Below are positions 1 through 64,000 of a DNA stretch of 64,000 nucleotides, in pieces. Origin of the DNA: Arthonia radiata. Taxonomy: Eukaryota; Ascomycota; Arthoniomycetes; Arthoniales; Arthoniaceae. Both the position numbers and the translations under genes were made by a program. Location: assembly GCA_002989075.1 (NCBI GenBank), contig PSQN01000006.1, forward strand, positions 372,001-436,000, read 5' to 3'. Under the pieces are notes generated by a model. The model worked only from the letters and a program-made list of their open reading frames with translations. It had not been told where the DNA came from and ran no database searches. The first letter of the stretch is position 1; each line of letters opens with the position of its first letter.

Positions 1-3000
1 AAGCAGGACCTTGAAATCCGGCAATTCGTCCTGCTTTAATGTATGCGCTACGGAGGGAGTAATATTTGCAAAATTGACGCCCGCCGTCTTCATGAACGCA
101 CTGATGTCACCCATGATGTCCTCATCCGAAGGCACACAGACACAGCCACCGGACATGAGCGTGGTCAAAATGTCCTCGACACTGGGGTCGAACACGTAGG
201 GTGCGAACTGCAACACGCGAGAATCAGATCCTCGTTTGATCAAAGGAGCGCGAGCTATAGCACCGGTTGCAAAGCTCTTATGTTGTACTGCAAAGGCTTT
301 GGGGGTACCCGTGGTTCCTGATGTGGTAAGTACATAAAGCAAGCTGTCCGGAGTGACAAGTCTGCACTGGGTCGCTGCAGCAGGTTGAAAAGTGTTGATA
401 GTTTTGTCGCTGACGACAATTGTCTGCCAGGGTGGATCCGGAAATATTTTGTCTTGCATGGAAGAACAGAGGACAACGTTGATCTTCGCATCGCGGGTAA
501 TGTCTTCCAGACGTGCTCGTGGATCTTTTGGTGACAAAGGTGCAAAGGCGCTGCCTGCTTTGATGATAGCTAAGATACTCAATGGCGCCCACATTGATTT
601 CTCGAAGAGGACACCAACAACACTCCCTGGTTGCACACCCCACCGGGCCATCTCTCCTGCTAAGCCGTCGGACAACTTGTCCAAGGCTGCGTACTCCAGG
701 CCGCCGTGCCTAGAATATATGGCTGGAGAGGTTGGGCAGCGTTTTATTTGCTCTTGAATCAACTCATGAACGCAGACTTTAAAAGCTTTATGAGGCCTTG
801 CGTTCCACCAAGACATGGCGGACTTGTCTGCTTTGCTCGCGAGATCTAGGTCACCAACTCTAGTGTCTCTAGTCACTGCGCTAAGTTCACTGAAGGTCTG
901 CTCGAATTGCTCAAGGATTCTTCGAGTTTGTAGGGGAGAGATGACAGCGCTGTCAAATGTGGCGATGATCTCGACTTGTGATTTTCCAGGCGCAAGGGTA
1001 AGAACTAGCGGGTATTCATGTAAGGATCGCTCGACTTCTACTAGTCTTATGCCATCCTCATCTGACGTTTTCGCTGTCTCAACTTGAACAATCAAAAGCG
1101 TGCGGAACGAGGCGGCGTTTTTGACGTCCTGGTCGATGGCTAGGATCCGCGAGAGGCCAAATTGCTCGTATGGCATCATGGTCGAGAACTGTTCTTGGAG
1201 GCCGTCTAAAAAGCTGGAGACTGTTTGGGCACGGTCAACTCTGACCCGAATGGGCAAAGTTGTGACTGTGGGGCCAACAACATCTTGCAGCTCAGAAGGT
1301 AAGGAATTGCGTCCATGGAGGGAATTCCCGAACGTGATGTCGTCGGAACCTTCATATTCTGAGAGTAGCAGAGCCCAGGATGCTCTAGCCATAATCGTTG
1401 CAGTGGTACCAATGGCGGTCCCCGTTGGGGCTGCGATGGTATGCCGCAAACATGTTCCATCTGCTGCCAGATGTCCAGCCCGTGGAAGGTTAGGAAATGA
1501 TGGCGTTGGTGCACTTCTCAGTTGCTCTTGCCAAAATCGACCACACTCATCTTGGTCCAGGACCTCGCAAAATTGCACGAACGTCTCATAGCCGCTTATT
1601 TGTCCCACCGACTCTGTGTTGGGGTGATGATACTCAGTGCGAATGTGATCAACCACGGATTCCAAGCTCCATCCATCGAAGACCGCGTGGTGGAGCGTCC
1701 AGACGAGATGAGACTGACCTGATGATGGATCTCGTACGTGGTGATGCCTGGCTAGAGGCTGACCAGACTGAAAAGAAGCCGCTTTATCTGCAGCTAGAAA
1801 TGGTGCTAGCTCTTGCTTGACCGTTGTCCACTCCGCTTGATGTCGACTCACCACCTGCACAAGGCTGGAAGAGGAGGGCACTATTGTCGTTCTCAGTATT
1901 GGAAAGGCGCTAATTGCACTCTTGCATGCCGTCTTGAATCTTTCGATATTCACAGCAGCTGAGAGATGGAATACGAACTGGCTCGAGTACAGGGACGGTA
2001 GCGCTAGCGATACCGAAAACAAGCCTGCTTGGAGAGCTGTGCAAGGGAAGACACCCTCGACATCCTCTCGATCGTAACCATGGTTTTCCAGTGCGGACCA
2101 GATCTGTGATGACTCATCTTGTGCAAGCGAAAGTGAGGCTGAGACGCCGTTTGGTTTGAGATCATTCTCATCGGCGGCGGCGGCAGTGACAGCAGGAGCT
2201 TCCTGCATTGCCATGGCCATGCCAGATAGCTTTGGATTCCTGAACACTTTTTCTGTGGTCAAATGATAACCTTCCTTATTGGCCATTGTTACTACTTTCA
2301 TAGCCCTGAGCGAGTCCCCGCCAAGTCGAAAGAAGTGTGCGTCTGGCGCGAGACTCCGGTTCGTAAATTGAAGGACCTGTCTCCAGATCTGGGCCAGTAC
2401 CGCTTCTACAGGTGAAAGGTCATCATCGTTCCCATGATCTGTTCGAAATTTGGAATAATGATCCTTGCCGAGACACAAGAGCATGCGTCGGTCGAGTTTC
2501 CCCGTAGGAGTGAGGGGCACCTCCTTCAGAGGTATCCAGGCGACCGGCGACATGTAGGAGGGAAGCTCCTCTGCGATGCGTACACGAATTGCTTCGACTT
2601 CTAGCTCCATCGAACGAGCCATAAGTGCGGTGTCACCATTAAGCTGCCGTTGGAGACTGCCTTGGGTATTGGGATTGTAGAAGAAGCCAGTCAGGTTGTC
2701 AGTCCCATGTAGATCGAGCACTTCCAGGAAAACATGTGCTCCAGGGAGTCGAGTGTGCTGTTGCAGTTTGGTCTCAATATCCTCAAGCTCTATACGTTGG
2801 CCACGAAGTTTGACCTGGCGGTCACGTCGACCTACGAAGACGATTTCGCCGTTATTGGCAAATTGTGCCATATCGCCGGTTCTATAGCACCGTCCCAACT
2901 GTTCTAGGCTCGAATTCCAATCTTGTGCCCATGGTGGGGAATCATGGAATAGTCCTGCACTGTCCACTTGGTTGTTGATGTAATTCCGCGCTATTCCAGG

Positions 3001-4638
3001 GCTTTCCACTACTAGTTCCTCTATAGCTCCTACTGGAGCAAGCTTATTCGGATTGTCTAGGAGCGCAATCCAAGCACGGCTGTTCATGGGGAACCCAACC
3101 CTAATTGCGTCATCGTCCGCGCGAATGGCTCTCTTAGCGACGCAGGCCACTGTAGTTTCCGCAGGGCCGTAGACTATAACGAAGTGTAGTACACCTCCCC
3201 ACACCGCCACAAGATCTTGGGTCACTCGCTCACCGCCAGAGATGAGTGTTGTCAGACACGGTACATCGGATGGTGACAACAATCGCAACACTGTAGGAGT
3301 GAGTAGGACAGCGTTGGCCCTGAAGTTGCGTATTGATTCTGTCAACTTATTCAAACGATCTCCATCCGAAGGAATACACACGCAACCGCCACATATCAAC
3401 GTCATCAGCATCTCTCCGAAGGCTGCATCGAACGCGTAAGACGAGAATTGGTAATATCGAGTCATGTTGCTTATGCCGGAGAGCTTAGCCAAGGCCAACA
3501 GACTGGAGCAAATCGATTTGTGTTCAAGTTGGATTCCTTTCGGCGTACCTGTGGTACCGGACGTGAAGATAACGGCTGCCACAGCGGTGGCACTGACCTT
3601 TATCTGATGACGTTCGTTCCCCGCGGAAGTCGACATTGATGAATGAGATACAACAATCACGCGAGATGCAAAGCTCGTTGCTCTGTCTCTTTGCGTAGAT
3701 GAGCTAAGCACGATATCGGCCTTGACCTCACTCGCTAGTGTCTGGAGTCGACTTGTGGGATGCGAAACGTCCATGAGCATGAACGAGCACCCACTCTTAA
3801 GAACTCCCAGCATGGCAACAACAGTCCAGAGCGTTTTTTCGAAGCACAGAGGGATACAATCTCCCGATTGAACTCTCGCCTCAAGCAGAATGGAGGACAG
3901 ACGCGAGGACAGAGAGTCAAGCTCTGCGTATGTAAGCACGCCGTCCCAAGACTCCACAGCCTTTGAGTTTGGCGTCTCGAGCGCTCTCTGTGCAAAAATG
4001 TCATGAACTGTAGATAACACAATTGAAGGGGCTTGCTGGTTCCATCGCTGCAGGTCTCGTCGATCCAGATCGCAGATCAAGTCGAGGTCCTGCAGTCTCC
4101 GGCCATCACTCACTGCAACCAGCAATTGTCTGGTAACATGCATCATTTGACTGAGAAATCTCGTTGCGATCGGAGAGCCCTCTCCGTGGATTCCTAGACC
4201 TAGCGAAACGGATCTTTTTGACTTCTCTACCGTGCAGAAAATTTGACGTGGGATAGAAGCGCCGTCTGGCCTTTCTTCGGTAGCTGAGCCAGTTGTCACT
4301 CCGCGGTAGGTATTCCAACTCTCCAAACTGTCTGTATACATCCAGAAGGTATGCATCTCGTCTGTCGATGCTCTGTCCATCGGATGAGAGCTTTCAATGC
4401 TTTTGAGAAGATCGTGCGTACTGCTTTCTTGATCAAATTGAAGGCGAACATCCCAGAGTCGCCCGGATGTACTGGTGCGGACATGTATTGCGGGTGTCGG
4501 AGTTTGTAAATGGATAGAAAGTAGAACTCCCAAGCTACCAGCGACCGCAATCCACGCCGGCCATCTGTCGTTTTCAACGTGAAACTCCTCTTGCACACTG
4601 GCTTGATGATCTAAGAACATTTCCGCGGCGATCGCCAT
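1..4638 (-). CDS. Non-ribosomal peptide synthetase, C-terminal part beyond window
   Basis: Continuous intronless frame on the minus strand from ATG 4638 to base 1 (1546 codons, no stop), so the gene continues past the left edge. Domain order: a partial condensation domain (about residues 20-200), A1 (about 209-700; core TSGTTGTPKG, YGPAE, YRTGD, terminal GKLDRR), a T domain (LGGDS, Ser near 776), a full C domain (HHAVFDG near 985), then A2 from about 1290 (core TSGTTGTPKA), cut by the edge. By eye the A1 pocket reads D-A-G-T-I-G-V-V-A-K. No epimerase or methyltransferase domain is seen in this part. The frame stays open for about 70 bp upstream of the ATG, so a short upstream exon is possible. 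It assembles at least two residues of a peptide in the cytosol; the product is unknown. It is divergent from the second NRPS and probably shares its promoter. Confidence 0.93.
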   Translation of the reverse strand, partial: MAIAAEMFLDHQASVQEEFHVENDRWPAWIAVAGSLGVLLSIHLQTPTPAIHVRTSTSGRLWDVRLQFDQESSTHDLLKSIESSHPMDRASTDEMHTFWMYTDSLESWNTYRGVTTGSATEERPDGASIPRQIFCTVEKSKRSVSLGLGIHGEGSPIATRFLSQMMHVTRQLLVAVSDGRRLQDLDLICDLDRRDLQRWNQQAPSIVLSTVHDIFAQRALETPNSKAVESWDGVLTYAELDSLSSRLSSILLEARVQSGDCIPLCFEKTLWTVVAMLGVLKSGCSFMLMDVSHPTSRLQTLASEVKADIVLSSSTQRDRATSFASRVIVVSHSSMSTSAGNERHQIKVSATAVAAVIFTSGTTGTPKGIQLEHKSICSSLLALAKLSGISNMTRYYQFSSYAFDAAFGEMLMTLICGGCVCIPSDGDRLNKLTESIRNFRANAVLLTPTVLRLLSPSDVPCLTTLISGGERVTQDLVAVWGGVLHFVIVYGPAETTVACVAKRAIRADDDAIRVGFPMNSRAWIALLDNPNKLAPVGAIEELVVESPGIARNYINNQVDSAGLFHDSPPWAQDWNSSLEQLGRCYRTGDMAQFANNGEIVFVGRRDRQVKLRGQRIELEDIETKLQQHTRLPGAHVFLEVLDLHGTDNLTGFFYNPNTQGSLQRQLNGDTALMARSMELEVEAIRVRIAEELPSYMSPVAWIPLKEVPLTPTGKLDRRMLLCLGKDHYSKFRTDHGNDDDLSPVEAVLAQIWRQVLQFTNRSLAPDAHFFRLGGDSLRAMKVVTMANKEGYHLTTEKVFRNPKLSGMAMAMQEAPAVTAAAADENDLKPNGVSASLSLAQDESSQIWSALENHGYDREDVEGVFPCTALQAGLFSVSLALPSLYSSQFVFHLSAAVNIERFKTACKSAISAFPILRTTIVPSSSSLVQVVSRHQAEWTTVKQELAPFLAADKAASFQSGQPLARHHHVRDPSSGQSHLVWTLHHAVFDGWSLESVVDHIRTEYHHPNTESVGQISGYETFVQFCEVLDQDECGRFWQEQLRSAPTPSFPNLPRAGHLAADGTCLRHTIAAPTGTAIGTTATIMARASWALLLSEYEGSDDITFGNSLHGRNSLPSELQDVVGPTVTTLPIRVRVDRAQTVSSFLDGLQEQFSTMMPYEQFGLSRILAIDQDVKNAASFRTLLIVQVETAKTSDEDGIRLVEVERSLHEYPLVLTLAPGKSQVEIIATFDSAVISPLQTRRILEQFEQTFSELSAVTRDTRVGDLDLASKADKSAMSWWNARPHKAFKVCVHELIQEQIKRCPTSPAIYSRHGGLEYAALDKLSDGLAGEMARWGVQPGSVVGVLFEKSMWAPLSILAIIKAGSAFAPLSPKDPRARLEDITRDAKINVVLCSSMQDKIFPDPPWQTIVVSDKTINTFQPAAATQCRLVTPDSLLYVLTTSGTTGTPKAFAVQHKSFATGAIARAPLIKRGSDSRVLQFAPYVFDPSVEDILTTLMSGGCVCVPSDEDIMGDISAFMKTAGVNFANITPSVAHTLKQDELPDFKVLL

Positions 4639-6063
4639 GTTTGTGATTCGGTGCGATGCCGTTTGGGCGATTTGTTTTACAACAGAAGGAATGGCTTGAA
4701 CGTCTGAGGTTTACGCACGTATGTTGATCGTAGATTCTGGCATGCTTTCCTGCATCAAGGTTCTGGGATTGTAGCCGACTAGCGCGGGATTGCTTCTAAC
4801 ATGCGACACGAGCATAAGGTCGACATCTCCTTGTCTGCTTACCCGCAATGTAGAGGCATAGCGTTGCCGCTAAGTGTGCCGCCTTGATTGATCCACATCA
4901 GCACTAGAACCAAGGTTGACTGCACGAGTGCACTGCGCCGCCGCCTCATGAGTGCTTAGCGTTGCCGCTGCATAGTTTAATCGATTGCCTGTTATGCCAT
5001 CGATGGTACACGCTTTACTAGGCCAACTGCACGCTTATGACCTCAAGTCTTGCATGCCTTTTGAGTAGGTGGCTCAATTGCTAGCGAATAGCCGCGCGGA
5101 AACGGCCGCGCTCGCTCCATTTGGGGCCCTCATTGACTGGGACGCTTATGTGTCTGCGTGTGTTGAGAGTCTCGTCGGATCGAGTGTTGCCTTGGCAAAG
5201 TGAGTGCCACCGAGGTCAGGCGGGGATACTGCGGACTCTGCGACGCCGAGAAAAGGTCAATACAACATGGGATCGACCGACGCAGAGGAGACAGCTCTCC
5301 GGCACACCCCGCCGTGTATGGCTGGTTTCCAATTTGCATGTTAGACAGGCTTGGGGTTTATGGTTTCCAACTGGCACAGTATCTGCACGGTATGAGATTC
5401 TGCCCTCAAAGTATATGATGGGACGTTGGGTGCACGCGTCGTTGGCAAGAGCGACGCGTTCGAATTGTCACGACCTGCCAATCGTGGCAGCCCAGGCGCC
5501 CGATGAAGTTTAGCGCCATATTGCTCCCGCATTCCAATCTCATTCCAATCTCACTCAGCCTGCGCAGACCCTTCCTTTGGCAGTACGTCGTTTCGTACTA
5601 TTGAATGGGTTCTTCGAATGCTACTAGAGACGATGCTGTGCGCTTGAACAACGCCGAACATGACGTGTATTACCAGCATCAGAAGCGCGCCGCTTAATGC
5701 GTGCACCCGTACGAGTGTTGTGTACTTGGGCGATAGAGCTGACAACCGTTCAGAGCATGGTGTTGCCGCGCGCTTATCACCAACAACTATCGTGAGGAAG
5801 AAGAGGACGCGACATGCACGAAAGAAGGTCGGCAAGATGTAAGCCCATCAAGTGTCGGAAAAGGTAATGTTTCCGTCTCGGCGGCAACGCTAAACCATGT
5901 CCACGAGGCTGATTCTGCACGACTACGTTAGCACTGAATTCGCGATGACTATTTTTCTTCGGCAAGTGTGCCTAGGACACACAACACACCAACTCAATAC
6001 CACATCACTTCGACGTTCCTCGTTACGCACTATAGGCAAGACAGACGCACAGGTGTTCGTAGA
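4639..6063. promoter_or_regulatory. Shared divergent NRPS promoter region
   Basis: This 1.4 kb lies between two outward-facing NRPS genes and holds no convincing gene; its small frames lack family motifs. It has two exact copies of TAGCGTTGCCGCT (4859-4871 and 4957-4969) and an inverted repeat ACGCGTCG / CGACGCGT (5434-5441 and 5452-5459, 10-bp spacer). Such paired sites could bind a cluster regulator, but no regulator gene is present in the window, so the role is inferred. Confidence 0.5.
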
Positions 6064-9000
6064 ATGGTTACTCTGCATGATCCTGAACGAGTTTCCCATG
6101 CCACACATCTCAACAAGGGCGAATCACTCTGTGTAGCCAAGGAATACCGACATTCCGGCAGGCATAGCGAACATGATCTGTTTTTGAGAGAGGACGTCCC
6201 TCATTCAAAGTCGAGACTTCTCGCTAGTAGGCCTACAGGCAATCATCAACATCGAGCATACAAGTCGATCGATCATGTAGTACAAGACATAGAATGGCCC
6301 AAGAATGTCGCGCCATACATTGTGGTTCAATCTGCGTGGGCAATACTTCTTTCTTGGTATGGCGAGTCAGCCGAGACTGCGTTCGGGATCGTGGTACGTG
6401 GAAATGAGGATCCGGTGTCGGGGACAGAACCGCTTGCTGGAAAAACTACCATAATCATTCCCGTTCGTGTTGCGGTCGAGAGCTGCGAGACCTTAAAGAC
6501 ACTAGAGCAGCAAATACGACAGCAAGCTATAGACTCTGCTCCAGTCGTACAGGCAGGGCGACAGGACACACGGCACCTCAACGAGGAGGCTGATCTCGAT
6601 TGGCAATCACGATCGGTGCTGACGGTGCAGATCACGACTGAGGCTGATGATCCAAGTGCCTCGAAGCCTATTCGCAGGCAACGGGCGCAATCTCAATGTA
6701 AACCGAATGAGCGGAGAGCCAATGAGATTGGACTGTCTGATAGTGACGATACCGATCTTGAGATCTTCGACACGTACGCAATCACTCTCCACTGTCAAGT
6801 ACGGAGATCTTCCCTACTTCTGAGAATGGTGTTCAATGCAAGTATACTCAGCGAGCAGGTCGCAATACAAGCAACGCACCACTTCGATCACATTCTGCGC
6901 CAGATCTGCCGTGCCGATAGTGCCAGCACCAAAATCAATGATCTCGACGTGATGAGTACGGAGGACTTACGTCGAGTCTGGAACTGGAACGCGAAGGTAC
7001 CTGAGGCGACACATGCATGCGTTCACGACCTGTTTGCCGAGAGCGTTCGTCGATATCACCATAGGCCCGCTATTTGCGCCTGGGATGGCGAATTGAACTA
7101 CGAGCAAATGGACAGCCTCTCAACCCAATTATCACATCGCCTAATTCACATGGGTGTTCGTCCTGGAGATGTGCTCCCGTTGTGTTTTGAGAAGTCCATG
7201 TGGATGCCAGTCACGCAATTTGCTGTTATGAAGGCAGGTGCGGCATCCATGGGAATTGACCCTTCCCAGCCGAAGGAACGCATCAAGACGATGACAGAAA
7301 GTGTTGAGTCTGGGCTTATCTTATGCGCTCCGTCGACGACTTCCCTGATTTATTCCATCACTGGGCGAAAACCATTCGTTGTGGAGAACGAGACCGTAGC
7401 AAACTCTATCGGAAAAGGAGACGAGGAAAGTTTTGAGACAATTTTGCCCCACGTCAAGCCGAGTGACCTACTCTATGTGGTATTTACTTCTGGAACTACG
7501 GGTGTCCCTAAGGGTGCAATGATAACACACTCGAATGCTGCATCAGCAGTACAACTTCAGAGAGACCTCCTGCATATCACACCAACGTCAAGGGTTGCAA
7601 ATTTCTGTTCATATGCTTGGGATGTAGCTTGGTCCGATCTCATTCACACACTCGCCGCGGGAGCCTGCCTCTGCATACCGTCTGAATATACCAGAAAGCA
7701 TGACCTTGTCGATTTCATGATCAAGAAACAGGTGACTTGGGTGGAACTTACCCCATCGGTCGCCGCGATTTTGGAGTTGAATGCAGTACCAACGCTTGAT
7801 ACTGTCATCCTACTCGGCGAACTCGTAGATTTCGACAAGTTACCACACCTGCGAGGAGTTCCAAACACAATTATTACATATGGGCCAACTGAGTGTACAG
7901 TAACGGCTACAGGAGTTGTCAGGAACTTTGACACTGCCAAAGCAAGTATCGGCTGGGCATGTGGAGCAACGACTTGGGTTGTCGACCCCAATGGAGATGC
8001 CCTCACGCCCGTCGGCTTATGCGGAGAGCTGCTCGTCGAAGGACCACTGGTTGGAAGGGGATATCTTAACAACGCTGAAAAGACGGCAGCTTCTTTCATT
8101 GAGGATCCAAGTTGGTTGCTTCGTGGTGGGCCAGGTATGGAAGGCCGCCGCGGACGGCTTTATCGGACAAGGGACCTCGTCCGATATAACGACGACGGTC
8201 AACTGATTTATCTCGGGAGAAAGGATAGTCAGGTCAAGATCAATGGTCATCGTACGGAGTTAGGCGACGTTGAACACCACATCTGTCGAGTTCTTGAACA
8301 GGTTCCGACAATGACAGGTGCTGTTGCAGAAGTTGTCACCCCAAAAGCCACGCAACGCCCGATATTGGTGGCTTTTCTGCTCATGTCTAAGGTGAGCGCG
8401 GATGAACTAGGAAAACAAGCTGCCTCGATCATCGAAACCGTGGAGCTCGAAATGAGCAAGAGAGTGCCAAGCTACATGGTCCCAGGTGTATACATTCCCA
8501 TAAGTGAACTTCCAATGACGTCCAATGGCAAAACAGACCGAAGGGCACTTCAAAAGATGGGAGCCACACTGAATCCTAAATCACTTGCGTCCCTGTATGC
8601 TACCAAGTCCGCACAGCACATTGAACCAAGTGGTGAGCCTGAGAAGCAGCTGAGGGAGGTTTGGGCGTCAATACTCAACCTTCCAGTGAGCGACATTGGT
8701 GCTGAAGACCACTTCGTGCGCCTTGGTGGTGATTCTGTTGCCGCGATGCGGCTAGTCGCGGCTGTGAGAAGGGAGGGGAAGGTGTTGACAGTCCCGGATA
8801 TCTTCGGCCATCCAAGACTCCGAGAGATGGCCAATCTCATCTCGCAAAGCGAATTAGTATCCGGATCTATGCAGTCGTTTTCCTTGTTGAAGACAGGCGT
8901 AGAACGGGACGACGTCTGTCGCCAAGCAGCAGAATTGTGCTATGTGAGCGCTTCGCAAGTGGGCTCTTCACAGATCGAGGACATCTTCCCCTGCACAGCA

Positions 9001-12000
9001 CTTCAGGAAGGTCTGTTAGCCATGACCGCCAGGAGCCCGGGCAAGTATGTTTCGTGCCAAATCGCTGAGCTGAAAGATGAAGTTGACCTGGTGAGGTTTC
9101 AGGAGGCGTGGCAAACAGTCTCTGAAAGAGCTTCCGTTCTTCGCACTCGTATTGTTGACCTCCCGGGGCAAGGCCTAGTACAGGTCGTAATTGCGGGACC
9201 ATTGCAATGGCAGACTTACTCCTCTCTGAACGAATACCGAAACAAAGTGGGCGCTGGGAAGGACCTGTTGGAGAATGGTGTCCAGACTTCGATGGGCTTG
9301 GGCGCACCATTATCACATCTGGGAATCATAAATGATGGATCAGAGAGGAGGCAATTCGCATTGACTCAGCATCATGCGATATACGATGGCTGGTCCATGC
9401 CTATGCTACAAAGGGAGGTGGAGAAGGCATATCGAAATGAAAGAGGACAACTTTCCTCACTTCCACTTCAAGGTTTCGTGAAACATATGTTGGACCAATA
9501 TGGCGAAGCAGCGACGGCTTTCTGGAAGCGAAAGTTTGCTGGGGTAGAAGCATCGCAGTTCCCTGCCCTTCCAAACAAGACGTATCAGCCAGAGGCAGAT
9601 AAACTAATCATCCATTCGATCAGTAGCGTTCGTTGGCCCACTTGTGGGGTCACACCTTCTTCCGCACTTCGGACCGCTTGGGCGACGCTCGTCTCCTGGT
9701 ATGTGAGCTCCCCAGATGTAGCATTCGGAGCTGTCGTGTCCGGCCGCCAAGCTCCAATACCAGGGATCGAGGACATAGCAGGACCCACCATCGCCACTGT
9801 TCCGGTTCGCGTCTTGGTCCGTGGGACTATCGATGAACTACTACATCAGGTGCAGCAGCAGGCTATGGAAATGGTTCCGTTCGAGCAATACGGTTTGCAG
9901 CACATACGCCAGATCAGCCAAGACGCAAACCATGCGTGTGACTTCCAGACGCTTTTACTGATACATTCACCGGTCGAGGCCAGCACAGTAGACAGCCCCG
10001 TTTTCAAAACCGATCTCGATCAGCAACAAGGTCTTCACGCAGAGAACTCGTATGCGATGATGCTTACTTGCCAAATGTCGGAGTCGAGCTTGCACATGCA
10101 GTTGAGTTTCGATTCCAGCGTCGTCAAAGAGGAGTGTGCGACACGGCTCTTTCAGCAGCTAGAGCACATACTTGGTCAAATTGGCTCCGTCTCTGGCTCT
10201 ACGGAAATGGGCCAATTGTACAGAGTCAGCGAGCGAGACTTGAAAGACATCTGGCAGTGGAACGCGACGGTGCCGAACACAGTGGTTGGTTGTGTTCACA
10301 GCATTTTCGCAGAGAGAGTCTCTGAAACCCCCGACGCGATCGCCGTATGCGCATGGGATGGCGAGCTGACGTATGGTCAGCTCCATCAAGCTGCCACATT
10401 GCTGGCAAGCCACTTTGTTAGCTCGGAGCTCAAAATTGGACCAGGTGTTATCGTACCACTGTACTTCGAGAAACCATTGTGGGTACCCGTAGCAATACTT
10501 GCAGTAATGCAAGCCGGTGCTGCGTCTGTCCTTCTGGACTCAACATTGCCTCGACATCGGCTGAAGAGTATTGTCAGCCAACTATCAGCCAGTGTTATAT
10601 TGACATCGAAGTCATGCGCGAAGCTCGCGGCCGAGATCACTGATGCCCCGAAGGTAGAAGTGGGCGGTCCTCTGAATCAGTTTCAGCGATTCCAACCGAT
10701 CCGACAACTGCCGACAGTCAGCCCTTCATCCACCCTTTACATTGTCTTCACGTCTGGAAGTACAGGCGCTCCCAAGGGAGCAATCATCACCCACGCCAAT
10801 TTCTGCAGCGCGATTCGGCACCATCAACAAGAGCTCGGGCTCGAAAGATCCTCGCGAGTTTTCGACTATACATCGTACTCCTTCGATGTTGCATGGTCGA
10901 ATGTACTACACACCTTGACCATCGGTGCATGTCTCTGCATCCCCTCGGAGTACGAACGCACAGCAGATATCAATGGCACCATCCATCGGCTACGAGCAGA
11001 TTTCATCCATCTCACCCCAACTGTTGGACGATCGCTCGATCCTGCAACATTGAAAGGCCTGAAGAAGGTTTTGTTCATTGGCGAGGCGCTCAAGGCCAGT
11101 GATGTAGCCAGGTGGAAGACTTCCGGTGCTGAGATATACAATACATATGGCCCTGCTGAATGCACTGTCACGAGCACGGTCGAAAATGTCCATCCAGGCC
11201 AGGTAGAGGAGTCCGGGAGCAACTTCAGTGGCCCTGGTATCGGCAAAGGTGTTGGCGCGTTAGCTTGGGTAGTCCAACCTTCTGCGTCTGACATGCTGGC
11301 TGCCATCGGGACTGTAGGAGAGCTATGGCTCGAAGGGCCGATAGTGGGCGCAGGCTATCTGGATAATGCTGAGATCACAGCCAATGCTTTCGTCGAAGAC
11401 CCCAAATGGCTATTGCGCGGAATTCCGGAACGGGTATCTGGTCGCCGTGGACGCCTTTACAGAACGGATGATCTAGTCTATTACAAACCAGACGGGTCTC
11501 TTGGGTTCATTGGGCGAAAAGATACGCAGGTCAAGATCAACGGCCAGCGCTTGGAGCTGGGAGAGGTTGAATACCACGTTCGTCAAATGCTCCCTGTTGA
11601 GGCAGTGTCACAGATCGTAGCGGACGTGATCATTCCGGATGCTACGCAAAGCCAGACTCTAGCGATCTTCCTGGCAATGTTCGACGACACCGGAGGAGCT
11701 GGACTGGTTGAGAGTACTGCCCTGATGATAGCGAACCTTCGTAAGGAGCTGCTAAAGCGACTGCCCTCATACATGGTCCCCAGTGCATACATTCCTCTTG
11801 CCAAGCTGCCCATGACCGCAACAGGGAAGACAGATCGACAGAAACTTCACGAACTAGGTAAAGCTTACAATCCACTGGCGCTTTTGTCTTCAAACGCATC
11901 GACCTCTGTTACTATGCTAACCGATACGGCGAGAACACTACGAGATATATGGGCTAGGCTGCTTGATATTGAATCTGATCTTATTACTGCAGATCAACAT

Positions 12001-14010
12001 TTTTCAGATGTTGGGGGCGATTCGATCAAAACCATGTCCCTTGCCATGGCAATACGCAAGCATTTTAACATCAGCATTGGAGTACCACAATTAGTCCGAC
12101 AGCATCATAGCTTGCATGAACTGGCAAACCTGATCGACAGCCTGTTGCAAGGTCAGCATGTTGAGGAGCCAACGCCGATTAACCTGGAACAAGAGGTAGA
12201 GGTGCTGGTGAGCAAGATTCAATGTGATCGTCCCGCTTCTGTCGGAACCGTGTTCCTTACCGGGTCAACTAGGTTTTTGGGAACCCAGATTCTCCGCCAT
12301 GCACTCACGAAGCGAGCATTCGGCAAAGTTGTGGTACTCGTACGCAGTCTCCACGCACAGAAAGGTTTGGACAGAGTGAGACAGGCAGCCAAATTAGCTG
12401 GGTGGTGGAAGGACTCGTTTGCTTCCGCGATTGAAGTCTGGGATGGCGACCTCTCCGCAGAAAGACTGGGCCTGAATGATTCGCAGTGGGATGCGCTGAG
12501 CGGTCTTCCAAGTACACATGGCACTATTGATGCGATCATTCACAACGGTGCAGTAGTGCATTGGAGCACCAGCTACGACCAACTGAAAGATGTAAACGTT
12601 GGTTCTACAGTGCAGCTTCTACAAGCCGCCATGATCTCCCCTTTTGTGAGGAGCTTTGTGTATGTTTCTGGTGGCCTTATCACGGACAGTAGGAACTGGA
12701 CCAAGGAAGAGGAAAAGCAGGCCAGCGGATACGATCAAACCAAGTATGTGTCAGAGAGACTAGTAAGTGCTGCTGCCGCCAAATCTCGCAAGCAAGGAAC
12801 GAAGTTTTCGGTCGTCAAGCCGGGCCAGATTATTGGCGATGCGTACACAGGCATAGCTAACACCGACGATTTCTTGTGGAGGGTCGTCATGTGCGCGACC
12901 CGGCTTGGCGCTCGCCCGGTCGAATCAGAGACATCGTGGCTCTCAGTATCCGATGTCCGCCACGTCACGGAGACAATCCTGTGGCATGCGACAGACAGGA
13001 GGAATGAGGACTTCGTCCACATCAGAAGGGGGATTTGGGTCAATTCCTTTTGGGCTGCGCTCGAGGATCAATTAAAGGTGCAGCTGCGACCGGTCACCTG
13101 GGACGAGTGGATCGGGCTTGCGAGGCAAGACATGGCGGAAGAGCAGGAGCTGCATCCCCTCTGGCCCGTACAACAATTTCTGGGCGCCCTCGGGACGAAA
13201 GTCGCTGATGATGTCAGGTGCGATTGGGAGATGCAAGAATTTGTCGCCGCTGCGCGGCAGAACATTGAATACCTTCGAGACAAGGGTTTGACACAAAGCA
13301 ATGGGAATCACGGACGACCAATAAATGGAAGCCTAATCACGAGGACAGGGCACACAAAGTCGATCCAAGTGCTCCCAGCCGAAGATACGGACATGGAGCG
13401 ACTTTTCGAAATCGTCTCGCTGGCTAACGCCCGCAACGAACCCATCCTGGATGCCATGTTTCCCTCGCACTGGACCGCAGCGGGCAGGCAAGCGGGCGGC
13501 GAGCGCATGCGGCTGGCCAAGAACTCAGACCCGCACGCAGTGTACCTGAAGGCGGTCGACAACAGCACGGGCGAGATCGTGGGCGCGGCGAAATGGTACG
13601 TGCTCGACAACGTCATCCCGGACGCCAGCGCCGTGCGCGGTTCTGAGAGGCACTTTTTCGAAAGCGCGGCAGACTGGGCGTATTTCACCCGGTTTGTGCC
13701 GCTTTTCTTAGAGCGGCGGAATGCTGCCATCACGCGGACGCGGGGCAATGTGGTGGGGTTGGATACTTTGTCGGTGCATCCGGCGCATCAGAGGAAGAAA
13801 GTAGGCGATGCGCTGGTCAAGTGGGGAACCCGAAAGGCCGATGCGATGGGTGTCGAGACGATTGTGGAGAGCAGCGTGGCGGGGAGGGGATTGTATGAGA
13901 AGAATGGATTTGTGTTTCAGGAGGACTGTGAGGTGCAGGTGCCTGAGGTGGTGGATCGACCGCCTGGTAAGTTTGCTTGGTTGATCAGGCCGAAGCAGGC
14001 CGAGCATTGA
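6064..14010 (+). CDS. NRPS: partial C-A-T-C-A-T-reductase-GNAT fusion
   Basis: Single intronless frame of 2648 codons from ATG 6064. The frame is open upstream to a GTG at 5968, so the start is uncertain. Order: truncated C domain (about 77-305), A1 (320-830; TSGTTGVPKG, YGPTE, GKTDRR), T1 (GGDS, Ser 891), C (968-1400; HHAIYDG 1103-1109), A2 (1411-1925; TSGSTGAPKG, YGPAE, GKTDRQ), T2 (Ser 1987), thioester-reductase-like NAD-binding domain (2063-2400; HNGA, Tyr2223 and Lys2227 of YxxxK), then a GNAT acyltransferase domain (about 2434-2648). Expected chemistry is assembly of two residues and reductive release to an aldehyde or alcohol; the GNAT could acylate an amine. The reductase glycine loop reads TGSTRFLG (Arg2070) and the GNAT loop QRKKVG, both unlike the consensus. 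Both A domains replace Gly in the usual YRTGD motif. The final 600 bp looks richer in G+C than the rest. Confidence 0.94.
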   Translation: MVTLHDPERVSHATHLNKGESLCVAKEYRHSGRHSEHDLFLREDVPHSKSRLLASRPTGNHQHRAYKSIDHVVQDIEWPKNVAPYIVVQSAWAILLSWYGESAETAFGIVVRGNEDPVSGTEPLAGKTTIIIPVRVAVESCETLKTLEQQIRQQAIDSAPVVQAGRQDTRHLNEEADLDWQSRSVLTVQITTEADDPSASKPIRRQRAQSQCKPNERRANEIGLSDSDDTDLEIFDTYAITLHCQVRRSSLLLRMVFNASILSEQVAIQATHHFDHILRQICRADSASTKINDLDVMSTEDLRRVWNWNAKVPEATHACVHDLFAESVRRYHHRPAICAWDGELNYEQMDSLSTQLSHRLIHMGVRPGDVLPLCFEKSMWMPVTQFAVMKAGAASMGIDPSQPKERIKTMTESVESGLILCAPSTTSLIYSITGRKPFVVENETVANSIGKGDEESFETILPHVKPSDLLYVVFTSGTTGVPKGAMITHSNAASAVQLQRDLLHITPTSRVANFCSYAWDVAWSDLIHTLAAGACLCIPSEYTRKHDLVDFMIKKQVTWVELTPSVAAILELNAVPTLDTVILLGELVDFDKLPHLRGVPNTIITYGPTECTVTATGVVRNFDTAKASIGWACGATTWVVDPNGDALTPVGLCGELLVEGPLVGRGYLNNAEKTAASFIEDPSWLLRGGPGMEGRRGRLYRTRDLVRYNDDGQLIYLGRKDSQVKINGHRTELGDVEHHICRVLEQVPTMTGAVAEVVTPKATQRPILVAFLLMSKVSADELGKQAASIIETVELEMSKRVPSYMVPGVYIPISELPMTSNGKTDRRALQKMGATLNPKSLASLYATKSAQHIEPSGEPEKQLREVWASILNLPVSDIGAEDHFVRLGGDSVAAMRLVAAVRREGKVLTVPDIFGHPRLREMANLISQSELVSGSMQSFSLLKTGVERDDVCRQAAELCYVSASQVGSSQIEDIFPCTALQEGLLAMTARSPGKYVSCQIAELKDEVDLVRFQEAWQTVSERASVLRTRIVDLPGQGLVQVVIAGPLQWQTYSSLNEYRNKVGAGKDLLENGVQTSMGLGAPLSHLGIINDGSERRQFALTQHHAIYDGWSMPMLQREVEKAYRNERGQLSSLPLQGFVKHMLDQYGEAATAFWKRKFAGVEASQFPALPNKTYQPEADKLIIHSISSVRWPTCGVTPSSALRTAWATLVSWYVSSPDVAFGAVVSGRQAPIPGIEDIAGPTIATVPVRVLVRGTIDELLHQVQQQAMEMVPFEQYGLQHIRQISQDANHACDFQTLLLIHSPVEASTVDSPVFKTDLDQQQGLHAENSYAMMLTCQMSESSLHMQLSFDSSVVKEECATRLFQQLEHILGQIGSVSGSTEMGQLYRVSERDLKDIWQWNATVPNTVVGCVHSIFAERVSETPDAIAVCAWDGELTYGQLHQAATLLASHFVSSELKIGPGVIVPLYFEKPLWVPVAILAVMQAGAASVLLDSTLPRHRLKSIVSQLSASVILTSKSCAKLAAEITDAPKVEVGGPLNQFQRFQPIRQLPTVSPSSTLYIVFTSGSTGAPKGAIITHANFCSAIRHHQQELGLERSSRVFDYTSYSFDVAWSNVLHTLTIGACLCIPSEYERTADINGTIHRLRADFIHLTPTVGRSLDPATLKGLKKVLFIGEALKASDVARWKTSGAEIYNTYGPAECTVTSTVENVHPGQVEESGSNFSGPGIGKGVGALAWVVQPSASDMLAAIGTVGELWLEGPIVGAGYLDNAEITANAFVEDPKWLLRGIPERVSGRRGRLYRTDDLVYYKPDGSLGFIGRKDTQVKINGQRLELGEVEYHVRQMLPVEAVSQIVADVIIPDATQSQTLAIFLAMFDDTGGAGLVESTALMIANLRKELLKRLPSYMVPSAYIPLAKLPMTATGKTDRQKLHELGKAYNPLALLSSNASTSVTMLTDTARTLRDIWARLLDIESDLITADQHFSDVGGDSIKTMSLAMAIRKHFNISIGVPQLVRQHHSLHELANLIDSLLQGQHVEEPTPINLEQEVEVLVSKIQCDRPASVGTVFLTGSTRFLGTQILRHALTKRAFGKVVVLVRSLHAQKGLDRVRQAAKLAGWWKDSFASAIEVWDGDLSAERLGLNDSQWDALSGLPSTHGTIDAIIHNGAVVHWSTSYDQLKDVNVGSTVQLLQAAMISPFVRSFVYVSGGLITDSRNWTKEEEKQASGYDQTKYVSERLVSAAAAKSRKQGTKFSVVKPGQIIGDAYTGIANTDDFLWRVVMCATRLGARPVESETSWLSVSDVRHVTETILWHATDRRNEDFVHIRRGIWVNSFWAALEDQLKVQLRPVTWDEWIGLARQDMAEEQELHPLWPVQQFLGALGTKVADDVRCDWEMQEFVAAARQNIEYLRDKGLTQSNGNHGRPINGSLITRTGHTKSIQVLPAEDTDMERLFEIVSLANARNEPILDAMFPSHWTAAGRQAGGERMRLAKNSDPHAVYLKAVDNSTGEIVGAAKWYVLDNVIPDASAVRGSERHFFESAADWAYFTRFVPLFLERRNAAITRTRGNVVGLDTLSVHPAHQRKKVGDALVKWGTRKADAMGVETIVESSVAGRGLYEKNGFVFQEDCEVQVPEVVDRPPGKFAWLIRPKQAEH

Positions 14011-15205
14011 GAGGGCAGGTATAGCAATGAGTGAACGATGAAGTGTCTTCCAAGAGCCTAGGCAGAAGCCCACAAGCTGCGACGGCGTATGGGTTTACTG
14101 GCGATGCTGATGAGCGTGCGTAAAGACGGCTGTTTGTCTGCCTCATGGACGTGCGAGGGATCTGTCTAGAAGGTTGGATGATGATACTCATGCAGCACTA
14201 GCATCATGATGACAGCGTTCGTTCATCTTACATCCTTGCAAAATTGTATTTGCGCCAGTTGTTGCTGACCAATGTCTATGTTACGCCTCCAGTGTCTCCT
14301 TATTTTCTGTATACGCGCATGATTTGGCCCAGCGCATTTCAGCTCTTTAAAGGCGAATTTGGAATCATGCGCGTCGTATGTAGGGTTGGGAGAGGGTATC
14401 GAAATACCAATGATACTGAGTCTTCGCAAGAATGTCCGGCGTGGATCTTTGGTTAATGACCGACTGGTGGCGTTCTGTGAATACTTGAGTGTGCTTGAAA
14501 AGTAGTGAAGATGGTGCAGAGGCCTGCATGCCCGCGGTTATTCACATGAGCGATTATGAAAGGGAGGAGGCTTGCTGAGGGAGGACAATGGACGTGTCGC
14601 AGCGTAGTCTTCGCTGGAAATTAGTGCGTGTTGAAACTCGCGCAACGTCGCAATGAATATTTGGAGTCCGTTCGAATGGAGCCATGTCAGAATGTACATA
14701 AAGAAAGCAAGTGAGGCTAAAAGACTACGACGCGGGTCAACAGCTGGATTACGCACGTCTGGAATTACGCGCTATCACGTGAACAAAGGTCACCTGATCG
14801 TACCCGGTATCAATGATGGTCAAAGCTCATATCTTTCTTGGCATCGACACCATCGCCTGAGGGAAGGCGGTAGTCTCAGTGGCTTCAGTATCATCCATTG
14901 GGCATCCAGTATGCATCAAGACGAACACTAAGCTGGAGAGAGCATGGTTCAATGGGCACCAGAAATAAAGACAGGCAAGCAATAATGATGAATTTGAGTC
15001 TAATTTGAACTCATAAGTGGTGGCCTGGCGGGGCACCACCCCGCAAGACATGGACGCTGCGTATTTGCCCGAACCGCGATGTAAACTTCAAGCTGATATG
15101 AGCTCGGAAGCGTAGATCGAATGGTAAGGAACTACTGCTGCAGAATTCCTGTGGAATCTCCAATCTCCCTGTTACTCACACCTATAGTGGTGAAAGATCT
15201 TAAAC
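14011..15205. other. Intergenic, no gene seen
   Basis: About 1.2 kb between the NRPS stop and the SDR start. Only short frames without family motifs occur. It should hold the NRPS 3' end and the SDR promoter, but I see no distinct element. Confidence 0.6.
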
Positions 15206-16728
15206 ATGCTCGCCCGTCGTCTGCTCCTTTCTCGCCCGTGTTTTCCACCTTCTAGATCTATCGTACGACGTAGCTTCAGCACGAACAACTCTCTCGCTAG
15301 GTCAGTGATCGTCACGGGAGCTGCCCAAGGTATTGGAAGAGCGGTCGCTCTGCAGCTGGCAGAAGATGGCTACGACGTCTGTGTCAATGATATTGATGCG
15401 AAGAAGAAGGAGGTTGAAGAAGTAAGTCTGCAACCTGTTGACGAGCAGTATATGGCGACTTTACGTGATGCTGAAGACACCTGTTGTTGGCTCACGGCAT
15501 TGCATTGGGGATCTGCACCCACTGAGATCACCGATAAGTGCTAAATACATCACCCAGGTTTGCCACCAAATCACCACCACCCACGCCCGCAAAGCCCTCC
15601 CCTCAACCGGCGACGTCTCCTCCTATGATTCCGTCGAGGCGATGGTGAAAGCCTCCGTCGACCATCTCGGCCCTCTCAACACTATGGTCGCCAACGCGGG
15701 CATCGTCCGTAAGTTCCTGTATCACTCGCGTCCAGCACCATGCCACCCGTCCAACCCATACCCACCATGGTACCACCAGCCTCCAACACCGCGTTTCACC
15801 ACACATTCACTCATCACCACCCACACCCAACCCATCATCAGCCCTCACAACAAACCCTAACACCACCCAGACATAAGCCCCATAGCAACCACCACACAAG
15901 CGGACCACGACCGCGTCTTCGCCGTCAACTACTTCGGCGTCCACAACTGCTACCGCGCCGCAGCGGAGCAAATGGTGAAACAAGGTTCGCCGCCCGAGCA
16001 CCCTCCCGTCGAGACGAAGCCGGAGAGCGCCAGCAAGCCCCGCGAGAGCAAGGGCGTGTATAAGTTGATTGCTGCAAGTAGTGTTGCTGGTTATGTGAGT
16101 TTTTTCTCATCTCGATTCCCCTTTCGATACTGGGTTGGGGATTTGGGATGGGGAGTGTCTGGGGGGAGGAGAGAAGTGGTTGAGGGATCAGTGGAAGTGG
16201 AGAGTGGGCAACTAAGGAGGGAAGATAGGCTGACAGGCAAACAGCGCGCCTTCCCCATGATCGGCGCATACGCAGCAAGCAAGTGGGCGGTCCGCGGCCT
16301 CACGCAGAGTTTCGCGCTGGAATTCGGCGCGAAAGGGATTACGTGTAACAGCTATGGTGCGTCTCCACCCTTTCTCACCCACCCATCTCCCATTCCTTCC
16401 CGTCCCTTCTTTCACCAACCCTTCGATTCTCACCCATTCCTCACCCCTCCAACCACTCCCTCTCACCAATCTCCTGAAAAATCACTAACTCACCCCAGCA
16501 CCCGGCATCGTCGGCACACCCATGTGGGCGAACCTCGACGCACAGCTCGGGGCCATGTACGGCCGCGAAAAGGGCGCCACTCTGAAAATGGAGGCCGAGA
16601 AGGCGGTGATGGGGCGTGTAAGCGTGCCAGAAGACGTGGCGGGGTGCGTGAGTTGGTTGGCGGGGCCGGGGAGCGACTTTGTGACGGGGCAGACGGTCGT
16701 GGTGGATGGGGGGACGTTCATGACGTGA
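15206..16728 (+). CDS. SDR oxidoreductase, acetoin/diacetyl-reductase type, mitochondrial-like presequence
   Basis: Five exons: 15206-15421, 15558-15708, 15871-16094, 16245-16356 and 16499-16728, giving 310 residues. The N-terminus (MLARRLLLSRPC...RRSFST) is basic, Ser-rich and lacks acid residues, like a mitochondrial presequence. A classical SDR fold follows: TGAAQGIG cofactor loop, NAG, catalytic Ser in AASS, YAASK, then APGIVGTPMW and the C-terminal DGG. The APGIVGTPMW block is typical of acetoin/diacetyl and 2,3-butanediol reductases; the substrate here is not proven. It is co-directional with the NRPS 1.2 kb upstream, so a pathway role is possible, but the targeting signal argues for primary metabolism. 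Its four introns (136-162 bp, C/T-rich) are two to three times longer than others in the window. Confidence 0.88.
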
Positions 16729-17526
16729 GGGGTTTGAGTTGGCGGAATGGTGTTGTGCGGGGTGTGGAGCTCAGGCAGGGGTTTAGAGAGCGGAAAAAGA
16801 GGGACCGTGAAGAGAGCTGGGACAGGGTGAAGGAGTGTATATGTATAGAAATGATGAGATGGGAGCAGCTCGATGAGCGATTGCTCTGCTATTCTTGCAT
16901 TGCTACTCGACCATATTCGCTCTCGACTCACCTCACACTGTCCGTCTTACCCATACTTGATTGACGTCTGCTGCACTTACCGTAAAGGAACAAACGGCTT
17001 CTCCATGCTCTAACTGCTAGTTTGAGTCCATGGGTAGCCCGAGGCTCGCTGATTGGCGTGGATGGTTTAGTTGTCAGCGCACGGCTAGGTCGCCAGGTCT
17101 GGAGACGCTTGCAGGAGACTGCTCCTATGTAAGCTGGACGACAAGCCACAGCGATACTGTCTGCGCGTAAAGGACTCGTGACTGCATGTTGTAGTGCAGC
17201 CATTCTAGTCGTCCGTCTTCGAGCGTCTCAAGGCTACTCGCTCTATTTGGGCATGGAAGTCGCTCATCGCAGTCGCTCATTGAAACCGCTACCCATTGAT
17301 AGTAGCGCTCCGTATTTTGGGACTGACCATACCGTGTGTGACCGAGCGTTTGCGCTCTGCCGATCGGTTTGAAAGCCCTTCATGTCTGTGAGACTGTCGA
17401 GGCCATGCACATCTTGAGCATTCAGGTTTCGCTGATTCGTTGCCGGTAATGTGGACTTCATTTCGTCATTCACGTCCTGCAATCGGCCCAAGCAGAGCCT
17501 CAAGTCAGCACACCAACACCGCCACC
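16729..17526. other. Convergent intergenic region, no gene seen
   Basis: About 800 bp between the 3' ends of the SDR gene and UPF2. I see no RNA gene, repeat or credible frame. Confidence 0.6.
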
Positions 17527-20500
17527 TCAACGACCCCTCGGAGCCTTCCTGCGCCTTCCACGCCCACGCTCATTCTCAGCGTCAGGCGTCGCAGTTTCAG
17601 TCTCCGCAGAACCGTCAAGGCCAGAAGGGACCGGGACAGAGCCATACCAATCCACGTCGCTCATCTGCAGCTTCTTGGCCTGCTGCCGCTTACTTCTCTG
17701 GCCTGTCTCAGGCGCGTCTCTATCGCGCCGGGAGCCCTGCTCGCGTACAGACACCGGCGGCTGCACAAGCGGTCTCTCGGCGAAGCCTGGCGGGTCCTTA
17801 GCATGCGTTGCGTAATCCCACTGCGAGGGGCGCACGAGCCGGTTCGTCGTGTGGTTGACGTTGGGCTGCAGCGGGTTGAGGACGGAGGGGTGGGGGGAAG
17901 GAAAAGGTGAGTCACCATTAAGGCTGTTCTCGGGGCCGTCTTGTACGGGATGCGTGTTTTGGTTGAGGTCGTAGTTAAGGACGAGGGCTTTGATGCGCTG
18001 CTGTTCGGCCTTTTCGGCTTCGAGTTGGGTGCGGTGCGCGAGGGCAAAAGTTGAGTCGGCGGGAAGGTCGATGGCGCGGGTCTGAGTCTTGTTAGCATTG
18101 AGCTCTGACAAAAGGGAAAACTTCGGGGTGGGCATGCCTGTGGCCGGTTGCCTCGCTTGCTTAGAAGTGAGAACTGGACCTTCTCTCCATTGGTCTCAGG
18201 GACGTCCGTCTCATTTGCGGTACCCTCACGCTGTTGTATGCGGCGCATCGGTAACGAAATATCAAGCGCTGGCTTTCGATCAGTCTTGCGTGTCTCGGTC
18301 ACACTCTCTGCCATCATCTTGGCAAGCTCGCGATCGAAGTCTGCGTCAGCTTCAGGATCGCGCTCCTCTTCCGGTCTTGTGACAATAATATTCTCGTCAT
18401 CATCTTCTTCTGTGTCCTCACCAGGTGTATCAAGTTGCGCCTCATCATCCTCTTGCAAGCCACCGTCTTCGCCATCATCGCTCGACGTCTTACCGTCAAC
18501 CTCCTCAGAGGTTCGTCTGGCTTTCACCTCACCATCGACTTCAATATCTTCACCGTCGACTTCGTCACCGTCTACGGGCTGCTCAGTGCCCGTGTTATCG
18601 TAATTGTCTTTACAAGCTTGAGCGAACGCCGAGCCTGCCTCCTCAAGTGATTTCGAAAGTTTCCAGTCTGGTCTGACTGCATAGAAAGTGTCCTGTACAA
18701 GATATTCAATGTCCATGGGCATCGGCTCTTTGGTGAAGATGTAATACTGAGATGTGTTAGATGAAATCTTCTTAATAGCACACCACAGAGGCCACGAACC
18801 TGAAAGAAAGTAAGAAAGAAGTCAAATTTCTTGCGAATGGCGCCCTTGTCGAAGAAGCCGCCACAAATGTCGATGAGCGTGCACACAACTCGGACTCTAA
18901 AGAAGTCGTCCGGCAGGTCAATCGACGGAGCACTGCCTGGCTTTGGCCAACCACCTAAATCGATTATCAGTCAGGAGCGCTTCATCTCAGCAGGCACTCG
19001 CTTCCAGACTTACCGTGACCGAGAGTGACCAGCTTGTACAACGTGTCAAAGATCACAGATGAGTCCACCATACGATAGACATACAGCTCACCTACGTATC
19101 GCACTTCTGCAATACGCTTCTGATTGTCCTTGAAGTCATTGATTTCCAGGTTAAGCTGGATGCTCTCCAGGACATCGTCGATAACCATGATCGTGAAGTC
19201 TTGGTGATAGCGATGAAGAGATCCCAGGATGATCGCTAGATAGTGTATGTTATGCCACTTGATATGCCATGGCTTCACGAAAGCTTTGCGCAGCAAGGCG
19301 ACCACCTCTTCATCTTCCCAATGCAGCTTGCGGACTTGCTTGATGACCCTCTCGACATTTCGCTTGTTGAGATCATCATAGAGAAGCTTGCGAACGAACA
19401 ACTCAATAGGCGTTCGCTCTTTCTGCTGGATTGCCGCTCGTTCTGGAGGATCCACGGAATACGTGGCATTCTCTATGAGCATGCGCTCTTGCTGACCCAG
19501 ATGTTGCGCAGACTTCTTTCGATTCAGTGTCTCCAAGAACGACTTCATCCGAGGCTGCGTGTCAGGATTGCGGAGTAAGAACTTCCCGCAATTCTCCAGA
19601 AGATTACAAATGACTTCGATATTCATTCGCGAAAAGTCATCGAGACTGACCTTCAGACAATGGAAGATGACATGCTCAGGTACGAGGCCAAACTTGGTGA
19701 GCTCAGCAAGGTAGCGAATGTTGCTGGTGCGGACGCCACTCAACGAGTCTTTCTGCTTTCGGCGCTGCAGACTCCGAAACTCATCATCCAAATGAGACAC
19801 GAGCGTCTGTGCGATGTCCGGCATGTATTTGCCAAGTGTCGTGACCAGTCGGGAGTACAGCGGAAGCAAGTCAGATCGACCCCTTGGAACTTCTTGAACA
19901 GCTTTGATAAGCCTGTTGCGCGATGCTTTCGAATTCACAAAGCAGAAGTCGATGGCAATGTCATCAATAGCGTCCTTGTTAGAAACTTCCAGTAAACGAG
20001 CAAGCAATGCGTCGACTTGGGCGCCGACGGTCTTGTTTGCAATGGCAAGCGAATCATGGCCGCCGTTGTCTTTTGCGTCCTCTGAGGACCTTGAGTCTGC
20101 CTTCATAGCCGTAACGCTCGCCTCCTCTGACCGCTTGCCGACTTGTTCATCTGGCTCTTTCTTCTTCTTGCTGTCTTCGAGGAGAATACCTGGTACGCGA
20201 TCTTTTAGATCAACTAGATTTTCGTAAAAGCGACGCTCCTCTTCATCGTCCCAGATTCCAGCGACATCTGTTGCGCCGCGCAGATAGTCGCCGGTTTTGA
20301 CCAATCCAATCGACCCATCGGAAGCAAATCCAGTAGCGTCCTTCTCCTGTAAATCTGGCATCTCTGCATCCAGCAACGTCGCCAGCGTCTGCATACTGCT
20401 CACGAACTTCTCCTGACCCTTCAACATCTTTTCGTAGTTCGCCTGACGGTCTTCAAATATCTCACCGGATCTGACATACGCTTCTGCATTGCGACGCGAT

Positions 20501-21429
20501 TGAGTATTGATGTGCTCCTGATCTCGAATCAAGTGCAATTTGCCTCCTTCGAAGTATCGAATGAGGACGTTCCTGAACCTTTCCCGTACTGGCTCGTCAA
20601 CGAGCGGAGCCTCGCCCTCGGGTGTGTTCTCCACGTCCGTATCTCGCTTACCAAAAAGATCCCACGCGAAGGTCTTGACGAACATGGCGATAATAGGCAC
20701 CTGTACGTGTTGGCCGTCTTGTCCGAGGAGTTCCTTTAGCACCTCCAATGGGAAAGTCTCCGCATCCCCAGCTGCAGCTTTTGCGGAAGCTGCTTCTTTC
20801 TTCAGAGTAGGAGCCGAAGCAGCTTTGACTTCTTTCGGTTTTCCTGCGTCTTGTGGTGGGTTTACATCATCGAGGCTACGCAGCGCCCCTGCAAGCCAAA
20901 GCTCCGTCGCAACGCGCAGAAGGACTTTGTTGCGAGCAATGCGGTCCTTCTCTTCCTTCTCTCGAACTTCTTGCGGAAGTGTCTTCAATTGTGCCTTGTC
21001 AGGAGGGGTCAATCCTCGGCCAATCAGCCATCCGGCATAGCAAGTAAAGTCTTGAGGACCGAAGCGCTGGTGTAGGGCGCTGAATATCTCCACACCGGCG
21101 GCAATATCGACAGGTGCTTTGACTTTGGAGAGACCCTCGAAGCACGCGGATATGATCTCGGACAGGTATTTGTGCAGCGACAATGTCCGTATCTCTTGCA
21201 AAATCGTTGCCGTAGAACTGGCGGTTATTGGAGTTCGCAGGCGGCGTATAAAGGCGGTATTCTTCTTCATGGAAGAATCAAGCGACTCCGAAACGCTGAA
21301 AACATCTTGCTCGCCCGCCCATGCTCGAGCATTGAGGTCGCGCAGTTCGCCTATGACACCATAACGTTAGTATCCGGCGCGCAAGAAGCATTCAAACGGT
21401 GGATACGAACGCTTCCTCTTCCTCTCCAT
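17527..21429 (-). CDS. upf2: Nonsense-mediated mRNA decay factor UPF2 (NMD2)
   Basis: Five exons on the minus strand: 21411-21429, 19014-21350, 18800-18954, 18138-18746 and 17527-18081, giving 1224 residues. The 19-bp first exon encodes MERKRK and joins ELRDLNARAWAGEQDVF, the conserved UPF2 start. Intron 1 (60 bp) has a perfect TACTAAC branch point. Three MIF4G domains lie at about 50-250, 455-640 and 690-870. The third runs into DFFRVRVVCTLIDICGGFFD and PMDIEYLVQDT. A long acidic tract and the UPF1-binding C-terminus (SLLSKRGN, then TRAIDLP) follow. UPF2 bridges UPF1 and UPF3 in cytoplasmic surveillance of mRNA with premature stops. The last intron (18082-18137, 56 bp) uses a GC donor; the joined residues fit the family on both sides. 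Confidence 0.95.
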
Positions 21430-22088
21430 TGCTCAACACGGACATCGGGTGCCAGACGCAATTATCAGAGGATGACGACAAATAGGTGTATGAGTTCTCG
21501 CAAATTGGCAACTAACACAACTATCGTTCAGCAAACGCGCGTTGGAACATTGAAATCAGTCGCTTCTACGCGCAGGTACATCAGCCCTGTGGGGCAGATG
21601 ACGCAGATTGCGTCAACGCTAAGCGCAGCGGGCCGTTCCATGATCGCATCACTAGCGCCCTTATCTCATCTCGTGATGTTCTAACTCCGAGTCTAAATCC
21701 TGCAACAGAAGCAAAAAACGAGGATGTCCTCAGTGATGCCGATTTCCAATAGCATGAATGATCTTACATACACGTGCCGGCCTGAACGCCGACGCTAATG
21801 CTTTTGTTTCCAAACAATACACAAAAGCATGCACTGATGGCACCGTCTGCGGAAGCTTTCTTCTCCGTGTATAGCTGTGGATGTTGATGTTGATGTTGAT
21901 GTGCACCACCATTCCCACACTTCGAAACCTGTTTGTTCGATATCCGCGTCTGAGCAGTCGCGAGGGATCTCACAAACGATGAGTAGTGTCGAGATCGGAC
22001 GTGTGCGCCGCCACACAACACTTGCAAAGCGCGTGAGAGAATCTTAGGCGAGAAGCTGCAGATAGCAACGGTTTCTGCTCCTTACCGA
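21430..22088. other. Intergenic region with GATGTT microsatellite
   Basis: About 660 bp holding the UPF2 promoter and the 3' end of the FHA gene. A short hexanucleotide tract (GATGTT, 3.7 units) occupies 21880-21903. No gene is seen. Confidence 0.6.
21880..21903. repeat. (GATGTT)n microsatellite
   Basis: Three full GATGTT units and a partial fourth, imperfect only at the end. It is non-coding and downstream of the FHA gene. Confidence 0.8.
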
Positions 22089-23692
22089 CTAGCATCTCGG
22101 TCGCTTCCAGAAGTATTGCTGTGTTTCCTGTCAGCCTGTCCACGTGGTGCATGGGATGAGCATACCTTGTGTTGTCTTCTCACAGCCCGCAAGCCTGGTT
22201 TGCCGACCTCGACTGCTGCACGACGCCCCTCATCGGCGTCCATCTCGGGTACATAGTAGTACTCGTTTTCAAGGGCCTTGCCAGCAGCATCTTTGCCCTC
22301 TCGGGCAATTTCACCAATGCAGGGCGTGTCGTCCAACAGCATATGGAGATCTTCATTAGAAAAGGAGCGTGACGACCCTTCTTTATCCTTTTTTAGCAAC
22401 TCGGGCAAAGCCGACATGATGGTGCCCAGCGTCAACGAGTGGAGTCGCGAAAATGCCAGTTGGTTGACGACATGATTTGTGATAGGTATCATGTCTACAC
22501 TGCGGAACGATCTACGCTGACTCCTGCCTAATGTCTCCGTAGATCCTGAATCGGATACCTTAGGTTGTCGTGGAGATACGGAAGAGTGGAGGGGCTCTCG
22601 CCGTCGTTCTGGCGAGACAGCGCGGAATGAAGCCATGCGAGGTAATAAGTTCTCACCGAAGGGACCAAATGAATGTATGATTGGATCATTCTCCTCATCG
22701 TGGTCTGAGAATTCCTCAGGCGCGGAAAGAGAAGAAGATGCCTGTGACTGTTGCGATGCAGACATCGGCTGCTCGACCACCGGCTCAGGTTCGGCGGCCG
22801 GCGCTGGTTGCTCTGCTGAGTCCTCGTCCTCGTATACTTGCACGGCTGGGGGACTGGAAGGAGGGTTGCTCGGCAGACCAAGGAAGGTACTTGACGCAGT
22901 GAGCTGGGCTCGCCCACGTGGGGATGGCGAAACAGGTGAGCGAAGATGGGTCTGAATAACAGGAGGACTTGACGGCAACGGTGTTGTCGGCGGTGTTGGA
23001 CGGGAGGGTGAGCAATCACGGTCCCAAGTCGCGTCTGTAAGCGCAGAAGTACATCCTTTCCGAACAAGAGCCGGCCAGCGAATCAGTACGCGTGCGTCCT
23101 GGACACCAATCATGATCTCGGCCAATGGCTTTGCGGATGCGAACGTGTCTCCCTTGCCCAGATCGGTGGTAAATCCTTGACAGTGTATCCGCATGCCATT
23201 CCATCCAAGGCATTGGATGACGACGCGACCCTTCTCGTGCTGCGCATCTGGACTCGCGTACCACGCTTTGACATGCACGCGAGAGATCAGACGATTGGCT
23301 GACAGCTGATACTGAGAAGAATTGCTGGACCGGCCGAGCAAAAGAGGTTCACCGTTGAGGTTGAGCTCGAGACCAGGAACATCACCAAGTGGGACACGTT
23401 CGGACACGGTCGACGCGGTGCGCTGGAGCCCTGGACGCGTTGGACGCGGACGATATTGTGGAGGAGAGGATGGGGTAATGCCGGTCGACGATGTCGGCAC
23501 AGGCGTGGGGTAGTGCTTCAGATCTCCCAAAGGGTGCACTAGAGAGCCGTCATGCTTGCGTTTGTTCGAGCGTGGCAGGCGGGGAGACGAGGTGGGTTCG
23601 AAGGCAGGTAGTAGGCCAGATCTGGTACCGGTCTGTGAGTTTAAGTGTTGCGAGTGTGAGGGACTCTCCGACGCGTCATTAGAGAGGGCCAT
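22089..23692 (-). CDS. FHA-domain protein, Tos4/Plm2-like
   Basis: Two exons: 22166-23692 and 22089-22118, joined over a 47-bp intron, giving 518 residues. An FHA domain lies at about 95-205, with the phosphothreonine-binding pattern LLLGRSSNSS...SRVHV. A long Ser/Pro-rich disordered stretch follows, then a conserved block (LHSLTLGTIMSALPEL; EYYYVPEMD) and the short last exon QYFWKRPRC. An FHA domain with this FWKRP-type tail recalls yeast Tos4/Plm2, chromatin-bound G1/S factors that link the cell-cycle and DNA-damage programmes. Orthology is inferred from memory of the family. The upstream region carries two ACGCGT boxes and one CACGAAA box, as expected for an MBF/SBF target. Confidence 0.85.
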
Positions 23693-23801
23693 GTCATAAG
23701 AGACGCATGGAAGGTATGGAGGACGAGCTGTGAGGTGCGTCGAGTCCCAGTCAAGCCTCGGCAGAGCGAGCAGAATTATGTGGTGATGTGTATGTCGACA
23801 A

Positions 23802-23807
23802 CGCGTG
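23802..23807. promoter_or_regulatory. MCB box ACGCGT upstream of FHA gene
   Basis: The exact palindromic MluI cell-cycle box ACGCGT lies 110 bp upstream of the FHA start codon. MBF binds this box in yeasts; use in this fungus is inferred. Confidence 0.5.
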
Positions 23808-24037
23808 AGAAGGGCTGTAGAACAAAGTAACGAATGTACCCGACTGACAAGGACCGCTCAAATGTCAGACCCCAAGACAGCATCGATTGGAAAGGAATGT
23901 GAGTGAAATAGCGGACTGGTGGGTTAGAGACCTGGACGCGCTAGCTATGTGCTTAGGCGCGCCTCACGCGACGTGTATCGGACCGAGATTTCATATGCCC
24001 GCCGAATTTGAACAGCGAAAGTGCTCCATGGGCTTCG

Positions 24038-24057
24038 ACGCGTTGAAAAGCACGAAA
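24038..24057. promoter_or_regulatory. MCB (ACGCGT) next to SCB (CACGAAA)
   Basis: ACGCGT at 24038-24043 is followed by CACGAAA at 24051-24057, the canonical MBF and SBF sites, 346-359 bp upstream of the FHA gene and about 240 bp upstream of the divergent L1-domain gene. Which gene they serve cannot be told from sequence. Confidence 0.5.
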
Positions 24058-24290
24058 AGTAGTATCAGGATGGGAGGGACGCGAATATTATGAGAAGCAG
24101 TCAGTCGAGTCTTAGAGGCATTGAATATCGACGAGAGCGATTGGCCGGACATGAGTCCGGCATTAAGAAACGCGCTATAATGCATATGGCTGGTGGCCGC
24201 CCCGTCGTGAAAAATTGCGGAACACATCTCTCGGGGTCTGATGGTCGAGAAAACCACACACACACTATACGCAATCCATCTTTGCTCGCC

Positions 24291-25616
24291 ATGGCCGAAC
24301 CAACATCAATTCAAGAGCGCACTGCTTCCAGATCGCCTTCAAACACCCCTTATCAACTTGATTTGACTCAGGTGCGCAGACTGCTTATACACATTGGTCT
24401 CGACAAGTAGCTGATAAGCGCCGGTTCAGACGACCAAAGCTTGTAAAGTATTGCAACAGAACATTGCCGATGCGCGCAAAGCACGACAGGCCAAAGCTGG
24501 CAACAAGCGTGATCTTCTGAGTACGGAGGATGGCGTCGAAACAGAGTCAGAGAACAGCAGCGGTCTCAACGATGTCCCGGTGTGGATGATTCTGACCGGC
24601 AAGAAGCACATCGTGGATCGAGCCCGGTTGAAGCCTAATAAGATGCAAGTGCTGCCCTATAGGCGCACAATCCCATCCTCGCTGACGTTGAGCACAGTCA
24701 ATTGCCACATTCCTTGAACACTACTGCCAATACTACGATCTGCCTCATCACCACAGATCCACAACGCCTTTATAAAGATACCATCGCAGACCCATCTTTC
24801 CCGTCAGCTCTTCGCACCCAGATCACTCGTGTTATTGGCATTGAGAAGCTGAGAGCCCGATACAAGTCGTTCGAGGCCAAGAGACAGTTGGCCGCTGAAC
24901 ATGATTTCTTTTTCGCAGACTCTCGCATATGGACCTATCTTCCTAAGATCCTGGGCAAAGTCTTCTTCCAGGGTGGAGCTAAGCGCCCGATTCCTGTTGA
25001 GATTGAAGGACCTCAGGTACACAATACAAAGCCTGGTCAAGTAAGACGCAGCACGAAGGGAACCAATGGCAACGGAGCAGCAAAGCCGGCGGCCATGGTG
25101 AAAGAGCTCGAGAAAGCGTTGCATTCGACCTTGGTCAACCTCTCCCCGAGCAGCACGACAGCCGTCAAGGTTGCGACCGCAGGGATGACTCCAGAACAAA
25201 GCACTGCCAACATTAAAGCGGTGATGGAAGGTGTGACGACCAAGCTATTACCGAAAGGCTGGCGCAATGTGCGGGCCGTACACATCAAAGGCCCCAATAC
25301 ACCTGCACTGCCCATTTGGCTCGCCAGTGAGCTTTGGGAGGCCGACAGAGACGTCCTCGAGGAAAAAGACACATCTGGGCAAAAGAGGAAGAGAAATGAT
25401 GCGATTCCACCCAATCCAGGTCAAGAGAAAAAGCTCAAACAGGCTGAGAAACCGGCCCGAAGCAAGGCTATCCCAAGTGGAGAGCTTATCAGCGACGCAA
25501 AGTCATCCGTTACCAAGCGTACGGCGAGGAAGGTTAGCGATCCAGGCGAAACGGAGCGCAAGCAGAATCTGAAGAAGATGAAGACGGCAGTAGTAACTGC
25601 TGCTAACGCTGCCTGA
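24291..25616 (+). CDS. Ribosomal L1-domain nucleolar protein (Utp30/Cic1/RSL1D1 family)
   Basis: Exons 24291-24371, 24430-24644 and 24698-25616 give 404 residues. An L1-like fold spans about 28-275, with blocks VWMILTGKKHI, KPNKIQLPH, ICLITTDPQ and the terminal LPIWLASELWE. The C-terminus is Lys/Arg-rich with nuclear-localisation character (KRKR, KKLKQ, KKMK). The family works in nucleolar pre-rRNA processing and 60S/90S assembly. Intron 2 (24645-24697) uses a GC donor with the full GCAAGT context. It restores the family motif KI-x-LPH, which the nearby GT at 24649 does not. The gene is divergent from the FHA gene across 598 bp. Confidence 0.9.
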
Positions 25617-26242
25617 GAAGATATGATGGGTTTGTGATCACTGCGGCAGGACTGCGTAGAGGCTATTTACGTCTGACCGAATGGATGCAACAAGCTGATG
25701 CTGCTTATACAATATTCCGTAGGTAACGGGCCAACTTTGATGAGAAAGAGTACACAGCGCGCGGCCTGAGAAAGCGGGAAACATGAAAGTAGATGAGCCT
25801 CAGAATCCAGGCGCGCATCCATTGAATATCGTACGCGGCAGCGAATCAGCGTTGCTGCCAAGCTCATGCCGCTTCACAACCCAACATTCACGGTCCTTTC
25901 CCTCGTCCGCTCCTGGTCGTCTTGTAATCGTTCTGCACTACCGTCCGAGAAAATCCACCAAGATGGCACGCGTCCACCAGTGAGAAAGAAATGCACAGAC
26001 AACTCAATGCCGCCCATTGTGGTCTTCATCCACCATACAGGGGAGCCTCGCTAATTGCACGCAAATGCGCCTCCGTCGACGCGGCGCAGTCATGAGTATC
26101 AAAGTACATAATGTGCGTCTATGCACCACCCGTTTCGAATGGAGAAGCCATTGAGCTTTCTAGCCTTCTGAAGCCACCATTGCATTTCCACTGGTTGTAC
26201 TCTTCTTCAGTTTGAACATTTCATACTAGCGTTACTGTTATA
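25617..26242. other. Intergenic, no gene seen
   Basis: About 630 bp between two co-directional genes. Only short frames without family character are present. Confidence 0.6.
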
Positions 26243-28101
26243 ATGTTGTTTCTTCCCTTTGCAGCCTTTGTGGGCATTGCTTCTGCAGCCTTCACGCCTT
26301 GTCCATTACTAGGGCCTCGCTTTCCGAAGCCCTCGGGCATTGCGGATTCCCCCGTTACCCAAAAGGCACTCAGTCAGCTTCAATCGGTCCTGGACGAAGG
26401 CATTCGCACATCCAATACTTCCAATGGCCCCATCTACCCCAACACGACCTCTTTCAGCATTGTCCTGTTCGACGCGTCTCCTGTTGCTAGTGAAGATGAT
26501 GCCTTCTTCTTTGAGTATCACCACACAGCCTCGGCGCTGCAGGCTGCCTCAAGCGGCGCACGAGACGTCAGCGTTGACAGTGTTTACCGTATTGGTGGGC
26601 TCACCGAGGTCTTCAATGTCTGGACATTCTTAGCGGAAGCGGGTGGAAGCCATTGGGACGAGCCGGTCACGCAATGGATACCGGAGCTTGCAGCAGCAAG
26701 CGCATCGTACGACGCCCTGCAACAATCTGTTGACCATGTGGATTGGAACGACGTGACTCTTGGAGACCTCGCCGCCAATCTAGCCGGGATACAGAGGAGC
26801 TGTACGTATATCTGCGACGAGAGTCATAACTCCCAACCACTGACATAGAGGTCTAGGTCAATCCAGCAGGTCTGTTCATGGACCAGATCTGGGCACCACG
26901 GAAAGCTGCACCTACAGCCGAGATGGTATGCAGCAGACGTTTGAACACGCCAGATGAAAGGCCACTAATCAGGTCTACAGCATTCTTCAACGCAGTCGCA
27001 CAGCAGCCACCTGCTCACCCGGTTGCATCAACGCCTGTCAAATCAGTCGCCGGCTTTCAGATGCTCGCCTATGCGCTTGAATCAACCTGCAACAAGTCGT
27101 TCGAGACGATCCTCACGGACCGCATCTTGCAGCCGCTGAAGTTGTCACAGACAAGTCTCACTGTCCCGCAGGACCTTACCAATGCCGTAATACCTGTCAA
27201 CGACGTCGCCAGTCTCTGGTCATTGGACCTTGGCGACCAGGCATTGTAAGTTCTCCCGTCTTGGCACAAGATAAGCATGCATTAGCATCCACTTACCATC
27301 ATTCACAGTGCTTCGGGGATCTACTCCAGTGCCGCCGACATGGCCAAGGCCGGCAAGGCCATCCTATCATCCTCGGTCATTCCAAGCACTCTCACACGCC
27401 GTTGGCTCAAGCCTGTGGCCCACACATTGAATCTACTCAACACTGTCGGCAGGCCTTGGGAGATCTATGCCAACGCTGGAGAGATCACTGATCCGGTCGT
27501 GGAAGCTTTCACTGGTCGTGGAAATTTTGGGCTTTACAGCTCTTACTTTGGGGTGGTTCCGGACTTCGACATTGGTTTTGCGATCTTGGCTGCAGACACA
27601 AGTGGCAACCCTGACCTCAACGCTTACTCTGATCTTCTCAGCGATGTGGTCCCGGCTTTCGAGCAGCTGGCGCAGCAGCAGGCCAAGAGCAACTTCGCCA
27701 GTGCCTACACACTCGATGCAGGATCTCTACTAAACCTCACCACTGTGGATCCAAGGGAACCCGGTCTAGTAGTGGAGACGCTTCTCAACGGCGGTCAAGA
27801 TGTGAAGGCTCAATATGCAGAGGCTTTAGGTATCAACACAGCCGCACTGGACTTCCGGCTCTACCCTACGCACCTCTCAGCACCTTCAGATGGTGGATCT
27901 CGCATCGCATTTCGAGCTCTCTTCCAAGCAATCGATGCGCCCGAGGACGGAGGTACTCCAACGTGCGAGACTTGGCGCGAGGCTGACCAGCTTTTCATTG
28001 GGCAGGCGGCTGCAGATCTGTTCGTGTTTGAGACGGACGAGTCGGGAAGTGCTATTGCAGTGGAGATTCCAGCGCTGAGTTTAGTACTGCCCAGAGAGTA
28101 G
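26243..28101 (+). CDS. Secreted beta-lactamase-fold (S12-like) protein, catalytic residues lost
   Basis: Exons 26243-26801, 26857-26925, 26981-27245 and 27309-28101 give 561 residues. A signal peptide is clear (MLFLPFAAFVGIASAAFTPC). The body follows fungal serine-hydrolase/beta-lactamase-related proteins: SVYRIG block, WNDVTLGDLAANLAGI, FFNAV, FQMLAYALEST, ASGIYSSAADMAKAGKAIL and a family-specific C-terminal domain. At the SxxK catalytic position the sequence reads GLTE (residues 119-122), and at the YxN position KSV (about 230-232), so Ser, Lys and Tyr are all absent. It is therefore probably not a hydrolase of the S12 type and may bind a ligand or be a diverged pseudoenzyme. The frame and splice sites are intact. 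Confidence 0.85.
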
Positions 28102-28959
28102 CCTGAGATCATGCACTTGGCACTGGAGGTGTGGGTGCTCTGCGGAAGAGGCTGAGGAGGAAGAAAGCTTGGGTGATGTGAGCCGGGAGATCATTCCTGC
28201 GCGGGAGCGCCAGGATGAAAGCAGTAATGATGATAGACAACTAAATTTAATTCCGACGCGTTCCAGCGGTGCAGCCAAGCTTCTCACCAGCTTGTGTGGT
28301 GGTGAGAAGGAAATTTCCTGATTGGGACACCAAAACGTTGAAGGCGCTACCTCGGATCATGCTCCTGTTGTTGACGTACTCTTCTCCCTTCTCTTTTCCT
28401 GCCACGCATACATGTACGCACCATGTCAGCATTACAAACTGGTCCAGGCGTTCTTTTGCATACACCCGTCTGGGCATCGCCAGTACGCTTCCATACAGGC
28501 GAACACGTTGCGCTTGCATCCACCTCCTTACAGCCTCCCTCTTGGCAAGCGTTGCACAAGCTTCAGGGCTCTCCATAGCCACCTTGGCAGCCGGTCGATC
28601 CTACCGGCCTACTGATCTTCAACCTCTCCTTCACCTCTGCTTTGATATCCTTATCAGTACATCGATGATGCGCTCGCTCATTGTCACTCGTTGTCCCCGT
28701 CTTTTGGGTTCTGGGTCGACGCTGCCAAGCGTCTCACGTTCCACGGGTATCAGAAAAGTCTTGGTAGACGTGTGTATCTCCGGACGCTGAGCCATGTGTC
28801 TGCTTGCGGAGGGTATATTTGGTGACGATGACTGTGCTTTTTGACTGGCGTTGTAGGTCCTGCTATCTTCGTAAGTAGGACGCTCTTCATACGCTTGCTA
28901 TCCATACACATTAGCATTCGCTTCTCTCTAAACCATTCATATCCTATTTCTTCTCCATC
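28102..28959. other. Intergenic, no supported gene
   Basis: About 860 bp. A 173-codon plus-strand frame (28269-28790) shows no domain, has irregular composition and was not called. The region should carry the promoter of the following transporter gene. Confidence 0.55.
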
Positions 28960-30793
28960 ATGGCAACTTCCATGGACGAGAGGAAGGACTTGTCCCCGTC
29001 AGACAGCGAACAGAGTTCTGTGACTGGAGATATCGACACGCGTCCGGAGCCAAACTGGCCAAAAGGGTGGCGGCCATGGACGTCGCTTTTCGGATGCTTC
29101 TTACTTATGGTGAGCTCAACACCCTGGACGGCTGTCTCAGTTGATGCTCCGCTCACGGAGACATACACCGTAAAACGCAACCCAAAAAACTATCCGCCAT
29201 GAACTGCTCGCTTGTGCTGGAGCCTATGCTGACGGTACAATCATAGTGGAACAGTTGGGGCATTGTCAACGCCTACGGAACCTTCGCCAGCTATTACAGG
29301 CAGCACCTGCAGCACGAGAAGAGCATCATGCTGTGGAACTTGGTTGGCTCGACACAGTGCTTTGTCGTTTTAATACTGTCTATCGTTGTCGGTCGCATCT
29401 GCGACGCAGGCAACGCGCGAGTGCTCATTGGGGTTGGTGGCGTCATGATCACCGCATCCATGTTCATCTTGTCAACAGTCAATGGTGAAGGTCAGAACGG
29501 CGATGGCAACTATGAAGCGATCTGGGCCGTGCAAGGCGTCATGCAGGGCCTGGGTATGGCATGCTTTTTCGTTACGAGCTCGCAAGGTACGCAGCACAGA
29601 CCCTTGACTCTCGGAAGCCATGGACTGACAGCTGTGTAGTCGCAGCGACATGGTTCACCAAGCGCAAAGCAACAGCCATTGGCATAGTCGCTTCTGGAGC
29701 GAGCATTTGTACGTATTAACATGCACTAGTACATCACTATACGATCACCTATTGACTCTCGCTCAAGCTGGCCTCGTCTACCCCATCGCCACCACCTTCA
29801 CGATCGAGCTCGTCGGCTTCAACAACGCCGTCCGCATCATCGCCGGCATCATCGGCATCACCTGCCTCCTCTCCTTCTTCCTCGCCACCTCAAACCCCGC
29901 CCACACGCACCGCAAGCCCGAAACCTGGCTCGACTCCCGCGTCTTCATTGATAAAAACGCTTTCACCTACCAGCCGTTCTACTGGGCCACGGCGTCTATC
30001 TGCTGCACATTCTTTGGCTTCTACGCTGTGTTCTTCAACCTGGAGGCGTGGGCTGCACACTATGGATTTGGAAGACGCTACAGTCCGCCTGGCCTGGAGG
30101 TTTCCATCCCTGATGAGAAACCGCTCCATGAAACGATTGATACCTTTTGGTTGCTTGCCATCCTCAACGTGTCTAGCACGATCGGCAGACTGAGTGCAGC
30201 ATGGTTGTCCGAGAAGTAAGTTGAGTCACTCACCAGTACATGGCAGTGCATGCAGTGACGTACACTGACGCACGCCTTATAGATTCGGCACCCTCATCGT
30301 CCACTCCACAGCCATGACCGTCGGCTCCCTCCTCGTCCTCGTCCTCTGGACCCAAGCCACCACCCTCGCCCCGGCCCTCGCCTTCATCATCATCTTCGGC
30401 GCCATCTCCGGCGCGATCATCGGCATGCCGCCCGCGTCCATGGCGTGGGTCCTCGAGCAAGGCCGCCCAGAAGACTCCAACCGCCTCGGCCAGTGGGTCG
30501 GCATGATGTACAGCTGCTCCGCGCCCTTCGCTCTGACCGGCCCGGTCATTGCAGGTCATCTCATCCAAAAGTACAAGTACAACTTCCTGACCGTGCAGTT
30601 GTGGAGCGGGTTCAGCTTGTTGCTGGCGGGCGTGTGCATGGCTATGGCGTTCTTCACGACGGATGCAGGGAGAACGCGCGTGAATAGGTGGAAAGGCTCG
30701 ATGAGTCTGTCGAGAGCGACGACGGTGGAGAGGGGTCGGTCGGATGCTGTGGCGCGGGATTTGGCGAGGAAGAGGGCGGAAGGCGGGTGCTGA
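28960..30793 (+). CDS. MFS transporter, monocarboxylate-permease (MCT) type
   Basis: Exons 28960-29109, 29247-29586, 29640-29708, 29768-30215 and 30283-30793 give 505 residues. A hydrophilic acidic N-terminus leads into PNWPKGWRPWTSLFGCFLLM, followed by WGIVNAYGTFASYYR in the first loop, a pattern typical of fungal MCT-like carriers. About 12 hydrophobic segments are visible in two groups, with the conserved ATWFTKRKATAIGI after helix 4 and SEKFGTLIV between the halves. It should move a small carboxylate or related solute across the plasma membrane by proton coupling; the substrate cannot be read. It lies 388 bp upstream of the Gfo/Idh/MocA gene on the same strand. Confidence 0.9.
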
Positions 30794-30865
30794 TGTGGTA
30801 TGAATTATGATTTTATGACTGTAGATGTTTTATGAAATAGAGCGGCGGTGTTTGCGCCATTGCAT

Positions 30866-30885
30866 TACCTACCTACCTACCTACC
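30866..30885. repeat. (TACC)5 microsatellite
   Basis: Five perfect TACC units just downstream of the MFS stop codon, in the short intergenic stretch 30794-31180, which otherwise shows no gene. Confidence 0.85.
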
Positions 30886-31180
30886 TGTTGGCCACGAACT
30901 GCGTCTATTTCCGAGCGTCCTGCTTCTGCTTGCTAGTGCTTGTGAGTAGTAAGACATGAACTACACACTAGACGCGAACGAGAGGAGTTGATGAGGCTCA
31001 TATAGGCAGGTGGTCACACTTCGGCCCATCATGTCAACGAATAGCGAGGTGTGGGATGGCGCGACTGCATCTGCAAAACATGCATACACCTCCTATAAAC
31101 TTTGAACAATGATATCCTTGTAATTAAAAGGCTCAGAGCAACACAAGCACGCAGAAACAACACGAGCCCAAGTCGCAAAT

Positions 31181-32877
31181 ATGGCGCCTGTCAACGTGTG
31201 CATGGTGCGTCCCCATCTCTGCACTCCAACTCCCCACGCAGCATCGCCCAGTCGTGCTGAAGTAAACAGATCGGCACCGGCGAATACACGACCGGCTTCG
31301 TCGGCGGCGGGCAGTCTGGCTCAGATAAAAAGGTCGGCGTCGTGGGGTTGACGCTGTTTGATCTGAGAAGGAGAGGCAAGGTCGGTGGGTTGAGCATGTA
31401 CGCTTTCTCTGTTCCCATCTCCAACACCGAAACTCATATCATCACTTGCAACACCTTCTGACTTGTCCGCCCGTCCCCCACTCTCCACCGACCTCGCCCT
31501 TACCACCACTCTGCACCACTCAGCCCACACCACCACCCAAGCCACCCACACCACCACATCTAACAACCCCAGGGCCGGCACAACCGGCACGAAATTCCCC
31601 GCCATCCGCACGCACCTCCAAAAAAACATCAGCGACGTCTACAACAACCTCGACACCACCTTCATCTCCTACCCCTCCGACAGCACATCCCGCGACCCCG
31701 ACGCGTACAAAACCGCCATCGACGCGCTCAGCCCGGGCGATGCGATCACGATCTTCACGCCGGACTCGACGCACTACCCTATTGCGCTGTATGCGATCGA
31801 GAGGGGCGTGCATGTGCTGATTACCAAGCCGGCGGTGAAGCTGCTGAGTGAGCATGTGAGTTTGATGGAGAGGGCAAGGGAGAGGGGGGTGTTGGTGTTT
31901 GTGGAGCATCATAAGCGGTTTGATCCGGGTACGTTTTGGCTGTCTTTGCTCGCGTTGGTGCTTGTGCTGCGGTCTCTTCAAATTAAAGTGTCGCCGGGGT
32001 GTCGACCTTGTGAAGGAGCCCCATGTGCTGTCGCTGTTGGAAACAGGAGGTTGCTGACAAAGGACCGGCAGCCTACGCCGACGCACGGCATCGCGCACTC
32101 CAAACATCGACCCTCGGTGACTTCTCCTACTTCTACAGTTACATGTCGCAGCCGAAATCGCAGCTCGAGACCTTCAAAGCCTGGGCGGGCCGCGACTCAG
32201 ACATCAGCTACTATCTCAACAGCCACCACGTAGACGTCCACGCCTCCATGGTCGAGCGCGACTGGAACCCCGTGCAAGTGACGGCGAACGGCAGTGTGGG
32301 TATCGCGCAAAGCCTGGGGTGCGTGGAGGGTACTGAGGACACCATCACACTGCTCGTGGACTGGGTGCGGAAGCCACGGGTAGGTGAGGAAGGGGCGGCA
32401 GGTGCTGTGGGACAGAGAGGGACGGCCGTGTACACCGCGAGCTGGACGGCGCCGCAACGGGCGGGCGTGCATAGTAGTCAGAACTTCCATTATGTCGCTT
32501 CGAAAGGTGAAATTCGGGTGGACCAGGCGAAGCGCGGATATGAGGTGACGGGTGACGAGAGCGGTATTGGCTGGCTGAACCCGTTCTATATGCGGTATGC
32601 ACCGGATGAGAAGGGCGACTTTGCGGGACAGGGCGGGTATGGCTATGTGAGTTTTGAGAAGTTTGTTGATGCTGTCCAGGAGGTGAACGATGTGTCTAGT
32701 GAGGAAGAGAAGCGGAAGAAGCTGGAGGAGCTGGATCGAAGAGGCTTGCCGACATTAGCTACTACGCTGCATACTGCGGCTATCCTGGAGGCTGGATGGA
32801 GGAGTCTGGACGAGAAGCGCCCGATTAAGATCGTGCGCGATGCGAGCCGAGGTGTGCTAGGTTGGTCGTTGCAGTAG
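31181..32877 (+). CDS. Gfo/Idh/MocA oxidoreductase, D-galacturonate-reductase-like
   Basis: Exons 31181-31204, 31270-31397, 31573-31928 and 32072-32877 give 437 residues. The first exon encodes only MAPVNVCM, joining [14 protein letters not shown], the Rossmann glycine loop. Further family marks are [11 protein letters not shown], the ITKPAVK block (equivalent to EKP, with the catalytic-site Lys), HHKRFDP and the C-terminal sheet domain from about 180 on ([26 protein letters not shown]). Closely similar fungal proteins are, as I recall, commonly labelled D-galacturonate reductases, which make L-galactonate; that substrate is not proven here. The MFS gene upstream and the GH35 gene nearby would fit plant-wall sugar use. 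Confidence 0.87.
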
Positions 32878-32906
32878 CTCACCAGCAACCCAACAAATGC
32901 TGTTGA

Positions 32907-34385
32907 TCATCCAGCCTGCAAGTCCCGTTCCTCTTCCCTGTATTCGTGGCTCCAATACATGCGCCTGATACTGCTCGACAAGCCGATTCGAGGCCATGCA
33001 TCAGCCCAAAATGCATCACAGGTTTGTTTGTGCGTAGCTAAGTCTTCAGATGGGTACGCTGCATCCTGCTTTTTGGCCAGCTCGAAGGCTTCTTTCAGCC
33101 TGTCCAGAAGATCTAGGACTCCAGGGTCGTCCTTGAACAACTCCTCTTCATGTTTTATACGGTCTTGTTCGTGCTCCAGCATGGTTCGATTGAAGCGACT
33201 GGAGTACTTTCGGCATGTCGGACAGTAATAGCTTTTAGATTCCACGCGCTGACCAAATTTGATGACTGGCATTGGTGTGGAGAGCTGGCCCCTGTGCCGC
33301 GTCGCAGTCTCATCTAAGATGCGTTCAAGCTCTGGCTTCTTTGGAAATGACTTGCGCTTGCCACTACCGTAGTCTCTTAGCTTGGCGTCGATTTCGGCAT
33401 TAGCCTTCGCGGTCATTTTCTGTAGACTGCCGTGGGCGCGGATACCCCTCGCTTTCGCCAGGTCGACGCTTGTGATGTTTTTACCACCTGCATTCGGAGT
33501 CAGCGTTGATCAAAGTGTCGAATGTCCGAGACAGAAGCATCTCAGGAACGTGGACGATCTTGACATGAAATGGTAGTGAATGAGCACGGCCAGTCGTCTA
33601 TGAAGCAGGCAGAATTTGAACTCACCTTGATACCATGCAACGCGATCCACAGGGTCCAGATAGTTTCCTACGAATATTTCCATTAGCATACACATCGTAC
33701 AAGAAGCGCCTCGTAGACTCTGCTCAACAGAAGTCGCCCTAGGAGCTAGCACTCTGTAATACCGCTGATGAGTTAAGCAGATGTGACACGTACCACTGAT
33801 AGTCGTCATGGTGGGGACCCCTTTGAGCTGGCTAGCTTTCAAAGCAAAACAAGCCTAAGCAAACAATAAGCTTATCACCCCTAAACTTTTCCAGACCACT
33901 CACGGTTATATAACGCATTTGTAGCAGACACGCGTGAAGGACGGAAGATACACCGAGTCGCCAAAGCCATTGCATACCGCACAATGCTCCTCTCGGAGCG
34001 TCTCAGCAAGCCAACGGAACGGTAGCTGAGACAGCAGCTTCGTCTCCGCAAGCGCACCCAGAATTTCTGGACAATAGCGAACGCAATCTAGCAATGCTGG
34101 TAAGCTCAATACGAGCGTAGGCAGACCCGAGTTAACAGCTCTGAGGGTCATGAGAGTCTTCAGATCCATGTGGGCGAGTACGTAAGTTGCCAGCTCATTC
34201 GAGTCGAAGATGGGTCCCAGTCGGCCGTAGTTAGGCGTCCCATGCCTGCGGAAATTCGTACAAAGGGCTATATTGGTGTCTGAAGGGAACAATTGATTCC
34301 TGTATACATCGTGGTTGATATAACCGCCATCGGAATCCTCGGAGTCGCTCGAGGGAGTGTCAAAGCTGCTCGCAGCCGTAGACAT
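32907..34385 (-). CDS. F-box-like protein with Cys motifs
   Basis: Exons 33915-34385, 33626-33854 and 32907-33487 on the minus strand give 426 residues. The N-terminus is Ser/Asp-rich. An F-box-like segment follows (ELATYVLAHMDLKTLMTLRA, about residues 62-95), then CAVC...CYKC and a second Cys block (TCHIC, CTMC, later CPTC), suggesting zinc binding. The C-terminal part is charged and helical. F-box proteins choose substrates for SCF ubiquitin ligases; the target is unknown. The first donor as modelled (GTTATA at 33914) is weak, so the exon 1-2 junction is the least certain part. The gene is convergent with the dehydrogenase, only 29 bp from its stop. Confidence 0.75.
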
Positions 34386-35050
34386 GTTTCAGAGGCTGGA
34401 GCCTGCTCGAATACCAAGATCGAAATGCGCGAAGTGCGCCCAACGTACGGCAAGAAAAGTGTTCTGTCAGGACTGGAAATGACTTTGTCGCGTCTCTTCA
34501 GATGAGAGATGAGAGGATTCAGGGGCTGGAAGATCGCTCGACGCGCTAGAGTCGCGCCGCACGTGATGTGATGTCATTGCCATTCACCCCGATGCTTGGC
34601 AGATTGATTTCCTAGCCTGCTTCAAACCGGGAATGCCTTCGTGCCTGCGTGTTGAAATCACACCCCGTGATACTCCTTTTGACGAACACTTCACTTCTTC
34701 GAAATCTGAGAATCCTGCTCGGTGACTTTGTCTCAGAATGTTGGGTGCGACAGCAATAAACCATGTCAAACCCCACAGAGGATGTGGAGCAACGACATCC
34801 GAGCCAGTCTTCACGGCCAAAAGGAGGAGGCAGCGCGGAAGGCAAATGCTGCAGAATATGACGGGTAACTAATCCGCGGCTGAACGATACATGCTGGGTG
34901 TAGAAAGTCCGGAAAGGCAGCTGTCCAGCAGAGCTGTATTGTTGCGCGGCCTACCCTTGCTCATGATCCAGGTGATCGTACATTAAATAGGCACACTCTT
35001 CTTGTGCATGCATCGCCTTTTTCAACATTGAGTGAAGACAGCACACAAAA
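34386..35050. promoter_or_regulatory. Divergent promoter region, F-box and GH35 genes
   Basis: 665 bp between divergent starts. A TATA-like TTAAATAG at 34983-34990 lies about 60 bp upstream of the GH35 start. No gene is seen. Confidence 0.45.
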
Positions 35051-38000
35051 ATGATGTCGACATTGGTGTTCGCGCTTCTTGCAGTATTCCTTAGTCCGTT
35101 TCTGTCACGCGCCTACACAGTTGACAGCTCGCTGGTCCCACGACAGCAGTCGGGTGGTTCCCAGGATCTGGTAGAGTCCACCGGCTTGGTCGCAAAAATA
35201 AGACTGATGTACTGTAGGTGACATGGGACGAACACTCGATATTCGTTCGAGGAGAAAGGTTGTTTCTCTTCTCTGGGGAATTCCACCCCTTTCGGCTGCC
35301 TGTGCCGGGTCTATGGCTGGATGTCTTTCAGAAGATCAAAGCCATGGGCTTCAACACGGTGTCTTTCTACACTGACTGGGCATTGCTGGAAGGCAAGGAG
35401 GGGCGTGTCGTCACAGACGGTATCTGGAGCCTCAAAGGATTCTTCGACGCAGCGACAGAGGCGGGCATCTACCTGATCGCGCGACCGGGACCATACATAA
35501 ACGCCGAGGTGTCAGCCGGCGGCTTCCCTGGCTGGTCGCTGAGAATCAATTGCACCTTGCGAACGAGCTGTCCGGAGTACATCAATGCCACGCAACAATA
35601 TATCACAACGATCCTTTCCCAAATTGTCGACGCTGAAATTGCGAATGGAGGACCTGTCATCCTCGTACAGCCCGAGAACGAATATGGCAGCTTTCCAGGC
35701 GTAGATCCTACAGCCTTCCCGGAGGAGCCACAAAAGGAATACATGGCCATCGTAGAGCAACAATTCCGAGACGCTGGCGTCACAGTTCCGCTCATAAACA
35801 ACGACAACTACGTTCACGGCGACTTTGCGCCTGGTACAGGTCCTGGCAGTGTTGACATCTACGCTATTGATGCCTATCCGCTTCGATACGACTGTGCTAA
35901 CCCCTCAGTCTGGCCGAATATCAGGTGAGTGTCCGTCACCGCGTATGACTGTTCTGCTAGAGGATCGACTTTTATTGAGGCACAGTAGCGAGACTGATGG
36001 CTGAGCCTCTTGGACTTCGATGATCTGCGTGCTGATGACTGTCTTAGGTGGCCTCAAAACTGGCAAACGTTGCACGAGCAGCAGAGCCCCTCAACCCCAT
36101 TTGCAATCGCTGAGCTTCAGGGTGGATCTGGGACATCGTTCGAAGGCGTTAATCAAGACATGTGCAATGCTCTTGTCAACCAAGAGGCCGCTCGCGTTGT
36201 GTACAAGAACAACTATAGCTTTGGTGTCAAGCTCTTCAACATATACATGACCTTCGGTGGTAGCAATTGGTAACGCTCATGGTCTCTTTAACTGGGCACA
36301 GGTTACTGACCTCTGAGGTAGGGGCAACCTATGTTATCAAGGAGGTGACTCGTCGTATGATGTAGGTAATACGGATTACCCCTCATCAAAAATCAATTTG
36401 TAGAGACTAAATAACCAGCGTCGTGGCAACGCACACGCAAAGCATGCACAAACCGGACGATATGAGTGCTGACAAAATTGAATAGTATGGTGCAGCTATC
36501 ACAGAAGACCGGCATGTCTGGCGGGAGAAATACAGCGAGCAGAAGCTCGAGGCCAACTTCTTCAAGGTTTCTCCCGCCTACCTTACCGCGATGCCGGGAG
36601 ACGTCGCCAATGGATCCTTCGGAGCACCTATCAGCATAGCCGTGACACCACTGATAGGCAATGGCACATCCACCAATTTCTATGTACTACGGCACGCCGA
36701 CTGGACGTCGCAAGAGAACTCAACGTACAAGCTGACCTTAGCAACTTCAGCTGGCAACCTCACCGTCCCCCAGCTTGGTGGGGAGCTTGGCCTTTTTGGC
36801 AGGGACTCGAAGATCCACGTTACGGACTATGCAATCGACAAGACCAACTTGATCTACTCAACAGCTGAGATCTTTACCTGGGCTACAAACGCGGCCGGAA
36901 AGACGGTGTTGATCCTGTATGGCGGCGCTGACGAAGTGCACGAGATCGCGCTGCCGGTGTTCTTTAATATCAGTTCCAACATTGACGGGTCCACGGTCAA
37001 GCACCAAGTCATGGACTCTATGACAACCCTGCAGTGGCAAGTCACTCCTGATGCGCAAATCGTCGAGTTCAACGAGGGCGAGCTCGAAGTGCATCTACTC
37101 TGGCGCAACGACGCTTACAACCTCTGGTCGTTGGAGCTCCCTGCGCCTGGACCGATCGGCAACTTCAGTTCGCCATCGAAAGCTTCTGTCATTGTGAAGG
37201 GTGGCTATCTCATGCGGAGCGCTAGCATCGACGATAGCAATCTGCATCTGACTGGCGATGTTAACACAACCACCAGCATCCAGGTGCTCTTCGAGCCCAG
37301 CGGAAATGTGACGTCTCTCAACTTCAATGGAACGCCACTTAATAACACCAACGCTGAACTCGACTCACTAGGCAGACCAACTTTCACGATTCCCTTCACT
37401 CCGCCAGATCTCCAATTACCAGACTTCATCACCCTCGAATGGAAATACATCGACTCCCTCCTTGAGGTCCAGCCCACCTACGACGATAGCCTCTGGACTC
37501 CCTGCAACTACAGCACAACCACCAACCCTCAACGCAACCTCACAACCCCAACTTCTCTCTACGCCAGTGACTACGGCTACCACACCGGCTCCCTCCTCTA
37601 CCGCGGCCACTTCACGCTCACTGGAGTGGAGACTCAATTCTCCCTCAACATCTCCGGCGGCTACGCCTTCGCGCACTCAGCTTGGCTCAACGGCACATTC
37701 CTCGGCTCCTGGAAAGGTACCAATGCCAACCAGACATACGCGCAAACACTCGATCTTCCACCCACATCACTCCTTGCGAAAGGCCAACCCGCCGTCCTTA
37801 CAATTCTCGTCGACCACATGGGCCAGACCGAGACCGGACCAGGCAACGAAGCCATAAAGTTCCCGCTCGGGATCCTCGACTATGACCTCGCTGGCCACGC
37901 CAAAGAGGACGTCACATGGCTCATGACGGGCAACCTCGGCGGAGAGGACTACGCGGATCTCGCACGTGGACCCAGAAACGAAGGTGGTACGTACGCAGAG

Positions 38001-38447
38001 CGCCAAGGCTTCCACTTGCCTTCAACACCAAGTGAAAGTTGGGAGGTGCGATCACCCATCAACGGGATAGAGCAGGCAGGCATAGCGTTCTACAGCGCCT
38101 CCTTCAACCTCTCCATCCCAGAAGGCTACGATGTACCGCTCTCCTTCGTCTTTCCCCACGCGGGCACAGATGTTACCAGCAACTTCCGTGTGCAGCTGTT
38201 CGTAAACGGGTATCAGTTTGGGGAGTATGTGTCAAATCTGGGACCGGAGGCAGCGTTTCCGGTGCCAGCAGGGATCTTGAATCATGCGGGGGAGAACTGG
38301 GTGGGACTGACGCTGTGGGCGCTTGATAATGGTGGAGCGAGGCTGGAGAGTCTGGAGTTGCAGGCGAATATGCCCGTTTTGAGTGGATTGAGAAGGCCAG
38401 CATTGAGCCCGCAGCCGGCTTGGAGGGAGAGGCTGGGGTCGTACTGA
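35051..38447 (+). CDS. Secreted beta-galactosidase, GH35
   Basis: Exons 35051-35170, 35218-35924, 36048-36269, 36322-36361 and 36486-38447 give 1016 residues, the usual size of fungal GH35 enzymes. A signal peptide ([21 protein letters not shown]) precedes the TIM barrel: [50 protein letters not shown]. The acid/base Glu is in QPENEYG and the nucleophile Glu in AIAELQGGS; both are present. GGSNWGN...SSYDYG closes the barrel, followed by beta-sandwich domains with many N-glycosylation sites. It removes terminal beta-galactose from galactans, arabinogalactan or xyloglucan outside the cell. Exon 4 is only 40 bp, but the conserved SSYDYG join supports it. Confidence 0.94.
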
Positions 38448-39164
38448 TGGTACGTGGAGGTGTTGTGGGCGCGTGCGAGCATTGCTTGTATGATTAATGG
38501 TCAAAGACTTCTGCTGATGAGATCGACGGTATGGCATGCCGTAACGAGCTTCGGCAATTTTGCTCAATACAGCTCGATACGACATTGTTAGGCGCTTTCC
38601 CCATCGAGGTTGGCAAGGTCCGGTATTTACCGACGGCAGGAAAGGCACCACTCAAGAGAAAGATCTGTAAACACGATCGACTGCTTTATCTTCCTCGCAG
38701 CGTAATATTATAACCAGGAAGTGTCTTGGAAAATAAGCCGTGAGGCCTCCAACTCTTTACTGGCACGCCATGAACTGTCGAACGAAATCTGCCCAGTTGC
38801 CATGCTTGCGGTACTGATTAGCAAACCTCTGAGCAACCTCAGGCATGTTGAATAGTGTCTGTAACGCCTGCTAGTTGGCGTCAAAACAGAGCTCTTCGAG
38901 AACACTTAGAACCTAGCTCTGTGCTCGAGAGGATTCGGCTTGCGAGACTTGCTAGAGCCGGCATCCAATTCTAACATGCACAGTATCTCAAAGCGCCGTC
39001 CTATCCGTGGCAGTAAGCTGTGTCAATGCGGCTCTGCGGGCACCATGCCCACCAATGCAAGGCAACCAAATGCCTGCGGCCGTGCACAGCCCCATAACAA
39101 CTCAATATCCCAAAATTTCGAACCTCGTCTCGCGACTGTCGCTCCATGCAGCATGTAAGCAGAA
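38448..39164. other. Intergenic, no gene seen
   Basis: About 720 bp between co-directional genes. Short overlapping frames only, no family motif. Confidence 0.6.
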
Positions 39165-40880
39165 ATGGAGCACGAAGACGTAGAGCATGAGGATTTGCCA
39201 TTCGAGCAACCCGGTCTATCAGCTCGATCAAGCTTGACTTCTTGGTCTACACTCACGGATGTAGCTGAGCTAGACTCTGGCTCAGACGTTTCAACGCCTC
39301 ATTTTTGGACGCCACGCGAGCAGTCGCGAGAACGTTCAGAGGCATCAGCTCTTCCCGATCACGGACCCCTGTCAACATGCGCGGCTGAGCAACGCCACTT
39401 CAGCGATGGTTCTCACGGTAGACCAGCGAAGTATGCCGGCCGCCTTGGGTCATGGCCGACGATTTTCGGAAGCATGACGAGAGATCTTTTCGCTCTCGCC
39501 ACGCTCATAACCGGGGTGTACATCGGTTGGACCACTCTCCATTACACTAGGCTGTCGACGTATTACGAATTTAGAGAAGCTTGCCAAAGTGATCTGGTAT
39601 TCCCCATCTCGCACCTGTGGGGTAGCATATACTGACAAACGCAGGGACGCAATCGCACGCTCTCGCGGGACTGCGAGCACGCGCTGACGACGCGGATATC
39701 GTACTTAGCGCCACGAGCTTATCATGTCCCAGAAGGGGTACTTGACTCGGAGGATCTGAGTAGTACCACGCCGTTGTCTGACCGCGCACACCGTGCACAC
39801 GCTTTCTGGACGACCTTCGCGTACATCGCCACCTTTACCTGCGGCGTGATCACAGCGATCATGTTCCGACCGTTAATCGAGCCGTTCCATCCTATCGTTT
39901 CTTTAGCCCGTGAACAGATCACACACGAGGTGCAGTATACAATAAGATCCTGGGCTTTGACAGAGTCGAACGACGACTCGGACGACGACGACCGAGCTCG
40001 TAACCACAGACGCATCGCCAAGATACGTCAAATAATTCTTGAGCAGAAGCTGGAGAGCCTTGAATCCAATATGAAGGAGCTCACAGGCACTAGGGTTCTT
40101 CAAGTAGCCGAAGTGCGTCTGGCAGTGCTTCTCAATCAGGAAACGGCACAACCAGAGCTTGCCGAGCAACTTGTCAGTCGGCTTCGATCAATACACGAGA
40201 GTGCAGAGGCTCATTGTCGTGAGCTTATTTCTGAAGGTGTACCATTCAGTGGTAGTGACGCCCAAATGAAGAGCATCTTCGATTCAATGGTCAGAATCTC
40301 GCAGTCCACCAGTGAACAGTGGAGTCTTGTTGTGCAGGAGCTCATGAAAGGCTTATCTGGCCACGAGGCGGTTTACGAAATCCAAGCTGTGACGACGCGA
40401 GTGCAACCACAATATCTGCCCATGACCGTGTTGAAGGAGTGGCATGAGATAGTTGCAGACCTGCTGAAAACGTCGAACCAGAGCAGCCTTTTTGGAGACG
40501 TACCTATCATACCTCTGTCAGGTAATACGTTCAATAGTAGCGAACGTGCTGCCATGCCTTTCTCGGTGCAAAAAGTCCTCATGCGCACCAGTGCCCAAGG
40601 GCCAACGCGACCAATACCAATGGGACCCAGAGTAGCTAGCTCTGTTGCTGACAGATGCAAAACAGAAGCCGGACAAGCGCTTCGAGATTCGGATCGTCCA
40701 CCGCGGAGAGGTTTCGATTTCCGTTTCGAAGATTGGTCCAGTCCCGATGACAGTACCTTGGGGAATGGCATTTATAAAGTTGCCACTCGCAGGCGACCAG
40801 ACTCGCCACGGCCGCGAGAACGGGGCGGGTCAGGACAACCCAATCTCGTCCCCCTACTCCAAGTCGGAGTTGCCCTGTAG
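39165..40880 (+). CDS. Hypothetical two-helix membrane protein with coiled coil
   Basis: Exons 39165-39596 and 39645-40880 (48-bp intron) give 555 residues. I do not recognise a family. The N-terminal 90 residues are acidic and Ser-rich. Hydrophobic segments lie near 107-126 (LFALATLITGVYIGWTTLHY) and 205-235 (TFAYIATFTCGVITAIMF). A Glu/Gln/Leu-rich helical stretch (about 265-330; IILEQKLESLESNMKELTG) looks like a coiled coil, preceded by an acidic DDSDDDD run. The C-terminus is basic and Pro/Arg-rich. The layout suggests a membrane-anchored scaffold; no function is claimed. Confidence 0.65.
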
Positions 40881-41826
40881 ATGAGCAAAAGGGGACCGGA
40901 TTACGACCGGCATCATCTTGTACCGAAAGCATTGGGCGCGATTCCTCCCTTTACTGGAGGATTGGCATTACACTGGAGCGTGGGGCCTGCAAGTGGGTAT
41001 TCCAAAAGAGAGGAAGTACCTGCGGGAGGACCCAGGTGCAGGTAAAGGCCAAGCGCTGAAAGACAGGAAGCCAACTGGATAGATGTTGTTGGGTACTCAC
41101 AGCGTGCATTACATGCGAGCCTTGATCAGGCTGCAGTCGAGCTTTCTCCGTTTCTACGGAGTACCACCATTTCAGAATCAGGGGACGGGATAGAGGTGTT
41201 CTGCGCCACACTGGGACCAGTCCGTTGGGATTACTGAATAGTTGCCATACTGCGAACAGGTATTTTTTGGTGCAATACATACCACTCCACGTACAACTCC
41301 CCGCATGTAGAACGCAAAGAAAGCCCTGTGAGGTAGGTAATACTGCGTCCAAGAACTACTCAAGTATGTATGTTTTATAGTCTGTACAACACTATCGCAG
41401 CGAGATGTGATCATATCGCCCAAGTTGGCGCCTGTCGTGTGAGCTGCGCCTACGATGAACGCATCGAGTCCACATCAGGATGCTCTGTATAAGACATCGA
41501 AGACCATTCAAGCGGCGAAACGACAAAGGAGTTGAAAGCCCGAAGAAGCCAACAGCAGCGATAAATGGGTGTTTGCGTAGGTATGCTAAGTACATGGAGA
41601 AGGCGACAGGGAAAATTCACAGTACACTATCAGACAACATTGATCGCAAAGAGCACTATATGGACAAAGGTCGCAATACAAAATCTACACCCCAAATAGT
41701 ACAAAGTTGCGAATACAAAGATCGGAAAATAGCCACTCACGTAAGCGCGACCACATCGTACACATGCCCCACCATCCTTCCTCAGTCAAAGCTAGGCTCC
41801 AGCGCCAGGCGAGAGCCAGTCCACGC
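40881..41826. other. Convergent intergenic region, no gene seen
   Basis: About 950 bp between the 3' ends of two genes. Frames of 60-130 codons on both strands lack motifs and overlap each other. Confidence 0.55.
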
Positions 41827-43884
41827 TCAGTCATCATCATGCCTGTGGAAGAAATGATGCTGATGCTCCTTCGCCGGCATCTGCTCCCCTTCAGGCTCCC
41901 GCAACGCAAGATCATCGAAGGTGATCCCTCCGTTCGCTTGTGCACCGTTGGTCTGCCCCCCATTCACCTGCGTACCACTAGTCTGCGGCGCCGGCTGTTG
42001 CACCGCGCCACCCCCACCATTCAGACTCGGCCCCGTAGTCCCCAACCCCCCAAGCTCAACCCCTGTCTTATCCCTCCCGTTCGGCTGAAAGCTCGCCGGC
42101 GTCGGCTTCAAATTACTCTGAAAGATATCATTCGCAATCCCGATACCCAGCGGGACGCCACCAAGGGGGAACACCGCGCCCGCAGCGGGCTGGTCACCGC
42201 GGGGTCCCAGCGTCTCGTACCGCACGTCCTGCGAGGCTTTGTACATGGTCGTGCCGTCGGCGTTGAGAGTGGTAGACGCCAGACCGTCTTTCGAGGAGAA
42301 GGCGTCGAACGCCCAGTGCACGCCTAGGAACACGCGGCTGAGCGCGTTATCGAAGATCGCGTCCCAAAGCGAGGGGAAGGTGCGGATGACGCGCGTGCGC
42401 ACCGTGCCGACTTGATCCGTGATGGGACGGGTGGGGTCATAGGGTTCGCGAAGGTCACGGCTGATACCGTTGAGCTCGTCGGAGGTAGCGGTGAAGGCGA
42501 TGTTATCGGGTTCGTTGGCGGCGAAGGGGAGGTTATCGCGATGCTTGTAGTAGAGGCGCATAGCTTGGAACATGGCGCCGCCGAAGGTCGCGTGGCCGGA
42601 GGGATACGAGGGGAAGGGGGGCTTGAAGGAGGGGTTGTTGGTGTTTGTGTTCGGGGCGCCGAGGGTGAGCCAGAAGGGATCTTGCTGGGGGTTCCCGGCA
42701 TCTTCGCGGACGCCGGAGAGGGGGCGCCAGAATTGGAAGTCGTACTTGCCGAGCCAGGAGAAGATGCCTGCGTCTGCTCCGGCGGCGTTGACGAGGGCGA
42801 AGAGGCGTGCGAAGTCGGCGTTGTTGGCTTCGGCGGTGGGGTCGGTGGAGGGTTTGCGGTCCCATGCGATTTGGCGGAGGATTTGGTTGTAGTGTCTGAG
42901 TGGTCTGTGAGAAGTTAGTAGCGGGCTCTTTTTGCAACCTAAGTCGAATGGATTCGGCCGGGATACTCACGTGCCGATGAGGTTGGCACCATCGTACGCC
43001 CAGAAAAACCCGCTGACGGTTTGAGCGGGCGTACGCTTGGTAGTGTTGAGAGCAGCGTTGCCTCCTTCGCGGTAGACGTCATCGAAGCCCCATTGATATT
43101 CTGCGATGTCATTCTGCCCGGCACCAACGGGTGGATCGGCAAGAATGTGTTCAGTTGCCTGTCCATCAACGACACCCTGTACAGCAAGACGCCTGGCCGT
43201 CAACCCATAGAAGGGTGCATCGTAGACTCTGATCGCCTTCTTAGGTCCGTTGGGATTGTTGATGTCGACTGGCACAATACGGATTGGGTTCGTTGGATCA
43301 TCATCGAACCTGTACTTGACCCCTCGCATAGGCTGGTAAGAGTCTTGGTCGAAGCCGATCTCACCAGGCTTTATGTCAAGCGCGTTCAACATGGCTTGAC
43401 CAACAGCGACACCAAAGCGGTAGCTGCGAGAGAGCGTGTCTAGCACGGGCTGGATGCCATTCACCGCGTTACTCAAATAGTTCACGAGGGCGTCAGTACC
43501 AGCATTAGAGACCGACGCACTGCGCGTGCCGAATAATTGCTGCAGAGCAGTGTTCGCTGCACCGGCGACAGCCAGTCGTGCATCTGTGGCGCCATCGAGG
43601 GGTGGCAAGCGGTAGGTTGGATCAGCGTTGTTCGGTGTCAAGTAAGTAGTCGCCGTGCCTGTTGCATCCGGCAATACGGCGAAGTACGCGTCATTGATAG
43701 CCAGATGAAGGATGCCGAGAGCTCTTGCAGTGGCTGGAGGTTCGCCTTGCGGTCCTTGAATGACAGATGTGGTGGTAAGCCTTACCAGATCCAACGCCAC
43801 GTTGTTCCAGAACAGGACATAGTTCTTGTTGAAGTCTGGAGTTTCCAGGTCATTGGTTGGTGGTAGTACAACTGAGGTTGCCAT
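41827..43884 (-). CDS. Vanadium-dependent chloroperoxidase
   Basis: Exons 42971-43884 and 41827-42904 on the minus strand give 663 residues. The product aligns along its length with the Curvularia inaequalis enzyme as I know it: [70 protein letters not shown]. All vanadate ligands are visible: Lys and Arg in [14 protein letters not shown], Ser-Gly-His in [11 protein letters not shown], Arg and the covalently bound His in SRVFLGVHW. It should oxidise chloride or bromide with peroxide to hypohalite. There is no classical signal peptide, as in the Curvularia enzyme. The C-terminal tail is unusual: Gly/Asn/Gln-rich, then [14 protein letters not shown], a possible metal-binding end. Confidence 0.95.
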
Positions 43885-44786
43885 GATAAATGTTACTAGA
43901 AAGTCAAAGCTGCGCAGTGGGTGGATAAAATCACGTCAATCGCCATAGCGCACCACCCTTTTCTTATACAGTGTAAAGATGATCACACGACTGTTGTTCG
44001 GCTGGACACTGCCCTGGGCTGAAAACATTGAGCAAACGTCTCAGCCAGAGAGAACGAATCACATACAATTGAAGACTGTCAAAGAGCGGCATGGACTCTA
44101 ATAATGGGTGAGAAATAATAATGTGCATGTTAAGCATGCTGAACGCAGACCTGATGCCTTACGCTTGACATCCGCTTACTCCAGAGCCCATTTATTTCTC
44201 AGCTCGCTCGAGACTAGGAGTGCGTGCGCACTGTGTGTGCTCTTGCAAATGGAATGTGAGATGGACTGCTTACGCAGCAGTCGAAGCAAACTCGGCTCCT
44301 TCAGAGAAAATCAGAACGATTGAGGCCGAGGCTGCTTGAGAGCCCTATCGGACTTGCAGCTGGCCAGTAGATACGGAGAAGAGCGGACTGGAGTCCACAA
44401 ACGGTGCAAGGCTCGTGAAAAGATGGTTGGATGTATCGATGTATTCCATAAGCCGCCAAGCCGTAGTTCAGCCCGTCAAAGGTCACATGCGACGCTGTTT
44501 GCGAAAATACGACATGGATGGGGGCGTAAAGGGCGAGAATAGAAGATGAAGGGGTGGCTTATGAATGCTTACATAGGGATTAATTGATGATGATGGCTGA
44601 ATCATAAGTTCTTGAAGCAAGCGGCTGATCTGAGATACATAGGACGTGTTCTCCAAGGGAACGCGAGAGGGATAGAAGAGAAAGACCCGAAATATTTGGT
44701 GGTGGCGGATTTACCATATTCCGGCTTCCGCGCCATCGACAACCGCACTGGGAAAAGCGTGATAATGGTGTTCTAGATGACGAGGC
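43885..44786. other. Intergenic, no gene seen
   Basis: About 900 bp between the chloroperoxidase promoter and the 3' end of the GMC gene, both on the minus strand. No supported gene. On the minus strand a TATAAG lies near 43974, about 90 bp upstream of the chloroperoxidase start. Confidence 0.5.
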
Positions 44787-46968
44787 TCAGCTCCCGGCCA
44801 GAATCTGGCGCGCAATTTTCTCTGCAAGCGCGTCTACAGTCTGTGTTAGTACTCCTGCACTAACGTCGGCGTCGAATTCCGCGACTCACAAACAGTAGCT
44901 TGAGGATGCCCAGGGGGCAGGAATGGGAACGCGCTCGCGTCGACCACGCGCAGGTTCTGAACGCCGATGACCCTCGCCTGTGAGTCGACAACAGCCATTG
45001 GATCGTCTGATTTGCCCATGGCACCTACACCGGATCAGCAGATGGGGTCAAGATCCTGTCAAAGAACCACGTACACGTCGCACTTGCGTGGTGGAGTGTG
45101 CTCAGGCTTTCGCGAATGACGGTCAAAATCTGCTCGTCGCTTGTATAGTTTGCACCCGGAAATGCCTCATCGCCGACGAGCACCGGCTTCAGCGCCTCGG
45201 TCGCGAAAACCTGACGGGCGCGACGATACATCTGTACAGCGAAGTCTTGGTCTCGTGGATCTTCGAGCCAGTTTGGACTAATGATTGGATTCACAGCCGT
45301 GTCGGAGCTTTGCAGCGTGACGTTGCCACGCGAAAAGGGAGCGAGAAGCCCCACAGTGATGGTCATATAATTTCTTCCGTCCTCTGGTGCCCCTAAGATC
45401 GAGTCTTTCTGCAGGCCCTCCCACGCGTCAATGGTAAGAAACTCTATTTCAGGCCAGTCGGCCGGGAAATATTCATCTAGACTGGCGCTTGTGGATGGGT
45501 GCAAATGCTCGCGTAAGTCCGCCGGTAGTTTCTCGAAGCCGAGAACGCCTCCTCCGCCGTTGGTTAGGATACCGGTACGATTGGTGTTGTATTCGAAAGC
45601 AGCTTGCTTGGCAAATCCAGGTTCGGCGAGGGAGCTATGCGTAGTGAGGTTGACAGCGTACGAAGGGCCAAAGAGAGGTTGATCCTAGCCAGTAGACGTA
45701 ATCAGCGGGTGTGAAAGAGGCCCTTGTATGGGGACGGATGCTTACCCACAAGTTCTGCCCAACACCAGCGGCATGGTGGACCAGTGGGATGTCGAACTCT
45801 TGCAAGACGTGAGATGGGCCCACGCCTGATGCCATGAGCAATTGTGGAGATCGAAACTTCACGGTCTTAGCAAAGACTTGCAAACAAGAACCAACAGCGG
45901 AGAACTTACGGCACCAGCAGACACTATGATCTCCTTCTGCGCACTCAGAACGAAGGACATGCCCCCAGATTCAACTAGCACACTGTTAGCGGACTTTGTA
46001 TCATCGAAGACAACACGCTTTGCTAGGGTATGTGTATATATCGCGCAATTGGACGCGCTCTGCAGCGTCTCTCTGAGGAAGCTCGTCTCAGATGAACTGC
46101 GTTCCTGTCTAAGCGGGTCCTGAGTGACAGGTGCAACGGCGTATCCCAACAGACTGCCGCTGTTCAGATCTTGAGCCCTTGGAACACGTGCTTCAGACAT
46201 AGCAGCCTCCACCGGTGAGGTGATGGGGTTCTCATAAGACCCGTAGGACACTTCGAGCGGGCCTCCATTCCCAGAGAACGCAGAGGCGTTGTAAGAGACC
46301 GTGGACGTGTCTTGGGGTGGTGTGAAGTGTACGGTTCTTTGGAAGTCTGCCAGCCATTGCTCGAAGCTGTATGAGACGTCGCCCACAACTTCTGCCCAAC
46401 GGTCATAGGATTGAAGGGTCGCTCGATGATAGGCTTGGTAATTGCGCGCACTAAAGACATGTCAGACGCATCCAGGGAATACATGTGGCATCGCACACCT
46501 TCCACCACCCAAAGTCTTTCCCGCCGGGTAGAATACAGTCCGATCATTCAGGGCCTGATGTTGCGTCAGCAAGGTGAGAAAAGGGTTTGGTCAGAGAGAT
46601 CAAACTGGTTGTGGACTCGAGTACTGCAGCCAGTCTATTCGACTGTTGATTATCGATGGCGCAGGATCGTTGCCAGAGCCATAGGGACCGAACGCGGGGA
46701 TACTGCTGCGATTGCCATTGTCAAGCTCGTAGAATGAGCCGGCTTCCACCACGGCGACGGAGAAGTTTTTGTTGGCAGCTAAACGCCTGGCCACCGTCAG
46801 ACCGGCAGTCCCACCACCGACGACGATGTAATCGAAAGTTTCGTTCACGGGAAGGCCGAAGTGATCACCAATGGATGTGAGTGCAGTCAAAGTATGAAAA
46901 GTCGCCTGCGCGTGGACGGCCTCAATGAGGAGAGCTGCAGCCCATACAAGGGTGAAAAAGATCTGCAT
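44787..46968 (-). CDS. Secreted GMC oxidoreductase (aryl-alcohol-oxidase-like)
   Basis: Seven exons: 46606-46968, 46499-46554, 45910-46450, 45746-45865, 45075-45684, 44890-45024 and 44787-44833, giving 623 residues. A signal peptide ([21 protein letters not shown]) precedes the FAD loop [34 protein letters not shown] is GMC signature 1 and [20 protein letters not shown] signature 2. The C-terminal [15 protein letters not shown] and [17 protein letters not shown] carry the active-site His positions. It uses FAD to oxidise an alcohol and releases peroxide outside the cell, which could supply the neighbouring haloperoxidase (inference). The frame appears to stop early after the HHASATC block; the intron 45025-45074 explains this. 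An upstream in-frame Met was rejected because it hides the signal peptide. Confidence 0.9.
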
Positions 46969-47431
46969 CGCGTATAAATGTAGCAGATGGACGTTGAGGA
47001 CGAGCTCCACGAAGACATCAAGGGGCATTGCGGTCCAGCAGCGCTTAAAAGCCTGGCTGCTGTGCCACGGGGGTGCATGCATGTGCTTACGGATGACGGA
47101 AACATTGGCGGATGTAGCATAGGAACGAATCAGCCCCATGCACAATGAATGTAAAGCGATTGAGTCGGCCATCTTATCAGAGAGTGCGGCGTGCAGCTTC
47201 TTGAGGATTGCATGCCTGGTTCGAACAACCCTTGGAAGAGGGAGAACGCGATGAGTATGCTAAGGACGAAATTGAAGCATGAAACGTTTCCGGTGTAGCG
47301 TAGCGATTCTCTAGCTTCTTCCAGAAGGCGATGAGGATGGCCCGTGCACGTGGCTATCTCGTCCCTGCCTTCCATCCTAGCCAGTTCCTCACCCTCCACC
47401 TCCACCTCCTGGCTGCAGACTGTGTGACTGT
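46969..47431. other. Intergenic, GMC promoter
   Basis: 463 bp between the methyltransferase stop and the GMC start, both on the minus strand. No motif beyond short frames. Confidence 0.5.
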
Positions 47432-48495
47432 CTACATGCGGGATCCTTTGGCCGGTTTTCGGCCGACCACAGTTACTCGATCCATGTTGATCGCCGACCC
47501 TTTTCGATACTCTTCGTACCCGTCCTGCAGCATCTCCCGAAGCCTCTGCCCCTGACCCCCTCCCAGCTTGTCGAGGCCGGAATAAGAGAGCTCCTCGTAT
47601 GCGAGGAAATTGTTTTCCATCGCGACCATCAGATGGCTCGTACTCGTTGGCGTGCGTACCAGTTCGATATCTTGAAGGCCTCGGTCTTCAAACATCTTTC
47701 CCAATGCCGGAACCCAACTAAGAAAACAAGTCAGCGGCTAAGCGAGATCAGCTGCGGAGGACACACGTAGGATAAAGCTGAGCATTCTGGTCTTGGTGCG
47801 CGCGCAGAAACTGTTGCAGACTGTCCAGCTTCTCGAAATCGTTCTCCGGACCAGCCCTGACCTTGTTGCGAGCTGTGATGTCGGGCTCTCCCCACTGCAA
47901 CCAACCCCCCGGCTCTTCGAAGCGATGTATTAGCTGGCTTCGTTGCATCATGGCCTGCCGTTGAAAACTCACTCAAGAGACGGAGCGCATTGTTCAAGAG
48001 TGGGCTTGCATCGTTGTTCGAGCACACAAATGCAAAAGCTCTCAGATGTACGATGTCATAGACGCCGACAAGCTCTGCAGGCAGCTCTCCAAAAGCGTCA
48101 AGCTTCTTGAAGCTCACATTCTCTGGCAGCCAACCTGCTGGAGGGTACTGAGAGGTGTCAATGTCGTAGCCATCAAGCTTGGAAGAGCCTGGAAGCGCTC
48201 GAGCCAGATCAAGAGCCCATAGACTGAACAAAGTAAGTCATGATGCCGTATTGAGCCAAAACACTCACCCAGTGCCGGTGCCCACATCAGCAATTCGCGC
48301 AGTACTGTGCACTGGTATTCTGGGGTTGAGTAAATATCCGACCTGATCCTTCCAAAGGTAATGTTGAAGATCCAATCTTGCAGGAAATCAGTCTACTTTT
48401 GTAGTACAACATATACTCCATAAGACACACCTTGCCGATGCAGCATAGCCTCTGGAAAGAACGTAAGTCATCGGCTTGTTGTCGCTTGTCGTCAT
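47432..48495 (-). CDS. SAM-dependent methyltransferase, LaeA-like class
   Basis: Exons 48431-48495, 48269-48376, 47973-48223, 47767-47914 and 47432-47717 give 285 residues. Motif I is IADVGTGTGLWALDLAR, with the acidic SAM-ribose residue in GYDIDTSQYP, followed by YDIVHLRAF and LLKPGGWLQWGEPD. This is the Rossmann methyltransferase class that includes LaeA-type regulators and many secondary-metabolite O-methyltransferases. The N-terminus YVLSRGYAASARLDLQHYLW is typical of the small-molecule members. The substrate is unknown. It is divergent from the P450 across 981 bp, so the two may be co-expressed. Confidence 0.88.
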
Positions 48496-49476
48496 GTTGA
48501 CCGCTGGCTCAAAATCTCTAGTGTTTTCATAGAGCCCAGAATATTCCAACCGAGGGGATGCTCGTGAGGCTATAAGTATGACGATGTTTACGGCGCTAAT
48601 TTCGCACGAAGCGCCGAAGTTACAAGGGCCGTCAAGGATGGACAATGAGCGCTTTCAACTTGAAGTATGTACGAGGCAATGTCACCTGCAGAGATTGACC
48701 ACTCTTGTACCTCGGGTCTGCCTTGTCGAGGGTCGCTCAGACACTGACCCCGGTCTGGAAGGCAGATTATAAGTGGGTAATTTGCCTTGTTACGACCTTA
48801 GAGTAGCCATCTGCTTCTCCAAACCGGAGACTGATGCGCTAGCTGCGCCGCATGTCGGAGGCACAGCGTCTCATCGATACGTCTTTAGGTAGGATGGAAG
48901 AGTTCGCCGTTCCCCATTGGCTACCGGCTCAGCAAATTGACCATTCCGTCGCAGTATGGTGGGCCCTTGATACGTCTTTGACTTGCTGCCCGGCAGGCCA
49001 CGAGACACCGTCATCTACATCAGATCAGTCTTACCTGTGATTATCGACGCGAGCAGCTCTAACATCATCTATGGCGAGTCCGAAGAATCATTCAGGCCGC
49101 TTTTCATGCAGATCGCAATGCCTAGAGGACGACTCAGTAGCTATGAGAAGACTACGCTTCTCGAGTCATGGCGGCTCGTACCCGATCAGCACGAATAACA
49201 CTCGACGTCTTGACTTCTCGGTCGTCGGTGGAGAACGCCTGCGGAAAACTTGTGCCGTGTTTTCCTGCTCTCAGCTATCTCTTATCCCCTTCGAGTAAAG
49301 CCTGCCGACCGGTGCTCTTTTTCGCGTTATCAAGGGCGTGTGCGCTCGCCCCCTTACAGTTCTGAACAAGAAAAGAGCCTCCACTCGTGTCAAGTCACAA
49401 GACAATCAATCATCGCTCATACATCCCGTTCCTTTGCATCTGCTACTTACGTCAAACATCTCAAGCTCGACCCAAC
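48496..49476. promoter_or_regulatory. Divergent promoter of methyltransferase and P450
   Basis: 981 bp between divergent starts. No credible gene and no obvious repeated operator by eye. Confidence 0.45.
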
Positions 49477-51250
49477 ATGCATTTCAATACGCCGGTATCT
49501 TTGCTTGTGGCGCTAGTGGTACTTTCACTGGTGGGCGATATCTCCATGTTTGTCACTGACGGCGTACTTACAATTGACAGTTCATAGTGAGAGCGGTGTA
49601 TTTGATATATTATCATCCATACGCGAGATATCCGGGACCGATACTCGCGCGCCTGACAGGTCTATATGCCGGATATCATGGCTTGATCGGCGATCTTCAC
49701 GTCGATATGAACTTATGCCATCAGAAATATGGTAAACTGAGTCTCGCAGCCGGTCGAGGCAGCAGTATATTTCTGTTATGCTGACGAGTAATCTCAGGTG
49801 ACTTTGTACGTTACGGGCCGAACAAGCTCCTCATAAATTCACCATATGCTTTGCACGGTACGCTCTGTTTCGCATACTTATTTCACAAGTCTGGACAAAC
49901 ACAAACTCATGGTTTTTAGATATATATGGCTTCAAAAAGAATGTCAAGAAGTCGCGCGCGTACCTACCACTTGTACCAAATAAGACAGGTTGGTCAACGC
50001 TCACTGCGATAGACAAAGACTTACACCGTTCTAAACGGCGCTTGCTTTCGCACGGTCTCAGTCACGCAGCACTCAGGTGCTTTGAGCATAGTATGATTCA
50101 GCACATGGATCTTTTCCTGGAGCAGATCGGCTCCGAGTCCGACCAAGCAAGTGAGGAATGGTCTCGATCTCTGGATGTGAACGTGCTCTGTGAGTATGGA
50201 ACAATGGCTCAGCTCCAGGAGATTGCTAACGTCCGCCCAGGCAAATGGTTGACACTAGACATCATGGCGGAGTTTGCTTTCGGCGAGTCGACACAACTGA
50301 TCAAAAAAAAAGACAACCGCTTCTTAGTTGATGCCATCAATGTCTACCTCTGGCGCATGGGGTGCTTTGAGGAGTGCCCAGCCTTGGAGCGCCTTGACTG
50401 CATCTTGCTATTCTATCTGTGGGCGTGTGGCAAGCTCAAGCTCGTGGCCAAGTTCACGGCTTGGAAGGAAAGCTTCGGACGCAAAATCCTTGCTCAGCAC
50501 GGAGGAACCAAAGGTGGCATATTCTCATTGATCTTAGACGCGGACAAAAATGAGCGGCAGCAATACACAGAGAGTGAGATATGGGCTGAAGGGATCTTCC
50601 TCATGCTGGCTGGATCGGATACGTCAACAACTGCAATGTCAGCCATGCTCTTCTATCTTTCACGATATCCGCATGCATACGAGCGGCTCGCAGAAGAGAT
50701 CCGTCAAAGATTCAGTGAGGCCTCTGAAATCACTTCGAGCGGACTCGTCTCATGCTCTTACCTGCACGCTTGTATAACAGAAGCGTTGCGTATGGCTCCT
50801 CCTGCGCCTGGCTCGGCTTGGCGGGAGGTTGAAAGCGGTGGCATCGTTGTTGCTGATAAATTCATTCCCCAAGGTCTGAACATCGGAACTAGTGTGTACG
50901 CTATACATCACCGCGAGGACATATTTGAGTCTCCCTTCGAGTTTCGCCCCGAGAGATGGCTGCTCTCAAGCGAAAAGCAGCTCGAGCTCATGTACCAGGC
51001 TTACAATCCCTTCTCTCTAGGGCCTCGAGGTTGCGCTGGCCGCGCGCTGGCTTTGGACGAGGTCAGTCTCCTGGTTTCGAAAGTCTTGTGGCTGTATGAC
51101 TTTCGCATAGCAGAGGGCGAAGCTGGTCTTGTTGGGTCTGGCAATACCACGCTGCCGCGTGGTAGGAATGACCCGCTTGAGTACCAGATCGAATCGCATG
51201 TCACGGCGCTGAGCAAAGGACCTATGCTCACCTTCAAGAAGCGCGCTTAG
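49477..51250 (+). CDS. Cytochrome P450 monooxygenase
   Basis: Exons 49477-49530, 49581-49731, 49798-49857, 49920-50189 and 50241-51250 give 514 residues. Splicing the 50-bp first intron joins VALVVLSL to FIVRAVYLIYYHPYARYPGP, producing one continuous membrane anchor and the Pro-rich hinge. AGSDTSTTAM is the oxygen-binding I-helix, ITEALRMAPP the ExxR helix, FRPERW the PERF-like motif and FSLGPRGCAGRALA the haem-Cys loop. It is ER-bound and needs a P450 reductase; the substrate is unknown. The fourth intron (50190-50240, 51 bp) is a multiple of three with no stop, so unspliced RNA would still be translatable. Confidence 0.92.
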
Positions 51251-51833
51251 TATTAGTTGACGCACAGTAGCTCCAAAGCATATCTACTCCTTGCGCATCC
51301 GCAAGAATCGAACGGCTCGAATCCAGCAGGCTGTTACTCATTGGCCGAAGTTCTGATTAGTAATAAGTACATTGGTATTAGGGACCTGGTTGAGTATCAT
51401 TCACCAATTTCATCAAGTAATCCACAGGTTTCGGGATGATTACAAGGTACAATCCAGAGCTGCCTTTTGGACGCTGAACCTGGCAGCGCCGCCTGCGGAA
51501 ACCAATCGAACCCTTGCATGACCCCACCCATGTTGATCATGTCTACGCCGCATATGCAATGCAAACCATGTGAAGAGGCATCTTCACGTGTATTCGCCTG
51601 ACGCTCATGCTCGCGTCGTTCCGTTGCTCCGTGCCGCGTGATAGGCGCCGCTGTATGCGGCGCAACGGGTCATTCATGCGGTTAAGCAATAAGCAACGAC
51701 CTGCGAGCAAAGGCTACATCAAGGCGTGGCTCCCCTATTGATCCAACAAAGTGACCCTGCCTTTCCCAGTATCAGGACTCTCATACAGCTTTGTCATTGC
51801 GGATTCCCATCCTACTCTTCTAGCTCCTTCAAT
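51251..51833. other. Intergenic, no gene seen
   Basis: About 580 bp between co-directional genes; no supported element. Confidence 0.55.
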
Positions 51834-53058
51834 ATGAGCAGTCCTCACCGCAAGCTCCCACCAGATGAGAATCGGGGGCCAATGGTGTTGCAGATCTCTG
51901 GAGTATTGGACGCAGCATCACTGTTCGTGCTCCTCCTTAGGCTTTATACTAGGCTCGTCGTCAAGAAAGCAGCAGGCTTTGACGACGTTCTGGCCACTTT
52001 GGCATGGGTATGCGCCAGGTCAACGCTACGATTGGGCCTTGTACACTGATGAAGCGATGGTCTAGGTTGGCCTCACTATCGGCATGGCATTCAACTGCCT
52101 GCAGGTCCAGAACGGATTTGGCCGTCACGTCGAATATCTTTCTAAGCGCGAAATCATTGGCGTTGGCAAATGGACCTTGGCCAACGAAATCCAGATCACC
52201 TTCAGCTTGACGTTCTTGAAGCTTTCAGCGTGTGTGTTCATCCTGCGAATGATGCACAATGTGCAAAGTGGAGTCCGATACAGCATCTACTTTCTCTCCA
52301 CACTGCTATCAGTGCTGGCCACCATCAGCATTCTTGCGTTGTGCCTTCAGTGTTTTCCTCTCGAACACTTTTACAACCGATCCGTTCCCGGAAAATGCAT
52401 ATCGAGCGAAGCACCCCAACGGATTTTCCAGGCGTATGCAAGTGAGTCAATAGCCTACAAATCAGCGTGAAGTTGCCGAACTCACGCAAACGCAGTCGTT
52501 GGTACTGTCATTGACTTATCATACGTTGTTCTGCCTATCATCGTCCTTCGCGGAGTGCAGATGAATTCATCGGTCAAATACAGCCTCTTTGTTCTCCTTG
52601 CGCTAGTGCTGTTCCCCGCAGCTGCTTCGATCGTGAAGATCGTGCTCACCGATTACGAACCAGAGGATATACCTTGGGACTTGGTAAACGTCGAGATCTG
52701 GAACATGTGAGCATTCGCTTCCATCGTCACTGAACGATGGCTTACTATTTATAGCTTGGAAGGGTACATTGGGGTGATTATCGCATCTCTTCCAGCAATT
52801 CGACCTTTGTTCCAGAGCATCCGAACATCTCTGTCGCGCTACGCAACGTCGAAGCTTGCCCTACGTCACTCAAAGGGCTCTGATTGGACAATTGCACGAC
52901 GCAAGGATAATCAAAGCTCTGATGAAAATGTTGTCACGGCGTTGCCACCTCCACTGCCAGGTCACATCCACTCAGGAAGCTATGATCATCTGGTTCCAAT
53001 GCAGAATTTTGGCATAGGAAAGAGGACCGAGATACACGTTGAACCAGAGCACGTCTAG
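51834..53058 (+). CDS. Rhodopsin-fold/SAT4-type (PTH11-like) membrane protein
   Basis: Exons 51834-52007, 52066-52441, 52496-52706 and 52755-53058 give 354 residues. Seven hydrophobic segments are visible. Family marks are DAASLFVLLLRLYTRLVVKK, GFDDVLATLAW at the second helix, GFGRHVEYLS, LTFLKLSACVFILRM, CLQCFPLEHFYN...GKC and EGYIGVIIASLPAIRPLF. The C-terminal tail is cytosolic and hydrophilic. Members of this fungal family are orphan seven-helix proteins; PTH11 acts in surface sensing, but most are uncharacterised. It sits tail to tail with the next methyltransferase, 249 bp apart, within a tailoring-gene block. Confidence 0.88.
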
Positions 53059-53307
53059 CAACATCTGGACAAATTTGTGGATCTCATACATGAACAACAG
53101 TACTGTGGTCGAGTTGAGCAAGAGGTAATCGTTTGATTCGCTGAGCTTTGGGGCGTGTCATTCAAAGGAATTGACGGTCCGTACCTACTACCTAGATGTA
53201 TAGCAAGGCTGCGTCCTGTACCGTGAGAATTTGTAGAGAGTGTTGTGTTCGTTGACTTTATGAAACGTTCGGGTCGTCTTCCACGCGGTACATCTTCAGG
53301 GCTGATC

Positions 53308-54324
53308 TCACAACGCTGCAGCAACCGGCGCTTGGCGGAGGACCACAAATTGCAGCCCAATAGCATCCTCCGCCATCCAAGCAAAATCCTCTTTGGGGGC
53401 CCAAAATCCGCCCTCACCGAATGATGCCATGCGCGTGCGGACTGTCCAGCTTGTGCCCGTACGAATACCGACCTCCTTCCAGAGGTCGGCGAACGTAGAT
53501 TCGTCATGCATGTACATGACATCTTTCGATCCCCACTTCGTAGGGACGGGCCGGCCGGTGCGCCGACCGATTTGCTTTCCGATGATCATGGTACCAGCTT
53601 TGGGTTGCCCCAGGCGTACCATGCGAGACGCGGCTTCCACTTGACCATCCCAGTCGAACAAGTGCAGGAAGTCGCCAGAGATCATGATGTCGATTTTGCC
53701 GGAGAGCTGCTTCAATAGGGAGGAATCTGCGTGAAAGATGTCGCTGCAGATGAATGTTGCCTCCAGCTTCTCTCTGTCCCTGAACAGCTCATAGGACAGG
53801 TCCCAGAACTCCTGCTGCACGTCTTCGGATTACTTTATTATCATACTGCCCCTCCTCTAACATGTGGCGATATTGGCATACCTGTAGCATACATATTCTC
53901 TGTTGGAGCACCATCCGAAGCAAGGCACCGGAGGTCTTGACCCAAGGCGCAGCCAAGGTCGAGGATGCTGGCACCGCTCTTGATGCGGTGGAGGATCTGC
54001 TGATACTCATTTTCGAGCTGACCCCACATGATATTGGATTTCAAGAAAGCCCACATGCCAACGCAAGGGTATGGTCTGATCTGCCAGGCTTTGGCACGCT
54101 ACGCACGAACATGTCAGTGACAGCAACGCTTCGGCATGCTACCACAATTACGGTTACATTGGGGCACTCACGCAGGTCGCCACGTGAGGCAGGACCTCGG
54201 CATCATCAAGGCCTGAGTAGGTTACGAACAAGTTGTGCATGTACGGAGTAAGAGGAGGCTGTGGCAGCCACCATGGAGCATTCTCGCTTTTTGTTTCGAC
54301 AAGTCTGCTCTCCAGCGGTGGCAT
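53308..54324 (-). CDS. SAM-dependent methyltransferase, secondary-metabolite type
   Basis: Exons 54172-54324, 53882-54098 and 53308-53822 on the minus strand give 294 residues. The N-terminus ENAPWWLPQPPLTPYMHNLF precedes a Rossmann core: ASILDLGCALGQDLRCLAS (motif I), GAPTENMYATDVQQEFWDL (SAM-ribose acid), FICSDIF and IDIMISGDFLHLF. The DLGCALGQDLR / GAPTENMY pairing recalls methyltransferases of fungal meroterpenoid clusters (AusD/Trt5-like); this is a resemblance from memory, not a demonstrated orthology. The frame is intact. A copia LTR begins 150 bp upstream of its start codon, so its native promoter is interrupted. Confidence 0.86.
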
Positions 54325-54473
54325 CGTGCATTGGTGGGAGTGGAATGAGGCAGTCGCCAGGAGAGATGATAGGGTTACGCAGAATAACTTCAAGTATAGT
54401 TTTGCAATTTGCCGCAATGGCAGGCCGCATGGAGGATGTGCAAGCTTAACGGTGAGGGACAGGTACGTATTAG

Positions 54474-54659
54474 TGTTGAGGTTTGGACAATTATTAATTC
54501 CGGACTGCATGAGGGAGAGGTCTAGGATACATGGTGATGAGCGGTAAAGTGTGTGCGCGTCCATTACGTGACTACAGTATATGCCTATTTAGGCAATTCC
54601 ACACTGAGCATCCCGTGTCTTGGCATACTTATCTAGACTGGCCGATCCTGCACATAACA
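54474..54659 (-). repeat. Copia LTR (left copy)
   Basis: 186-bp long terminal repeat with TG...CA ends, the 3' LTR in element orientation. It is preceded by ATTAG, which recurs after the other LTR. Confidence 0.95.
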
Positions 54660-57600
54660 CACCTCCTCAGGATTACCAGCGTAGGTGATGACAAGCCAAA
54701 AACCCGTTTTTGTGACAAAGGAGCTAGCCTGTCTAGGCGTGTAGGTAACAAAAGAACTGCACACCTTGTACGGCTAGGTCCGGAGACCTAATTGTTGAAT
54801 AAAGCCTTGCTACATTGGTAGTGGGAGAGGCTTTGTTAAGCTATCTGCGGCTTGCTTGGTAGTATCGATCTTCTAAACCTTAATCGAACCGTTTTCGACT
54901 GACTGCCTGCAAATATAATTAGCGAGGTTTATATACTTAGACCGCTTGTAGTTTGCGTGGTTAATAGCGAGGTTGATTGCCTTATTACTGTCTTTATAGA
55001 TTGTAATAGGTAATTGAACGGCGCCGGTAAGGTAAAGTTCCTTAAGCAGGTTGTCTAACTATAGAACGTCTTAAAGAACGTCTTAAGTTGCCTTAGCAAG
55101 GGTATAGTACTTAGCTTCAGTAGTTAAAAACACTGCTTTGTTTTAAAGTCTGCTACGCTATATAACGGGACTTCCGCTTACCTTAATAATAGAGCCGCTT
55201 ATAAACTTGCAGTTGTCCGGGTCTCTAGCGTAGTCTGCGTCGCTATAAACATTGACAGTAAGGTAGTTGTGCTTAGTAAAGAGTAGGTCGAGGTAGCGTA
55301 TACTCTTAAAATATCGAAATAGGCGTTTAACCGCCTTCTAGTGTATATAGCTAGGATTGTAATTAAATTTTATATATATATTAGTTTAATTGGCTATATC
55401 TAGCTAAGTTTAGGTAGTAAGGTACTATAGGGATCCTGTAGCTAATATATATAGGGTTACCTCTATTAAAGACGCCTAACCTACGGTACGAGCTTTAAGC
55501 TGAACGTTCCTAGGGGACTTCGTTTTATTATACTTATCTATACTAAAATTATACAGTAGCTTGTCGATATACTACGGCTAAAAAATAGTAAGTCTCTACA
55601 GCGATTGTTTAATGATTAGCCCTAAGAAAGAGCTAGTAGTTTAGTTAATCTCTTTAATTTTATATTTCTTTTCGAGATTCCTCTTCAATTTATAAATTGC
55701 TTTAGTGTCGGAGCCAGTAATTTTAATATTATTGACGTAGATAAGTACTAAGCATGTACGGTCCTTATTAGCGTACAGACAAACCTCTAAGTATAGGCTA
55801 GTAAAGCTAAGTTCCTTTATTGTTTCTTTAAAATTATCTTACTATAGCATTACAGACTGTTTAAGGCCGTATAATAAGTTCTAAACGCGTAAAACTATCT
55901 TTTCTTCTTTAAGGCCTTTTAAAAGCTTTACATAAAGAGGTTTTCTATAATTTAAGACGCTATTTAGGTAAGTATCTACAATATTTACCTGTATAAAGGT
56001 CTAATTGAGCTATACGGCGACGGCAAGAAGTACTCAAACTACGGGGGCGCTTATAGTAGAGGCTGCAGTATCCTAGTAATCGATTTCGTACCGTTGTTTA
56101 AATCCGTAGGCGACTAGCTGTACCTTATATTTATCGATTGTTCTATCTAGATAGCGTTTTAGTTTAAATACTAGCGTACTAGAGATTAGCTTCGAGTTAG
56201 CTAAAAGACTTAATACTTAATACCTAATAACGGTACCGGTATTATAAAGCTGCTTAAGTTCGGCTCTCGCTGTAGAGTCTTAGCAGGAAGCATCTGCTCT
56301 GCTTATAGCTTCTTTGTAGCTTGTAGGATTAAGAAACAGTTTGTTTGTTTTTACCGCAGAAAATACGTGCAAAGCGGATCTAAGCAAGCCGGTTTTGCTT
56401 ATTTTATCGTAGTTACGCCGAACTGTGGTCTATCTAGAGCGACGCTGAGCTCGAATTTCTAAAAATACGGCTCTAGTTTCTTAATAAGGCTGTTCTCCGT
56501 TATCGACTTTATATCTGGAGGGGGCGTTATTGTCGCCTCCGTTACTAGTTAGCTGGTCGTCGCCCTCGGGGGGGTCACTACCAGGGGTAGTTTAACGACT
56601 TTTATATAAAAAATTATTCTGTTTAAAAACTTCGGGAGATAATGCAAGAGAACGTTCTAGTTCTAAAAGCTCGCTCCTACTTATTTTTAGAGCTCTAGAG
56701 GTTGTATAAGGCACAATATTGTCGCCGCTAAGTTTGCCGCTAGGCGTATACTCGGGGATATTAGACTCGAGCAAGGTCTTAAGGTTATTACTAGCGTAGT
56801 TAAACGACTATAGGTAATCTTTAAACACTGCTAACTTATTAAATATAGCGTATAGACTTTAATAGGTCTTAAAGTTAACTAGATCGATAATTCGGTAGGT
56901 ATAAATAGTATTAACGACGAAGCCTATAAATAGAAGCTTCCTCGCCCTAGGCACAAACTTCTGGCTCTTTGTACGTGTCTATATAGGCAAGTGTAAATAG
57001 GCTAAGTAGCTAAACTAGCGTAAATAACTTAGACTAAGAGCCTTCGGGGTTTTATCCTTAAGGTTATCGAAAATCTGCAGGGAATATCTATTCTCCTTAT
57101 CGAACGAAATTCTATTTAATATATAAGTAGCGTAGAACAGTGCATTCGACTAGAGCTAACTAGGTACGTTACTGTCGATTATTATGCTTCTAGCTTTAAT
57201 AAGGACGACCTTGTTGAACGACTCTGCTAATCTATTTTTCTTAAGGATATATAGAGCAGATATTCTAGCCTAAATCCCTAGCTTAAAAGCCTTCTTAATA
57301 ACTAAATTAAACTTAGTACTACTATTAGCATAGAACTCAGAAATACGTTAATCTGGATAGTAATTGCGGAGGTAATTAAATAAGTTAATAACCTTCTTAG
57401 CAATATAGTCCTTCGATAAGAACGTTATCGACTATCTACGCCGAGTACAATTATTAGTAACGATAACGGTATACTTACTAGCCTTTTAAGGGAGATTGTT
57501 ATCGTTAATAAACGTTACTTAGCTAATTGTATCTACGTAGAGACGCTATATTAGCCGCTTAGAGCGTTCTAAAGTTCTAAATTGTGCTCTTTAGGATTTA

Positions 57601-59560
57601 AATATATAACAAGTCTTACACTAAGAAATGTCTAGCAAGCTAGTAAGCTCATTATACCGCTTATTAATCTTCCTTATAATAGATATCCCTAAATGCCTAA
57701 GACGCTTGTGAATTAGCTTCGGTGTAAGAGGCGTTGTTAATACGGCCGGTGCAGCAGTTCTAGCCCGAATTGGCTGCTTAACGCCGGTAGAAATAACGAA
57801 GAGAAGGTCGTTAATAATAGTAAGCTTGGTATATAGTTTATTTCTTACTATAAGTCGATTATTTTAGTAATCGAGGTATAAACTATAGAATTTCTTTAGC
57901 TTTTAAGCTAAAATAATATTAATTGAGCTAGAAGAAACAAACAAAACGTCTAGTAAGCGGAGAACGTTGCTGCTGCTATCGGCGAGCTTAAGATTTAAGA
58001 TTATATCCCTACACTAGGTAACAAATGCGAGTCTGTCTGCTACTTTTATTTACTTTAGTTCCTTAAGTTTCCTAATAATAATAAAGGCATTAAGGTTTAT
58101 ATAAATATAGATAGTAGCACTAGTATCGTACATCTATATCTTATTGTAGAAGAGCTTACTAGACGTTATCGCCGCCGTTAGTAGTATAATTGTAGATAAT
58201 GTAGCAATAGCTACGCCTACTATTTTAAAGAACTTAGTCTTGTTAGCCTTCTTCTTCTTAAGCTTAGTAAGTAGCTTAGGGTACTATTTGTAGTATTTAT
58301 TGTTTCGATGCCTAGCTTCTAGATACAGGTCGCATCTACCTAGATAAGTATTGCTCTTCTTTTTCTTCTTTTCGTCCTAGGCGCCTATAGCAGCTAGTAG
58401 GTCGTTAGTAGCAATAAGATTGTCTTGAGACTTAGCTACAGAGAGCCCTAACCTCTTATTTTTTATTATTGGGATCCCCTTATACTGGTACTCGGCTCGA
58501 ATCCTATTAATAACGTAATAAATTGCAGACACTAGCTCTATAAAACGTAGCTTCCTAATTATCTTATTTATCCTTATCTTGGTCTTTAATTTCCGTAGAA
58601 ATAAGACACTATTATAGAGATCTAGGTATACTTAATTATTCTTACCTAGGGTACAGAGTTCTTCTCTATACTTAAGGAAGCGGTTAATATAGTCTTCTAG
58701 GCTCTTTAAGCTCTTAAGCGTAATACTTAGGAGCTGGTCGATAAGTTTGAATATCTTAGGTAAAGGAGAGACTTTGTATTGTTAGTTTATGTAATTCTAA
58801 ATCTCTTGTATAGTAGAGTAAGTCTTAACGATAACGGCGATATCCGTAGAAAGCTAGCGTAGAAGAATTTACTTTGCCTTACTATTAAGCTAATCTTATA
58901 GCTTATATAGGGTCTTTTGCTTATTATATATACTTTTCTTCTCTTGCTTAGGCTTAGAAGCCCTATTTTATATAAACGCTCTAAGGCTTACGGTATCGAG
59001 GGCATTATCGACTTCGATACGGTATCGAGGGAAGTTGTAAGGTAATTTTATACGCTACTAAGAGACTTTATTGTAGACATTGTAAAACGATTAAGAGTCT
59101 ATAGTAATAGCGAAACAAAATTATAGTTTTAGTAAGAGTAACAGTAAAGACAGTAATTAAATTTAAAGCTAACAAATATCTACAATATAAAGTTTAATTC
59201 TGCTATCTATTAAACTGATCTAAGAGGCCTTCGTGCAACAATACTTTATAAAGTTTTTGAACACCGCTCTTACCTGCTTGGTAATAGGTTCGAACGACGC
59301 CGATAATAAGGGTCTAAAGGCCTAAATTAACAAAGGAGAGTGCTTCGAGGATAAAGAGGCACGCTGAGAACGTTAGGATAACGTTTGAGTCTTAATATCT
59401 CACCGTTCGGCCTTGCTGTCGCCGGTGATGAGATTTACCTCTGAGCGGCTAGAGGCAGCTTGGGTAACGACGGCGATAGTAAGGCCGCTATTGGGCCGAT
59501 CGCCACTAAAACTTTAAGGTAAAGCCTTCTGTACGCAATAAAGCTGCCGGGCTCATAACC

Positions 59561-59746
59561 TGTTGAGGTTTAGACAATTATTAATTCCGGACTGCATGAG
59601 GGAGAGGTCTAGGATACATGGTGATGAGCGGCAAAGTGTGTGCGCGTCTATTACGTAACTACAGTATATGCCTATTTAGGCAATTCCACACTGAGCATCC
59701 CGTGTCTTGGCATACTCATCTGGACTGGCCGATCCTGCACATAACA
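59561..59746 (-). repeat. Copia LTR (right copy)
   Basis: 186-bp mate of the left LTR, the 5' LTR in element orientation, followed by the ATTAG duplication at 59747-59751. Confidence 0.95.
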
Positions 59747-59958
59747 ATTAGGCTAAACCAATGTGCCTGCGCTAACGTAGAGTACCCGTACCCTCCTTAC
59801 TCGGTCCTATCGGACATAAATCCCTACGCTAAGCCGCTTCGGGATTCCTCATTTGTCGGGTACTAGCATAAGCTAGTACCCGACGCATACCCGAAATGGT
59901 CGCATACCCGAGATCGATCCTATATATTTCACCTACACGCCGCAAAGAGCTTCTAAAT

Positions 59959-61593
59959 ATGGCTACAAAACTACCTGAACAGGAGCTTAAGATTCAGGAG
60001 ATCCTCCAGAAGGTCCAAAAAAGGAAGCAAATCGACCTGAAGCAGCTGGCTCGCGATTACGAGATCCCGTACTCTACCCTTTATGCAAGGTACTACGGGC
60101 GAGGATCGCTCTGGACGCGTCGAAACGCGTCGACAAGGCTTATACCTGCCCAAGACGGAGCTTTGTGTAGCTATATCGATCGTCTTGGCGCAATATACCT
60201 CGTACCGACGCGTCGATTGATCGTTTCTGCGGCTAATTCGATACTAGCGCGATCTTAAGCTACAGATTCACCTGAACCTCCTCAACGCGTCTCACCTGTC
60301 TGGTGCCGAAGATGGCTAGCGCGACACCTACAGTACAAGCTAGCGCGCCAGAAACCAATAGAAATGGCCCGATATCTTGCTCAGAACAGAGACACTATCC
60401 GAAACTGGTATCAGGAGCTCGGCGAGCTTATGCAGGAACACGCAATCGACCCGCATAATATCTGGAATATCGACCAAGTAGGCTTCCGAATTAGGATTGG
60501 AGCAAACAATTGGGTTGTAGTACGATGCAATTAAGCTAAAGCAGTAGCTCCAAGTCAGCTCAACCGAACACTTGTTACCCTAGTCGAGACAATATCTGCA
60601 GCTAGATCGAAGCTTGATCCGCTTGTAGTAATCTTAGGCGCTGTACACCAAGCTCATTAGGCTCGAACAAGTATCGGAGGTGAAACGATGCTTGCACTTT
60701 CCGAATTAGGCTACGCAAACGACGAGATTATGCTTGAATATATCAAGTATTTTGATAGAGCGAGCTTAAAGCGGCAACGAGGTGCGTATCGATTGCTTCT
60801 TTTGGATGGTTTTAAAGGGCAAGCAACTGCCGATTTTGTTCAGTACGCAGAAGATCACAAGATTAAGCTTTTTGCGTTCTCAGCGCATATAACGCACCTA
60901 ATGCAACCACTCGACGTGTCAGTTTTTCAGATCGAAAAGCACTATCACAAGCAGGAGCTTGATAAGGCAGTTCGAAGCGGCGCATCGAAGTTTGGGAAGA
61001 CAGACTTCCTAGATAGGCTTCCTGAGATACGTAGGAACACATTCAAAGAGGCAACTATACGCTCAGGCTTCAAAAAGACAGGAATCTGGCCATTAAACGC
61101 CGATAAAGTGCTTAACCAGATACCCGATTTGGGTGAAATATCTACGGAAGCTACTCTGCAAGGTGAAGAGCCGCCTACAACTCCCCGAACAGGAAGATCG
61201 TATAGCCGATTTGTCGACAAGATTGCATAAGAAGCTAGAGAGCTTCGAGCTTACCCAGAACTAGCCCCATTTTAGACAAGAATGGAGCAGCTTGCGCATA
61301 TTGGTGAGCGTGTGATTACTGAGAGGGACCTAGTTCAAGATGATCTTGATTCAATTCAATTAGAAGCGCGTCGGCGCGAGGAGCTTAAACGCAAGAAGAG
61401 AGATGGGCGCCAAATGCAGAAGGGTGGCGCTGTTTCAGCTTCCTCTTTGAGAAAGATGGTGAAGAATCGGGATACAGCAGAGACAGAAAAGGAAGTCGTA
61501 CGCACTAAGATACGCACAAACTACAGAAAAGGGAAGTCAAAGGCAAGCTCTGAGCCTAAGCTATCAATCGGAGAGTCGATTGTTCAGTTTTAG
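59959..61593 (+). pseudogene. Transposase of element A (HTH-DDE, pogo/Fot1 type)
   Basis: One frame of 545 codons with no frameshift but five in-frame stops (60256, 60532, 60658, 61228, 61273). The N-terminal helix-turn-helix reads KRKQIDLKQLARDYEIPYST, followed by a second DNA-binding half (ALCSYIDRLG). DDE_1-type catalytic residues are present: WNIDQVGF, LLLDGFKGQ and QPLDVSVF. The C-terminal part is basic (EELKRKKRDGRQMQKGG). The stops fit C-to-T or G-to-A changes of CAA, TGG and similar codons when compared with element B, consistent with RIP. It is not expected to be active. Confidence 0.9.
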
Positions 61594-61846
61594 GAAGCTC
61601 TTTGCGGCGTGTAGGTGAAATATATGAGATCGATCTCGGGTATGCGACCATTTCGGGTATGCGTCGGGTACTACCCGCACCCTCCTCACTCGGTCCTATT
61701 GGACATAGAATCCTACGCTATTCCGCTTCGGGTTTCCTCATTCGTCGGTGCTAGCTGAAGCTAGCACCCCACGCTTATACGAAATCTCCGGTCACACGAG
61801 ATCGATTCACCTCCCTACCATCTTTCTACGCTTCAAACTTCCAGAT

Positions 61847-63505
61847 ATGGCACGAGATCTACAGAAACAGGAACAGAAGATCCAGGAGCTTCTACATACC
61901 AATCGATTAAAGAAGAAGCTTAACTTTAAGCAGCTGGCTCGCGATAATAATATCCCATACGCGACGCTTTATGCCCGCTTTCGGAAGCGCGGATCGATCT
62001 GGGAGCGCAATAATACCCCCGAGCGGCTTACAACTGCCCAAGATAGAGCTCTCTGTAGCTATATTGATCGCTTAGGGAAGATCTACCTCGCTCCGACCCG
62101 TCGTATAATCGTATCGGCGGCCAATTCGATCCTAGCGCGAGCGTCAAATGCAGGTACAGACGCACCTCACCCCAAAGTTTCGAAGTCTTGGTGCCAAAGA
62201 TAGCTAGCTCGGCATACTCAGTATAAGCTAGCACGCCAGAAGCCAATAGAAATGACGCGGTACCTGGCGCAGAACCGAGATACTATCCGAAAGTGGTATA
62301 AAGAGCTTGGGAAGCTAATACAGGAGTATGCGATCGACCCGCATAATATCTGGAATATCGACCAAGCAGGCTTCCGCGTCGGGATAGGAGCTTCGAATTG
62401 GGTTGTAGTACGATCGCATACGACAAGAGTAGCAGCTCCAAGCGCAACAGATCGTACACTAGTTACCCTAATTGAGACGATCTCTGAAACTAAATCGAAG
62501 CTAGACCCAATTGTAGTGCTTCCAGGCGTCGTTCACTAGGCACACTGGGCCAGAACAGATATCGGAGGCGAGACGATGCTTGCTCTTTCAGAATCAGGCT
62601 ATACTAATAATAATATTATGCTTGAGTACCTGAAGCACTTCGACAAAGCTACCTTAAAGAGGCAACAGGGAGCATATCGACTGCTTCTTTTAGATAGGTT
62701 TGCCGGCCAAGCTACTGCAGAGTTCGTGAAGTATGCCGACGATCACAAGATTAAGATCTTCTGCTTCAAAGCGCATATAACACACCTAATGCAGCCGCTT
62801 AACGTATAGATCTTCAAAGTTGAGAAGCACTACAACGCGCAGGTACTCGATCGGGCAGTACGTTCCGGCGCAACCAAGTTTAGAAAGACAGACTTTCTTG
62901 ATAAGCTTCCAGAGATACGCAGGAACACGTTTAAAGAGGCAACTATACGCTCAGGCTTTGCTAAAACAGGAATCTGGCCGTTAGATGCAAGTAAGGTACT
63001 TGATCAGATACCGGACCTGTATAAAGCCTATAAGGAACAAGATGCCGATTGGGAAAAGCCGCCTAAAACTCCCCAAACGGTACGAAAACTAGATCAATAC
63101 GTCAACTCGATCGTAGATCAGGTACAGTACCTGCAAGGTCCCGATCGTCAGGTTCACCCGACTTGGGACGCATTTAACCAGCTTGTGCGTGCTAGTTCGC
63201 GTGCAATGACCGAACGGGATCTAGCTCTTGAAGATCTCGATTCTATTCAATCAGAAGCGCGCAGACGTGAGGAACTTAAGCGCAAGAAGGGCGATGGTCG
63301 CCAGATGCAGAAAGGAGGCGTGGTTACGGCTTCCTCTTTAAGAACAATGGTTGGAAAGCGGGATCGGGAGGGCGATCAAAGGGAAGCTCGGCGCGCGGAG
63401 AACGCAGGAACGGGACAAGCTAGGGCTCTAACTGCTAAAACAAGCAAGCCAGCTATAAGATCGGAACCCAAGCTATCGATTGGTGAGCAGATTATCGAGT
63501 TCTGA
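61847..63505 (+). pseudogene. Transposase of element B (HTH-DDE, pogo/Fot1 type)
   Basis: One frame of 553 codons with no frameshift and three in-frame stops (62201, 62537, 62807). Helix-turn-helix KKKLNFKQLARDNNIPYATL, then DDE-type blocks WNIDQAGF and LLLDRFAGQ. The third catalytic position reads QPLNV, Asn for Asp, so catalysis would fail even without the stops. The C-terminal basic segment matches that of A (EELKRKKGDGRQMQKGG). The last codons lie in the stretch duplicated around the N at 63553. Confidence 0.9.
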
Positions 63506-63643
63506 GCTTGTTACGATCTATAAGTAGCTAATATAAGCGAATCGATCTCGTGNGGAACCCAAGCTATCGATTGGTGAGCAGATTATCGAGTTCTGAGCTT
63601 GTTACGATCTATAAGTAGCTAATATAAGCGAATCGATCTCGTG
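63463..63643. other. Assembly join: exact 90-bp duplication around one N
   Basis: Bases 63463-63552 recur exactly at 63554-63643 with a single N (63553) between. This is the pattern left when two overlapping contigs are placed end to end without merging, and is best read as an artefact. Confidence 0.9.
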
Positions 63644-63857
63644 TGACCGGAGATTTAGTATAAGCGTGGGGTGCTAGCTTCAGCTAGCACCGACAAATGA
63701 GGAAACCCGAAGCGGAATAGCGTAGGATTCTATGTCCGATAGGACCGAGTGAGGAGGGTGCGGGTAGCTTATGCTAGTACCCGACAAATGAGGAATCCCG
63801 AAGCGGCTTAGCGTAGGGATCTATGTCCGATAGGACCGAGTGAGGAGGGTACGGGTA

Positions 63858-64000
63858 CGTACAAGATCCGCTAATGCAGGTACATGAGCATAGCCTCTCC
63901 CACCTCATCCACGCATAGCCTTGAAGGCGTCCAGACTCCAGCTCAACGCCTTATGCTACTCTAATGTCTTCCACTGAGATCGCGCTTTCCATCTCACACC
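63858..64000. other. Host flank beyond transposon A, nothing identified
   Basis: 143 bp of normal-composition sequence after the TA duplication of element A. It is too short to show a gene. Confidence 0.6.

Follow-up and report, generated by a model that had tools for sequence, protein, structure and literature searches.

In the window, that is the whole 64,000-nucleotide stretch of Arthonia radiata DNA analyzed here, one open reading frame encodes a dimodular non-ribosomal peptide synthetase (NRPS) in which a terminal thioester-reductase-like (R) domain is followed in frame by an acyltransferase domain of the GNAT superfamily. Reading of the frame confirmed that both domains are complete and fused in one predicted protein. 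The best explanation as a whole, which we prefer tentatively, is that the terminal R domain receives the thioester of the assembled peptide and that a captured GNAT transfers an acyl group to an amine on the product. Such a fusion of R and GNAT in an NRPS is provisionally regarded as new.

The whole NRPS gene, delimited by the frame, Pfam matches and motifs, occupies positions 6064-14010 on the plus strand, from an ATG at 6064 to a stop codon at 14010, and encodes 2648 amino acids when read as a single exon. From stop to stop the frame covers 5938-14010 (2690 codons, with the ATG at 6064 in frame), and since the two other forward frames contain 116 and 105 stop codons over the NRPS stretch, an open frame of this length is not due to chance. 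Residue numbers count from 42 codons upstream of the ATG. Pfam and reading of the frame give the domain order C*-A-T-C-A-T-R-GNAT, with two stretches each for Condensation (E 3e-49), AMP-binding (E 4e-112) and PP-binding (E 3e-32), as well as matches to NAD_binding_4 (E 5e-37), Acetyltransf_7 (E 1e-7) and Acetyltransf_1 (E 3e-6), the last two both above the cut-off. The first element, C* (6238-6972; Pfam and alignment to C2), is the C-terminal half of a condensation domain, which matches residues 210-410 of the C2 segment in the alignment, with 31% identity to the second half of C2; the N-terminal half of this first C domain gave no significant match in 4601-7000. On the same strand follow A1 (7009-8592; Pfam), T1 (8647-8841; Pfam, motif LGGDSV at 8722), C2 (8977-10182; Pfam, motif HHAIYDG at 9370), A2 (10306-11847; Pfam, 44% identical to A1 in the alignment) and T2 (11935-12162; Pfam, motif VGGDSI at 12010). 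Hence, C, A and T domains stand in the order of a modular NRPS, and the Ppant serine motif GGDS and the HHxxxDG motif are intact. Both A domains keep the Asp of DVAW, which, with the pockets read by eye, we take to be the amino-acid pocket residue. Furthermore, the YRTGD of the neighboring NRPS reads YRTRDL in A1 (8170, plus strand) and YRTDDL in A2 (11467, plus strand), a position occupied by Gly in >=95% of 40 bacterial A domains. The initial annotation had described an uninterrupted 8-kb frame that runs from the second T domain through R into a full GNAT; this path is free of stops, but the frame starts well before T2 and also includes C* and a full A1-T1.

The R domain extends to about residue 2453 (13296) and the GNAT domain begins at about residue 2472 (13351), leaving at the seam a linker of about 18-20 residues at 13297-13350 on the plus strand, as read from the frame (GC3 0.43 over the surrounding 30-codon stretch). 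No in-frame stop codon lies between the two domains and no Met codon between those at 13231 and 13393. In addition, no plausible intron was found at the seam, the sole donor matching the patterns in 13151-13450 being located at 13168 (GTACAA); a hidden intron or start codon at the seam was thus ruled out by the sequence scan of this stretch. The earlier statement that neither a stop nor a Met start separates R from GNAT was therefore retained, but the linker is nearer 20 residues than the 30 given before.

The R domain (12238-13296, plus strand) is full length according to Pfam, TIGR01746 (221 bits, cut-off 213.35) and fold match. Its AlphaFold2 model (404 residues, 28 sequences, mean pLDDT 81.8) has the PhqB reductase domain 6nki as best fold match (Foldseek E 3.8e-26, 33% identity), and the same domain is the best sequence match in the PDB (E 3.6e-53). 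Conserved residues were compared by alignment with 85 bacterial R loci, comprising the best 80 of at least 462 confirmed relatives and 5 of 101 plasmid records; the 80 loci were chosen with patterns over these very motifs, [GR] being permitted at the loop position, which biases the sample toward canonical surrounding motifs. Within this sample, the catalytic Tyr and Lys (YDQTK, 12730-12744, plus strand) are kept in 85/85 relatives as in the window R, whereas the second Gly of the NADPH loop TGxxGxxG, present in 85/85, is replaced by Arg (TGSTRFLG, codon 12271-12273, plus strand), and the catalytic Ser/Thr (54 Thr and 31 Ser among the relatives) is replaced by Gly (YVSGG, codon 12670-12672, plus strand). 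Neither the canonical loop nor the full catalytic triad is therefore present. PhqB of Penicillium fellutanum, with the full architecture A-T-C-A-T-R, has like the window NRPS a fungal NRPS-terminal R domain without Ser/Thr at this position. The PhqB domain keeps the loop Gly (TGATGFLG compared with TGSTRFLG) but carries Ala at the Ser/Thr position (YISA in the alignment), and it lacks the GNAT that the window NRPS adds after R. Given the Ala in PhqB, fungal R domains may tolerate the loss of Ser/Thr, whereas the loop Arg looks unusual. With changes at two catalytic or cofactor positions, the window R is best described as a release-type short-chain dehydrogenase (SDR) domain whose predicted redox competence is doubtful. 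A Dieckmann-type R* was also considered; R* is an SDR fold without the active-site Tyr, and since this Tyr is retained here, the window R does not have the usual R* form.

Reductive release had been the reading of the initial annotation. On this reading, R would reduce the thioester with NADPH to an aldehyde or alcohol and GNAT would then acylate the released product, so that an N-acylated dipeptide aldehyde or alcohol, or else an O-acetylated alcohol, would result. The full length of the R domain, the Tyr and Lys shared with all 85 relatives and the similar lack of Ser/Thr in PhqB are consistent with it. Moreover, fungal amino-acid alcohols exist, for example N-benzoylphenylalaninol made by ApmA, and phenylalaninol acetates are known from plants and from an insect-pathogenic fungus, as stated in the available part of PMC7843940. 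However, Arg occurs at the NADPH-loop position in 0/85 relatives and PhqB has Gly there. In this regard, the accessible text of PMC5826065 reports a drastic drop in the activity of a Neurospora CAR when the first two loop glycines were replaced, and describes the second of them as permitting unobstructed dinucleotide binding. For comparison, a Tyr to Phe change in the R domain of the fungal NRPS Lps3 lowered the product, according to the available portion of PMC12571304. With Arg in the loop and Gly at the Ser/Thr position, release to an aldehyde as originally written is not sustained, and we consider a reductive route unlikely, although far from negligible. From the earlier interpretation, the in-frame succession of an R-type domain and a complete GNAT fold is kept, but reductive release is not.

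The GNAT domain (13351-14007, plus strand; Pfam, AlphaFold2, Foldseek) has a complete fold, and its model (222 residues, 10 sequences, mean pLDDT 80.1) contains all core strands of the superfamily. Foldseek matched 512 chains at E <=0.001 (best E 9e-10); the matches include HPA2-like proteins, and arylalkylamine, polyamine, agmatine and puromycin N-acetyltransferases are found in the top 50. By sequence, the closest solved structure is puromycin acetyltransferase, with a weak match (E 7e-4). The CoA-binding motif of GNAT proteins is Q/RxxGxG/A. At the corresponding site (13789-13806, plus strand) the window GNAT reads QRKKVG, with Lys at 13798 instead of the first Gly, compared to Gly in 9/9 aligned stretches from 8 loci; Gly is also found in locus L089, which was left out of the alignment because of its long frame, and in puromycin acetyltransferase. 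Puromycin N-acetyltransferase and the insect arylalkylamine N-acetyltransferases share the GNAT fold with the window domain, but they are free-standing and not fused to an NRPS, and the former has the canonical Gly in its CoA loop where the window GNAT has Lys. Judged from these residues, that is the loop Arg and lost Ser/Thr in R and the loop Lys in GNAT, both end domains could be poor or inactive enzymes. What is known of the family suggests an amine of the product as the most likely group to be capped by the fused GNAT.

The codon composition points to a separate origin of this domain. The GC3 of GNAT is 0.745, compared to 0.533 expected from the codon usage of the NRPS part (sd 0.033, z 6.4); this expectation holds the amino-acid make-up fixed, and 0/5000 draws reached the GNAT value. 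Using the codon usage of five other genes of the window, the expectation is 0.603 (z 4.5). The highest GC3 among 221 overlapping segments of GNAT length (220 codons) in the NRPS part is 0.650, and that among 8 other measured coding stretches of the window is 0.672, both below GNAT, while 20 leave-one-out segments of the NRPS part gave z values between -1.9 and 2.6. The NRPS part itself has a lower GC3 than the five other genes (0.522 versus 0.605, z -7.6), and the neighboring NRPS is similar to it (0.513). Because its composition is unlike that of the NRPS part, the GNAT probably stems from another gene. Residues 2301-2400, still within R, have a GC3 of 0.72 (100-codon segment); the shift in composition has no clean step at the seam, and the exact joint is unreadable from composition.

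These features could also result from an accident, in which loss of intergenic sequence let the NRPS frame continue into a neighboring GNAT gene, and R and GNAT are now losing their function, with no pathway role for GNAT. The differing codon composition of GNAT and the substituted glycines in the cofactor loops of both R and GNAT would fit such a decaying terminus, and recent fusions are not necessarily functional. On the other hand, the 2648 codons are free of stops, and the modeled folds are fairly confident (mean pLDDT 80.1 for GNAT and 81.8 for R). General decay of the gene was checked at 51 A-domain positions that are >=95% identical among 40 bacterial A domains, usable A domains being available from 40/85 loci, so that this test covers the A domains alone. 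Deviations were counted at 8 positions in A1, 7 in A2 and 10 in the first A domain of the neighboring NRPS; the second A domain of the latter, cut at the window end, deviates at 4/21 scorable positions. Hence, A1 and A2 do not exceed the neighboring NRPS, which argues against general gene decay, and the idea was rejected. Altogether, an accidental and recent fusion appears rather improbable to us, but it carries appreciable weight.

The gene is divergently paired with a second NRPS (1-4710, minus strand; Pfam), which has the order A-T-C-A... and runs off the left window end. Its first A domain is preceded by about 220 residues that Pfam leaves unassigned; a truncated C domain was rejected for this N-terminal part, Pfam giving one Condensation stretch in this NRPS and the segment having no BLAST match to other C domains. 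Next downstream of the fused gene lies an intron-containing SDR gene at approximately 15200-16964 (plus strand; Pfam). To the right of the SDR gene follow UPF2 and then ribosomal L1 genes, which is why the right edge of the cluster is probably situated near 14-17 kb and most of the cluster probably beyond the window. The initial annotation had also suggested that the acylated amine could be one formed from the released aldehyde, or else the N-terminus of the product. The former found no support in the part of the window covered, an aminotransferase being absent from the 38 ORF stretches, a subset of the window's ORFs, scanned with Pfam; the cluster continues past the left end. Elsewhere in the window, a vanadium chloroperoxidase N-terminal domain (E 6e-78) adjoins a PAP2-superfamily ORF (E 1.5e-8) at 41827-43935 on the minus strand. 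On the plus strand, beta-lactamase-like ORFs are followed by MFS transporter ORFs at 26857-30216 (some matches below the Pfam cut-off), GH35 beta-galactosidase domains on two adjacent ORFs at 35218-38447 probably belong to one intron-containing gene, and DDE_1 endonuclease and Tc5-type DNA-binding ORFs at 60661-62203 likely represent a transposon or its remnant.

Among known systems, Lys2-type and CAR-type enzymes consist of a single module with the canonical TGxxGxxG loop and contain, to our knowledge, neither C domains nor a GNAT. Their A-T-R order nevertheless has the T-R release logic as well as Tyr and Lys in common with the window NRPS. A further comparison is the asperphenamate type, for which a candidate partner NRPS is present here but cut by the window end. 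A1 and A2 keep the pocket Asp, unlike what would be expected for a benzoate-activating A domain, the pockets again being read by eye. For the Lys2 type, the A-T-R architecture is given in the accessible part of PMC2823734. Asperphenamate is made by two cooperating NRPSs, ApmA and ApmB, one of which ends in reduction (available text of PMC7843940), and the window likewise has two NRPSs; the asperphenamate synthetase is described as ending in a TD domain (available text of PMC10212144). The portion of text on ApmA and ApmB does not mention a GNAT, whereas the window NRPS has one.

An NRPS with an R-GNAT end was not found described among the titles and abstract openings listed for open-access literature on fungal NRPS with GNAT or acetyltransferase domains. 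Surveys that list C-terminal domains, or a choice of architectures, for fungal NRPS contain no acetyltransferase in the accessible parts of PMC2823734 and PMC4205913, and the fusion is absent from the available text of PMC10967133, PMC8433890, PMC10212144, PMC7843940, PMC6941272 and PMC4640141; a term search of PMC8072286 for such a fusion gave nothing. Free-standing acetyltransferases are mentioned, among them a GCN5-related enzyme next to a siderophore NRPS (available part of PMC6941272). Within the open-access literature covered, these searches agree with the previous remark that a fungal family with a GNAT after the reductase is not known. Outside fungi, no R-GNAT fusion was detected in bacteria by phmmer matches to GNAT at E 1e-8 in the ORFs of the 85 R loci (best 80 of at least 462, plus 5 from plasmids). 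Among the plasmid records matching the R plus GNAT query, 0/101 span 80% of that query at a single location, and tblastn with GNAT gave no plasmid match at E 0.01. In bacterial genomes, GNAT was matched in 1/5 at E 0.01 and in 7/396 at E 1e-4, all weakly. A first scan of genome contigs yielded 6 pattern matches with no relative among them, no relative was found in viral contigs, and Rfam gave no match.

According to the explanation that we tentatively prefer, the dimodular NRPS, paired with the divergent second NRPS, would build a dipeptidyl thioester on T2, as would be expected from the family. The terminal R-type SDR domain would receive this T2-bound thioester, and release may be slow, non-reductive or passed to a partner enzyme. 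The GNAT would derive from a separate gene that fused to the 3' end of the NRPS. It would acylate a product amine while the product is still on the enzyme or has just left it, the likeliest acceptors being the N-terminal alpha-amine or a basic side chain. In this scheme the open frame, the domain order, the presence of both end domains at full extent and the distinct GNAT composition are direct observations. In a different version, which we regard as very unlikely, R has given up reduction and would serve for docking or gating, while release would fall to GNAT; the altered CoA loop of GNAT is invoked here to suggest that the T2 peptidyl thioester, instead of acyl-CoA, could serve as its donor, the peptide being transferred to an amine and released as an amide. 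Least credible of all is a transcript or translation boundary that would make R and GNAT two proteins, for example through the in-frame ATG at 13393, because despite the differing GNAT composition neither a stop nor a plausible intron lies between the domains, and this Met is model residue 18, inside the first GNAT helix and past strand beta-1 (model residues 8-12), so that a start there would remove this strand.

If the fusion is used by the fungus, release and capping of a peptide would take place in one protein, or the NRPS would follow an unfamiliar release route; if GNAT itself releases the chain, the NRPS would contain a chain-release domain of the GNAT type. With regard to the altered loops, either R and GNAT domains of fungi can work despite such changes, which would revise how activity is called from sequence, or the terminus would be a release platform with a different chemistry.
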